From: Desulfocapsa sp. | GTDB lineage: Bacteria; Desulfobacterota; Desulfobulbia; Desulfobulbales; Desulfocapsaceae | Length of the DNA stretch: 45,254 bases | Reading direction: 5' to 3' | Assembly: GCA_013792135.1 (NCBI GenBank) | Contig: VMSP01000083.1 | Span: 1-45,254 of the forward strand | Part shown: positions 1 to 45,254 of the stretch, one piece after another | Position numbering within the stretch: the first letter of the stretch is position 1 | Layout of the letters: each line of letters opens with the position of its first letter | Notes under the pieces: generated by a model | Seen by the model: only the letters and a program-made list of their open reading frames with translations | Databases searched by the model: none | What the model was told of the DNA's origin: nothing | Made by a program: the position numbers and the translations under genes

Positions 1-249
1 GACCGCATTAAACCAAAGCTGCAAAGGCTTTTTGCTATCTTGAAAAATTGTACCTGCAAAAAGCGAGGTCTGAACTCCACAATTCCCACAATGGTAAAGG
101 CCCCGGTCGGTAAGCCAAGCTTTCTGATTTCCACAGCCTGGACATCGAAAACCATTGGGCCAGCGCAACCGGAGAAAATATTGGCGGCAGTCTTCCTCGG
201 TCGCAAACCGATGCTCAAATTCGAGCAAGTTTTCGGGGTAATCCTCCAT
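1..249 (-). CDS. IS1595-family transposase, N-terminal part (cut by window edge)
   Basis: Reading the minus strand from the ATG at 249 gives 83 codons without a stop up to the window edge. The product begins MEDYPENLLEFEHRF and carries a zinc ribbon with cysteine pairs C36/C39 and C54/C57, in the motifs RCPGCG and HCGNCG. That zinc ribbon ahead of the catalytic DDE/N domain is the typical N-terminus of IS1595 (ISXO2-like) transposases, which move DNA by cut and paste or co-integration. The catalytic part lies outside the window. The gene points away from the neighbouring HD-domain gene, whose 3' end is lost at the element end. The family is recognised from the ribbon and the element layout; the subgroup cannot be told. 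Confidence 0.8.
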   Translation of the reverse strand, partial: MEDYPENLLEFEHRFATEEDCRQYFLRLRWPNGFRCPGCGNQKAWLTDRGLYHCGNCGVQTSLFAGTIFQDSKKPLQLWFNAV

Positions 250-296
250 AATTAGAGATACTATATGTAGTGGCCACTTGAGTCAAGTGCATACCC
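1..296 (-). mobile_element. IS1595-like insertion sequence, right end only
   Basis: The transposase start at 249 is followed by a terminal region with an interrupted palindrome, CACTTGA-G-TCAAGTG, at 275-289. I take this as part of the terminal inverted repeat. The exact outer end is inferred to be near 291-296, because the HD-domain reading frame stops matching its family there and ends inside the element. The other end and the target duplication lie outside the window, so the boundary is approximate. Confidence 0.55.
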
Positions 297-708
297 ACAT
301 TAAAAAATAAGCATCTGGTGTTATTCCAACTCTCCCCAAATCCAGTCTGTCAGCATCAAAACATGCCTGTATAGTAATGTCAGAATGTGTGTGCTCAGAC
401 GTATGGAGACAGCAAGCAATGGTCAATAAAGTAAATTCTTCATCATCCAACGGTATATGTTCACGAAATTCCAAAGCCAATTCTGCGCCTCTAGGACCAT
501 GGTTCGGGTCGGTATTTTCATTCATTCGTTGGGAGTCGTGAAAAACAGCGAACAATTGGAGAACCTTAGCGTTTATCCCTTGTTGCTCTGACAGTTTAAT
601 ACCGTTTTCCCATACACGGTGCCAGTGTGGGATACCGTGAGTTCCATGCCAATTCAGACTATATTGCTCTCGTATTTTGGATAATAAATCAGGTGTGATT
701 ATAGACAT
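283..708 (-). pseudogene. HD-domain phosphohydrolase, 3' end truncated by the IS
   Basis: The 141-residue product has the HD-superfamily metal-binding pattern: histidines around 24-30 (HGTHGIPHWHRVW), the HD doublet H57-D58 (VFHDSQR), H102 in CCLHTS, and the final acidic motif DADRLDLGRVGI near 118-128. Proteins of this small family hydrolyse phosphomonoesters or phosphodiesters with bound divalent metal; the substrate cannot be guessed. Family members usually go on for some 15-30 residues after the DADRLDLxRVG motif. Here the frame runs into the IS end and stops after a few foreign residues (MWVCT). All metal ligands remain, so the protein could still fold, but the C-terminus is lost. The start ATG at 708 is the first in frame. 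Confidence 0.65.
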
Positions 709-919
709 ATATCGTAATCCTTTATATTATTGGTTATTGGATGACGCCATTCTTGATTCAGTCAACATCCTCAAAATTCTCTTATATTCTTCTGAGTAGT
801 TGTTTGTTTGAAATTACTTGCACATACTACCATCTTTTTTGTCATCTTTCCCTATCATTTCGTGCTATTGAGACTTTCTGAGGGGAATCGAACTATTCGA
901 GAACTACAGGAGGTGTGTT

Positions 920-1244
920 ATGAAACTTTTACAAGCAGTCGATTTTTACATGCAGTACCACCAAGCAAATTCCAAAAAAAAAATACTGTTAAAACTTGTG
1001 AGTTTGTTCTCTCTCGCTTTACAGCCTAATTTGCCAGTCGTGAATTAAACAGCATTACCCAAGAGGAAATTCTAAAGCAAGGGGAGGATTGAGAATTGGT
1101 GAAGTCCTCAAATTAAGGTGATGTGACATTCAGGACAGAAAACTGGTTATCCAAAATCCAAAAAGTGGAAGAATTGGAGAGGTCGTTTATATCCCAAGAA
1201 AATTATTGGGATGGTTAAATGACTACATCAGAGGGATAACATGA
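920..1244 (+). pseudogene. Decayed tyrosine recombinase (XerC/D-like)
   Basis: Behind a good ribosome site (CAGGAGGTGTGTTATG) the frame starts MKLLQAVDFYMQYHQANSKK. It then breaks in a run of nine A near 976-984 and goes on in another frame as NTVKTCEFVLSRFTA, stop, FASRELNSITQEEILK. After an internal deletion near 1085 comes LRIGEVLKLR, a stop, then CDIQDRKLVIQNPKSGRIG and a final YIPRKLLGWLNDYIRGI. The pieces line up in order with the SAM-like N-terminal domain and the first part of the catalytic domain (RIGE with the first catalytic Arg) of a tyrosine recombinase found widely in Desulfobacterota. It has a frameshift, stop codons, a lost middle and no C-terminal HxxR...Y part, so it is dead. 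Confidence 0.65.
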
Positions 1245-1276
1245 ATGAAAAAAGTACACAAACGAAAGGATCATTT

Positions 1277-2380
1277 TTACTCCATCCGTTTTTTGAACAG
1301 CCAAGTCGCTATGGAAAGGGTCACGCAGGCAATGATGGCCATGGGCCAGGTCTGAGCCCAGACAACGGTTGCCGGCACGTCTTTCAGGAAAATTCCGCGG
1401 ACAATGGTCATGAAGTAGCGCAGGGGGTTGGCATAGGAGATGGTCTGCAGCCAGTGCGGCATGTTCTCGATGGGACTGGCGAAACCGGAAAGAATGGTGG
1501 CCGGGACCAGAAACATGAAGGCGCCGAGCACTGCCTGCTGCTGGGTCATGGACAGGGAGGAGACGAACAGGCCGACCCCGATGATGGCCAGCAGGAAGAC
1601 ACCCATGCTGGCAAACAGCAGGGGAAGGGAGCCGTTGAAGGGTACCTGCAATAAAGACACACCAATGAGGACGATCAAGGCCCCTTCGATCATGGCCACG
1701 AGAAGGGCCGGAAGCGCCTTGCCCACCAGGATCTCCAAGGGGTGCAGGGGGGAAACCAGCAACTGCTCAAATGTGCCCATCTCCCGCTCCCTGGCCACCG
1801 ACAACCCGGTGACGATCAGGCCGATGACCGTAGTCAGGATACAGACCAAGCTGGGTAAGGTGTACCAGCGGAAATCGAGGTTGGGGTTGAACCAGTTGCG
1901 CGCCACTATATTGATGCCGGATTGCTGACCCTTGCCGGCCAGTTTGTCCCGGTAGTTGTTGATGATCCGCACGGCATATCCTTGGACGATCTGGGCGGCA
2001 TTGGTCTTGCGTCCATCAAGGATGAAGCTGACCGGGGCCGCTTGCCCGCGTTCAAGATTACGGGAAAAATCCTGCGGGATCCAGAGCACGGCGATGGCCT
2101 GCTGCTCATTGATCACCGCCGGAATCTCTTCCGGCCGTTGCAGGCGAATCACCCCGCTGAAAGTTCTGGCTGCCGTGAAATCCTGTTCCAGGTTCAGTGC
2201 CGGCTGGCCGTGATCAAGGTTGAGAACAGCCAGGGTCTGGTTCTTGACCTCCTGGGTGGCGGCAAAAGAAAAGATGAAGAGCTGGATCAGGGGCGGAACG
2301 ATGAGGACCATGCGGCTTTTCTTGTCCCGCAGAAGGGCCAGCAGTTCCTTGATGATCAGGGCGCGGATGCGGTTGAACAT
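1277..2380 (-). CDS. ybhR: ABC-2 type transporter permease (YbhR-like)
   Basis: Inner-membrane permease of 367 residues, the second permease of the exporter operon; E. coli YbhR is of nearly the same length. A first membrane helix (about 22-42, VLIVPPLIQLFIFSF) is followed by a large periplasmic domain to about residue 170. Five or more hydrophobic segments come after it, the ABC2_membrane_3 layout. The motif REREMGTFEQLLVSPL in the coupling helix is typical. It probably forms a heterodimer with the permease encoded just upstream, coupled to the fused ATPase, for drug or ion efflux with the HlyD-like adaptor. It is the last gene of the operon; three bases separate its start from the stop of the preceding permease. 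No terminator is evident after it. Confidence 0.88.
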   Translation of the reverse strand: MFNRIRALIIKELLALLRDKKSRMVLIVPPLIQLFIFSFAATQEVKNQTLAVLNLDHGQPALNLEQDFTAARTFSGVIRLQRPEEIPAVINEQQAIAVLWIPQDFSRNLERGQAAPVSFILDGRKTNAAQIVQGYAVRIINNYRDKLAGKGQQSGINIVARNWFNPNLDFRWYTLPSLVCILTTVIGLIVTGLSVAREREMGTFEQLLVSPLHPLEILVGKALPALLVAMIEGALIVLIGVSLLQVPFNGSLPLLFASMGVFLLAIIGVGLFVSSLSMTQQQAVLGAFMFLVPATILSGFASPIENMPHWLQTISYANPLRYFMTIVRGIFLKDVPATVVWAQTWPMAIIACVTLSIATWLFKKRME

Positions 2381-2383
2381 GGG

Positions 2384-3508
2384 TTACCTCAACCGTTTGA
2401 CGGTTTTTCTGGCGGTGAGGAAAAACAGCACCGCCGCCAGCAGCAATAAAATTCCGATATTGGGGAGCAGCAGCGACCAGACATCTCCCACCAGGAACAG
2501 GGTCTGAAGATTGGTGACCAGATAGCGAGCCGGGATGATGTGGGTAAGGGCGCGGACTATGGGCGGCATGGAGGCGATCTCAAAGATGAATCCGGAAAGG
2601 AGAAAGGCCGGCAGAAATCCGGTGATCAGGGCGAACATGGCGGCGATGAACTGATTTTTGGCCGCCGAGGAGATCAGCAGTCCCTGCCCGAGGGCGGCCA
2701 GAAGAAAGGCCCCGGAACTGAGGAGCAGGGCCGGTACCGATCCGCGAAACGGCAAGTCAAACAGGGCTATGGAGATGGCCACACTGCCGAGCATGGCCAG
2801 CATCCCTAAGACAAAATAGGGGAGAAGTTTGCCGATAATGAGTTCGCTGATGGCAACCGGTGTGGCCATCAGCGCCTCCATGGTGCCCCGTTCCCATTCC
2901 CTGGCCACGACGAGGGCGGTGAGCAGGGTGCCGATAATGGCCATGATAATAGCCAGAGCCCCCGGCAGCAGTGAGTTTCGGCTTGTAAGTTCCGGATTGA
3001 ACCAGATGCGGGTGAGCAACTGCGGCCCGTGTTGACCCCAGACCCCATGATTGCGCTGCCGCATGGCCCACCAGGTATTGACCACCCCTTGGGCATAGTT
3101 CTGGACATAGTTGGCGGTATTGGCCTCGCTGCCGTCGGCGATGACCTGCACCCTGGCCGAACCGTCACCCTTTTCGACCTGCCGGGAAAAATCCTCAGGA
3201 ATGACCACCAGGCCCCGCAGGCGTCCGGCTATCAGCTCCTGTTCCAGAAATTGTTCATTGTGGCTGATGTGGGTCAGAAAATAGGGGCTGGCGAGAAAGG
3301 CTGCGGCCAGACTGTCGGCATCCTTGCCCGGATCCTGGATCGCCACCCCGATTTTGATTTCCCTGGCGTCCAGGGAAACGCCAAATCCATAAAGAAACAG
3401 CAGGATCACCGGCAGGACAAAGGCGATCATCAGGCTGCTTGGGTCACGCCGGATTTGGGTGAACTCCTTGCGGATGAGGGCACTCGTGCGCCGCAAATGG
3501 CTGTTCAC
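2384..3508 (-). CDS. ybhS: ABC-2 type transporter permease (YbhS-like)
   Basis: This 374-residue inner-membrane permease is a paralogue of the next gene. It has one N-terminal helix (about 25-46, SLMIAFVLPVILLFLYG), a periplasmic domain (about 47-175) and then about five transmembrane helices. The coupling motif REWERGTMEALMATPV sits near residues 202-217. E. coli YbhS has about the same size. Its start ATG overlaps the stop of the ATPase gene by four bases (ATGA), which suggests translational coupling and fixed stoichiometry. It should pair with the YbhR-like permease as the channel of the YbhGFSR-type exporter. Confidence 0.88.
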   Translation of the reverse strand: MNSHLRRTSALIRKEFTQIRRDPSSLMIAFVLPVILLFLYGFGVSLDAREIKIGVAIQDPGKDADSLAAAFLASPYFLTHISHNEQFLEQELIAGRLRGLVVIPEDFSRQVEKGDGSARVQVIADGSEANTANYVQNYAQGVVNTWWAMRQRNHGVWGQHGPQLLTRIWFNPELTSRNSLLPGALAIIMAIIGTLLTALVVAREWERGTMEALMATPVAISELIIGKLLPYFVLGMLAMLGSVAISIALFDLPFRGSVPALLLSSGAFLLAALGQGLLISSAAKNQFIAAMFALITGFLPAFLLSGFIFEIASMPPIVRALTHIIPARYLVTNLQTLFLVGDVWSLLLPNIGILLLLAAVLFFLTARKTVKRLR

Positions 3509-5241
3509 GCTTTCTCCTCATGGCTTGCGTCCCACTGCTGGAGCAGGGAGATAAAGGCCTCTTCCAGGGTCGGATCCGGCATTTGCGGGCTCCTGGTCCG
3601 GGACTTCAGTTCATCGGGCGGACCAGTGGCAATCATCTGCCCCCGGTAGATGAGACCGATCCGGTCGCAATATTCCGCCTCGTCCATGAAGTGGGTGGTG
3701 ACCAGAACCGTTACGCCGTGTTCGACCAGACCATTGATGTGGGTCCAGAATTCCCGGCGGGTCAGGGGGTCGACCCCGGAGGTCGGTTCATCGAGAAACA
3801 ACACCGCCGGTTCGTGCATGACGGAACAGGCGAGGGCCAGACGCTGTTTGAAGCCGAGGGGCAGATCCTTGGCAGAGTCGGTCAGGTGGGGCTGCAGACC
3901 GAAGATGTCGATCATGCGAGTCACTGTCTCTTTCTGCTGCATCCCGGTCAGGCCATAGACCCCGGAAAAAAAAACCAGGTTTTGACGGGCCGAAAGATCG
4001 CCGTAGAGAGAAAACTTCTGGGCCATGTACCCCAGGCGGGAGCGGGCCTTGCCCGGCGCCTTCTGCAGATCGAGGCCGACCACCCGGCCGGTGCCGCTGG
4101 ACGGCCGCAGCAGGCCGCACATCATCTTAAAGGTGGTGGATTTACCGGCGCCGTTGGGGCCGAGCAGGCCGAAAATCTCTCCACGGCGGATGGCGAAGCT
4201 GACGTTTTCAGCGGCGGTAAAGTTGCCGAAACGTTTGGTCAACCCGTCTGCCTCAACCGTCACTTCCTGATCATCCGGCAAGGGGGTCATGGCTGTGGCC
4301 AGCGCTGAAATACCGCCGGGGCCACCCCCAAGGGCGTCGATATAGGCGTCTTCAAAGCGGGGAGCAACTGGTGTCAAACGGGCCTCAACACCGGCATCCA
4401 GCACCGAAAGGGCTGGCTGGTTATGACCGGCCCGCAGGACCATGCGCACGTTTTGACCCTGGACAATGCCGTCCTGCACCTCATCCTGTTGCAGGGCTGT
4501 GGATAGCACCTGACGGCGATTGTTGGAAATCCCCTGGATCTGGAAGCAGCGACCGGCCACCCGTTCCGTCAAGTCTTTCGGTGGCCCGGAAAACATCAAC
4601 TGTCCGTTATCGAGGAGCAGAACATCCTGGCACAGTTCAGCCTCGTCCAGATAGGCAGTGGACCAGATGACCGCGGTCTCCTCGTCCACCAGTTCCTGCA
4701 CCATGCGCCAGAGTTCCCGGCGGCTGACCGGGTCCACGCCGACGCTTGGTTCATCAAGCAGCAACAGGCGGGGCTTGCGGATCAGGGCGCAAGCCAGACC
4801 GAGTTTCTGTTTCATGCCGCCGGAGAGACGTCCGGCCAGCCGTTTCTGAAATGGTTCCAGCCCGGTAAAGTCCAGCAGTCGCGCAAACACCTGCTTCCGG
4901 TCTACCGTGGTCACATTGCGCAGATCGGCGTAGAGACGCAGGTTCTGAATGACCGACAGGTCTTCATACAGGCCAAATTTCTGGGGCATGTAGCCGATGA
5001 TCTCGTGCAGCTGGCTGGCGTTGCTGCGGGTATCGAGGCCAAAGACGGTGAGATGGCCCGATGACGGCAGGAGCAGCGCGGTCATCAGCCGCATCAGGGT
5101 TGTCTTGCCGGCGCCGTCCGGGCCAACCAAGCCGGTGACGATGCCGGGGCGGATCGTCGCCGACAGTTCGGACAGCGCCGGTGGCAGATCTTTGCCGTAG
5201 GAGTAGGTCAGGCCCTCAATGACAAGCGATTCATTGGGCAT
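3505..5241 (-). CDS. ybhF: Fused double ABC transporter ATP-binding protein (YbhF-like)
   Basis: Two complete ABC ATPase modules are joined in one 578-residue chain, a length typical of E. coli YbhF. Module 1 has Walker A GPDGAGKT (40-47), signature LSGG (139-142) and Walker B LLLLDEP (159-165). Module 2 has Walker A GPNGAGKS (361-368), a divergent signature LPLGF (460-464) and Walker B LFLDEP (481-486). The linker at about 235-325 is variable. It drives export through the YbhS/YbhR-like permeases. The start overlaps the end of the adaptor gene by 11 bases, and its stop overlaps the next gene by 4. The degenerate signature of module 2 suggests unequal ATPase sites, which is common in this family. 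Confidence 0.92.
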   Translation of the reverse strand: MPNESLVIEGLTYSYGKDLPPALSELSATIRPGIVTGLVGPDGAGKTTLMRLMTALLLPSSGHLTVFGLDTRSNASQLHEIIGYMPQKFGLYEDLSVIQNLRLYADLRNVTTVDRKQVFARLLDFTGLEPFQKRLAGRLSGGMKQKLGLACALIRKPRLLLLDEPSVGVDPVSRRELWRMVQELVDEETAVIWSTAYLDEAELCQDVLLLDNGQLMFSGPPKDLTERVAGRCFQIQGISNNRRQVLSTALQQDEVQDGIVQGQNVRMVLRAGHNQPALSVLDAGVEARLTPVAPRFEDAYIDALGGGPGGISALATAMTPLPDDQEVTVEADGLTKRFGNFTAAENVSFAIRRGEIFGLLGPNGAGKSTTFKMMCGLLRPSSGTGRVVGLDLQKAPGKARSRLGYMAQKFSLYGDLSARQNLVFFSGVYGLTGMQQKETVTRMIDIFGLQPHLTDSAKDLPLGFKQRLALACSVMHEPAVLFLDEPTSGVDPLTRREFWTHINGLVEHGVTVLVTTHFMDEAEYCDRIGLIYRGQMIATGPPDELKSRTRSPQMPDPTLEEAFISLLQQWDASHEEKA

Positions 5242-6256
5242 GGTTTGATTGAGAACGGTTTTGCTGCTCGTCTGCCCGCAGTTTCACGGTTACAGGCATT
5301 CCCTGCCGCAAGCCATGGTCCGGGTTGTCGGCAATGATGCGCACCTGATAGACCAGCCGTGTCCGTAATTCCTTGGTCTGCACGGTTTTCGGGGTGAATT
5401 CCGCCTCGGGAGAGATATATCCTACATGCCCTGCAAAGGGTTGTTGCGGCCGGGAATCGGTAAAGATCTGGGCTGTCATCCCCGGATAGATGCGCCCCAG
5501 ATCCGGTTCCTCGATATAGGCGCGAATCCACACCGGGGTGTCGAGAGAGAGGGTCAGCACGGTCTGACCGGAGCCGACAATGGCTCCCGGCTCTTCCACC
5601 CGGGTCAGGATAATGCCGGTGTTCGGAGCCTTGCACACGGTGTCGTCCAGCCGGGTGCTGGCGCTGGCGGAATGCGCCTTGGCAGCATGCAGGGCGGCCC
5701 GTGCCGCATCGATGTCCTCGGTTCGGAATCCTTCGCGGGTCAGTTTCAGTCCTTCATTGGCGGTCGCCAGTCGGGCCTTGGCCTCGGCCAAGCCGGCAGC
5801 GACATTGTCGAACAACTGGCGGGCAATGGCGTTGATTTTCAGCAGGGCATCCAGACGCTGGTATTCGATCTCCAGATTGCCGGCTGTGGCCTGTCTTTCC
5901 CGCACTAATGCCTCAGCTTGGGCAATCTCCTGGGGCCGACTACCTGTTTCCATCTTTGCGAGATTCGCGGCTGCCTGCTCCTGCTGGGCCAGGGCCAGGT
6001 TGAGTTCGTCCTGGTAAGGGGTGTTTTCGAGGCGAGCGATTATTTGCCCGGATTGGACCCGATCTCCTTCTTCAAAGGCAATCGTGGAAATTTTTCCCCC
6101 GACCCGGAATCCGAGATCCACCTTGCGGATATCGACATTGCCATAGAGGGTCAAAAGATCTTTTATTACGGGTTCACGCTGCTGCATACTCAAGTAATAG
6201 GCGCCACCGGTGAGGAAGGCGATCAGGACCAATAAAACGGGAAGTTTCCTTTTCAT
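5231..6256 (-). CDS. ybhG: HlyD-family membrane fusion protein (YbhG-like)
   Basis: This periplasmic adaptor of 341 residues is anchored by one N-terminal helix (about 4-22, KLPVLLVLIAFLTGGAYYL). It has the usual order: a biotinyl-lipoyl half (GKISTIAFEEGDRVQSGQIIARL, about 52-74), a long alpha-helical hairpin rich in Ala, Glu and Gln (about 80-200), the second lipoyl half (DDTVCKAPNTGIILTRVEEPGAIV), and a beta-barrel region. E. coli YbhG is similar in size. It should bridge the inner-membrane exporter to an outer-membrane TolC-like channel, which is not encoded here. It is the first gene of the operon; no TetR regulator is found beside it. The ATG at 6256 follows a GGAGGATC-like ribosome site. 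Confidence 0.88.
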   Translation of the reverse strand: MKRKLPVLLVLIAFLTGGAYYLSMQQREPVIKDLLTLYGNVDIRKVDLGFRVGGKISTIAFEEGDRVQSGQIIARLENTPYQDELNLALAQQEQAAANLAKMETGSRPQEIAQAEALVRERQATAGNLEIEYQRLDALLKINAIARQLFDNVAAGLAEAKARLATANEGLKLTREGFRTEDIDAARAALHAAKAHSASASTRLDDTVCKAPNTGIILTRVEEPGAIVGSGQTVLTLSLDTPVWIRAYIEEPDLGRIYPGMTAQIFTDSRPQQPFAGHVGYISPEAEFTPKTVQTKELRTRLVYQVRIIADNPDHGLRQGMPVTVKLRADEQQNRSQSNHAQ

Positions 6257-6432
6257 GGAGGATCCTCTTTCTATCCCTGAATATTATGGGGTCAGAGGTG
6301 ATAGATGATAAAAATTCGCTTTCCAGTGTAAAGGTCCAGCCGACAAAAAACAGGCATTTTCCCCTCCCAACCAGTATGGAATATACCCTGATTTGTTCGT
6401 TGAGGACGACATTTAATCCCCTACCACCGCAC

Positions 6433-7344
6433 TTATTTTTTGTTCTTCTTTAGCGATTGCTTTACTAAACTCAAAATATATTCAAGATTTTCATCTGAAT
6501 TTATTTGCAATTGATAGTCTCCATTTCCCCAATGACCTGTTGCTGACACATCTCGCATAATTTTTTTGGGATCATCAAGTTCGCCTTTTTGCAAATTAAG
6601 CCATATCTTAAAGGCTCTTTTTTGAATAAGAATATCAATAACATTAGTACCAGAAATAAAAGCGATATAGAGTTTTTTAGGCTTAATTTCCATCTCACCA
6701 AGGTTAAAAATGGCCGCCTTAAATTTTTCATATAGCTCTTTTATTTCATCACTGCCTTTTCCAAGGTGTTCTTGCTCTGTATAAACTTTAATTACTTTAG
6801 CAACCTTCTGAGTTGTCACATCAGTTCTAGATATTGTTTTAATGCTTTCTTGGGCTTCTAATTTTTGTATTTGTTCGTATGATACTGTGTCATTTTCAAA
6901 TCGTTTTACTTCCCACAACTCAATAGGGAGATCTTTAAAATTTATTGCTTCTTTTTGATATGCTGTAAAAGATGGCGAGACAAAAACAACCCTTGATTGA
7001 GACCAATCAACGTCATTTTTTTTTAAAGTTTCGTTTTGGTTCTCATTATATTCAAGTATGAAGTCTGCTTTGTTGTTCAGCATCAATGACAAATAAGCAT
7101 ATCCTTGATCTATAACGCTAAAATTCTTGTCCTTCTTGTATTCAATTATGACAAATGAATTTGTTTCTTTGTCAAATGCAAGTGAGTCTATTCTGAAATT
7201 ATTGATTGAAAATTCTGAACGAATGAAATTGAGACGAAATATATTACTGAGATTTTGTTCCGTTAGGCTCTGGATCTCTTTTTCAAGCCTGAAAGGATTT
7301 TCTTTTATTATTTCCAGTCTTTTCCCAATCTTGAATAATGGCAT
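6433..7344 (-). CDS. DUF5655/NucS-like predicted nuclease-fold protein
   Basis: This 303-residue protein has two parts. The N-terminal half holds the pattern FRIDSLAFDKETNSFVIIEYKK (about 50-71). It has the D...ExK spacing of a PD-(D/E)XK-like core, as in NucS/DUF91 proteins. The C-terminal part, from about residue 205 (FNLGEMEIKPKKLYIAFIS ... RAFKIWLNLQKGEL ... GHWGNGDYQLQI), matches my memory of DUF5655. Such proteins occur near restriction and other defence genes, but the function is not established. The gene is clearly AT-richer than the exporter genes beside it, which suggests transfer. Upstream on the same strand, 58 bases away, lies a small membrane protein gene that may belong with it. 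Confidence 0.65.
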   Translation of the reverse strand: MPLFKIGKRLEIIKENPFRLEKEIQSLTEQNLSNIFRLNFIRSEFSINNFRIDSLAFDKETNSFVIIEYKKDKNFSVIDQGYAYLSLMLNNKADFILEYNENQNETLKKNDVDWSQSRVVFVSPSFTAYQKEAINFKDLPIELWEVKRFENDTVSYEQIQKLEAQESIKTISRTDVTTQKVAKVIKVYTEQEHLGKGSDEIKELYEKFKAAIFNLGEMEIKPKKLYIAFISGTNVIDILIQKRAFKIWLNLQKGELDDPKKIMRDVSATGHWGNGDYQLQINSDENLEYILSLVKQSLKKNKK

Positions 7345-7402
7345 TGTGAATCCTGAATTTGATGCTGTGTTTTTGTGGTGCTAAAACGTCTGGAACGCTG
7401 TG

Positions 7403-7702
7403 TTAGAAATGCCCCTGCCGGTTATAGGCTTCAAACGTCTTGGCGCCGAAGACCCACGCCAAAGCAAGAAATATGAGGGGAACTCCATAGAACAACCAGC
7501 CGCCTGCCGCAACGTTGGCGCCAATATCGGGGATGCCTCGGCCCTCGGCAAGTGCGGTGTGGTTACTTACCAATCGAAACGCGAGGGCGGCAAGAAAAAT
7601 AAATCTGCAAGTTACCACTAGGCCGACTTGCCAAAACCTACCGGTAAATTCGAATAGCATCTCGAGGAGTCCGTCCCGTTCAGACCTTCTTTTTCGCGCC
7701 AA
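7403..7702 (-). CDS. Small two-helix membrane protein (truncated Mrr-type N-terminus?)
   Basis: This 99-residue product begins with a basic stretch (MARKRRSERDG) and has two hydrophobic segments, at about 24-45 and 68-85. The layout resembles the N-terminal membrane module seen in front of some Mrr/Mrr_cat restriction endonucleases, but no nuclease part follows. The frame stops after EAYNRQGHF. It may be a complete small protein or a remnant; I lean to a remnant, with low certainty. The IS630 copy is inserted about 35 bases before its start codon and has probably separated it from its promoter. Confidence 0.4.
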   Translation of the reverse strand: MARKRRSERDGLLEMLFEFTGRFWQVGLVVTCRFIFLAALAFRLVSNHTALAEGRGIPDIGANVAAGGWLFYGVPLIFLALAWVFGAKTFEAYNRQGHF

Positions 7703-7751
7703 GATAAATCCCCCTTTCAGTTTCTAACTGCGTACTAGTACCTTGTAACAG

Positions 7752-8891
7752 TTACAATTTCTGATAAAGTCGCGTTAGCTTGGTTCTAGCGTCCGTCGTT
7801 GTGAACTGCCAATTAATTTTTTTTGTGCTGCTGTTGCGATGATTTTCCCATGCCGCGACCTCCGCCTGCATGGATGCCATTTCGGCAATCCTGCGATTGA
7901 GACACTGACCCTTCAATCTTCAATACACTGAGCTCTATCTCCGCCATGTTGAGCCAACTACCATGCTTGGGTGTGTGATAAATGTCCAACCGTTCCGCCA
8001 GGCGCCGGGCCTCCTGAGGCTCAAAGGTTTCATAGAGTGAGGCAATGTTATGTGTATTCAGATTGTCCATAACCAGCCGCACCTTAATGGCTTCGGGATA
8101 CCGCTTGTCAAGCATCTGTTTGATCTGTTTTGCCCAGTCCTTCCGGGTGCGTCGCTCAGTAAGCGCGACATGACGCCTGCCAGCCAAGGGCTCTACTTCC
8201 ATAAAAATTTCGGCCACACCATGCCTGACATATTCGTCATCGATCCGCTTCGGCCTCCCCGGCTCACAGGGGATTGGCGCATGGACTTCGCCGATCAGTT
8301 GCTTGCTGGACTCGTCCATACATACCACTGGATAATCAGGATCATACGGCAAATGGTAGACCTCCAGAACATCCTCCATCGCTGCTACAAATGCGGCGCT
8401 GCCTTGCGGGGGGATTTTCCAGTATTTGCTGAGGTGAGGCTTAATTTCGTTTTTTTTAAAACCCGCTGCACGGTCATATGCGAAACGGAAGATGCAAACT
8501 TAAGTTCCACCGCCTTGTCAGCAAGTAATCTGACTGTCCAGCGCTCGTATCCTTCCGGGGTCTCTGAGCATGCAAGAGCAATCAGTCGAGCTTCAAAGGC
8601 ACCGTCAAAAATGACATCGCGGGACGGCATTTCCCTGGACTTGCGCTCCAAGGCTACCTCTATGCCCTCCTCGATAAAACGTTGCTTGAGATGCTCAATC
8701 GTTCGAGACGTTACCCCCAACGCTTCCGCAACATTGGCAACAGTCCACCCCGGGCCTTCAGGACCGGCATCGCAGAGTAACAACGCACGGGCATGGATGA
8801 ACTTTTTTGCCCCGGTTTTTCCATTGCGCGTTAATGCTTCAAGGCCTTCGCGCTCTTGCTCTGTCAGAGTAACTCGATATCTTGGTACCAT
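7752..8891 (-). pseudogene. IS630 transposase, frameshifted by a 7-bp duplication
   Basis: The first frame (8891-8385, 168 aa) holds the helix-turn-helix region, with GWTVANVAEALGVTSRTIEHLKQRF at about 48-72. At a run of eight A (minus strand, 8457-8450) the protein must shift by -1 to continue. The next frame holds the DDE domain (DESSKQLIGEVH; MDNLNTHNIASLYE; HTPKHGSWLNMAEIELSVLK). The A8 run could be programmed slippage, as known for some IS630 members. A second break is a true lesion: the 7-mer CTTCAAT is tandemly duplicated at 7911-7917 and 7918-7924. With one copy removed, the frame reads on as VLKGQCLNRRIAEMAS down to the natural end at 7752. This copy therefore encodes no full transposase. 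Confidence 0.85.
8450..8457 (-). promoter_or_regulatory. A8 slippery run between the two transposase frames
   Basis: On the coding (minus) strand the sequence is GGGTTTTAAAAAAAACG. A -1 slip here joins the helix-turn-helix frame to the DDE frame exactly where family alignments are continuous (RVLKK followed by NEIKPHLSKYWK). Programmed slippage is therefore plausible, but a simple indel in the A run would look the same. Confidence 0.5.
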
Positions 8892-8965
8892 GGCAACCTC
8901 CTTTGGTTGCCATAAGTATACATGATGTTGCCTAAATGCGAAACCTTAAATGTTACATGGTACTA

Positions 8966-9333
8966 GGCTGAATCCGCAAATATTTGTGTTAGGCAAATTC
9001 AGCCCATTGATTTCTTACTTTAAAAAGTATGCATATCTAATTTGTTTAGCTATTCACATATCTTTTTGAGGATACTTGATACAGTTGGTAAAAACAAAAT
9101 AATAAAGGGAGCTGGCCTTCCCCTTAAAAACTGAATCATTGCGAACATACCCTTAATCTGTAGTTGCATTATTCTCAGAAAGTGTGGTTGTGCTAACCCA
9201 ATCTAATTTATCTTATTTTTTTGCGGTTTTTTTTAGATGGTATACGTCTTCGCTGAGCGCAGTGTGGCCGCAGAGGAACATATCAATTTCCAGTGGGGTG
9301 TTGGGAATACTGTTGGGAGCGTAATAAAAAGGC
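8966..9333. other. Intergenic region between IS630 and the tRNA remnant
   Basis: I see no convincing reading frame, repeat or RNA gene in this stretch of about 370 bases. It is AT-rich in its first two thirds. It should be old chromosomal sequence downstream of the original tRNA-Met gene. Confidence 0.5.
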
Positions 9334-9369
9334 ACAAAAAAAGGGATTCAGATATTATCTGAATCCCTT
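9334..9369 (-). terminator. Rho-independent terminator of the original tRNA-Met gene
   Basis: A 14-bp perfect stem, AAGGGATTCAGATA and its complement, spans 9341-9369 around a single central base. On the minus strand it is followed by seven T (TTTTTTTGTGCC). It lies ten bases beyond the CCA end of the tRNA remnant, in the right orientation to end that transcript. Confidence 0.85.
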
Positions 9370-9379
9370 GAATTTGTTA

Positions 9380-9436
<57 letters not shown>

Positions 9437-9493
9437 TGGTGTCTTTGTTTTGCTTATAAGTGCATTCTTCTTGTATATTCTTATAGTTATCCG

Positions 9494-9521
9494 TTGACTT
9501 TTTTCATTCTTGTTGTATGGT
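9494..9521 (+). promoter_or_regulatory. Likely sigma70-type promoter of the integrase gene
   Basis: TTGACT (9494-9499) and TATGGT (9516-9521) are separated by 16 bases, about 125 bases before the integrase start. The -35 box is strong and the -10 box weak. Called by eye. Confidence 0.4.
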
Positions 9522-9647
9522 TTTACCTGAAATTACCCCAATATTACCGTTCCACATGTCACCGGCATGTAACGGAGAATCGGAATGGGTTTTCAAAACT
9601 ATCTTTTTCTGTAAAGCCGACAACAACATATTTATGAGCGAAGAACT

Positions 9648-10856
9648 ATGAATAAAGATAATAAATTTAATTTCACCGAGGAACGACTACGCAAAATTGA
9701 ACCGGCAGCTACTGGCAAACGAGCATATTATTATGATCAATCAACTGCGGGCCTGCGCTTGACCGTGACAGATAAGGGGGGGAAGTCCTTTCAGGTTCAA
9801 GCATGGAGTCCTGTGAAGCAAAAAGCCATGATTTCCACCATAGGCAAATGGCCATCTGTACCATTACATGAGGCAAGAAGCCGAGCAGCTCGATTGTTGG
9901 TGGAAGTGCGGGACGGCATAGACCCATTACAGCAGAAACGCCAGAGGCGGGCAGAAATGACCATTGCTGAAGTGGCTGATATATTCATGCAAGAGCATTC
10001 TAAACCCAATAAGAAATCATGGCGTGATGATGAATGTCGGTTGAATAAGCGTATCATCCCCGATTTCGGGGTCAGAAAAATGTCAGACCTGAGTCCCGAA
10101 GATGTGAGGCGCTGGCATTCCGGACTTGTTAGCTCTGGTCTTTCCAGAACCACGGCCAATAGATATTTAGAGGTGTTGAGCGGGCTTTATACGGTAGTGT
10201 TACCCAAAATGGAGAACCCCTGCGTTGGGATTAAGCATTATCGAGAGGTGCAGAGAGATCGTTTCTTAAGCCAAGATGAGGTGCAGCGGCTTTTTGCATC
10301 GTTGGAGGCTGAACAGGACGAAGATATTCGTGACTATATTCTATTGTCGCTCTTTATTGGTGCAAGAAGGGCGAACATACAGGCAATGCGCTGGGGAGAT
10401 ATCGACTTTAATCTTCAGCAGTGGTGCATTCCTTTTGATCAATCCAAGAGCGGGTCAGCTATGCTTATCCCTTTGGTTGTTGAGGCATTGGATGTGCTTG
10501 AGAGAAGAAAGGCTGCGACGGCATCTGTTTTTGTGTTTCCAGGAAAGGGTAAAACCGGGCATTTGGTTGACCTGCGAAGATCGTGGCGGCGTATCCTCAA
10601 CCATGCGGGCATCGACGACTTTCATTTGCATGATTTGAGGAGGACGCTTGGATCATGGCAGGCAATCACCGGTGCGAGTCTCCATGTCATTGGCCGGAGC
10701 CTTGGCCATAAATCTACTGCCGCTACATCCGTTTATGCCAGATTGAGTAAAGAGCCTGTGCAGAATGCTATGCAGACGGCAGTCTCTGCTCTCATACAAG
10801 TAGCGTCCATGCCAGCTGAAGAGAAGGTCGTCAAAATCACTGTTAACAAAAAATAG
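9648..10856 (+). CDS. P4-type tyrosine integrase of the island
   Basis: This 402-residue site-specific recombinase catalyses insertion and excision at the tRNA-Met attachment site about 210 bases upstream. An N-terminal DUF4102-like arm-binding domain (about 8-95, with YYYDQSTAGLRLTVTDKGGKSF) is followed by a core-binding SAM-like domain (about 103-195) and the catalytic domain. Visible catalytic residues are R240 (FIGARRAN), K267 (QSKSG), H328/R331 (HDLRR), H354 (LGHKS) and the nucleophile Y363 (SVYARL). All are present, so it should be active. Length is normal for the P4/prophage integrase group. The ribosome site is weak (GCGAAGAACTATG). Confidence 0.92.
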   Translation: MNKDNKFNFTEERLRKIEPAATGKRAYYYDQSTAGLRLTVTDKGGKSFQVQAWSPVKQKAMISTIGKWPSVPLHEARSRAARLLVEVRDGIDPLQQKRQRRAEMTIAEVADIFMQEHSKPNKKSWRDDECRLNKRIIPDFGVRKMSDLSPEDVRRWHSGLVSSGLSRTTANRYLEVLSGLYTVVLPKMENPCVGIKHYREVQRDRFLSQDEVQRLFASLEAEQDEDIRDYILLSLFIGARRANIQAMRWGDIDFNLQQWCIPFDQSKSGSAMLIPLVVEALDVLERRKAATASVFVFPGKGKTGHLVDLRRSWRRILNHAGIDDFHLHDLRRTLGSWQAITGASLHVIGRSLGHKSTAATSVYARLSKEPVQNAMQTAVSALIQVASMPAEEKVVKITVNKK

Positions 10857-10870
10857 ACAAAGGTGCGTCA

Positions 10871-11197
10871 ATGACGTATAGTAAGGCAGTAGTATTTGTG
10901 GAAGCCCCATTGTTCTCCAGAATGGTTTACGATTATCTGTCAGAAGATGATTATGCTGCTTTGCAGTGGACACTCATATTGCGACCAGATGCAGGGGATA
11001 CAATCCCTGGAAGCGGTGGTCTCAGAAAATTACGATGGAGCGGAAGCGGCAGAGGGAAACGAGGTGGTAGCCGGATCATTTATTACCGACAGACGGCCAG
11101 AGAGGAAATCTGGATGCTGACCATTTATGCTAAGAATGAAGCAGAAAATATACCGGCTCACATACTGTGCAAGATCAAGGAGGCAATGGATTCATGA
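10871..11197 (+). CDS. higB: HigB/RelE-family toxin
   Basis: This 108-residue protein has the RelE/HigB-2 fold signature (PF06296-like): EDDYAALQWTLILRPDAGDTIPGSGGLRKLRW, then RGGSRIIYYRQ and EIWMLTIYAKNE. These toxins are ribosome-dependent mRNA interferases. It starts 15 bases after the integrase gene and overlaps the start of the antitoxin gene at TCATGA. Toxin-before-antitoxin order is the HigBA rule. Beside an integrase it probably stabilises the island. Confidence 0.88.
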   Translation: MTYSKAVVFVEAPLFSRMVYDYLSEDDYAALQWTLILRPDAGDTIPGSGGLRKLRWSGSGRGKRGGSRIIYYRQTAREEIWMLTIYAKNEAENIPAHILCKIKEAMDS

Positions 11198-11466
11198 AAC
11201 GGAATATCGGACAAGAGCTACTGGACGGCATTGAGGCGATCAAGACTGGTGGTGGTGTACGACATGCCGTCGATTTGCCAGAGGATGCAAAAGCAGTCAG
11301 GGCTAAGACGGGATTGTCCCAACAGGCATTTGCTGGTGTCCTGGGTGTCAGTGTGCGAACTCTTCAAGAATGGGAACAGGGGCGACGCAAGCCCCAAGGT
11401 CCGGCCAGGGCACTTTTGGCGATTGCGTCACGAAATCCGGCTGTATTGTTGCATGGAGTGAAATGA
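11194..11466 (+). CDS. higA: HigA-type antitoxin with XRE helix-turn-helix
   Basis: This 90-residue DNA-binding antitoxin has an HTH at about 46-71 (TGLSQQAFAGVLGVSVRTLQEWEQGRRKP) and a helical C-terminus. I start it at the ATG at 11194 rather than at 11167. That ATG overlaps the toxin stop, and family members begin a few residues before a GQELLDGIEAIK-like segment. It neutralises HigB and should repress their joint promoter. Confidence 0.88.
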   Translation: MKRNIGQELLDGIEAIKTGGGVRHAVDLPEDAKAVRAKTGLSQQAFAGVLGVSVRTLQEWEQGRRKPQGPARALLAIASRNPAVLLHGVK

Positions 11467-11625
11467 GAGGTTGCTTGAAAATTGATAGTCTTGCGAAAAG
11501 TTCAAAGATGAGAAAACTAAGTATTTGTCAAAATCAGATACAGTAAATTCCATAAGTTGAATTTCTTTTTGGATTTCTGACTTTTTGCGAAGCCATAAAA
11601 ATGTAATTGCAAGGAGGATATCAAC

Positions 11626-12369
11626 TTGGGAGATTGGATTATACCGTATTGTACTTTTGATGAACTGAATCAAGAATGTCATAACAACATTGATGAATTG
11701 TTGAATACGCCCATGGGTAAAGCACTATCTTTGTACTATTGGTGTGAAGAAAATGTCGGATATTTTAAGGAGAATTGGCTTACAGGTAAAAATTGTTATT
11801 TGTTACACTCACAAAGGAAATATAACGGTATCTTACAACTCGCATGTTCTGCCGCAAGTGAACAATTGATAAAAAAATTTGGCGTTAGAAATCTATGCGA
11901 GGGCGGAAAGGATTTTAACGGTTTCAATTCCATCATAAGTGGGCAGGAATTTTATGCTTGTGGCTCTATAATAGACGAAAAAGAATATGTCATGCATCCT
12001 TGTATAGCTCTTTCATCCGCCAAATTGCTTATTAAGAGAGAAGATGTAGAGTGTTTGAAGCAGGAATATCCTGATCTGTTTTGTGTGCCAGTAATTATTC
12101 CGAAGAAAAAAAAAGGTCATGATCCTGACGATTCGCTGCTGGCAATTATACATGCATTACGATGTGTACTCATATCAGAAAACCCTGATTTAAAAATAAA
12201 TGAGAATCTTAAGAATAAAATTTTCGATATGCGCCTTGATGTAATAGGTTTGGGAAAAACGAAGCTCTCCGATACATTTGCAGCAGTAACAAAAAAATTC
12301 AATCCCAAAAAAACAGGTGGCATCTCTTTGAGGGAGGCAGACCCCGGAGATACCAAAATGAGCATTTAG
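11626..12369 (+). CDS. Protein of unknown function, TTG start
   Basis: I do not recognise this 247-residue protein. It is soluble and rather acidic in the first half, with a Lys-rich middle (IPKKKKGHDPDDSLLAIIHAL, about 158-178) and no signal peptide or membrane helix. The TTG at 11626 is chosen because AAGGAGG lies eight bases ahead of it. It sits between the HigBA pair and the excisionase/primase module, in the place where island satellites often keep accessory genes. Its last codons run into the repeat array that starts at 12350. Low GC content matches the surrounding early island genes. Confidence 0.6.
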   Translation: MGDWIIPYCTFDELNQECHNNIDELLNTPMGKALSLYYWCEENVGYFKENWLTGKNCYLLHSQRKYNGILQLACSAASEQLIKKFGVRNLCEGGKDFNGFNSIISGQEFYACGSIIDEKEYVMHPCIALSSAKLLIKREDVECLKQEYPDLFCVPVIIPKKKKGHDPDDSLLAIIHALRCVLISENPDLKINENLKNKIFDMRLDVIGLGKTKLSDTFAAVTKKFNPKKTGGISLREADPGDTKMSI

Positions 12370-12416
12370 AAATACCAAAATAGGCTTAAAAATACCAAAG
12401 TAAGCATGCAAATACC
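12350..12416 (+). repeat. Iteron-like direct repeats, 20-22 bp period
   Basis: The motif ATACCAAAA or a close variant recurs at 12350, 12372 and 12392 (ATACCAAAG). A shortened ATACC follows at 12412. Each copy is followed by a similar AT-rich half such as TGAGCATTTAGA or TAAGCATGCA. The spacing of about two helical turns and the nearby primase-helicase gene suggest binding sites for a replication or regulatory protein. The last copy is shared with the terminator stem. Confidence 0.55.
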
Positions 12417-12456
12417 TAAGAAGTAAGATTTTCTTCTTAGGTATTTTATTTTTATT
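12411..12456 (+). terminator. Rho-independent terminator
   Basis: A 13-bp perfect stem, AATACCTAAGAAG (12411-12423) and CTTCTTAGGTATT (12433-12445), has a 9-base loop and a T-rich tail (TTATTTTTATT). It ends transcription of the preceding gene. Confidence 0.85.
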
Positions 12457-12548
12457 GGACGGCTTTATCCTCACGGATATTAAGCAAGACTTGCTGCGAG
12501 GAAATAGTTTCTTCTTGCATGTCTTGAAACTATCCAAGGAGAATAGCT

Positions 12549-12788
12549 ATGTCCAAATTGACTAATCAGCCAGAAATCATTACGCCAACAAACGATGATC
12601 CGCAAAAACCCCGACCTTTGGGTATCAATGATGTCATTGCAGCGATATTTCTAGGGGTACAGCCTACCACGCTTAGAAAATGGAGAAGTGAAGGGAAAGG
12701 ACCTGTTTTTTATAAAATTGGTCGCAAAGTGCAATACACCTTGAAGGATCTGCAGGATTTTCATGCTCAACAAATGGTGTCACGTTGA
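12549..12788 (+). CDS. AlpA/excisionase-like helix-turn-helix protein
   Basis: This 79-residue DNA-binding protein has a MerR-like winged helix at about 24-75. It shows GINDVIAAIFLGVQPTTLRKWRSEGKGPVFYKIGRKVQYTLKDLQDFHA in outline, the HTH_17 pattern. In P4-like satellites and islands such proteins act as excisionases or activators of the integrase. The ribosome site is AAGGAG, nine bases before the ATG. It sits between the terminator of the upstream gene and the repeat-rich leader of the primase gene. Confidence 0.82.
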   Translation: MSKLTNQPEIITPTNDDPQKPRPLGINDVIAAIFLGVQPTTLRKWRSEGKGPVFYKIGRKVQYTLKDLQDFHAQQMVSR

Positions 12789-12803
12789 TGGCGCCAAAAA
12801 ACA

Positions 12804-12848
12804 AAGCCATCTTGCCCCATAAGGCTGGTCACCTGGGCAAGATGGCTT
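12804..12848. repeat. Perfect 14-bp inverted repeat
   Basis: AAGCCATCTTGCCC (12804-12817) and GGGCAAGATGGCTT (12835-12848) flank a 17-base loop. There is no T run on the plus strand. On the minus strand it is followed by TTGTTTTTTGG, so it could serve as a minus-strand terminator, or act as a structured leader or protein-binding site. Confidence 0.7.
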
Positions 12849-13179
12849 CAAATAACAAAAATCACAAAAAATATAACAGGTTGCTGCTGGTTTCTCAACT
12901 CCTTTTCACAGGGCATAAGGCATGGCGGCCATTAAGCCGCTGTTGCCTTTCTGGTGTGACCATTACCCTGGCGAGAACTCATTGTTTATCAAAAATCATC
13001 ATAATCGTCAAAGGTGGTTGTTATGAAAAAATAGCCGCTACCAATCATATATTCAATTTACTGTTACATCTGCTACAGAGGCATTTTTTATCGCACAACT
13101 GTTTGATATTAAGGTATTTGTTTTGTAGCGGCAAGCCGCTACAAAACCGTTTCATTGCCGCTACGATGGAGGTCATGCC
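12849..13179 (+). promoter_or_regulatory. Repeat-rich leader of the primase gene
   Basis: This non-coding stretch holds the 8-mer GCCGCTAC at 13032-13039, 13135-13142 and 13157-13164, and its inverse GTAGCGGC at 13125-13132. The middle pair forms TTTTGTAGCGGC-AA-GCCGCTACAAAA, a perfect 12-bp palindromic arm pair at 13121-13146. The last copy lies just before the ribosome site (GGAGG) of the primase gene. These may be operator or origin sites for the excisionase-like or primase protein. A long reading frame through the region is judged accidental. Confidence 0.5.
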
Positions 13180-15765
13180 ATGTTTTTTGATGACCTAAGA
13201 CAAGCGGTTTTGGATGAGTTTGCTACCCCGAAGACCAAAATCAACGGCGGCAAAATCCATGGCCTTCAATGTCCTGAATGTGGTGGAAATGAAGCGTATG
13301 CTTATGAAGGAAAACCTTTTTCCCTCAACTGCAATCGGAAAAATCAGTGCGGGGCAAGAACCAGGACGATCCCGCTCTTTGCTCTATCGGCACAAGTTGA
13401 GCAAAAATATCCACCTACAAAGGCGGATCAGCACTGGCCTGCACGAGCCTATCTTGAAAGTCGGGGAATTCCACCTGAAATTATAGCAAAATCTGGATTT
13501 GAATATCATCCCCAGACGAGAAAAGGATGTGGTGGCGGCGTCATGTTTCCGATTGGCGAGGATGACAATGGCAAAAAAATCTACAATGGGAGATTATTTA
13601 ATCCGCCGCCCAAGGAAGGGAAAACCCATAACATAGGAGCAGTCTCAGGTCATCATTGGAAAATGCCAGGGATGAACTATGATCATGATAGGACAACATA
13701 CATGACTGAAGGGATCATAGATGCCCTGTCTCTTATTGCCATTGGAGAACAGGCTGTTGCAGTTTTAGGTGCCGGATATGATCCCGCAAAATTTAACCTG
13801 TCAGAATTCCATGATTTGACCATTGCTTTTGATTGCGACAAGGCCGGGGTTGGCTTTACCAAGAGATGGTTGGATCATTTTGCCAGGATAGAACCAGAAA
13901 AATCACCGCCTCGGATTTCAGCCATCATGCCCATCGATGGTGACTGGAATACTCTTCTCTGCCTGTCTGCCAGTGCTGAAGAGGCAGGGAGAACTTTCAG
14001 AGACAATTTTGACAGGTACAAACATCAGGCTACTCTGGGATTGGCTGAATCAGCGCAAGGATACGCCGAGATCTATACGACTGGCAATGATGGCCGGCCA
14101 CCTGGACTCTTTGCCTTTCAAGGCCAGTTTTTTTGGTCTTATAAAAAGATAAAAAAACTTGATGGCATTGATATTCCCACCGTTCTTACGGATCGGGTCA
14201 GCGACTGCCTTATTTCAGTAAAGCATTTTCGACGATCTGACAAAGATGAAGAGCTGCCTGTTTTTCTCTATTGCCTGGAGGTCAAGCCCAAAAACGGCAG
14301 GTCAACACGAATGACGATAACAGGTGACAACCTGAAGTCAGCGGATGCCGTTACAGGAAGTCTGTTAAAGCATGGTAAGGCCCATTGGCGAGGTGGGCCG
14401 GAAGCGACTAAGGCCCTCGCCGAGAGGATCCTTCACAGTATGGCCCCAATCGTCAGGCAGGCAGAGTTCACCGGTTATGATCACAAGACCGGGCATTATA
14501 TCCTTAAGGATTTTGCTATAGACCAAAAGGGTAAAATGCTTCTGCCTGACAACGATGGTTTTTTTAAGATCGGCCATGGCAACGAGTTTGTCCAGCCATC
14601 GTCAACAGAGACTATCAAGCCAATCCAAGGTTGTGATGTCGTTAAAATGTATCACCTTCTCATTGGGGCCTGGGGTGATAACGCAGCGGTGGCAGTGGCC
14701 TTTCTTGTCGCCTCGTTGTTTGTCAATCAGGTCAAAAGGATAACTAAATTTTTCCCCTTTCTCTCACTGTATGGCGATCCGCAAACTGGAAAGTCAAGGC
14801 TGGTAACAACACTTAACGCCTTGCAGTGCCTGAATGAAGAGGGGCTGCCAATGATCGGAGGGAATACCAGAAAAGGTGAACTGCGCACCCTTTCGCAAGT
14901 ATCCGGTTGTATGAAGGCCCTGATCGAAGGCAATAACCCCGACAAATCCCGATTCGATTTTGAATCAATACTTCCTCTCTATAACTTTGGTAATCCGTTG
15001 CAGGTCAGGGCATTGACGACCAACGACAGTCGCACCCATGGACTGCCTTTTTATGGAACACTTGCCTTTGTCCAGAATGTGGAACCGTTCAAAAGCAGGG
15101 CGGCACGAGAGAGGGTTATTTCTTTGAGATTCTCGGAGGAGAATATAACTGATACCACCAAAAAGGCCTTTGATGAAATTATTGCCATGCCCTTGCAGGT
15201 ATTGGCGGGATTTTATCCGGTAATCATGAAATATCGACCCTTGATTGAATCTTCATGGGTGCAACAATTTGAGCAGGCAAAAAAAGATCTGAAAGGTGAG
15301 ATCCCAGACAATCGGATCAATGAGAATTATGCACTCATCCTCGCCTTCCACCGGATGTTGAATACCCATTTTGAGATCCACTATGACCTGCATCCCTTTA
15401 TTGCTCAAATAGGCAAGGTGAAGATGGACTCGGTGCGGCAGAGGATTCTCACTTCTGCTGACATTTTTTTTGACACCATCAACACCATACCGGAATCATT
15501 CCCATGCCTCAAAGAACGAGAAGGGACTACCATGCATAAAAACGAATTTATGGACATGCGGGGAGCAGAGCTTTTCATCAACATTCCAGGTGCACTCAAG
15601 GTAATTAAAGAAGCTGGATTTACTACAGACTACCCTGATCGGCTCCAGGCATCTTTGCAGGCACATCCCGCATTCATCAAAGCGAGCGTCAATCATAGGT
15701 TCCGAGGCGCACCGGACAGGCCATTAAAGGCAATGATTTTTGATTGCAAACGGATGGAAGGGTAA
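13180..15765 (+). CDS. Primase-helicase fusion (zinc finger, Toprim, P-loop ATPase)
   Basis: This 861-residue replication protein is likely to prime and unwind the island DNA. It has an N-terminal zinc finger with C31, C34, C51 and C57 (CPECGG ... NCNRKNQCG), as in bacterial and phage primases. A Toprim-type catalytic region follows, with E177 in MTEGIIDAL and D218/D220 in AFDCDKAG. A linker leads to a C-terminal helicase-like ATPase with Walker A GDPQTGKS (532-539). The organisation recalls the P4 alpha protein and DnaG-DUF927-type fusions. The start at 13180 has GGAGG seven bases ahead. It stands alone, with structured DNA on both sides. It suggests that the island can replicate after excision. 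Confidence 0.82.
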   Translation: MFFDDLRQAVLDEFATPKTKINGGKIHGLQCPECGGNEAYAYEGKPFSLNCNRKNQCGARTRTIPLFALSAQVEQKYPPTKADQHWPARAYLESRGIPPEIIAKSGFEYHPQTRKGCGGGVMFPIGEDDNGKKIYNGRLFNPPPKEGKTHNIGAVSGHHWKMPGMNYDHDRTTYMTEGIIDALSLIAIGEQAVAVLGAGYDPAKFNLSEFHDLTIAFDCDKAGVGFTKRWLDHFARIEPEKSPPRISAIMPIDGDWNTLLCLSASAEEAGRTFRDNFDRYKHQATLGLAESAQGYAEIYTTGNDGRPPGLFAFQGQFFWSYKKIKKLDGIDIPTVLTDRVSDCLISVKHFRRSDKDEELPVFLYCLEVKPKNGRSTRMTITGDNLKSADAVTGSLLKHGKAHWRGGPEATKALAERILHSMAPIVRQAEFTGYDHKTGHYILKDFAIDQKGKMLLPDNDGFFKIGHGNEFVQPSSTETIKPIQGCDVVKMYHLLIGAWGDNAAVAVAFLVASLFVNQVKRITKFFPFLSLYGDPQTGKSRLVTTLNALQCLNEEGLPMIGGNTRKGELRTLSQVSGCMKALIEGNNPDKSRFDFESILPLYNFGNPLQVRALTTNDSRTHGLPFYGTLAFVQNVEPFKSRAARERVISLRFSEENITDTTKKAFDEIIAMPLQVLAGFYPVIMKYRPLIESSWVQQFEQAKKDLKGEIPDNRINENYALILAFHRMLNTHFEIHYDLHPFIAQIGKVKMDSVRQRILTSADIFFDTINTIPESFPCLKEREGTTMHKNEFMDMRGAELFINIPGALKVIKEAGFTTDYPDRLQASLQAHPAFIKASVNHRFRGAPDRPLKAMIFDCKRMEG

Positions 15766-15784
15766 GAAGTATAATGAAATACCA

Positions 15785-15879
15785 GCTACGAAAGCTACAG
15801 ACTGCTACAGCCACAGCTACAAGAATAACTAAATAAAATTAAATATTTATTCAATTATCTCTATGGTTGTGGCAGTTGT
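15785..15879. repeat. GCTAC repeat cluster and long imperfect hairpin
   Basis: The pentamer GCTAC occurs at about 15785, 15794, 15803 and 15815. GCTACAGCCACA near 15803-15814 is complementary, with a 3-base bulge, to TGTGGCAGTTGTAGC near 15865-15879. The cluster lies directly after the primase gene, and part of it also occurs in the inverted copy at 34.1 kb. It may be a replication-origin or termination structure. Confidence 0.45.
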
Positions 15880-16080
15880 AGCATTACCTGTAAATATGCT
15901 CTGTAATTTTTTCGGGCGTAAATGGGTATTTTAATGGTTATCGGATGCAAATGGGTGTAATATTGGTTTCATGATTCAATCAGATACCATCCACATCACT
16001 CCAGAGATCCTTGGGCTAATAGCTGCCATTGATGAATTCAAAGGTGCATGGCGCGCATTAAGCACACTTGCGCCGGACCG
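15826..16080 (+). repeat. Left copy of the large inverted repeat (fic leader and 5' end)
   Basis: From about 15826 (ACTAAATAAAATTAAATATTTATT) through the fic leader and its first 35 codons, this stretch is closely similar to the reverse complement of 33865-34178. Identical blocks include GTGGCAGTTGTAGCATT, ATGCTCTGTAATTTTTT and AAATGGGTATTTTAATGGTT. The right copy is longer by an indel of several tens of bases. The two copies bracket the whole Fic to HsdR segment in opposite orientation. Confidence 0.85.
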
Positions 16081-17020
16081 GTTATTGGCCCTGAGGCGTG
16101 TTGCGACCATCGAAAGTATTGGCTCCTCAACCAGAATTGAAGGAAGCAAACTCTCTGACCGCGATGTCGAGAAGCTGCTTTCCAATCTGCAGATCAAATC
16201 TTTCACCACCCGTGATGAGCAGGAGGTGGCTGGTTATGCAGAGGTTATGGATCTGGTATTCTCCTCCTGGCAGGACATTACACTTACCGAGAATCACATC
16301 AAACAGTTGCACCGTGACTTGCTGGCCTACAGCGAAAAAGATGAATGGCATCGCGGCAACTACAAAACCTCATCGAACAGTGTCGTCGCCTTCAATGAGA
16401 ATGGAGTTCAGCTTGGTGTTGTGTTTGAAACTGCCACTCCCTTCGATACGCCTCATTTAATGACAGAGCTGGTAACTTGGCTGCAAGAGGAACGCCAACA
16501 CAAACATTTACATCCGCTCCTGCTGATTGGCTTGTGGGTGGTTATTTTTTTGGAGATTCATCCCTTTCAGGACGGTAATGGGCGATTGAGCCGTGTATTG
16601 ACCACATTGCTGCTTTTACAGGCAGGATACACCTATGTGCCGTACAGCTCGCTTGAGAGTGTAATCGAACAGAGCAAGGAGGCCTACTACCTCGCACTGC
16701 GGCAGACTCAGGGGACAATCCGCACCGAAACACCAAATTGGCAGCCATGGTTGATCTTCTTTTTACGCTCACTGTTTGAGCAGACACGGCATCTGAACAA
16801 AAAGGTTGAACGAGAAAAACTGATTCTTTCTCCACTGCCAGAATTGTCATTGCAGATTGTCGAATTCACTCGTGAACACGGCCGGATCACAATGAGCGAT
16901 AGTATCAGATTGACGGGTGCGAGTCGCAATACCCTCAAACAACATTTTCGTTCTCTAGTTAAACAAAATCACCTCAAGCAGCAAGGGAGTGGCCGAGGAG
17001 TCTGGTACGAACTGCTCTGA
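15971..17020 (+). CDS. Fic-family AMP transferase with C-terminal winged helix
   Basis: This 349-residue enzyme of the Fic superfamily most often transfers AMP from ATP to a protein hydroxyl. The catalytic motif HPFQDGNGRLSR spans 197-208 with the essential H197. The N-terminal helix has an inhibitory motif S53-TRI-E57-G58 of the (S/T)xxxE(G/N) type, so this is an N-terminally autoinhibited class II Fic protein (DUF4172-like N-terminus). A C-terminal winged helix (about 288-347, RITMSDSIRLTGASRNTLKQHFR) suggests DNA binding. It needs no separate antitoxin. Its first codons and leader are duplicated inverted beyond hsdR. The target is unknown. Confidence 0.88.
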   Translation: MIQSDTIHITPEILGLIAAIDEFKGAWRALSTLAPDRLLALRRVATIESIGSSTRIEGSKLSDRDVEKLLSNLQIKSFTTRDEQEVAGYAEVMDLVFSSWQDITLTENHIKQLHRDLLAYSEKDEWHRGNYKTSSNSVVAFNENGVQLGVVFETATPFDTPHLMTELVTWLQEERQHKHLHPLLLIGLWVVIFLEIHPFQDGNGRLSRVLTTLLLLQAGYTYVPYSSLESVIEQSKEAYYLALRQTQGTIRTETPNWQPWLIFFLRSLFEQTRHLNKKVEREKLILSPLPELSLQIVEFTREHGRITMSDSIRLTGASRNTLKQHFRSLVKQNHLKQQGSGRGVWYELL

Positions 17021-17081
17021 GCTAAAAGTCCCAATAATTAATAATGTAAACATAGCAGATCATGTTCAATAACAATTTCAA

Positions 17082-17636
17082 TCATAACTCTTCCTCGTTG
17101 TCCTCGTCATCGGATTCTGGTGGCGGTGAAGAACCAGCCAGCGCTTCACTATAAGGAAGATGGCCTAAAAGCTGATCAATTACTACGGAGCGCACATACT
17201 GTGACAATTTCATCCCTTTCCTGTTGGCCAGCAACTGTAGATCGTCTTTCATTTTCAGGGGAACCCATACTTTGACATCCGCGATGCTTTTTTCCTCAGG
17301 TGTCGGTACAGTATTTGCCAATGCTGTGAAGTCTATCGAATAAAACGGCTCTTCTTTCAAAGCAAATCGATGATCTTGCCGTTCGAGTAACCCCGTCAAG
17401 TCATAACGCCCATAGAGGTGGACAAACAACATCTGGCGATAGCTATCTGATGCGCTCGTGTCAAATTTACTCGACAACTCGTCCATTATTATTTCAACCG
17501 ACTCTGGAATCCAGAATTTAAGAGCGGCCTTATCGTCATCAAGCTCCGAGAAATCACGGTTCGTCATGGTGATCACATGCTCCTGCCGTGGGATTACCTT
17601 CCTGGAATCATCCTTTTTTCTGAAGAAGAACCGCAT
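17082..17636 (-). CDS. Protein with two ribbon-helix-helix-like segments
   Basis: In this 184-residue protein two similar stretches stand out. ALKFWIPESVEIIMDELSSKFDTSASDSYRQMLFVHLYG (about 38-76) and DVKVWVPLKMKDDLQLLANRKGMKLSQYVRSVVIDQLLG (about 120-158) are quoted here only in outline. Each has a short beta strand and two helices, as in Arc/CopG/MetJ repressors. The C-terminus is strongly acidic (PPPESDDEDNEEEL) and the N-terminus basic. Two RHH units in one chain would bind an operator as a pseudo-dimer. It converges on the fic gene and has no obvious toxin partner. The family is inferred from pattern only. Confidence 0.5.
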   Translation of the reverse strand: MRFFFRKKDDSRKVIPRQEHVITMTNRDFSELDDDKAALKFWIPESVEIIMDELSSKFDTSASDSYRQMLFVHLYGRYDLTGLLERQDHRFALKEEPFYSIDFTALANTVPTPEEKSIADVKVWVPLKMKDDLQLLANRKGMKLSQYVRSVVIDQLLGHLPYSEALAGSSPPPESDDEDNEEEL

Positions 17637-17798
17637 AATATTTCCTGTGTAAAGTTATTAGTATCTCAACTGGTTGTTCTGGCTCGTCTACGTTACAGAA
17701 GATAAGTAAGACTGGCATTATTTGATAGGGGAAGTTGTTGTAGCATTTTTTTTGGAGCGTATGCTGATAACGTACCTGAAGATAGCATTAGGTGAGAG

Positions 17799-17921
17799 AT
17801 GGATCAAGAAAACAAAATTTTCGATTGGCTGGATTTTAATAGCCGAGGCATTGTTCTTGCTCGGCGGCAAAAGTTGGACTCTTGTTTGCTCGATGGTGTC
17901 GACAGTGAGGAGGTAATATGA
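17799..17921 (+). CDS. Possible 40-residue peptide coupled to the SLOG gene
   Basis: An ORF of 40 codons (starting MDQENKIFDWLDFNSRG) begins behind GGTGAGAG. Its stop overlaps the start of the next gene (ATGA at 17918-17921). Composition is soluble and acidic. The overlap suggests a real translated leader or small partner, or the tail of a lost gene. No homologue is known to me. Confidence 0.35.
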   Translation: MDQENKIFDWLDFNSRGIVLARRQKLDSCLLDGVDSEEVI

Positions 17922-18661
17922 AAATCGTTTCAGGTGGACAAACCGGAGTGGATCGTGCGGCGCTTGATGCTGCCCTGGAGTATGGAGTTGAGGCTGGTGG
18001 CTGGTGCCCAGAAGGACGCAAGGCAGAGGATGGCGTGATTCCAGCCAAATATCCTGTTCAGGAATTGCCACAAGCTGGCCCTCGACAACGTACCAAAAAA
18101 AATGTCTTGGACAGCGATGGAACCGTTATTATCTATTTTAAGTATCCAGTCGGAGGTACCCAGGAAACAATTCTTTTCTGCATGAAGGCAAAGAAGCCCT
18201 ATCTCCTGCTCGATGCGACCGAGCTTTCTCCGGAAAGGGCGGCACAGCGGGTAAACTCCTTCACGAAGACCTACAATATGGCAGTGTTGAATGTGGCCGG
18301 TCCACGTGGCAGCAGGGAGCCGGGGGCATACGCATATGCGAAAGAGGTTATTGCGCAGGTCTTGAAGGATCAAAAGGGCTCTGGTGGGAAAGACAAAATG
18401 GAGGGGAAAGATATCTCAGTAGTAAGAGCAAGGCAAATAGCGTTTGAAGAGATTAACCGTGACTCCCAGGAATCTTTGGAGCTTGTGGAGTGTACGGAGC
18501 CGACTGCTCAGTTGGCTTGTTACCTGAAGGGTAAACGTTCTTTGGCGGATTGTTATTTCTTTCATGTAGGATCGCGGACACCAAGGATCGGGTCGGGCCG
18601 AATTATTGGCATCTCGAAACAGGACGGCGAGGTTGTTTGTGATGGAGATGTGGGCGAATAG
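17918..18661 (+). CDS. SLOG-superfamily protein (putative molybdenum carrier type)
   Basis: Residues 1-150 match the 'putative molybdenum carrier' family (PF12694 type) of the SLOG/Rossmann superfamily: VSGGQTGVDRAALDAAL (about 4-20), GGWCPEGRKAEDG (27-39), and later AGPRGSREPGAYAYAKEV. SLOG domains bind nucleotides or nucleotide-derived signals and occur in several bacterial conflict systems. The C-terminal 80 residues (SVVRARQIAFEEINRD ... CYFFHVGSR) form a second domain that faintly recalls YrhB/Imm35-like proteins. Two small ORFs flank it with overlaps, and an NTF2-like gene follows, all in one direction, so a four-gene unit is likely. The molybdenum role is only a family name. Confidence 0.72.
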   Translation: MKIVSGGQTGVDRAALDAALEYGVEAGGWCPEGRKAEDGVIPAKYPVQELPQAGPRQRTKKNVLDSDGTVIIYFKYPVGGTQETILFCMKAKKPYLLLDATELSPERAAQRVNSFTKTYNMAVLNVAGPRGSREPGAYAYAKEVIAQVLKDQKGSGGKDKMEGKDISVVRARQIAFEEINRDSQESLELVECTEPTAQLACYLKGKRSLADCYFFHVGSRTPRIGSGRIIGISKQDGEVVCDGDVGE

Positions 18662-18824
18662 GGTCCATGTAATTTGTGGTACAATTTATTCGTTTATCGA
18701 AGATGTTGGAACCTGGCTCAGTTGTTACAGTGTCATCGGGCCAAGCATCAGCACCGATCCGCAGATCTATGAGGTGTTTAGGACTTTTGTGGAGCACGTA
18801 TTTGCTGTCAAGGAAGGAAATTAA
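18642..18824 (+). CDS. Small protein of unknown function
   Basis: This 60-codon ORF starts MEMWANRVHVICGTIYSFIED, overlaps the end of the SLOG gene by 20 bases and ends two bases before the next start codon. I take the ATG at 18642, since an earlier start would deepen the overlap. The product is moderately hydrophobic without a clear membrane helix. Its tight packing between two genes of the same direction supports translation. It could also be a shifted remainder of the SLOG gene's C-terminal domain. Confidence 0.4.
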   Translation: MEMWANRVHVICGTIYSFIEDVGTWLSCYSVIGPSISTDPQIYEVFRTFVEHVFAVKEGN

Positions 18825-18826
18825 AT

Positions 18827-19669
18827 ATGGAAAAATCAACATTTCCTGTGGATGATGCTCAATTGAATGGATGGTGTGATGAATTCCCTGATACTGCTCA
18901 GGCACTGCTCTGCGTGCGCTATGCCTTGGCCTTCAACACCATGGATGCGGATTGGTTAAAAGGCACATTCGCCTCAACGGTGACCTATGGCTCACAGTCG
19001 GTTTTAGAGACCTTGCAAGGACAAGAGGCTGTGTGGGACTACCTTTCCGGCAAAATCAGAACCCTCCGAGCAAAACCGGCACGGCGGCCACGCTGCGAGC
19101 TGGGAGTAAGTGAGACGGGAAGGCCCTGTGTTCTCATGTACCAGCCGCAAGGAGTCTATGACCGCACCTGGCTTGATGTACCGTTGGTAAGGGTGGATAT
19201 CAAGACGGGAGTTAACGGTTTGGCAATCGAGATTTTTATGATCACCGTCGTGCCTTCGCCAGCTTCCGCAAAACGCAGCGGCATCTATCCTGGAGTAAAA
19301 GAGGACGTGCATGAGCGGGCCAGAAGATTCATTCGTCCGGGCGATGACTATGATGCTGGCTTACGTTTTTCCATTTTCCTGCTTGATGGTGAGATGTCGC
19401 TCGATCTCAGGATGATGGAGGAATCGGAAAAGGTGATGGCTGCTTTTCCCGGATCCATAAGATCCACTTTGATTACAACGCAACGCACATTGGCTTCTGA
19501 CGAGCTCGACCAGGCAGGTTTTATCGGTTTCCCCTCCGTGGCCGTATTCTGGAAGGATGAAATTATCTTCCGGCATGAGGGGCTTGCCTTCGCTGACCAT
19601 TTGATCCCGGAAATTCAGAAGATGACTGCTTTGCATGTGGTGACAGCCGCACAAGAAAATAAGGAGTAG
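18827..19669 (+). CDS. NTF2-like plus thioredoxin-fold-like protein
   Basis: In this 280-residue protein, residues 10-145 look like an NTF2/SnoaL-type cone fold (ALAFNTMDADWLKGTFASTVTYGSQ ... LQGQEAVWDYLSGKI). Residues 180-275 look like a thioredoxin-type half, with ITTQRTLASDELDQAGFIGFPSVAVFWKDEIIFRHEG and a cis-proline-like FPS, but no CxxC pair. The ribosome site is AAGGAAGG. As the last gene of the SLOG cluster it may be a ligand-binding or scaffold partner. The two-domain reading is by pattern only and the function is unknown. Confidence 0.5.
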   Translation: MEKSTFPVDDAQLNGWCDEFPDTAQALLCVRYALAFNTMDADWLKGTFASTVTYGSQSVLETLQGQEAVWDYLSGKIRTLRAKPARRPRCELGVSETGRPCVLMYQPQGVYDRTWLDVPLVRVDIKTGVNGLAIEIFMITVVPSPASAKRSGIYPGVKEDVHERARRFIRPGDDYDAGLRFSIFLLDGEMSLDLRMMEESEKVMAAFPGSIRSTLITTQRTLASDELDQAGFIGFPSVAVFWKDEIIFRHEGLAFADHLIPEIQKMTALHVVTAAQENKE

Positions 19670-19799
19670 GGGTGAGATGAATGCCTCGTCACTTCTCAGG
19701 GTCCCTCTTTCCCTAAATTAAACAGAGAGTAAGTGTGTGATCGGCCTTAGTTCATGGTGTGTGTCCTCTGTGCTAAAAATAACTTTGATATTATCTTTT

Positions 19800-19820
19800 A
19801 TTCATGATTATATAATGAAT
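19800..19820 (+). promoter_or_regulatory. -10 box and palindrome before mobile mystery protein A
   Basis: TATAAT at 19811-19816 lies about 48 bases before the gene. It is enclosed by ATTCAT (19800-19805) and ATGAAT (19815-19820), which are inverted copies. A helix-turn-helix protein encoded next could bind here and shut its own promoter. No good -35 box at the standard distance was found. Confidence 0.4.
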
Positions 19821-19863
19821 ATGTTCTTTATATGTCTTGTGCGAATAATAAAAAGGTTATTTA

Positions 19864-20334
19864 ATGAAAACGAAATACAAGCAGATTGCCAGACGGCAGC
19901 TTGATGCCACCTTGGCCAAGTTCAGTGAGGTAAGGAAGGTACAGCTTCCACCAAAGGGATGGATACGGGCGGTGCGTGAGGCGCTAGGCATGTCCGGTAA
20001 GCAGCTGGCCGGGCGGCTCAATGTCTCTCAGCCCCGCGTTCACAAGCTGGAACAGAGCGAACCATCGGGCGCGTTGACACTCAAAACCATGCGCCAGGTG
20101 GCCGAGGCTCTGGATTGTGTCTTTGTGTATGCTCTTGTCCCCCGCTCAACGCTTGAGGAAACCGTCAGGGCGCAGGCCAGAGCAGTGGCTACCGAGCGGC
20201 TGCAGCGGGTATCCCACACCATGCTTCTTGAGGCGCAGGGGCTTTCTACTAAGGAGCAACAGGCTTCCCTGGATGACGCCATTGAGGAGTTGGCGCGGGA
20301 GACACCCAAGGATCTATGGGATATGAAGCCATGA
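19864..20334 (+). CDS. Mobile mystery protein A (XRE-type regulator)
   Basis: This 156-residue protein matches the family named mobile mystery protein A (TIGR02612 type). It has an N-terminal segment YKQIARRQLDATLAKF, a helix-turn-helix at about 42-72 (ALGMSGKQLAGRLNVSQPRVHKLE) and a conserved DCVFVYALVP. It always pairs with the Fic/Doc-domain protein B encoded next; their genes overlap at ATGA. It is probably the antitoxin-like and regulatory partner, judging by order and HTH. These pairs occur in mobile DNA, as here. Confidence 0.88.
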   Translation: MKTKYKQIARRQLDATLAKFSEVRKVQLPPKGWIRAVREALGMSGKQLAGRLNVSQPRVHKLEQSEPSGALTLKTMRQVAEALDCVFVYALVPRSTLEETVRAQARAVATERLQRVSHTMLLEAQGLSTKEQQASLDDAIEELARETPKDLWDMKP

Positions 20335-20915
20335 TATTCGATACCCCGGAGGGGGCAACCCCGCTTGATCCTGATGAAGCTGAGGGCTTGCTGCTCTCTC
20401 ACATCACCACGCGGGCCGAGCTGGATCGGTGGGAACAGGAAAACATCGCTGAGGCCGAAGCCTGGGCCTTCCGCCGCGCCCATCCTGACATCCTCACCGA
20501 TGGTTTTGCCAAGCGGTTGCATAAGCGGATGTTTGGTAATGTCTGGCGCTGGGCGGGATCGTACCGCAAGACCGGCAAGAATATTGGCCTACCCGCCTGG
20601 CAGATTGCCACGGAGCTGCGCAGCCTCTGCGATGATTGCGCGGCCTGGATTGAGCATGGTTCCTACCCACCGGACGAGATCGCCGTGCGCTTCCATCACC
20701 GGCTTACGGCCATCCATCCCTTTGCCAATGGCAATGGCCGTCATGCCCGGCTGATGACTGATATTATTCTGGCGCATCTGCTCAAGCAGCCCCGTTTTAC
20801 CTGGGGGAGCGGCAACCTGGTCAATACCGGGGATTGCCGGAAACAGTATATCAATGCCCTGCGTGCCGCCGATCGGTACGATTATGGGCCGTTGCTGGCT
20901 TTTGTGCGGTCTTAA
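20331..20915 (+). CDS. Mobile mystery protein B (Fic/Doc domain)
   Basis: This 194-residue Fic-fold enzyme has the intact motif HPFANGNGRHAR at 129-140, so nucleotidyl or phosphoryl transfer to a protein is expected. It begins MIFDTPEGATPLDPDEAEGL, the family hallmark. The ATG at 20331 overlaps the stop of protein A (ATGA), so I prefer it to the one 15 bases earlier. No inhibitory (S/T)xxxE(G/N) motif is seen in it, which fits control by the partner. It is the second Fic enzyme within 5 kb and is not closely similar to the first. Confidence 0.88.
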   Translation: MIFDTPEGATPLDPDEAEGLLLSHITTRAELDRWEQENIAEAEAWAFRRAHPDILTDGFAKRLHKRMFGNVWRWAGSYRKTGKNIGLPAWQIATELRSLCDDCAAWIEHGSYPPDEIAVRFHHRLTAIHPFANGNGRHARLMTDIILAHLLKQPRFTWGSGNLVNTGDCRKQYINALRAADRYDYGPLLAFVRS

Positions 20916-21000
20916 TGAGTTTGGAAGAGATCCAATTGAGCAATAAAAAATTTCAAAGAAGATGTCTCGATGCAGAAAAAAGAAGCCAAGGAGTGCAACA

Positions 21001-21867
21001 ATGTCCAGTGAAGAAAACAACGACAAACATGCCCAGAACCGGCTCCTGCATTTCGAGGATTGTGCTCACGCTATTGACCAACTCTTTCTTTCGGCGCTGG
21101 GCAACCAGGGCCCTAGCGCCTTTGGTGAGTTTCTCGGTTTTGCCCGCCAGTTCAACAACCTTTCTGTGTATAATGCCATGCTGGTCAGGATCCAGAGACC
21201 GGGGGCCGGAGCTGTCGGCAGCCGCCGACAGTGGCGGGAGATTGATCGTCATGTATTGCCGGACGCTATTCCCATTGTCATATTGCAGCCCTTTGGCCCG
21301 GTGCGCTTTATTTTTGAACATGGTGATACGGAAGGTAGGCCAATGCCAGCTCAGGACAAGAATCCTTTATTTGCCGAGGGTAAAGTCGGAGAACAACTGT
21401 ATCAGCGCACCAAGAAAGCTGCTGATAATTTCTCGGTTGAGGTGGTGGAGACAGATCATTATGGCAACAACCTGGCTGGTACTGCCGCTGGCTTGAGTGT
21501 GTGTCCAGAAAAATTGCAAAGTAAGAGCGCAAGAGCCTTTCGGATCAAGCTCAACTCCAGGCACGACCTGCCAAGCCGGTACGCCACCTTGGCTCATGAG
21601 TTGGGCCATATTTATTGCGGCCATCTGGGTCAGGATGCTAAAGGCAGATGGCCTGACCGTCGCGGTTTGTTTCCTTCCTTAGAGGCCATGGAACTTGAAG
21701 CCGAAGCGGTGGCCTGGCTGGTATGCCAGCGCAACGGTATCACCACCCGTTCCGAGGAATATTTGAATCAACTCATTGATGAGGCGGGGCTGCAAACGGT
21801 GAGCATGTATGCCATCTATGAAGCGGCCAACCGGGTGGAATCGCGGACAGAACCCAAGAAGACATAA
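21001..21867 (+). CDS. ArdC/ImmA-like zinc metallopeptidase
   Basis: This 288-residue protein has an N-terminal domain (about 15-85, FGEFLGFARQFNNLSVYNAMLVRIQRPGA) of the ArdC single-strand-DNA-binding antirestriction type. The C-terminal zinc peptidase domain has H199-E200-LG-H203 and a downstream LEAEAVAWL acidic ligand region, as in ImmA/IrrE. The start at 21001 has AAGGAG in front; an earlier ATG is unsupported. ArdC proteins shield incoming plasmid DNA from restriction, and ImmA peptidases cleave phage-type repressors. It lies 500 bases before a type I restriction operon, where either role would make sense. Confidence 0.78.
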   Translation: MSSEENNDKHAQNRLLHFEDCAHAIDQLFLSALGNQGPSAFGEFLGFARQFNNLSVYNAMLVRIQRPGAGAVGSRRQWREIDRHVLPDAIPIVILQPFGPVRFIFEHGDTEGRPMPAQDKNPLFAEGKVGEQLYQRTKKAADNFSVEVVETDHYGNNLAGTAAGLSVCPEKLQSKSARAFRIKLNSRHDLPSRYATLAHELGHIYCGHLGQDAKGRWPDRRGLFPSLEAMELEAEAVAWLVCQRNGITTRSEEYLNQLIDEAGLQTVSMYAIYEAANRVESRTEPKKT

Positions 21868-22375
21868 GAGAGGAAAAGGTTTTTGTTGTTGAATTATCTT
21901 ATGCGTGGAAAACCGCGTGAATATAGGAAATGATGTTGTCTTATTTGACAGTTAACACGTTTGTTATCGCGGTATTGGCTTCGGACACCATCTTTCGACC
22001 TTGAGATTAAGCAAGCGCCTATCCCAGTGTTCATAAATGGCCGCCGTTGCTCCTGAAAGGGCGGGGCGAGCGGTCAGTGTCCTCTTTTTCTTGCGTAGTT
22101 ACCCTCTCCAATTTCTTTGTAGTCACTTATTCCTGTTCTTTCCTTAGTCACTATAATGCTCTTTTCCTGTAGAATCGTCTGCGTGTCATATTACGGGAAA
22201 TTATATTTATAGGTGCCGCTATTATCAGGAGGTTTACATTGTGGTTTTTTTTCTGGCTATTTTGAGGTGATACTATTATCAGTTCGGTGTCAGCTACCTG
22301 TTCTGCCGGGGAGTTTTATCATTATAAACCTGTAGATGTGCCAAGTTTCAGACAAATCAATAATCAAGGGGAAGC
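21868..22375. other. Intergenic region before the restriction operon
   Basis: I find no gene in these 508 bases. TTGACA at about 21947 could be a -35 box, but no clear -10 follows. The 10-mer CTATTATCAG is repeated at 22219-22228 and 22273-22282. The first copy ends in AGGAGG, followed by a tiny ORF from GTG that stops within ten codons. The promoter of the restriction operon should lie here. Confidence 0.4.
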
Positions 22376-24703
22376 ATGGATCAAGCACAACTCAACTGGC
22401 TTACGAATTTTATCTGGAACATCGCTGACGATGTTCTCCGTGATGTCTTTGTGCGTGGCAAATACCGCGACGTTATTTTGCCGATGACCGTTCTCCGTCG
22501 TCTCGATGCTGTGCTGGAGCCAACGAAACAGGCCGTATTGGAGATGAAATCCGCGCTCGATCGTGAGCAGATCACCAATCAAGATGACGCGCTCCGTTCT
22601 GCTTCCGGTCAAGCATTTTACAACACCTCGCCATTCCTGTTGCGTGATCTCAAATCCCGCGCTACGCAGCAGAAGCTCAAGGATGACTTTGAGGCTTACC
22701 TTGATGGTTTTTCACCGAACGTCCAGGACATCCTGAATAACTTTGAGTTTCGCCATCAAATCCCCCGACTCTCCAAAGCCGACGCGCTGGGCCTGTTAAT
22801 CGAAAAGTTCCTCGACAAGGACGTCAACCTCAGCCCTTATGCGGTCGGCGACCTGCCTGCCCTCGATAATCACTCAATGGGGACGGTGTTCGAGGAACTC
22901 GTCCTCCGATTCAACGAGGATAACAACGAAGAGGCTGGCGAACACTGGACGCCCCGCGATGCCGTCCGACTTATGGCAAATCTCATGTTTCTGCCGGTGG
23001 CCGACAAGATCGAATCCGGCACCTACCTCCTTTACGACTGCGCCTGTGGCACTGGCGGTATGTTGACCGTCGCGGAGGAAACTCTTCAGCAAATCGCCAA
23101 AGCCCACGGCAAGCAGGTCGCCACGCACCTCTATGGTCAGGAGATCAACGGCGAGACTTACGCCATCTGCAAAGCCGACCTCCTGCTCAAAGGCGACGGC
23201 GACGCGGCGGATAACATCATCGGCGGCCCAGAGCACTCCACTCTCGCCAATGATGCCTTCCGCTCCCGCGAGTTCGACTTCATGCTCTCCAATCCGCCCT
23301 ACGGCAAAAGCTGGAAGAGCGACCTCGAACGCATGGGTGGCAAGAAGGAGCTGCATGACCCGCGCTTCGTCATTCAGCATGCGGGGGATTCGGAATACTC
23401 CCTCATCACCCGCTCCAGCGATGGCCAGATGCTCTTTCTTGCCAATATGCTCAGCAAAATGAAGCACGATACACCGCTCGGCAGCCGCATCGCTGAGGTA
23501 CACAACGGTTCATCTCTCTTCACCGGTGACGCCGGGCAGGGTGAGAGCAACATCCGCCGCTGGATCATCGAGAGCGACTGGCTGGAGGCCATTGTCGCCC
23601 TACCGCTGAACATGTTTTACAACACCGGTATCGCCACCTATGTTTGGGTGCTGACCAACCGGAAGCCCGAGCACCGTCAGGGTAAGGTGCAGCTTATTGA
23701 CGCCACCCAGTGGTTCGTTCCTCTACGCAAGAACATGGGCAAAAAAAACTGCCAACTCACCGCCGAGGACATTCAACGCATATGCGACACCTTTCTTGCC
23801 TGTAAGGAAAGCGAGCAGTCGAAAATATTCCCCAATGCCGCCTTTGGCTACTGGAAGGTGAAGGTCGAGCGTCCTCTGCGCCTCCACAGCCAGCTCTCCC
23901 GCCAGCGCATCGAGACCATGCGTTTCTCTTCCGGCGACGAAGATATCCGCGCCGCGCTCTACGATGAACTCGGCGACCCCCTTTTTGAAAACCCTGCCTC
24001 CGTCCGCAAGGAACTGGAGAAACTGGTCAATGACTTTGGCAAAGGTGACATTGATGAGGAAGACGGTGAAGGCGACGGCGGCGCGGCCAAGAAAACCCTG
24101 CCCGAAGCCAAGAAGAAGAAGCTTCTTAATGAAGCCACCTGGAAACGCGATGCCATGCTAGTCGAGATAGCCACTAGGCTTCGCGAAACCCTCGGCGGCG
24201 GCCTCTTTGAAGACCACAACGTTTTCCTGGAACGCGTTGGAGCTACGCTGAAGAAGCTCGCCCTCAAGCCCAGCGCCGCCGACCTGAAACTCATCATTAA
24301 CGCCATCAGTTGGCGTGTGGAAGATGCGTCCCGCGTCATCAAGAAGGTGCACAAGCCCGGGAAGGTTCAACCCGATCTGCTGCGCGGCCTCTTTGCAGCC
24401 GAGATCGATGGCAAGAGCTGTGTTGTCGAATATGAACCCGACAGCGAGCTCCGCGACCACGAGCAAATCCCGCTGCTCGAAGAAGGTGGGATCGAAGCCT
24501 TCATCCGCCGCGAGGTGTTGCCCTACACGCCCGATGCCTGGATCGTCGAAGCCGACACCAAGATCGGCTACGAAGTCAGCTTTACACGTCACTTCTACAA
24601 GCCTCCGGAACTCCGCACCCTTGCCCAGATCAGCGCCGACATCCTCGCACTGGAGCAGGAGACCGAAGGGTTACTCAGCGAAATCACCGGAGGGAAAGCC
24701 TAA
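22376..24703 (+). CDS. hsdM: Type I restriction-modification DNA methyltransferase HsdM
   Basis: This 775-residue N6-adenine methyltransferase subunit has an N-terminal HsdM_N helical domain (about 8-150), the conserved GEHWTPRD (188-195), SAM-binding motif ACGTGG (223-228) and catalytic NPPY (306-309). The C-terminal 260 residues go beyond the usual HsdM. They include a charged Lys/Glu/Gly linker ([14 protein letters not shown]) and a region resembling the part of type I enzymes that contacts the specificity subunit. With HsdS it methylates a bipartite target; with HsdR it restricts unmodified DNA. The ribosome site is AAGGGGAAGC before ATG. It opens a tightly packed six-ORF operon. Confidence 0.95.
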
Positions 24704-24705
24704 TA

Positions 24706-26502
24706 ATGTCCACTCAACGCTATTCCGTCACCCCGCATCCGATTGAAACCCTGCTCACCTGGGTAAAATCGGGCGAGATCGCCATTCCTGAAATCCAACG
24801 CCCCTTCGTTTGGGAGCCCACCAAGGTCCGCAATCTTCTCGACTCGCTTTATCAGGGCTACCCTGTCGGCTACCTCATTGCTTGGCGCAATCCCACCGTG
24901 AAGCTCAAGGATGGCACGCCGTCCGCCGGCAAACGCATTCTCATCGACGGCCAGCAGCGAGTCACCGCATTGATGGCCGGGTTGCTCGGGCGCGAGGTTC
25001 TGACCAAGGATTACGAGACCATTCGCATCCGCATCGCCTTTCACCCGTTGACCGAGAAGTTTGAGGTTGCCAACCCCGCCATCCGTAAAAACGTGGGGTG
25101 GATCGAGGATGTGGCTGCGGTCTTCGCTCCGGAAGCTGATTTGATCGAGCTGATCGAGGACTATGTCGCCAAGAACCCCACCGCTGACCGCAAGCAAGTC
25201 GGCAAGGTCCTGCAAAGACTCGGCAAGATCATCAACAACCACGTCGGCCTGATCGAACTGGCCGAAGACCTCGACATCGAAACGGTCACCGAGATTTTCA
25301 TCCGCGTGAACTCCGCCGGTGCTGAGCTTTCTCAGGCCGATTTCGCCATGTCGAAGATCGCCGCCAATGAAACTTACGGCGGCAACATGCTACGCAAGGC
25401 GATCGACTATTTCTGTCACCTCGCAGTTGCTCCTGAATTTTTTGGACGCATCGAGAAGGGCGACAAAGCCTTTGCAGCCTCAGAGTTCTTCCCGCAGATG
25501 CGCTGGCTCAAGGATGTGAACGACGACATCTACGACCCCACTTACACCGACATGCTGCGTGTGGCCTTCACTGCAGAGTTCGGGCGTGGCAAATTGGCTG
25601 ATCTTGTGGCGCTGCTATCGGGGCGCAACTTCGAGACCCGCCAGTATGAGGATGCCATCGCCGAGGCATCATTCGGACGGCTCAAGCAGGGCATCCTGCG
25701 ATTCATCAACAAAACACATTTCGAGCGCTTTACGATGATTGTGCGCTCGGCAGGCTTTATTACCAACAACCTAATCGGTGGGCAGAACGCCGTCAATTTC
25801 GCCTACATCCTTTACCTGCGAGGACGTGCTGAGAATGTTCCTGCCGCCGACCTTGAACGGCTCGTACGTCGTTGGTATGCCATGTCGATCTTACGTGGGC
25901 GCTACACCGGCAGCCCAGAGACGGCATTTGACTTCGACATCCGCCAGGTCGAGACGCGCGGTTTGGTCGCCTATGCCGATTCGGTGATTGAGAATGAATT
26001 ACCCGCTAGTTTTTGGACTGGAATGCTTCCCCAGCTCATGGATACCTCGTCCGGGCAGAGTCCTTACTTCCTCGCCTATAAGGCAGCGCAGGTGAAACTG
26101 GCGGACAAGGGCTTCCTCTCGCGCGACATCACCGTGCAAGACCTGCTGCTGAATCGAAGCGATGTGCACCACGTTTACCCACGCAACTACCTCAAAAAAC
26201 AGGGCCTCGCTCGCGGACGCTACAATCAGATCGCCAACTTCGTGCTGGCTCAAAGCGAGATCAATATCGGCATTGGAGACAAGCCTCCCGAAACCTACTT
26301 CAAGGAACTGGCCGAACAGTGTGCTGGCGGTCCAAAGAAGCACGGCGGCATTACGGAACGGGAGGAAGCATGCTCTAATCTGCGCATGAGCTGCCTGCCT
26401 GACTCGCTGCTCGACGGCGAAATCCCCGCCTATGACGACTTCCTTGAACAGCGGCGCAAACTCATGGCACAGAAAATCAAAACTTGGTTTGAGACACTCT
26501 GA
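24706..26502 (+). CDS. DUF262/DUF1524 (GmrSD-like) protein
   Basis: Residues 10-100 of this 598-residue protein carry the DUF262 (GmrS-type ParB-like) hallmarks: [28 protein letters not shown] and DGQQRVTAL (81-89). The C-terminal domain is DUF1524-like, an HNH-type nuclease with HHVYPRNYL (H488-H489) and a downstream Asn (NQIANFVL). GmrSD enzymes are type IV restriction systems that use NTP to cut DNA with glucosylated hydroxymethylcytosine. Here it sits inside a type I operon, two bases after hsdM. It may add attack on modified DNA to a system directed at unmodified DNA. Its stop overlaps the next tiny ORF (TGATG). Confidence 0.88.
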
Positions 26503-26597
26503 TGATTTACAGCCGCACCACCCGCAGCCAGCTCCATCGCCAAAAAGCTGAGCGTATCTGGAACCCTGAAGACCTGCTGAAAGGAGTCCTGCCATGA
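26502..26597 (+). CDS. 31-codon ORF coupled between DUF262 gene and hsdS
   Basis: The ORF reads [18 protein letters not shown] and on to a total of 31 codons. Its start overlaps the DUF262 stop (TGATG at 26500-26504). Its stop overlaps the hsdS start (ATGA at 26594-26597), and GGAG for hsdS lies inside it. It is basic and amphipathic. Two exact overlaps suggest it is translated, at least to carry ribosomes to hsdS; it may also be a tiny subunit. Not recognised. Confidence 0.5.
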   Translation: MIYSRTTRSQLHRQKAERIWNPEDLLKGVLP

Positions 26598-27976
26598 TCG
26601 AGGGGCTCAAGCCTTATGCAGAATACAAGGAGTCTAGGTTGCCGTGGCTCGGACGTTGCCCCAAGCACTGGAGCCTTCGGCGCACCAAGATTCTATTTCA
26701 AGAAAGAGTCCAAAAAGGCTTTCCGGATGAGCCGTTGCTGGCAGCGACGCAGACGAAAGGTGTGGTCAGAAAAGAAGACTACGAGACTAGAACCGTAACG
26801 GCGCAGAAGGATCTGCATCTGTTGAAGTTGGTCGAAATTGGCGACTACGTCATAAGTCTCCGGTCTTTCCAAGGCGGGATTGAAGTGGCACACTACCGAG
26901 GCATCATCAGTCCTGCCTATACAGTGCTGAAACCACGAAAGGCAGTGGCGACCGGCTACTACTCTCACTTCTTCAAGTCCAAACAGTTTATCGACAGTCT
27001 CAGCCTCTTCGTCACCGGCATTCGTGAAGGCCAGAACATCGATTATAGAAGGTTGAGTCGGGTAGAAATGCCGCTACCGCTCCCCGACGAACAAGTCGCC
27101 ATTGTGCGCTTTCTGGACCACGCGAATCGGAAGATCGACAGCTTCATCCGCGCCAAGCGGAAGCTGATTGGGCTGCTGAACGAGCAGAAGCAGGCCATCA
27201 TCCACCGCGCCGTCACTCGCGGCCTCAACCCCGACGTCCCACTCAAGCCCTCTGGTATCCCATGGATCGGCGACATTCCGGCGCATTGGGAGGCTCGCAA
27301 ACTTGGCTCATTATTTTTGCGACACGGAAGTGGAACGACGCCGTCTGGTGATGCCTATTACGGCGGCGGTGTTCCGTGGGTGATGAGCGGCGATCTGAAG
27401 GATGACCTTCTTGTCACTACGAAGCGAACTGTCACTGAATCGGCTCTGAAAGACTTCAGCGCATTGAAGCTCCACCCAAAGGGATCGTTACTCGTCGCGA
27501 TGTATGGTGCGACGATTGGCAAGACGGGCGTATTGAACATGGCGGCATGTTCCAATCAGGCTTGCTGCGCACTAGCCTCCCCACGCTCGACAGTTAATCC
27601 GGTGTTCATCCAATCCATCGTCATCATGGCACGCCCTCACTTGATGCAGCAAGCTTACGGGGGTGGACAACCGAACATAAATGCTGAGGTTGTTCGTTCT
27701 CTGCGAGTGCCGCTGCCGCCATTGGCTGAGCAAGATTCCATCCTTGCGTATTTGGATGGCGCAACAATTCCCCTCAACACTGCCATCGCCCGCACCGAAC
27801 GTGAAATCGCCCTGATGCAGGAATACCGTACCCGCCTGACCACCGACATCGTGACGGGCAAGCTGGACGTGCGGGAGGCAGCGGCGAAGTTGCCGGAGTT
27901 GCCATCCGATGATACCCCAGAACCAGTCGTCGACGAGCTTTTGGAAGAATCTGAACTGGAAACAAATCAAGAATGA
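26594..27976 (+). CDS. hsdS: Type I restriction specificity subunit HsdS
   Basis: This 460-residue DNA target-recognition subunit has two recognition domains (about 10-160 and 235-380), each followed by a conserved spacer helix: EQVAIVRFLDHANRKIDSFI (about 167-186) and EQDSILAYLDGATIPLNTAI (about 379-398). Repeated entry motifs LPWLGRCPKHW and IPWIGDIPAHW mark the two half-repeats. It determines a bipartite sequence and docks HsdM and HsdR. The acidic C-terminal tail (PVVDELLEESELETNQE) is unusual. Its stop overlaps the trlF start (ATGA at 27973-27976). Confidence 0.95.
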   Translation: MIEGLKPYAEYKESRLPWLGRCPKHWSLRRTKILFQERVQKGFPDEPLLAATQTKGVVRKEDYETRTVTAQKDLHLLKLVEIGDYVISLRSFQGGIEVAHYRGIISPAYTVLKPRKAVATGYYSHFFKSKQFIDSLSLFVTGIREGQNIDYRRLSRVEMPLPLPDEQVAIVRFLDHANRKIDSFIRAKRKLIGLLNEQKQAIIHRAVTRGLNPDVPLKPSGIPWIGDIPAHWEARKLGSLFLRHGSGTTPSGDAYYGGGVPWVMSGDLKDDLLVTTKRTVTESALKDFSALKLHPKGSLLVAMYGATIGKTGVLNMAACSNQACCALASPRSTVNPVFIQSIVIMARPHLMQQAYGGGQPNINAEVVRSLRVPLPPLAEQDSILAYLDGATIPLNTAIARTEREIALMQEYRTRLTTDIVTGKLDVREAAAKLPELPSDDTPEPVVDELLEESELETNQE

Positions 27977-30708
27977 GCAATTATCCAAAAGGATCAGAGT
28001 GGCGGCTGTGGGATCTCCACATCCATACCCCAGCCTCATACAACTACTTAGGAGGGCGTTTTGCTACGATGACGCCAGCCGAGAAGATTGCTGCGACAAA
28101 CCTGATCATTTCCAATATAAATGAAAGCGAGGTGGCCGTCTTTGCCATCAATGACTATTGGACTTTCGATGGCTATCTTGAACTGCGCAAGGCACATGAG
28201 GCCGGTGAAACAATTCATAAAGCCGTGTTCCCGGCGATTGAGCTCCGGATCGAATCAGCATCTAATCACCGCCTGAACATCCACGTCATTCTGTCGGATA
28301 AACTCACGGTTCAGCAGCTGAGTGATTTTAAGGGCCAGCTCAGGCTCAGACTGATTGACCGTCCTCTCTCGGATGAGGCCCTCATAGAATATGCGCGAAG
28401 GCTTGATGCTGCCAAAGCCAAGAAGCATGGCGCACAGGATGGCTATCTGGATGATCCTGTTGTACTTGCCCAGCTTGGTGCAGAGACGGCAGAGATTACA
28501 AAGGCATCATTTGAAACAGCATTAAAAACCATCCCCCACGACCATCGGTTAGTCATGGTGCCTTACGACTGCTATGGCGGTATGGAAAAAATCGATTGGG
28601 AAGTCCAGCCGGCCGAAGACCTCTATTTCATGCAACTGGTCGATGTTGTTGAGGACCGCAATAAGAAGAACATCGACTTGTTTGCCTGTCGTGAAACACC
28701 TGCGAACAGAGCTTTCATCGAGAACTTCAAGGCTACCATTGGAGGCCGCCCAAAGCCTTGCGTCTCTGGTAGCGATGGCCATTCTATTGCCTCGTTTAAG
28801 ACATGGCGTACGGAAACAAATACCAAGAAAACGTGGATCAAGGCAGACCCAACTTTTGAAGGACTTCGGCAAATCATTTTTGAACCAACTGCCCGAGTGC
28901 GAGTTCAGGAGAAAAATCCTGGACTGAGCTACACAAAACCATTTTTTAGTTCGGTTTCGATTGCGAACGAGATGTCGCCCTTTCCCGACAGCTTACTTTA
29001 TGAGAACCCCCGTTTCGGTGAGCAGTCGAGGCTCTTACTGAACAGTGACCTTGTTTGTGTGATTGGAGGGCGCGGAACCGGAAAAAGTTGTCTGGTTGAT
29101 TATCTCGGAAAGGCATTCGGCCCAGCTTCCAAAACGATGCCTGACGTTCTGAGCGAAGACTTCACCGTGGTCTTCAATAAGGATCTTGCGAGTACAGCCA
29201 CCCATCACGCGAAGGAGGGAGCAGAACTCCCCTTCGTCTATATCTCGCAAAATGAGGTGAAGACGAAGGTCACGACAGGAACCGTCGGCGATGAGATCAA
29301 AAAGATGCTTGGTGTGCAGGGCCTGTCGTTTGACAGCGAAGTGGACACCAAGATCCAAGACTTCCGGTCTGCTGTAGATAAGTACAAAATTTGGTTCAAA
29401 CAGACGAACGAAAAGGGGGAGGCGATTCATGACCAAGCGAGCATCGAATCCCAGATCGTCCGGAATCAGAGCCTCCTTGAGTCGATTACGACTGAGCAAA
29501 ACAAGGAGAAGCTGGAGCGCTTCACCTCCAATGTTTCAAAGATTGCGGGGGCTAAAGACAAAGCAAGTCGTCTTAGTTTCCTGAAAGAGGAACTGGAGAC
29601 GTTTAAGGCTGAGTTTGACCTAAAATCCAGCGCCATTGACGCCACGATTCCACTACTTGACATCACTGCACAGGCGGAGGCCATTCGTCTACGTGGCGAG
29701 CAGGCTGAGGCAGAAGTTGCGACCTGTGAACAAGACAATACCCAAATCCACGCTGATTTTGCCCAAGTTTATACAGGGGATCTCGCCGGATTGTTGCAAA
29801 ACGCCGAGTCATACAGAAATGCTATTGAGAATCTCAAGATCAGCATCTCCAAGATTGTGGCGAAACAAGAGGAACTTGTCGCCGCAGAAGCAAAGCGTAA
29901 GACGATTCCTCAGCTTATTGCAAATGAACTTATCCGCCATAAGAAAACCATCAATGAGAGATGGGAAACTATTCAACAGGGACAACCTGATTGGACGCCG
30001 GAGCAGAAAGACCTGATGAATAGGATACTCGCGGATCGTCAGATTACCCTTGAGGGACGCATCATTTTTGATCTGCCGGTATTTCTCTTAAAGCTCAAAG
30101 AAGTCTTGAGTTTGAGATCGTTTAAGGCAACGAACGTACTTTCCACCGAGGATCGAATCCAGCAGCATTTCAATATAACTGATACGAAGTCATTTTTGGA
30201 GTTCATGCAGAGTAAACTCCATCAGGTAGAGGAGGACGGCTATGTTTCAGGGGATCTTGTCGGGCTCTTTTATGATGTCGCACAGAGATCGACGTTTCTC
30301 CGTGTCGAACCAGTCATTTCCTACAGTGGTCAGCCATTGGAGCGTTTGTCAGTTGGCCAAAAAGGAACTGTTTACCTGTGCCTTAAACTGGCCACCCAGG
30401 CATTCACTCAGCCATTGATCTTTGATCAACCGGAAGACGATCTCGACAACGAGTTCATCATTGAAGAACTGGTCGAAATTTTTTGCGGGATTAAACAGTT
30501 TCGGCAGGTCATCCTTGTCACCCACAATGCGAACCTAGTTGTCAATGCCGACGCCGAGCAGGTGGTGGTTGCCGAAAATAACAATGGAGTGCTGAAATAC
30601 ACTTCTGGGAGTCTAGAGGACCCTGTGACAAATAAGGCGGTTCGCCGGATTCTGGAAGGTGGCGATGAAGCTTTCTTGAAGCGCGAGCTGCGATACAACC
30701 TTAAATAG
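27973..30708 (+). CDS. TrlF-type PHP-domain ATPase
   Basis: This 911-residue protein has an N-terminal PHP-like phosphoesterase domain with DLHIHTP (14-20) and GSDGH (266-270) metal ligands. An SMC/ABC-like ATPase follows, with Walker A GGRGTGKS (365-372), a long coiled-coil region (about 480-660), and Walker B LIFDQPEDD (815-823) followed by LVTHN. This is the TrlF family layout. TrlF-like proteins occur with restriction and anti-plasmid or phage systems. The PHP part may be a nuclease gated by the SMC-like motor. It overlaps hsdS by four bases and precedes hsdR by 21, so it belongs to this operon. Confidence 0.88.
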   Translation: MSNYPKGSEWRLWDLHIHTPASYNYLGGRFATMTPAEKIAATNLIISNINESEVAVFAINDYWTFDGYLELRKAHEAGETIHKAVFPAIELRIESASNHRLNIHVILSDKLTVQQLSDFKGQLRLRLIDRPLSDEALIEYARRLDAAKAKKHGAQDGYLDDPVVLAQLGAETAEITKASFETALKTIPHDHRLVMVPYDCYGGMEKIDWEVQPAEDLYFMQLVDVVEDRNKKNIDLFACRETPANRAFIENFKATIGGRPKPCVSGSDGHSIASFKTWRTETNTKKTWIKADPTFEGLRQIIFEPTARVRVQEKNPGLSYTKPFFSSVSIANEMSPFPDSLLYENPRFGEQSRLLLNSDLVCVIGGRGTGKSCLVDYLGKAFGPASKTMPDVLSEDFTVVFNKDLASTATHHAKEGAELPFVYISQNEVKTKVTTGTVGDEIKKMLGVQGLSFDSEVDTKIQDFRSAVDKYKIWFKQTNEKGEAIHDQASIESQIVRNQSLLESITTEQNKEKLERFTSNVSKIAGAKDKASRLSFLKEELETFKAEFDLKSSAIDATIPLLDITAQAEAIRLRGEQAEAEVATCEQDNTQIHADFAQVYTGDLAGLLQNAESYRNAIENLKISISKIVAKQEELVAAEAKRKTIPQLIANELIRHKKTINERWETIQQGQPDWTPEQKDLMNRILADRQITLEGRIIFDLPVFLLKLKEVLSLRSFKATNVLSTEDRIQQHFNITDTKSFLEFMQSKLHQVEEDGYVSGDLVGLFYDVAQRSTFLRVEPVISYSGQPLERLSVGQKGTVYLCLKLATQAFTQPLIFDQPEDDLDNEFIIEELVEIFCGIKQFRQVILVTHNANLVVNADAEQVVVAENNNGVLKYTSGSLEDPVTNKAVRRILEGGDEAFLKRELRYNLK

Positions 30709-30729
30709 AAACTCAACCAGGACAACGCC

Positions 30730-33700
30730 ATGACCACCGACACCACCGAAAAAGGACTCGAAAGCCTGATCATGCGACACATGACGGGGACGGATGGCTT
30801 GTTATCTGGAGTGACGGGAGTTATGGCCGCCGAGCCTCCCGTGCCCTACGGCGGCAGCGGCTGGTTTGCAGGCAGTTCAGCGGCCTATGATCGCGAGTAC
30901 GCAGTGGATAGCGAGCACCTGCTTGCCTTCCTCCTGACCACCCAGCCGGAGGAGTATGCGAAGCTCGGGATTGACGATTACAAAAACACCCACGGCATGG
31001 CGCGGCAGAAGTTTCTCGCCCGTCTGCAAGGGGAGATCACCCGGCGCGGGGTGATTGATGTGTTTCGACACGGGATCAAGCACGGGCCGCTCAGCTTTGA
31101 CCTGTTCTATGGCACGCCCTCACCGGAGAATGTGAAGGCTGTGGCCCGCCATGCGACGAACAGGTTCAGTATTACCCGGCAACTCCACTACAGTCGGGAG
31201 GAAACAAAGAGGGCGCTGGACTTGTGCGCCTTCATCAACGGACTGCCGGTGGCGACCTTTGAACTGAAGAACAGCCTGACCAAGCAAACGGTCGAGGATG
31301 CAGTTGAGCAATACAAACGTGACCGCGATCCCCGTGAGACCTTGTTCCAGTTTGGCCGCTGCGTCGTCCATTTCGCGGTGGATGACCATGAGGTGGCGAT
31401 GTGCACGGCCCTCAAGGGCACGAAGGGCACGGCAAAGGAATCGTGGTTTCTGCCTTTCAACCAGGGCTGGAACGATGGAGCTGGCAACCCGCCAAACCCG
31501 AATGGCATCAAAACCGACTACCTGTGGAAAAGCATTCTTTCCCCAGCCCGTCTCACCGAGATTCTGGAGAACTATGCCCAGATAGTGACTGAGGTGAACA
31601 AGAAGACGGGGAAGAAGAAGCAGGTGCAGATTTTCCCGCGCTTTCATCAGCTTGAAGTGGTGCGAAACATCCTCGCTGATGTCGCCGCCGTTGGTGCGGG
31701 CCACCGCTACCTTATTCAGCATTCGGCTGGCAGCGGAAAATCGAACTCCATTGCCTGGCTGGCGCATCAGTTGATCAGCCTGCGCAAAGATGGGACCGAG
31801 GTCTTTGACTCGATCATCATCATCACCGACCGCCGCCTCCTTGACAAACAGATCCGCGAGACGATCAAGGGCTTTGCCCAGGTCGGCAGCATTATCGGCG
31901 CAGTGAAGGAGGGCGCGGGCCACTCGAAGGCGGAGCAGCTCGCCAAGTTCCTCAAGGAAGGCAAGAAGATCATCATCTCCACGGTGCAGACCTTTCCATT
32001 CGTCCTCGACAGCATTGGCGAGGAGCATCGGGGCGGGAAGTTCGCCATCATCATCGACGAAGCGCACTCCAGTCAGGGCGGCAAGACTTCCACCGCCGTC
32101 AGTCAGGCGCTGGCGGACAGCGAGGACGAGATCAACGACGCTCTGGAACAGCGTATAAAATCCCGCAAGCTTGCCAAGAATGCCAGCTACTTCGCCTTCA
32201 CCGCCACGCCCAAGAACAAGACGCTGGAGATGTTCGGCGTGCCGTATTCCGTAGGTGACGAGGTGAAGCACCGCCCATTCCACGGCTACACGATGAAACA
32301 GGCGATCCAGGAGGGCTTCATTCTCGACGTGCTCAAGCACTACACGCCGGTGGAGAGCTACTACCGGCTCGCCAAGACCGTCGAGGGTGACCCGGAATAT
32401 GACGTGAAGAGGGCGCGCAAGAAGCTGCGCGTCTATGTGGAGAGCCATAGTAAGGCCATCCGTGATAAGGCCGAGATCATGGTGGACCATTTTCTCGAAC
32501 AGGTGATCGGTCAGCACAAGATTGGTGGACAGGCGCGGGCCATGGTCGTCACCGGTAGTATTCAGCGGGCGATTGAGTATTTCGTTGCCTTCCGGGACTA
32601 CCTCACGGTATTGAAAAGCCCTTACCAGCCCATTGTTGCCTTCTCCGGCGAACCTGAATACAAAGGTGAGAAGGTCAGCGAATCCAAGCTGAACGGCTTC
32701 CCGAGCAACGACATTCCTGACAAAATTCAGGAAGACCCGTATCGCTTCCTCATCTGCGCGGACAAGTTTCAGACCGGCTACGACGAGCCGCTCCTGCACA
32801 CGATGTATGTGGACAAGGTGCTTTCTGGTATCAAAGCCGTGCAGACGCTCTCCCGCCTGAACCGGGCCCACCCGAAGAAGCACGACGTCTTCGTCCTCGA
32901 TTTCCAAAATGACACGGAGATGATTGAGAAGTCATTCGCCGACTATTACCGTACAACGATCCTCAGCAAGGAGACGGATCCCAATAAGCTTCACACTCTG
33001 AAAGGTGAACTCGACCAGTATCAGGTTTACTCGCCTGAACAGATTTCCTCCCTGGTGGATCTCTATCTGGGTGGTGCTGACCGCGACAAGCTGGATCCCA
33101 TCCTTGACGCCTGTGTAGCCGTGTATGTGAGCGACCTCGACGAAGACGGGCAGGTTGATTTCAAAGGCAAGGCCAAGGCGTTCACCCGCACCTACGATTT
33201 TCTGGCCACGATCCTGCCTTACGGCGTACAGGATTGGGAAAAGCTCTCGATCTTCCTGAACTTCCTAATCTCGAAGCTGCCAGCCCCCATCGAAGAAGAC
33301 CTCGCTAAAGGCATCCTCGAAGCCATCGACATGGACAGCTACCGCGCCGAGAAGAAGGCAACCATGGCGATAGCCCTGCCTGACGCGGATGCAGAGATCG
33401 AGCCGGTGCCGACTTCAGGAGGCGGGCGGAAGCCCGAGCCGGAAATGGACAGGCTTTCAAACATCGTAAAGGAGTTCAACAACCAGTTCGGCGGACTCTT
33501 TGCTGATGCAAAGCGGATGGAGGAGCGTATCACCGGTGAGATCCCGAAGAAAGTCTCCGCCGATCAAGCCTACCAGAACGCGAAGAAAAACTCCGACCGT
33601 CAGAACGCTCGCATCGAACACGACAAGGCGCTGAAGCGTGTTATCACGGCGCTCTTTACTGACGATGCCCAACTCTTCAAACAGTTTCAAGACAATGATT

Positions 33701-33753
33701 CCTTCCGCCACTGGATGACGGACACGGTTTTCGGGATGACCTATGATGAATAG
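30730..33753 (+). CDS. hsdR: Type I restriction endonuclease subunit HsdR
   Basis: This 1007-residue motor and nuclease subunit has an N-terminal PD-(D/E)XK domain, with LDLCAFINGLPVATFELKN (catalytic D164, E178, K180). The SF2 translocase follows with Walker A AGSGKS (333-338), DEAH (443-446), FTATP and a motif VI region SRLNRAHPKK. The C-terminus is a helical docking domain. It pulls DNA through the HsdM-HsdS complex and cuts at collision. All catalytic residues are present. It ends the operon; no clear terminator follows, and the inverted fic remnant begins about 110 bases on. Confidence 0.95.
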   Translation: MTTDTTEKGLESLIMRHMTGTDGLLSGVTGVMAAEPPVPYGGSGWFAGSSAAYDREYAVDSEHLLAFLLTTQPEEYAKLGIDDYKNTHGMARQKFLARLQGEITRRGVIDVFRHGIKHGPLSFDLFYGTPSPENVKAVARHATNRFSITRQLHYSREETKRALDLCAFINGLPVATFELKNSLTKQTVEDAVEQYKRDRDPRETLFQFGRCVVHFAVDDHEVAMCTALKGTKGTAKESWFLPFNQGWNDGAGNPPNPNGIKTDYLWKSILSPARLTEILENYAQIVTEVNKKTGKKKQVQIFPRFHQLEVVRNILADVAAVGAGHRYLIQHSAGSGKSNSIAWLAHQLISLRKDGTEVFDSIIIITDRRLLDKQIRETIKGFAQVGSIIGAVKEGAGHSKAEQLAKFLKEGKKIIISTVQTFPFVLDSIGEEHRGGKFAIIIDEAHSSQGGKTSTAVSQALADSEDEINDALEQRIKSRKLAKNASYFAFTATPKNKTLEMFGVPYSVGDEVKHRPFHGYTMKQAIQEGFILDVLKHYTPVESYYRLAKTVEGDPEYDVKRARKKLRVYVESHSKAIRDKAEIMVDHFLEQVIGQHKIGGQARAMVVTGSIQRAIEYFVAFRDYLTVLKSPYQPIVAFSGEPEYKGEKVSESKLNGFPSNDIPDKIQEDPYRFLICADKFQTGYDEPLLHTMYVDKVLSGIKAVQTLSRLNRAHPKKHDVFVLDFQNDTEMIEKSFADYYRTTILSKETDPNKLHTLKGELDQYQVYSPEQISSLVDLYLGGADRDKLDPILDACVAVYVSDLDEDGQVDFKGKAKAFTRTYDFLATILPYGVQDWEKLSIFLNFLISKLPAPIEEDLAKGILEAIDMDSYRAEKKATMAIALPDADAEIEPVPTSGGGRKPEPEMDRLSNIVKEFNNQFGGLFADAKRMEERITGEIPKKVSADQAYQNAKKNSDRQNARIEHDKALKRVITALFTDDAQLFKQFQDNDSFRHWMTDTVFGMTYDE

Positions 33754-33864
33754 AAGCGGGTGTAATTCTGCATAATTTAACCAAAAGTCCATTTCCGACT
33801 GAGGCAAAACATAAGAAGCTGCAGAGAATCCACTTAAAAAGCTCAGAATACTGTTCAAACGATT

Positions 33865-34178
33865 GGAGCCACCTCTCTTAATGCGCGCCACGCGCCTTTG
33901 AATTCATCGATGGCGGCTATTAAACCAAGTATCTCTGGAGTGATGTGGGTGGTATCTGATTTAATCATGTAACCAACTGCACCCGTTTACACCCAACAAC
34001 CATTAAAATACCCATTTGCACCCACAAAAAAGCATAGAAGCTCCGTAAATTCCTCTCGTGGCTGAGAAGACAAATCAATCTTTGTTGCGTCAAAAAATTA
34101 CAGAGCATACTTGTAAGCAATGCTACAACTGCCACAATCATATAAATGATAAAATAAATATTTAATTTTATTTAATTA
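33865..34178 (-). repeat. Right copy of the large inverted repeat, with fic 5' remnant
   Basis: The reverse complement reads as the fic leader followed by a fic start (MIKSDTTHITPEILGLIAAI and on). It covers about 35 codons from 33968 down to 33865 and ends in a stop soon after VAP. It matches 15826-16080 with scattered differences. An extra stretch in the leader (about 34031-34084) is absent from the left copy. The truncated fic has no catalytic part and is a dead fragment. The divergence shows that the duplication is not recent. Confidence 0.85.
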
Positions 34179-34560
34179 TGCCCGTACTGGTCATGATGCG
34201 GAAATCGTTGGTCCTTATAAGGACAATACGCCAGTCACGATCCCGGTCCGCTTGGTGGGAAAAAAAGTTCCCGGTGCTCCGGCGGAAAGTAGAAATCTCT
34301 ATGATGTGAGCCAGTCTCTTGCCTGGCTAGCCAAGGAGAGAAGGGATATACAGGAGCAGCCTGGCGGGAAGGTATTCAGGATCTGCTTTCGCCGTTAATG
34401 CAATAACTGCAAGGCTGTCACAGGTCATAATGGTCGGTATAGGGTTTGCTATGTCTTTGAATGGAAAGCCAATCGAAATCAAAATCTGGGATTGCAAAGA
34501 TGGGTGGTTCGGTTACGAATGTATATCCTAAGAGTGAACGAGCTTAAGAGCTCATTGTAG
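34174..34560 (+). pseudogene. Gene remnant of unknown family with internal stop
   Basis: From the edge of the inverted repeat an open frame runs YARTGHDAEIVGPYKDNT ... LYDVSQSLAWLAKERRD ... FRICFRR to a stop at about 34398. It goes on in the same frame with CNNCKAVTGHNGRYRV ... VNELKSSL to 34560. The 5' end is cut at the repeat border and there is no start codon, so it is most likely the tail of a gene removed by the rearrangement. Not recognised; the CNNC motif could be half of a zinc site. Confidence 0.4.
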
Positions 34561-34598
34561 GTGCAACAGCCCTGACGAGCCGCTGGATGAAATCAAAC

Positions 34599-34605
34599 GT
34601 TACGC
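34599..34605 (+). other. Integron-type core box GTTACGC, start of cassette 1
   Basis: GTTACGC lies 13 bases before the start codon of the next gene. The box GCGTAC at 35132-35137, after that gene, is its reverse complement (GCGTAAC) with one A missing. This is the relation expected between the 5' core and the R'' box of one gene cassette. A matching upstream attC half is not convincing. Confidence 0.4.
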
Positions 34606-34618
34606 AATATAGGGTCGA

Positions 34619-35109
34619 ATGAACGAAAATCAAAATCATACATGGCGTGCAATGTGCGAAGTCGGTGATTACTTTTCCCGCTTGGGTGGTGCCGCACGTC
34701 CTCGCAATATGGCGGAGTCGGAAATTCATCTTTATATAGCCTGCAAGATAATCGAATTGAATGATGAAACTTTTTATTCAAGCAAGTATCTGGATCAGAC
34801 ATTTCTCAAAGCCGCAACTCCTCTAATTGTAAAAACAAATTCATGTTTATCAAATATTTCGCTTCCTGCAACTGAGCTAATACCTTTTGTTATGGATTTT
34901 TTTAAATATGCCGATAGCAAACTCAATTCAATAGATAAAACATCGAGATGGCAAGCATTTGGTGCGTATCTTAGAGAAACAAATACATAACAGATTACGA
35001 GATCGACAAAGGTGATGGGGTAGAAATATATAAAAACATTGAAGACAATATCATCTATATCTCAAAATTACTTGGTGAATTGATAGATAAAATCATATCA
35101 GTGTTTTAG
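34619..35109 (+). pseudogene. Unknown gene with a frameshift near its 3' end (cassette 1)
   Basis: The first frame gives 123 residues from MNENQNHTWRAMCEVGDYFSR to AYLRETNT at 34990. A one-base shift near 34975-34982 (in AGAGAAACAAATAC) opens a frame that continues YITDYEIDKGDGVEIYKN, then IYISKLLGELIDKIISVF to the stop at 35109. The combined protein would be about 163 residues. The family is not known to me. The frameshift may be a real mutation or a sequence error. The gene sits alone between two cassette-type boundaries. Confidence 0.45.
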
Positions 35110-35131
35110 GAGTTTCCGGAATCGCCCCAAA

Positions 35132-35188
35132 GCGTACGATGAAACCCAAACCTATATGATTAAGTGTTCTGGTTCGTGCCGCTAGAAT
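35132..35188 (+). repeat. Decayed attC-like site between cassettes 1 and 2
   Basis: R''-like GCGTAC (35132-35137) and R'-like GCTAGAAT (35181-35188) enclose ACGA...AACC and GGTTCGT, which can pair as L''/L'. The 3' box differs by two transitions from GTTGGAAT, the sequence predicted from the R'' box ATTCCAAC that follows the next gene. Weak alone; supported by the pattern of the other sites. Confidence 0.4.
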
Positions 35189-35225
35189 AAAATAAGTCCA
35201 TCCCATTTTTATATATTATGCGCAT

Positions 35226-38200
35226 ATGAGTTCAACTTTCTACCTTCCACGTAGCCTTTCAAACAATGACAGGACATACACTGAAACGGAGTTGCTCGCC
35301 GCTTCTAATTACGTCGTTATATTGGCCGAACCCGGCGGTGGAAAAACTGAACTTATGGGGAGTCTTGCCCAGCAGTTGGGCGCAACAGTTGTTACAGCGA
35401 GCAAATTCGGATACGTGGGAGCAAAAGCAAAAAATATTCCGCTGGTGATTGACGCATTTGATGAGTTGGCAAAAGTAGATGCCTCCGGCATTAATAGACT
35501 TCTTAGTCAAGCTGAAGCTGCCAACCCAACCCACGTTTACTTGTCGAGCCGATCAAGCGAGTGGGACAACGCCACAACAAACGTTTTCAAAGACTTTTTG
35601 GGGCACGCACCTTTGGTGGCTAGGCTATCCGAGTTTGATGAAACGGAACAGCGGGCGATCTTTGATCATCATGTGCCAAGAGAGGACTTCGCAGCGTTCC
35701 AGGCCGAGGTTGCTCGATTTGATTTGGAAACGCTTCTCCCCAACCCTCAGTTTCTTAAACTCTTTGCTGACGCCTATATCGAGAGCGAAAGGCGCTTCAC
35801 CGACAAACGATCAATCTTCGCACAAGCGGTCGAGCGTCTGGCGAAGGAAGCAAACCCCAAGGTAACGAGAATCAATCCGACACTTTCGACCACTCAAAAA
35901 GTCAACATATCGTCAGAAGTTTTCACCAAGCTCTTGTTGTCCGGTGCAGAAGGAGTCTGCACAAGCGAAGCCACCGAAAATAGGATGTATCCATTGCTGG
36001 CGTCACTATTTGACGGCGACACTGCAGCTGACGGTATCCTCGCAACTCGGCTATTCAAGCCGGGAGATAGTGCGGACCAGCATCGCCCGGTTCACAAGAT
36101 TGTCGCTGAATACTGCGCAGCGAACTATCTCGTCAAGCGGATGGCAGCCCCATCGGACCCGTTAACCCTACCCAAGTGCCTGCCTATTATCGCACCAAAC
36201 TCTACAGTACGGGATGAACTCCGAGGGTTGCTAGGCTGGATGGCGGCACTCGGCAACAAACCTATCGAAGAATCCGCAATCGAACTTGATCCTTATGCAG
36301 TGCTGGCGAACGGCGATCCTTCCCAACTTGAACATTCGTCCAAGCGCCTGCTCGTAAAGCGGCTGAAAGATATTGAAGTCAAGGACCCTTACTTCCGAAG
36401 GGGCGATTCCTGGCGCCAGTTCAGTGTTGCTGGTTTCTTCACCCCAGACGTTGTGGAAGAGATCAAACCTCTTCTTGTGACTGGGAGTGACGGGCACTTG
36501 CGTGATCTGATCCTTGAACTTTTGGCAGGGTCACCAGCAATCGAACAGGTAAGAGTTGAGTTGCGACAACTCGTTTTAACACCGGGTGAAAGCAAAAACA
36601 GTCGCTTGTTAGCGAATAGGTGTTTACTAGATATCGCTAACGATGACCATCACTCTGACTTGGTTGTTCTTATTTCTGAAGCCAGTAATAATTCACTCAA
36701 AATTGCAGCTGAGACTATCGAAACTCTAGGCCAGGAGACTTTTGAGCGAGCTTATCTTGTAGATTTCTTTCGGGCTTGTGTAAACCTTTACCCGAACCAC
36801 CAGGATAGACATGAGCGTGCAATAGGCGAGCGCTACTTCGTTAAGAAATTCATCAACGGGCTAGACTTTGCGACTACTGAGATGCTCTTAGATGAGTTGA
36901 CCAAGGACCTAGCATGCATATGCGGAAAGAAGCCGTATGAATGTGACTGCCGAAACGGCATAAGCAAGATTGTGGGGTCAATGATTGATCGGTACTTTGA
37001 TCTTGCAAAACCGCCGTTTGATCCAATACGGGTTTGGCAATGGGTCGGAAGTCTAAATTTCCATGAGGCCAAAGCTGCAGACCAAAGCAAGGCGGTCCAA
37101 GTGCTTCAAAAGGACGACAGCCTGCGCCAGGGGATTATCGCTCATGTGTTCGGGAAACTGACTGACCGTGACGAGATTTTCGAGACCCGGCTTGGTAAGT
37201 TCAATAATTGGCAATCCCACACCGGCCTTAGTTTTCGTCCAGATGATCAAAAATATATAATCGATCTGGCCTTTGAGACTGACAACCCGGATTTATGGGT
37301 GAGTTTCATGGCTAGACATATGTACCATCTAAATAAAGAAGGTCGAGGTGCAGACAGTTTGCGACGTCACATGCGTGAACAAGCACTGGAAAAGCCCTCA
37401 TTCATGCGAGAGTGGGCTCAGACTAACAGAGCTACAGAGCAACAATTCAAACGAGAAAAACAAGAATCTCATGTCAGGCATATTCGAAGAATGGGGCGCC
37501 GCCGCAGGAAACAAGATGAAATTCGTGCAGCAAATATCAAATATGTCTTAGACAACCGGGAGCTTGTCGAAGGTGGTCGCCATTGGGGGTACTTGGCTCG
37601 CTTCGCAGATCTTGTACTTATGGCCCCGGACAAAATTGAGCATGAGTTTGGCGATGAGGCGCTCATTAGGAATGCGCTCAGAAATTGTCTCGATTTTATA
37701 GCTCCGCACGTCCCTGATCTTCTCAAACTCGCTGAACTACACTGTGCCTCGAAGCAGCATCAATCGATAAGAATTCTTTATGCGGCTTGCTTGGAGATCA
37801 TTCGCGGCAAAGGCAACCTAGAAGAAGTTGATCTTCGCCTAATCAGAGCACTGCGTACTCAAATTGACCGGGGTTACAGCGCCATTTCCGAAGAGGACTG
37901 TGCAGCGCTGAAGACCGAAGTTAACCGCCTAATTCTCCCTGATAGTGATAGTGCCGAGAAATTTCTCCGGCAATACGTTGAGCCACAACTCGTACAGCCG
38001 GAATGCGCTCATCCTGAAGTTTGGTTATTGCGTAGCGATAAGAGCTTCAACCATTTGCGCCCCATGCTATCAATTGAATGGCTTAGAGGTTTTCGCGAAT
38101 TGGCTTTTAGCCCATTGGGTACACTGTTTGAGATTGCAGCTCAGTATGGCAATCGGGACGATTTGAAAGAAATCATTGCGGAGCGTTGCGCACAGTTCAT

Positions 38201-39257
38201 GTCCGACTGGCCCAACCTGACTGAGAATGAAGATATCGAGCAAAAGCGCACTTTCTGGTTAGTACGTGCGTTGTACTTTTTCAACGATACGCCTGAAACA
38301 TACTGGAGCTGGCTCAAAGCAGATAAAGACACTCTGTTTGTACTTTACGAGCGGTCTGGGCGAATGAACCATGGTGATCATCCCTATTGGCCCAAGCTCA
38401 CATCAAACAAAGTAGAAGCCATTCTAGATGCCTTCATCGACAAATGGCCTAAGGTAGACCTGCCGAGCCACTGGGGGACGGGAAGCCCAAAAGAAGAGAA
38501 CGCATACCGCTTCTTGACCGAAGTGATTTGGTCAATTAATTCAGATGATCCCGATGATGCTATCCCTGTCCTTGATCGGCTTCTTTTTGATCCACGGTTC
38601 ACTGACTTGCATAAGAATTTGAAGAGCATACATGCCGGTCAAGTGAGAAAGAAAGCACTGAGAGATTTTGAACCGCCGACACCACAGGAAATTGTAAGTC
38701 GACTGGACCGCGACACAGTAGTTACCGTGGAAGGTCTGCGTCAACTCGTGATCCAAGAACTTCATGACTTCCAGAAAGCTATTGATGGTGGAGAGTTCAA
38801 CTCCGCAGATCGTTTTTATGAGAAAGGTGAACGGCTAGGCGAAGTACGGTCTACTGAGATTATTGCTGAGCGCCTCAATTTGAGGCTTGAGCCGCAAGGC
38901 ATCTCTGTGACGCCGGAACATCAGCTAAAGGGAGCAAAGCGGAGTGATTTTACGGCGACCAAAATGATTGGCGGCAAAAGACGATTGCTTGTTACAGAGG
39001 TAAAAGGGCAGTGGCATAAAGAGCTATACACAGCCGCTTCCACTCAACTGCATGAACGCTACTCCATCCACCCAGACGCAGAGCAACAGGGCATTTTCCT
39101 CGCAATCTGGTTTGGCGGAGACGAAAAGGTTGCTGGATGTAAAAAACACGGCATCGGAAGTGCTCAGGAACTAAAAAGCAGCATCGAAGCGACGCTACCG
39201 CCAGAAATCACAGGGTTAATTGATGTGTTCGTTTTGGATGTGTCCAAGCCTAAATAG
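35226..39257 (+). CDS. 1343-aa P-loop ATPase with C-terminal PD-(D/E)XK nuclease
   Basis: The N-terminus has a NACHT/STAND-like P-loop with Walker A AEPGGGKT (34-41), Walker B LVIDAFDE (73-80) and a sensor-like LSSRSSEWD (about 100-108). A helical region of about 1000 residues, probably repeats, follows, with no membrane segment. The C-terminal about 110 residues hold D1241 (KRSDFTA) and E1258-V-K1260 (TEVKG), the D...ExK core of a restriction-type nuclease. This is the plan of a phage-sensing STAND protein with a nuclease effector, but with the effector at the opposite end from most Avs proteins. It is alone between two attC-like sites. At 4 kb it would be an exceptionally long integron cassette. 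Not assignable to a named defence type. Confidence 0.75.
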   Translation: MSSTFYLPRSLSNNDRTYTETELLAASNYVVILAEPGGGKTELMGSLAQQLGATVVTASKFGYVGAKAKNIPLVIDAFDELAKVDASGINRLLSQAEAANPTHVYLSSRSSEWDNATTNVFKDFLGHAPLVARLSEFDETEQRAIFDHHVPREDFAAFQAEVARFDLETLLPNPQFLKLFADAYIESERRFTDKRSIFAQAVERLAKEANPKVTRINPTLSTTQKVNISSEVFTKLLLSGAEGVCTSEATENRMYPLLASLFDGDTAADGILATRLFKPGDSADQHRPVHKIVAEYCAANYLVKRMAAPSDPLTLPKCLPIIAPNSTVRDELRGLLGWMAALGNKPIEESAIELDPYAVLANGDPSQLEHSSKRLLVKRLKDIEVKDPYFRRGDSWRQFSVAGFFTPDVVEEIKPLLVTGSDGHLRDLILELLAGSPAIEQVRVELRQLVLTPGESKNSRLLANRCLLDIANDDHHSDLVVLISEASNNSLKIAAETIETLGQETFERAYLVDFFRACVNLYPNHQDRHERAIGERYFVKKFINGLDFATTEMLLDELTKDLACICGKKPYECDCRNGISKIVGSMIDRYFDLAKPPFDPIRVWQWVGSLNFHEAKAADQSKAVQVLQKDDSLRQGIIAHVFGKLTDRDEIFETRLGKFNNWQSHTGLSFRPDDQKYIIDLAFETDNPDLWVSFMARHMYHLNKEGRGADSLRRHMREQALEKPSFMREWAQTNRATEQQFKREKQESHVRHIRRMGRRRRKQDEIRAANIKYVLDNRELVEGGRHWGYLARFADLVLMAPDKIEHEFGDEALIRNALRNCLDFIAPHVPDLLKLAELHCASKQHQSIRILYAACLEIIRGKGNLEEVDLRLIRALRTQIDRGYSAISEEDCAALKTEVNRLILPDSDSAEKFLRQYVEPQLVQPECAHPEVWLLRSDKSFNHLRPMLSIEWLRGFRELAFSPLGTLFEIAAQYGNRDDLKEIIAERCAQFMSDWPNLTENEDIEQKRTFWLVRALYFFNDTPETYWSWLKADKDTLFVLYERSGRMNHGDHPYWPKLTSNKVEAILDAFIDKWPKVDLPSHWGTGSPKEENAYRFLTEVIWSINSDDPDDAIPVLDRLLFDPRFTDLHKNLKSIHAGQVRKKALRDFEPPTPQEIVSRLDRDTVVTVEGLRQLVIQELHDFQKAIDGGEFNSADRFYEKGERLGEVRSTEIIAERLNLRLEPQGISVTPEHQLKGAKRSDFTATKMIGGKRRLLVTEVKGQWHKELYTAASTQLHERYSIHPDAEQQGIFLAIWFGGDEKVAGCKKHGIGSAQELKSSIEATLPPEITGLIDVFVLDVSKPK

Positions 39258-39271
39258 AGCTATTTGTCACG

Positions 39272-39310
39272 AGTGGCAAGACACCCGGAATCACTTCGCG
39301 GAATTCCGGG
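39272..39310. repeat. Inverted repeat after the ATPase-nuclease gene
   Basis: CCCGGAAT and ATTCCGGG, perfect 8-base complements, flank a loop of about 10 bases about 25-50 bases after the stop codon. There is no T run. It may be a transcript-end structure or a part of the cassette tail. Confidence 0.5.
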
Positions 39311-39324
39311 GACATCGATACTCA

Positions 39325-39375
39325 ATTCCAACTAGAAAAATGCATCGGACAAACCGGTGATTTTCATATTAGGGC
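39325..39375 (+). repeat. attC-like site after the ATPase-nuclease cassette
   Basis: R''-like ATTCCAAC (39325-39332) and core-like ATTAGGGC (39368-39375, first G replaced by A) enclose ATCGG-ACAAA-CCGGT, a short stem with a 5-base loop. Its central part, TGCAtCGGAcAAACCGGTGAT, is nearly the same as that of the site at 41174-41221. TTAGGGC is the exact complement of GCCCTAA in the R'' box after the next gene (40163-40170). Confidence 0.7.
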
Positions 39376-39386
39376 CAAAAATTACG

Positions 39387-40169
39387 ATGGAATTTGAAAT
39401 AGACAGCGAGTCCAGAGATCATGTTTTCGAAAGCTTATGTAATGGTTTTTCCTGTAAGCTCGACGATCTTGAAAACATTTTGTTGGGGTTAGATATTGAG
39501 CAGATTTACGAGGAGAATTGGAAAAGCATTGATATCCCAGCTGATGAATATCTTTATCAGCATACTATTCAAATTCTAGGGAATCATAAGCCTTTGAAAA
39601 AGGTAAATTGGTTCCATTTAACTCGCACAACAAAGCAAAATGATTTTGAAGACGGAATAATACCACTTGGGGGCACCCTAGAGCGAATATGGACAACATT
39701 AATAAGCATACCCACCGAGCCAGTAATAAAAGACAATTTGAATTTTCTAAAAAATAATGGCGTTCCCGATTTTCATTACAGGCTAAAGCATAATGACCAA
39801 TTTCATTGGGGCCCCTATGCTGTGTTGGTCAAAGAAACAGCATTTAATGCGAGTGACTTATCACAGCATGATTACTTGGGAATGCCAGAAATAATTGAAG
39901 ACATATGCAATGGTTACGAAGAAAGATTTGGAGATTCAATTATTGAGATTTACGAATCTTCCTTGGTCCCCAAAATTGTTAAATTTCAAAGCCACCAACG
40001 TCTAGATAGTGGTTGTGTGGAAGCTGCTTTATTTTATGCGTATGAGTTGGTTCGAGGTAATCCTCCTTCGAGCAATTGTGTTACCTGTTTCGATGGGGAG
40101 GGTATAAAAATCGAACCATCTTCAGTTATTTCTGTGACTACAGTTGAAAAACAAAAGAAAGAGCCCTAA
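39387..40169 (+). CDS. Unknown cassette-borne protein
   Basis: I place the start at the ATG at 39387, giving 260 residues. The GTG 30 bases earlier lies inside the attC-like site. The protein is acidic and soluble. A central motif WFHLTRTTKQNDFEDGI-IPL (about 75-94) and the later FHWGPYAVLV (about 139-148) are the most distinctive parts. The H-L-T...GI-PL spacing faintly recalls ADP-ribosyltransferase or RNA 2'-phosphotransferase folds, but this is a guess. Low GC compared with its neighbours suggests a separate origin, as expected for cassettes. The stop codon is embedded in the R'' box of its own attC site. Confidence 0.6.
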   Translation: MEFEIDSESRDHVFESLCNGFSCKLDDLENILLGLDIEQIYEENWKSIDIPADEYLYQHTIQILGNHKPLKKVNWFHLTRTTKQNDFEDGIIPLGGTLERIWTTLISIPTEPVIKDNLNFLKNNGVPDFHYRLKHNDQFHWGPYAVLVKETAFNASDLSQHDYLGMPEIIEDICNGYEERFGDSIIEIYESSLVPKIVKFQSHQRLDSGCVEAALFYAYELVRGNPPSSNCVTCFDGEGIKIEPSSVISVTTVEKQKKEP

Positions 40170-40252
40170 CCAGCCCATAAACGCAGAGGGGAAGGACATT
40201 TTCGGTCTGACGGTCTAGGTCGGTGGCACGCTGGTTATGGGAACCGTTGGCT
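40163..40252 (+). repeat. attC site after the unknown cassette gene (best preserved)
   Basis: A full 90-bp site: R'' GCCCTAAC (40163-40170), 3-base spacer, L'' CCCATAA (40174-40180), a variable central hairpin region, L' TTATGGG (40235-40241, exact complement of L''), 4-base spacer, and R' GTTGGCT (40246-40252). The order and spacings are those of integron attC sites. GTTGGC is complementary to GCCAAC in the R'' box at the end of the next cassette (41175-41180). Confidence 0.78.
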
Positions 40253-40365
40253 ACATACTATCGAATTATGGTCTGTAAAATTTGCTAAGTCAGTCGGAAG
40301 TCACTCTAAAAGTAAAACTTACATGCGTGACCCTTCAAACGTTAATAAAAGAGGAGGCGGAAGAG

Positions 40366-41001
40366 ATGTCAGACAACGGCTCAATAATCCCGATTAGCGA
40401 TGAGCAAGCAAAACTTGGGCAGGAAATTATCAAAGCATTTAGTAGTCTTGGCTCCTTCTTCAAGGATGCATTAGGGAGTGTCCCGAGTGATTTAGTCGGC
40501 TACATGGGAGGAGACTGGCTCAGAATGCGCCGGGCCGAAAACATAGCAAAGATGATGAATCTTACACGTGAGAAACTTGAAACTAGGGGTGTGAAATTCA
40601 CAGAGCCTGCCAGTCTCACCGTTGCTCTTCCAATCCTTAGAGGATCTGCCGATGAAAGCCGGGAGGAACTTCAAGACCTTTGGGCCCGCCTTATGGCGGC
40701 AGCGCTGGATCCGTCAAGGTCGGGTAAAGTTCGCCAAGGGTTTGCCGAAGTAGTCTCAAAGATGGATCCTGTTGACGCTTTAGCGCTGGAATTCTTAAAC
40801 AACAAGAAGACCATCAGGAATAAAGCCTACGATGGAGGAAACCAACTAACGGAATATGCTAATGAGCTTAATCTCTCGAAAGATGAATTGGAAACATCAG
40901 TTTGGCACCTCAGTAAGTTGGAGCTATTGGATGAGTTTAGAATGGAACAATCCGGTTTAACAGCTTTCGCAAGAGAACTTCTACTGGTTGTCTCTGACTG
41001 A
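40366..41001 (+). CDS. Abi-alpha (DUF4393-type) abortive infection protein
   Basis: This 211-residue protein matches the Abi_alpha family: GSVPSDLVGYMGGDWLRMRRAENI (about 34-57), LTVALPILRGSADESREELQDLWARLMAAALDP (about 83-116), and KVRQGFAEVVSKMDPVDAL (about 120-138). The name comes from a proposed role in abortive phage infection; the mechanism is unknown. The start at 40366 follows GAGGAGGCGGAAGAG; the upstream extension in the same frame lacks support. It is a single-gene unit between two attC-like sites. Family sequences usually end with a variable winged-helix-like part, as here. Confidence 0.82.
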   Translation: MSDNGSIIPISDEQAKLGQEIIKAFSSLGSFFKDALGSVPSDLVGYMGGDWLRMRRAENIAKMMNLTREKLETRGVKFTEPASLTVALPILRGSADESREELQDLWARLMAAALDPSRSGKVRQGFAEVVSKMDPVDALALEFLNNKKTIRNKAYDGGNQLTEYANELNLSKDELETSVWHLSKLELLDEFRMEQSGLTAFARELLLVVSD

Positions 41002-41100
41002 TCTGTCTGGGAGTAGTGAGGGGTGACATGCCTAATTATTGATAAGATAGGGGAATTCCCAACAAGAAAAATAGACACTGACCGCCCAAGGACCAGAAAA

Positions 41101-41172
41101 GGGGACAGATATATTATCTCCACGTAAGATAATTCCGTAACGTAAATCGGGGACAGAGCACAATTTTATCTG
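41101..41172. repeat. GGGGACAGA repeat pair (REP-like remnant)
   Basis: GGGGACAGA occurs at 41101-41109 and 41149-41157, each followed by an AT-rich stretch and TATCT. Such GGGGACAGA-type elements are often found beside REP-associated (Y1) transposases in Proteobacteria; none is present here. It lies in the tail of the Abi-alpha cassette. Confidence 0.4.
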
Positions 41173-41173
41173 T

Positions 41174-41221
41174 TGCCAACAAAATAATGCACCGGATAAA
41201 CCGGTGATCATAGTGTTAGCC
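41174..41221 (+). repeat. attC-like site after the Abi-alpha cassette
   Basis: R'' TGCCAAC (41174-41180), stem CACCGG (41190-41195) - ATAAA - CCGGTG (41201-41206), and R' GTTAGCC (41215-41221). The outer arms AACAAAATAATG and TCATAGTGTT pair with extrahelical bases, as in the aadA-type attC. GTTAGCC is the exact complement of GGCTAAC after the following gene. Confidence 0.75.
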
Positions 41222-41231
41222 GTTTTCTATC

Positions 41232-42062
41232 ATGCGCGAAATTGTTGTCGACAAAAGTTTTCTCGATGGTGCTCCTGGCACTCAGGTTCTCGATGTGTTC
41301 ACAACCCACAAGGCGTTGATTATTGAGTCCTTGTTTTTCGAACTCATGACCACAGGTGCAAAAAGTCAGGTTCGTTGTTTCTCAAAGGTGCCTGATCAAC
41401 CCGCTTCCTTCTCTCTTATTCCAAACATTGGCACACTTTTACGCTATGAGTTTGAAACGCGTAAACCATGCCTTCCGTTGGATGATCGCCGCATTGAAGG
41501 CACATATATTTTCAACGCAAAGCTTTGTAACGGAACGTTTGTTCCAGAAGGTCAAGTTTTGGCCGATCTTGAAGAAATGAAAACACATGTTGAAGCTGAC
41601 ACGAAATCATTTCTTGAGAGATGCCAGGTGATACATCTGTACTTCCCGGAACTTATCGGCATTGAGTTCAGAGATTTTCCTGCTGCTGTTGCCAACGCCA
41701 GGCTGTCGTTAGCAACGGATTTCACCCGCGTTCGCAATATCTATGCAAAGCTTCATGCTGAAGCTCCTGAGCATGAAGCTCTCGAACCAGAACTACTTGG
41801 CCCACAATGGGCTTGGTTTCGCTGGGTACAAAGCCAAATGCTTGCTGCTCTTCGCATTTTTGGCAGATATCAATGCCGTATTCCAGATGCGCCCACTCCA
41901 CGAGTACTACGGAATGCAGAGCACTCTATGCTAGATGTTGATTACATCCTCGCTGCTTCGTTGGCTGGAGCTATCGCCACAAACGACGCAGAAGTTGAGG
42001 AAGATTTTCGCTTACTTTGCCCAAATGGTCTTGTTATCAAACCGTTGCACTATAACGGCTAA
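41232..42062 (+). CDS. PIN-like domain protein in a cassette
   Basis: This 276-residue protein starts 11 bases after the core box of the preceding attC. Acidic residues are placed as in PIN nucleases: D7 in IVVDKSFLD, E37 in ESLFFELM, D235/D237 in HSMLDVDYI and D252 in IATNDAEV. PIN folds are metal-dependent RNases, mostly toxins or RNA surveillance enzymes. The middle (about 100-215) is a long helical insert not seen in small VapC toxins. No antitoxin gene adjoins it. A stand-alone PIN effector of about 30 kDa in a defence cassette is plausible; the family is inferred from motif order only. Confidence 0.6.
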   Translation: MREIVVDKSFLDGAPGTQVLDVFTTHKALIIESLFFELMTTGAKSQVRCFSKVPDQPASFSLIPNIGTLLRYEFETRKPCLPLDDRRIEGTYIFNAKLCNGTFVPEGQVLADLEEMKTHVEADTKSFLERCQVIHLYFPELIGIEFRDFPAAVANARLSLATDFTRVRNIYAKLHAEAPEHEALEPELLGPQWAWFRWVQSQMLAALRIFGRYQCRIPDAPTPRVLRNAEHSMLDVDYILAASLAGAIATNDAEVEEDFRLLCPNGLVIKPLHYNG

Positions 42063-42083
42063 CGAACAAGGTTCGTGTTATCC
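42057..42083 (+). repeat. Shortened attC-like site after the PIN-like cassette
   Basis: R'' GGCTAAC (42057-42063) overlaps the stop codon of the PIN-like gene and is the perfect complement of the core GTTAGCC at 41215-41221. It is followed by GAAC-AAG-GTTC and then GTTATCC (42077-42083). The fold keeps R''/R' and a short L''/L' with two unpaired bases, but lacks a long central part. It may be a remnant or a minimal site. Confidence 0.5.
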
Positions 42084-42114
42084 CTTGTCTTCTTGGTCTC
42101 TGTGCGCTATTATA

Positions 42115-42133
42115 TTAGTAATACGTAATACGT
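42115..42133 (+). promoter_or_regulatory. Overlapping TACGTA palindromes, likely MazEF operator
   Basis: TAATACGTAATACGTAATA contains two TACGTA palindromes seven bases apart, about 20 bases before the antitoxin start codon. A TATTATATTAGTAAT stretch just upstream could supply the -10 region. Antitoxins of this kind usually repress their own operon at such sites. Confidence 0.5.
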
Positions 42134-42152
42134 AATAAATGGAGGCATTATT

Positions 42153-42383
42153 ATGCATAAGAAAATGACGATCTCGCTTGATGAAGCGGTGTATGAGGGG
42201 TTGTATCGGACCATTGGCCGGCGACGTATGAGCCAGTTTATCGAGGATCTGCTTCGTCCGCATGTCCTGGACAGTTCGTTGGATGCTGGTTATCAGGCTA
42301 TGGCTGCCGACCAGGAGCGGGAGACCGAGGCAAAAGAATGGTGTGACGCTCTGGCAAAGGATATGGTTAATGAAACGCGGTGA
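42153..42383 (+). CDS. MazE-like ribbon-helix-helix antitoxin
   Basis: This 76-residue protein has an N-terminal ribbon-helix-helix (MTISLDEAVYEGLYRTIGRRRMSQFIEDLLRP, about 5-36) and an acidic helical C-terminus that would wrap the toxin. The ribosome site is GGAGG. It overlaps the toxin gene by 14 bases. Paired with a PemK/MazF toxin, it should neutralise it and repress the operon. Confidence 0.88.
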   Translation: MHKKMTISLDEAVYEGLYRTIGRRRMSQFIEDLLRPHVLDSSLDAGYQAMAADQERETEAKEWCDALAKDMVNETR

Positions 42384-42696
42384 GGTGTGGTGGGTGGAGT
42401 TTGATCCGGCCGTGGGGACGGAGATCCGTAAGACCAGGCCCGGTATTATCATCAGCAACGACGCAGCCAACCGCAATCTTGCCCGGGTGGTTATCGTGCC
42501 ACTGACCAGCAGTGTGGCCCGTCAATATCCCGGTGAGGCATTGGTGACCGTGGATGGAAAACAGGCCAAGGCCATGGCGGATCAGATCATGGCTGCCGAT
42601 AAAAGCCGCCTGAAAAGCCAGCTTGGTGTTGTATCCAAAGCAGATATGCGCTTGGTGGAAGACGCCATCCGCGTTCATTTGGGGCTGCGCAAATAG
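42370..42696 (+). CDS. mazF: MazF/PemK-family mRNA interferase toxin
   Basis: This 108-residue endoribonuclease toxin shows the family pattern MKRGEVWWVEFDP (1-13), the KTRPGIIISND loop (about 20-30), VVIVPLTSS (about 40-48) and LSKADMRLVEDAI-like end (here VSKADMRLVEDAI). The R/T/P active-site loop is present. The start is set at the ATG at 42370, which overlaps the antitoxin end; the longer frame to 42262 is not supported. It cleaves mRNA at short sequences when free of antitoxin. The pair may stabilise this part of the island or be a cassette itself. Confidence 0.92.
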   Translation: MKRGEVWWVEFDPAVGTEIRKTRPGIIISNDAANRNLARVVIVPLTSSVARQYPGEALVTVDGKQAKAMADQIMAADKSRLKSQLGVVSKADMRLVEDAIRVHLGLRK

Positions 42697-42741
42697 GTTT
42701 TTTGGTTGTGTATCGGATGTTGAATAACATGTAGTGGTTAA

Positions 42742-42790
42742 GACCTGATCTGGCAGTTACCAGATTGTAGGAGGTTTTTGTCAGATCAGG
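42742..42790. repeat. Inverted repeat between convergent operons
   Basis: CCTGATCTG and CAGATCAGG, 9-base complements, are separated by about 29 bases that include a further CAGAT. The site lies between the end of the MazF gene and the end of the minus-strand operon. It could act as a two-way transcription end. The GAATAAC at 42722-42728 just before it is one base off the R'' box predicted for a MazEF cassette, so a decayed attC is an alternative. Confidence 0.4.
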
Positions 42791-42884
42791 CCTAAACTGC
42801 TTCAGGTAAATGCAGAATAATTTTTCTTGCACACCACTCAGCAACAGGAAGTGGGCTATGTTGAGGAGAATCAGTATGGTCTTC

Positions 42885-43526
42885 TCAACTCTTTTCATCC
42901 TCAGATGTCCCACAGTTTTGGAGAACACTATCCAACAGGCTAATGTTTCTCATTAACCGCTGTACTGATTCCATTTTTTCGAGGGCATCAACCCAATTGT
43001 ATCCTATTGCCTCAACACCTGGGGTTTCAGGAACACTGGCAACATAGCCTCTGCGAACTTCATCCCAGGCAATATTCAAAGAGAGCCTGGGATAAACTTT
43101 TTTCTCCTGCCATGTTTTTTGGACCGGGGGTCTCCCTTCGAATATTTCAAAGTAGATTTCAGGAAGATCACGCCTCACGGCATCAAGAGCGTAACTCACT
43201 CCATCCGCAGGCTTCTCTTTGAGCGTAAGCGCTACTTCAACCGGATCAAATCCCCACCCCACACACCAACGAGCAAATGAATATCCCCTTTTATCAAGCC
43301 CCTGTTGCAGGCGAGCATCGATATCGTGTGAACGCTGGGGGCCTTTCTTGGACATTGGCCGGATCAACTTGGCGTCCCGCAATACTCCGTGGACAAAATT
43401 AATCTTCGTGTAGCCGAAAAGGTTGGATATTTCAATCACGCTCATTCCATTGGAAAATACTTCGCAGATTTTTGCATGAAAATCGGACCTCAACCCCTCG
43501 ATCTGCGTAAAACTATCAGTAGGCAT
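42885..43526 (-). CDS. HTH plus HicB-like domain protein, end of recombinase operon
   Basis: This product is 213 residues from the ATG at 43526, chosen because AAGGGAG lies eight bases before it; a GTG nine bases earlier is possible. The N-terminus (about 10-60, FSNGMSVIEISNLFGYTKINFVHGVLRDAK) looks like a helix-turn-helix. Residues about 146-190 (YPRLSLNIAWDEVRRGYVASVPETPGVEAIGYNWVDALEKM) have the partial RNase H fold pattern of HicB antitoxins. No HicA toxin gene is next to it. It is probably a DNA-binding regulator of the operon. Not assignable to a named family. Confidence 0.5.
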   Translation of the reverse strand: MPTDSFTQIEGLRSDFHAKICEVFSNGMSVIEISNLFGYTKINFVHGVLRDAKLIRPMSKKGPQRSHDIDARLQQGLDKRGYSFARWCVGWGFDPVEVALTLKEKPADGVSYALDAVRRDLPEIYFEIFEGRPPVQKTWQEKKVYPRLSLNIAWDEVRRGYVASVPETPGVEAIGYNWVDALEKMESVQRLMRNISLLDSVLQNCGTSEDEKS

Positions 43527-43551
43527 AAAAGTCACTCCCTTGCCGAGTAGT

Positions 43552-43998
43552 CTACGGCGTTAAAAAATATAGGGCCTTGCCGATGGCGATATCAAACATG
43601 AGTACCTTTTGACCATCGAAGTACACTTCGTTTACAATCGAATCATTGTTCTTCAGAGAGATATGAAGAAAATTCTTCTTGTTTTTTTGGCGGGATGCAA
43701 AATGAAGGGTTTGGACATCGCCATGGGGATGGTGCCGGTTTATTTCCGTTGCAAGGTCAATCTTGCTGGCTTCTTTTCCTGATCGTTTCCAGTATCCTTG
43801 CATAAAATAGAGCAGGGAAGATTTGATCAAAGAAAAGTTTTGAAGATTCCCCAAGATGATACAATCCCAAAATTGAACATGGATGTTTACCTTCCTCTCA
43901 AATCGTGTCCGCACTTGATTGCGTGCATCTTTGTATTCGAAACATTCCATTTCGCCACTGATCTTAATCCTGATACCGTCTAATTCAAAATCAAGCAT
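43552..43998 (-). CDS. Unknown protein in recombinase operon
   Basis: This 148-residue soluble protein is predicted to be mostly beta in its first half (LDFELDGIRIKISGEMECFEYK, then RKVNIHVQFWDCIILGN). There are no motifs I recognise. Its start overlaps the stop of the preceding gene by eight bases, so it is surely co-translated with it. It is followed after 25 bases by the HTH/HicB-like gene. Confidence 0.5.
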   Translation of the reverse strand: MLDFELDGIRIKISGEMECFEYKDARNQVRTRFERKVNIHVQFWDCIILGNLQNFSLIKSSLLYFMQGYWKRSGKEASKIDLATEINRHHPHGDVQTLHFASRQKNKKNFLHISLKNNDSIVNEVYFDGQKVLMFDIAIGKALYFLTP

Positions 43999-44497
43999 TC
44001 TCTTCTTCCACCTCGTGCCATAATTTCATCAAATATGAAGGGGACACCTTGAGTTTACGAGCTTTGAGCAAGTATTCAGCAATAGGGCGAAAGCCAGTCC
44101 CTGCTATCTTCAATTCTCTAATCTCTCCCCAATAGGCGAGTACCTTGTGTTTTAATGTGGGAGTGCGGCCTCGCTTGAGTAGTCCCGCTACCTTAGCTTG
44201 ACGCAGGTGGGTAAAGTCTTCATACTGTTCTTTCTGGGCAACACGGTATCCCTTACCCTTGATGGTGTCCCAGCCAGATCGGCGGGCAGCCAAGACAAAC
44301 GCACAATATCTGCTGAATCGGCCTGGTAAGTCGGGTCGTTCTTTCTGGAGCTGGAATGTTTTTTTGTACCCAGTCTGAAAAATCGATACTCGTTGTTCTT
44401 CAGGAAGAGAAGCAATCCATGAAAACAGGCGATTTCTCTCTGTTAAAGTCAGTCCAGTGACTGGATTGAGCACATCTTCCATTGTCTTCTTATCCAC
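43991..44497 (-). CDS. Unknown protein with C-terminal helix-turn-helix, in recombinase operon
   Basis: This 168-residue protein is rich in Arg and Lys. The C-terminal part (KHKVLAYWGEIRELKIAGTGFRPIAEYL, then VSPSYLMKLWHEVEE) has the shape of a helix-turn-helix of the kind found in resolvase and transposon accessory proteins, so DNA binding is likely. It overlaps the recombinase gene by eight bases. It could be an accessory factor of that recombinase. Confidence 0.5.
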   Translation of the reverse strand: MDKKTMEDVLNPVTGLTLTERNRLFSWIASLPEEQRVSIFQTGYKKTFQLQKERPDLPGRFSRYCAFVLAARRSGWDTIKGKGYRVAQKEQYEDFTHLRQAKVAGLLKRGRTPTLKHKVLAYWGEIRELKIAGTGFRPIAEYLLKARKLKVSPSYLMKLWHEVEEENA

Positions 44498-45254
44498 AGG
44501 TATAGGTCAAGGTTTCCCGCATCCGAAAATGCGAGGTTTCAAGAGATGTTTGCTGTAAAGCCTGCTCATGGGATAATCCATGACTGACACACTCAAGATA
44601 CCGTTCTTGGGCAAAGTTATGTTTGAGGCCATGACTGCCACGACCACGAGCATATTGCCCAGTTTCCCGAGCGGCTTTATTGATGGCCTCAACATAGGCA
44701 TGATATTCGCTTTCCAGTTGGCTATGGGCCATGATGTAGCTCTTCAGGCGGTAATATGTTTCCAAAGAAACGAAATGATCTGTTTCTTTCCCGCCTTTTT
44801 CTATAGAGGCCACGACACCAACCAACTTTCCAGTAACAGGATCCTTTCCAGTGCAGCGAAGCCCTTTTATGGTGAGAGGATTTTTGAGACGCTGATTACT
44901 GGGCGCACCAACACCTTCAGTTCGCAGGCCGCCTTCGTATTGGAGTGAAGCTTGCAGTTGGAATGTCGGGTTGGAAATTTTCTCGATCAACCGCACAGGA
45001 TCGGGGTAGGCCCTGTTGCCAAATACCTTGCTTGATTTGGCCAGTCGGGCCTTGCTTTGTGTGTAAAATCCCATGCGCAACTTTTCTGTTTCCAATGGGG
45101 CCACATTAAGGTTATGGCGTCCGACATAGAAATTGATGGCATATTCCAGCTTGCCCAGTGCGGAAAGAACGGTCTCCATGGTCTGCCGTGACCTTTTATT
45201 AACGACATAGTAATCAAGTTTTTCTGTCAGATATTCGGCCATGTCTTCTGCGAC
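44490..45254 (-). CDS. Integrase_1-like tyrosine recombinase (5' end outside window)
   Basis: The frame is open to the window edge; the first Met at 45242 may be internal. The visible 254 codons show an N-terminal SAM-like region and a catalytic domain: EGGLRTEG (first Arg), IEKGGK (Lys), HGLKHNFAQERY, ETSHFR (His) and LTYT (Tyr). This follows the Integrase_1 pattern used by some integrative elements. In the third box the usual HxLR reads HGLK, so the second catalytic Arg appears as Lys. That may weaken or abolish strand transfer. It heads a four-gene operon with overlapping ends. Confidence 0.65.
   Translation of the reverse strand, partial: VAEDMAEYLTEKLDYYVVNKRSRQTMETVLSALGKLEYAINFYVGRHNLNVAPLETEKLRMGFYTQSKARLAKSSKVFGNRAYPDPVRLIEKISNPTFQLQASLQYEGGLRTEGVGAPSNQRLKNPLTIKGLRCTGKDPVTGKLVGVVASIEKGGKETDHFVSLETYYRLKSYIMAHSQLESEYHAYVEAINKAARETGQYARGRGSHGLKHNFAQERYLECVSHGLSHEQALQQTSLETSHFRMRETLTYTCG

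Follow-up and report, generated by a model that had tools for sequence, protein, structure and literature searches.

Genes embedded in type I restriction-modification (R-M) operons have been described as single cases, among them PrrC, RloF, TgvAB and DarTG2. TgvAB, a GmrSD-type system that Vibrio cholerae carries within the type I operon of VPI-2, restricts hypermodified T-even phages, according to the available part of the report (PMC11411939). For the RptR-RMS-DarTG2-M48 island of enteropathogenic E. coli, the accessible portion of a second account proposes the site between hsdS and hsdR as a potential recombination hotspot (PMC12255303). In the window (the whole 45,254-nucleotide stretch of DNA analysed here), an operon of this general kind carries two large additional genes at two different junctions. 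We consider the best explanation as a whole, with a probability of roughly 0.7, to be that this type I operon is a platform with two slots whose cargo is exchanged; the accessible part of PMC4619093 is also counted among the precedents for this reading.

Anatomy of the operon and its two large cargo genes

The six ORFs and their tight packing stood as first described when coordinates were re-read from the ORF list, and all lie on the + strand. The features, including the two slots as delimited by blastn through loss of DNA similarity to a close relative (L170), are as follows.

22376..24703, + strand: hsdM, type I DNA methyltransferase subunit (775 aa; Pfam N6_Mtase 172 bits, HsdM_N 87 bits)
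24694..26590, no strand: slot A (hsdM similarity stops at 24693 and returns at 26591)
24706..26502, + strand: slot A cargo, putative GmrSD-like DUF262 + HNH enzyme (598 aa; Pfam GmrSD_N 99 bits)
26502..26597, + strand: 31-codon ORF, apparent fossil of the 3' end of another GmrSD gene (similarity to the L184 protein)
26594..27976, + strand: hsdS, specificity subunit (460 aa; Pfam Methylase_S, PADLOC Specificity_I 390 bits)
27904..30723, no strand: slot B (final hsdS patch stops at 27903, hsdR similarity returns at 30724)
27973..30708, + strand: slot B cargo, TrlF-family PHP + ABC-type ATPase (911 aa; NCBIfam NF045780)
30730..33753, + strand: hsdR, restriction/translocase subunit (1007 aa; Pfam HSDR_N, SWI2_SNF2, T1R_D3-like)

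From hsdM to hsdR, the junctions are in order a 2-bp gap, a 1-bp overlap, two 4-bp overlaps and a 21-bp gap. Five long ORFs (460-1007 aa) on one strand each exceed a curated Pfam or NCBIfam cut-off, which argues that the arrangement is not due to chance. The type I gene set is complete, with HsdM, HsdS and HsdR each above the Pfam cut-off in one operon, HsdM scoring 841 bits against the PADLOC type I methyltransferase profile and HsdR 186 bits against the NCBIfam hsdR profile, under its cut-off of 284.55; as judged from sequence, this is an intact-looking type I R-M operon. ORF positions, Pfam and NCBIfam also bear out the placement of a GmrSD-like enzyme and a TrlF ATPase within it. The 508 bases upstream of hsdM contain no same-strand ORF of at least 70 codons, and scans for sigma-70 promoters and terminators gave results no better than shuffle level. 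Other defence genes, EruA (35226-39257) and Abi_alpha, lie nearby.

The slot A protein had been annotated as DUF262/DUF1524. Its DUF262 part was upheld by Pfam (PF03235, 99 bits against a cut-off of 33), and the QR, DGQQR and FxxxN motifs of the N-terminal domain are present in the nine sequences printed, their residues being invariant in 25 sequences. DUF1524 gave no Pfam match in this protein even at E <= 10, and an hhalign comparison of its family with a GmrSD_C-bearing family joined the two over the N-terminal domain only. However, H488, H489, N511 and N520, the predicted HNH residues, are invariant across the same number of DUF262 sequences (25), and an AlphaFold model built from 25 diverse sequences (pLDDT 88; an earlier one from nine near-identical sequences, pLDDT 47, was discarded) resembles BrxU, a GmrSD-family type IV enzyme (PDB 7p9k, 7p9m), over almost the whole chain and in motif order. 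The match is strong (Foldseek E 1e-13; VIA Z 16.8 with 478 residues aligned), yet identity in the structural alignments is 18-20% and the domains are arranged differently, giving an rmsd near 20 across the whole chain; the SspE C-terminal chain superposes with Z 11.4 and rmsd 5.9 over 325 residues. Predicted fold and invariant residues together support a C-terminal DUF1524-type HNH (His-Me) nuclease domain, and the protein is expected, on this modelling, to be a single-chain GmrSD/BrxU-type enzyme and putative cutter of modified phage DNA.

The slot B protein matches NF045780 with 462 bits (cut-off 350), its residues 6-909 aligning with profile positions 1-944. It retains what we take to be the Walker A, signature and Walker B motifs of the ATPase and, at the presumed PHP site, HxH, E90 and D268, with the TDH motif reading NDY; this change is shared by L139 (NDY) and L050 (MDY), and other family members vary too. 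A PDB sequence search returned Rad50/SMC only (E 0.06-0.1), and a single-sequence scan of viral contigs found no TrlF relatives. Third-position GC is 0.54 in trlF and 0.63-0.74 in the hsd genes. A TrlG-like AlbA_2/HATPase gene adjoins trlF in 14 of 22 places above the cut-off, whereas none adjoins it in the window, where hsdR comes next; TrlF may thus not work alone. Of these 22 places, 19 do not lie between hsd genes, two of them on contigs under 6 kb (L145 and L154) and one of the surveyed loci (L152) having hsdM-/hsdS-like genes about 5 kb upstream that were left out as a type I slot. By analogy with known systems, TrlF is expected to be a second-line effector, triggered by infection or by inhibition of the R-M complex.

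A fossil and a turnover of cargo

The frame of the 31-codon ORF is open, as the first-pass annotation reported, but it appears to be a scar rather than a member of a conserved unit. Over residues 8-28 it shares 81% identity with the C-terminal end of the L184 protein, which is 681 aa long (E 8e-11; best E 6e-4 in 300 shuffles). Its DNA is 77% identical to that gene over 73 bp, and the junction of the fossil was mapped. The ORF and hsdS overlap at stop codon and ATG, and the L184 gene has the same stop/start overlap. Among the matches listed, strong ones besides the window came from L184, L244, L246 and L197 only, and a distant plasmid search with the DNA gave three records at 35% coverage and E 0.8. 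As a candidate conserved gene the ORF was rejected, being absent from the DUF262-hsdS junctions of L173, L174, L192, L042, L230, L235, L239, L243 and L245. It is best explained, from these alignments, as the 3' remnant of another GmrSD gene of a kind that occupies slot A elsewhere.

Relatives of the operon were surveyed in 109 loci: the window, L042, 27 from a genome search and 80 from a genome-contig search, the last being the best 80 of at least 548 relatives (HsdM 59-88% identical in the best segment). Over the relatives, HsdM identity to the window is mostly 60-88%. Many of the 80 contigs are metagenome-assembled, so their organism names may be wrong; labels for the cargo came from blastp against a self-chosen library, which leaves ORFs without a label, and among the labelled pieces there are fragments, such as the TrlG-like ones of L112. 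An HsdM tree, made quickly from the first 505 residues and without a mixture model, holds 104 rows after removal of L115, L177, L232 and L240 (HsdM frame absent) and of one more by a score/length filter; slot A is readable in 90 of these and slot B in 73.

In the window, slot A takes in the last 10 bases of hsdM and stops 3 bases short of hsdS; slot B takes in the last 73 bases of hsdS and stops 6 bases short of hsdR. Elsewhere these slots hold GmrSD-like, YhcG, PRTase-CE, Fic, DarTG (DarT and DarG being our presumed names for DUF4433 and macro-domain genes) or TrlG-like cargo, or are empty (A in 30/90, B in 37/73); in the genome-contig set alone, 45 of 64 readable A slots and 21 of 48 readable B slots are occupied. 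Similar chassis can hold unlike cargo: four loci (L170, L171, L172, L208) with HsdM 86-88% identical to that of the window have no DUF262 match. L192 has a DUF262 90% identical with an HsdM of just 69%, and L173 shows 86% for HsdM and 79% for DUF262. On the HsdM tree, cargo changes number 51 in slot A (minimum 27; mean of 200 shuffles 56.9, range 51-60; 90 rows) and 31 in slot B (minimum 19; shuffle mean 34.9, range 32-36; 73 rows). Turnover is thus far above the minimum and slightly below that of shuffled labels, slot A equalling the lowest of 200 shuffles and slot B falling under all 200; this non-random distribution implies that some cargo is inherited with the chassis.

Certain families keep to one slot. 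DUF262 occurs in slot A only (10/90 operons, window included), and DarTG (7/73) and TrlG-like genes (11/73) in slot B only; by a family grouping chosen after the counts were seen for the slot-preference (Fisher) comparison, DUF262, other GmrSD, YhcG or PRTase-CE fill 41 A and 3 B slots, and TrlG-like or DarTG genes 0 A and 18 B slots. The same families occupy the same slots in 48 loci from viral contigs (slot A readable in 38, B in 28), a set that includes near-duplicates (L428-L430; L411/L412) and overlaps the first in at least one case, L411 seeming to be the same contig as L235 (90,209 bases each). The preference is not general, since TrlF, RhuM-Fic, Fic and DUF4062-HATPase are found in both slots. 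Among HsdM relatives TrlF occupies slot B in the window and slot A once (L122); L139, a type I operon less closely related, also has it in slot B. Hence an occurrence of the extra genes only here, which the first-pass annotation had named as telling against its proposal, was contradicted for DUF262 and nearly true for TrlF. Its picture of a conserved six-ORF unit did not survive: the extra genes are exchangeable, the small ORF is apparently a scar, and the exact set is found in the window only, among the 8 operons with DUF262 whose slot B is readable.

How the operon may work

The different filling of the slots elsewhere, together with the 31-codon tail of an earlier occupant, gives the operon the appearance of a platform with exchanged weapons. 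HsdM and HsdS would methylate self DNA, and HsdR, together with both, would cut incoming unmethylated DNA. The GmrSD/BrxU-type enzyme of slot A would cleave phage DNA that escapes the type I enzyme through its modified bases, and TrlF, in which a PHP domain is joined to an ABC/SMC-type ATPase, would act as a second-line effector, by analogy with PrrC and DarTG2. The ORFs are presumably co-transcribed. Cargo would probably be swapped through homologous recombination within the hsd genes, which are conserved and flank each slot, and one such exchange in slot A may have left the 31-codon ORF, which now bridges DUF262 and hsdS. A composite barrier against both unmodified and hypermodified DNA, as first suggested, is plausible in the light of TgvAB, PrrC and DarTG2.

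A broader formulation, which taken jointly falls somewhat short of even odds in our judgement, would see a two-port cassette platform in a subfamily of type I operons that is widespread. Effectors of nuclease type (GmrSD, YhcG) and PRTase-CE would predominate in the hsdM-hsdS port, DarTG, TrlG-like genes and perhaps further effectors of abortive or guarded type would enter the hsdS-hsdR port, and either port would suit a few families, TrlF included; recombination in the hsd anchors would swap cargo and leave scars like the 31-codon ORF, and the port would help to predict the type of second-line response of an uncharacterised gene.

A narrower form of the platform reading, in which TrlF guards the type I enzyme as PrrC does, silent while HsdMSR is intact and freed by an anti-restriction protein (Ocr, Stp), we regard as rather unlikely. 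The confinement of DarTG and TrlG-like genes to slot B would accord with it, as would PrrC's own embedding in a type I operon (PMC3874165) and its ABC-ATPase motifs (PMC2610378), in the parts of those reports available; however, most TrlF genes do not lie between hsd genes, and the L122 copy is in slot A. Ordinary defence-island clustering, with insertions merely tolerated at hsd junctions and functional or regulatory coupling absent, is unlikely: EruA and Abi_alpha do lie close by, and DUF262 and TrlF elsewhere also stand outside type I operons, but the confinement of certain families to one slot speaks against island clustering, as do cargo genes that follow the operon direction, often overlapping by a few bases. 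Very improbable is a co-adapted composite with DUF262, TrlF and the small ORF as working parts of the type I complex, for despite the tight packing, the ten DUF262-bearing operons and some inheritance of cargo with the chassis, close HsdM relatives lack both genes or carry other cargo, the small ORF looks like a remnant, and, of the 8 operons that carry DUF262 and have a readable slot B, the one in the window alone pairs it with TrlF.

Should the platform reading be correct, an anti-phage effector role could be predicted for uncharacterised genes in these slots, and the slot may give a hint of the effector type.

Relation to described systems

In the available part of its report, TgvAB resembles the present operon in having a GmrSD-type enzyme with DGQQR and HNH motifs embedded among hsdM, hsdS and hsdR, but it consists of two proteins, both required, the second gene carrying DUF1524, between hsdS and hsdR (PMC11411939). 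In the window, a single GmrSD-like protein lies between hsdM and hsdS, with TrlF in the other slot, and no two-gene pair of the TgvAB type is present, the neighbouring 31-codon ORF being an apparent remnant. BrxU accompanies BREX, as the same partial source states (PMC11411939), whereas its structural counterpart here resides in a type I operon. In the E. coli island, too, defence genes of foreign origin sit at the hsdS-hsdR junction, although the accessible text describes toxin-antitoxin cargo and a 79-aa repressor (PMC12255303), while the present operon uses slot A as well and has no same-strand ORF of that size class (at least 70 codons) in the 508 bases before hsdM. In EcoprrI-PrrC, too, a type I operon houses an accessory gene for an ATPase (PMC3874165, PMC2610378, in part); PrrC is an anticodon nuclease and TrlF a PHP-domain protein, and the two are compared by location only. 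The TRL locus (trlR-trlF-trlG) of Photorhabdus, from which the TrlF name derives, shares the TrlF family ATPase, but there, as far as the available account goes, it has TrlG and a putative small regulator beside it and is linked to temperature restriction (PMC7554251), whereas here trlF lacks TrlG and is flanked by hsd genes. Beyond such single cases, what is new is one chassis family with two separate slots of partly different cargo preference, in records from many phyla, and an apparent fossil that records a cargo swap.

Operon anatomy and enzyme identities

The six ORFs and five junctions of the first-pass annotation stand as described, with a gap of 2 bases, overlaps of 1, 4 and 4 bases, and a gap of 21 bases. 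We refer to the hsdM-hsdS junction as slot A, to the hsdS-hsdR junction as slot B, and to the genes held in them as cargo of an hsdM/hsdS/hsdR chassis.

Features of the operon and its surroundings
9648-10856, +, phage-type integrase, upstream of the operon
15971-17020, +, Fic protein, upstream of the operon
19864-20915, +, HTH + Fic pair, upstream of the operon
22376-24703, +, hsdM (Pfam N6_Mtase, HsdM_N)
24706-26502, +, DUF262 gene in slot A (Pfam GmrSD_N)
26502-26597, +, 31-codon ORF (no family match in Pfam, PADLOC or NCBIfam searches)
26594-27976, +, hsdS (Pfam Methylase_S)
27973-30708, +, trlF in slot B (NCBIfam NF045780, 462 bits against a cut-off of 350)
30730-33753, +, hsdR (Pfam HSDR_N, SWI2/SNF2)
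35226-39257, +, EruA, NACHT-domain antiphage protein, 1343 aa (NF058535, 1467 bits against a cut-off of 1000)
40282-41001, +, Abi_alpha (abortive infection) protein (Pfam, 64.7 bits)

The integrase, Fic protein and HTH + Fic pair give the region the look of a mobile defence island. EruA, encoded 1.5 kb downstream of hsdR, has no match in Pfam or PADLOC. Two 25-bp direct repeats (22204-22228 and 22258-22282; 80% alike, 54 bp apart) 5' of hsdM are possible operator sites, and an antisense ORF of 595 codons within hsdR (31120-32907, -) probably arises from that gene's high third-codon GC.

Pfam detected only the N-terminal GmrSD domain of the DUF262 protein, and no second domain even at E <= 10. 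In an alignment with 24 homologues (identity down to 24%), D81-R85 (DGQQR), H488, H489, N511 and N520 are invariant across all 25 sequences. The AlphaFold2 model built from this alignment (mean pLDDT 88) has BrxU as its top Foldseek match (E 1e-13); VIA-align pairs it with BrxU at Z 16.8 (478 residues, rmsd 20, the domain arrangement differing), with DndI 9jfl at Z 11.4 (421 residues, rmsd 5.7) and with the SspE C-terminal chain at Z 11.4 (325 residues, rmsd 5.9). Matches of residues ~433-581 to Cas9 chains (Z 3.7-4.6) are weak by VIA-align's own note. Because of the invariant residues and these predicted-fold matches, the original DUF262/DUF1524 label is correct in substance.

TrlF retains its Walker A, signature and Walker B motifs; the PHP motif TDH reads NDY, as in locus L139 (MDY in L050). 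Among 345 genomes of the phylum, 22 places pass the NCBIfam cut-off; a TrlG-like gene adjoins trlF in 14, and trlF lies between hsd genes in three, once in slot A (L122) and twice in slot B (the window and L139, the latter a different type I operon by Pfam). Third-codon GC is 0.54 in trlF versus 0.63-0.74 in the hsd genes (0.70 in DUF262), consistent with a separate arrival of trlF. On virus-like contigs, one locus (L292) has the order HsdM-HsdS-gap-TrlF-TrlG, and another (L256) carries TrlF on the opposite strand, adjoining hsd-like genes.

Slot edges and the 31-codon ORF

The Zoogloea locus L170 (HsdM 88% identical, slot A empty) served as breakpoint reference. DNA similarity covers 22375-24693, is absent until 26591, returns in hsdS as conserved patches (27073-27303 and 27770-27903), is again absent until 30724, and then continues to 33741. 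By this loss of similarity, slot A begins 10 bases before the end of hsdM and ends 3 before the start of hsdS; slot B runs from 73 bases before the end of hsdS to 6 before the start of hsdR. With L173 (to 26489) and L174 (to 26502), hsdM and DUF262 form a single shared stretch of DNA. Since identities run in opposite directions in L192 (DUF262 90%, HsdM 69%) and L173 (HsdM 86%, DUF262 79%), hsdM and DUF262 differ in history.

Residues 8-28 of the 31-codon ORF share 81% identity with the C-terminal end of the 681-aa slot-A protein of L184 (E 8e-11; best of 300 shuffled peptides, E 6e-4), with further matches, among those listed, to L244, L246 and L197. All four proteins are GmrSD_N + GmrSD_C by Pfam; hsdS follows in L184, L244 and L246, and the L197 contig ends shortly after the gene. 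The ORF is absent from the junctions inspected in DUF262-bearing relatives. Its stop codon overlaps the hsdS start as in L184, and base by base the junction is L192-like (the DUF262 side) to ~26500 and L184-like from ~26521. The matching C-terminus, shared overlap and mapped junction argue that slot A once held another GmrSD enzyme, whose tail stayed when the present DUF262 gene entered. Overlapping its neighbours at both ends, the 31-codon ORF may by now link the translation of DUF262 to that of hsdS.

Cargo preference and turnover

The first clue to two slots was a Meiothermus plasmid locus (L042): hsdM, DUF262 (75% identical), hsdS, then DUF4433, macro-domain, AAA and DUF4276 genes, then hsdR; we take the DUF4433 gene to be DarT and the macro-domain gene DarG. 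Loci of the same HsdM family comprised 27 genome stretches (the window's own genome supplied two, with HsdM at 44-48% identity) and the best 80 of at least 548 relatives among genome contigs. Record titles, many of metagenome assemblies, name proteobacteria, Verrucomicrobia, Nitrospirota, Planctomycetota, Chlorobi, cyanobacteria, actinobacteria, Chloroflexi and Methanosarcina. Both own-genome operons have slot B filled, by a protein resembling the DUF4062-HATPase one (L136, contig C115) and by a Fic protein (L137, contig C111). Pfam or NCBIfam gave the names of the cargo representatives, except for DarTG, which was recognised by its similarity to L042; they include YhcG/DUF1016 nucleases, PRTase-CE (which clears the NCBIfam model for a phosphoribosyltransferase-like anti-phage protein), Fic, RhuM-Fic, two further GmrSD types, Abi_2, HerA, TrlG-like AlbA_2/HATPase, PLDc, M78 peptidases and DarTG. 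Slots were empty in 30/90 (A) and 37/73 (B) readable rows.

Cargo by slot (rows of those readable) and changes in presence on the HsdM tree
DUF262: A 10/90, B 0/73; 9 changes
PRTase-CE: A 10/90, B 0/73; 9 changes
YhcG: A 18/90, B 3/73; 12 changes
DarTG: A 0/90, B 7/73; 5 changes
TrlG-like: A 0/90, B 11/73; 10 changes

DUF262, PRTase-CE, YhcG and other GmrSD types together are distributed 41:3 (A:B) versus 0:18 for DarTG and TrlG-like (grouping post hoc; Fisher p 7e-13, not a strict probability, as the rows are related, though presence of each of the five tabulated families takes 5 to 12 changes on the tree). TrlF (A 1, B 1), RhuM-Fic (4, 2), Fic (2, 1) and DUF4062-HATPase (2, 1) lack a preference. 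In 48 viral-contig loci, a set that contains near-duplicates and overlaps the first, DUF262, PRTase-CE and YhcG occur in A only (38 readable), and DarTG and TrlG-like in B only (28 readable).

Cargo changes 51 times on the HsdM tree in slot A (90 rows, 28 states, minimum 27; 51-60 in 200 shuffles) and 31 times in slot B (73 rows, 20 states, minimum 19; shuffles 32-36). Turnover is high; since slot A ties with its lowest shuffle and slot B comes in one change under its own, part of the cargo has been passed down with the chassis. The best explanation, to which we give a probability of about 70%, is that the type I operon is a platform with two slots of exchangeable cargo. That the slots act as ports for different cargo kinds, leaving readable scars, is more tentative, at somewhat under even odds. 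Confidence in both is slightly lowered by the inheritance evident in the tree counts.

Proposed roles and known systems

HsdMSR enzymes as a family restrict unmethylated DNA. By analogy with BrxU and TgvAB, the DUF262-HNH enzyme would most likely cut DNA with modified bases. TrlF would most likely be a back-up effector, for which PrrC (PMC3874165; PMC2610378) and DarTG2 (PMC12255303) are models in the portions of those sources available. TrlF owes its name to the temperature restriction locus of Photorhabdus; in the available part of PMC7554251, most of the temperature-tolerant mutants there mapped to trlG, and trlF yielded none.

Genes embedded in type I operons are already known, and an hsdS-hsdR hotspot was suggested earlier; two slots of differing cargo preference, or a cargo scar, were not met in the passages, titles and abstract openings consulted from the open-access literature. 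For Campylobacter, Miller et al. (2005) reportedly described M-linked as well as R-linked ORFs; a 2024 preprint by Payne et al. reportedly deals with embedded defence genes. TgvAB, which lies between hsdS and hsdR and shields E. coli from T-even phages, is reported, like BrxU, to cleave modified-base DNA (excerpts of PMC11411939; PMC12409362). GmrSD homologues are frequent near type I genes, and Campylobacter RloF lies between hsdS and hsdR (PMC4619093, in part). Both TrlR (Photorhabdus) and RptR (type I islands) are described as putative regulators of 79 aa and may belong to one family (passages of PMC7554251 and PMC12255303). In passages of PMC12255303, the junction of hsdS and hsdR is also put forward as a potential hotspot of recombination, where four genomes carry a putative RNA-binding protein paired with an AAA-like ATPase; these two may be a TrlG/TrlF pair.
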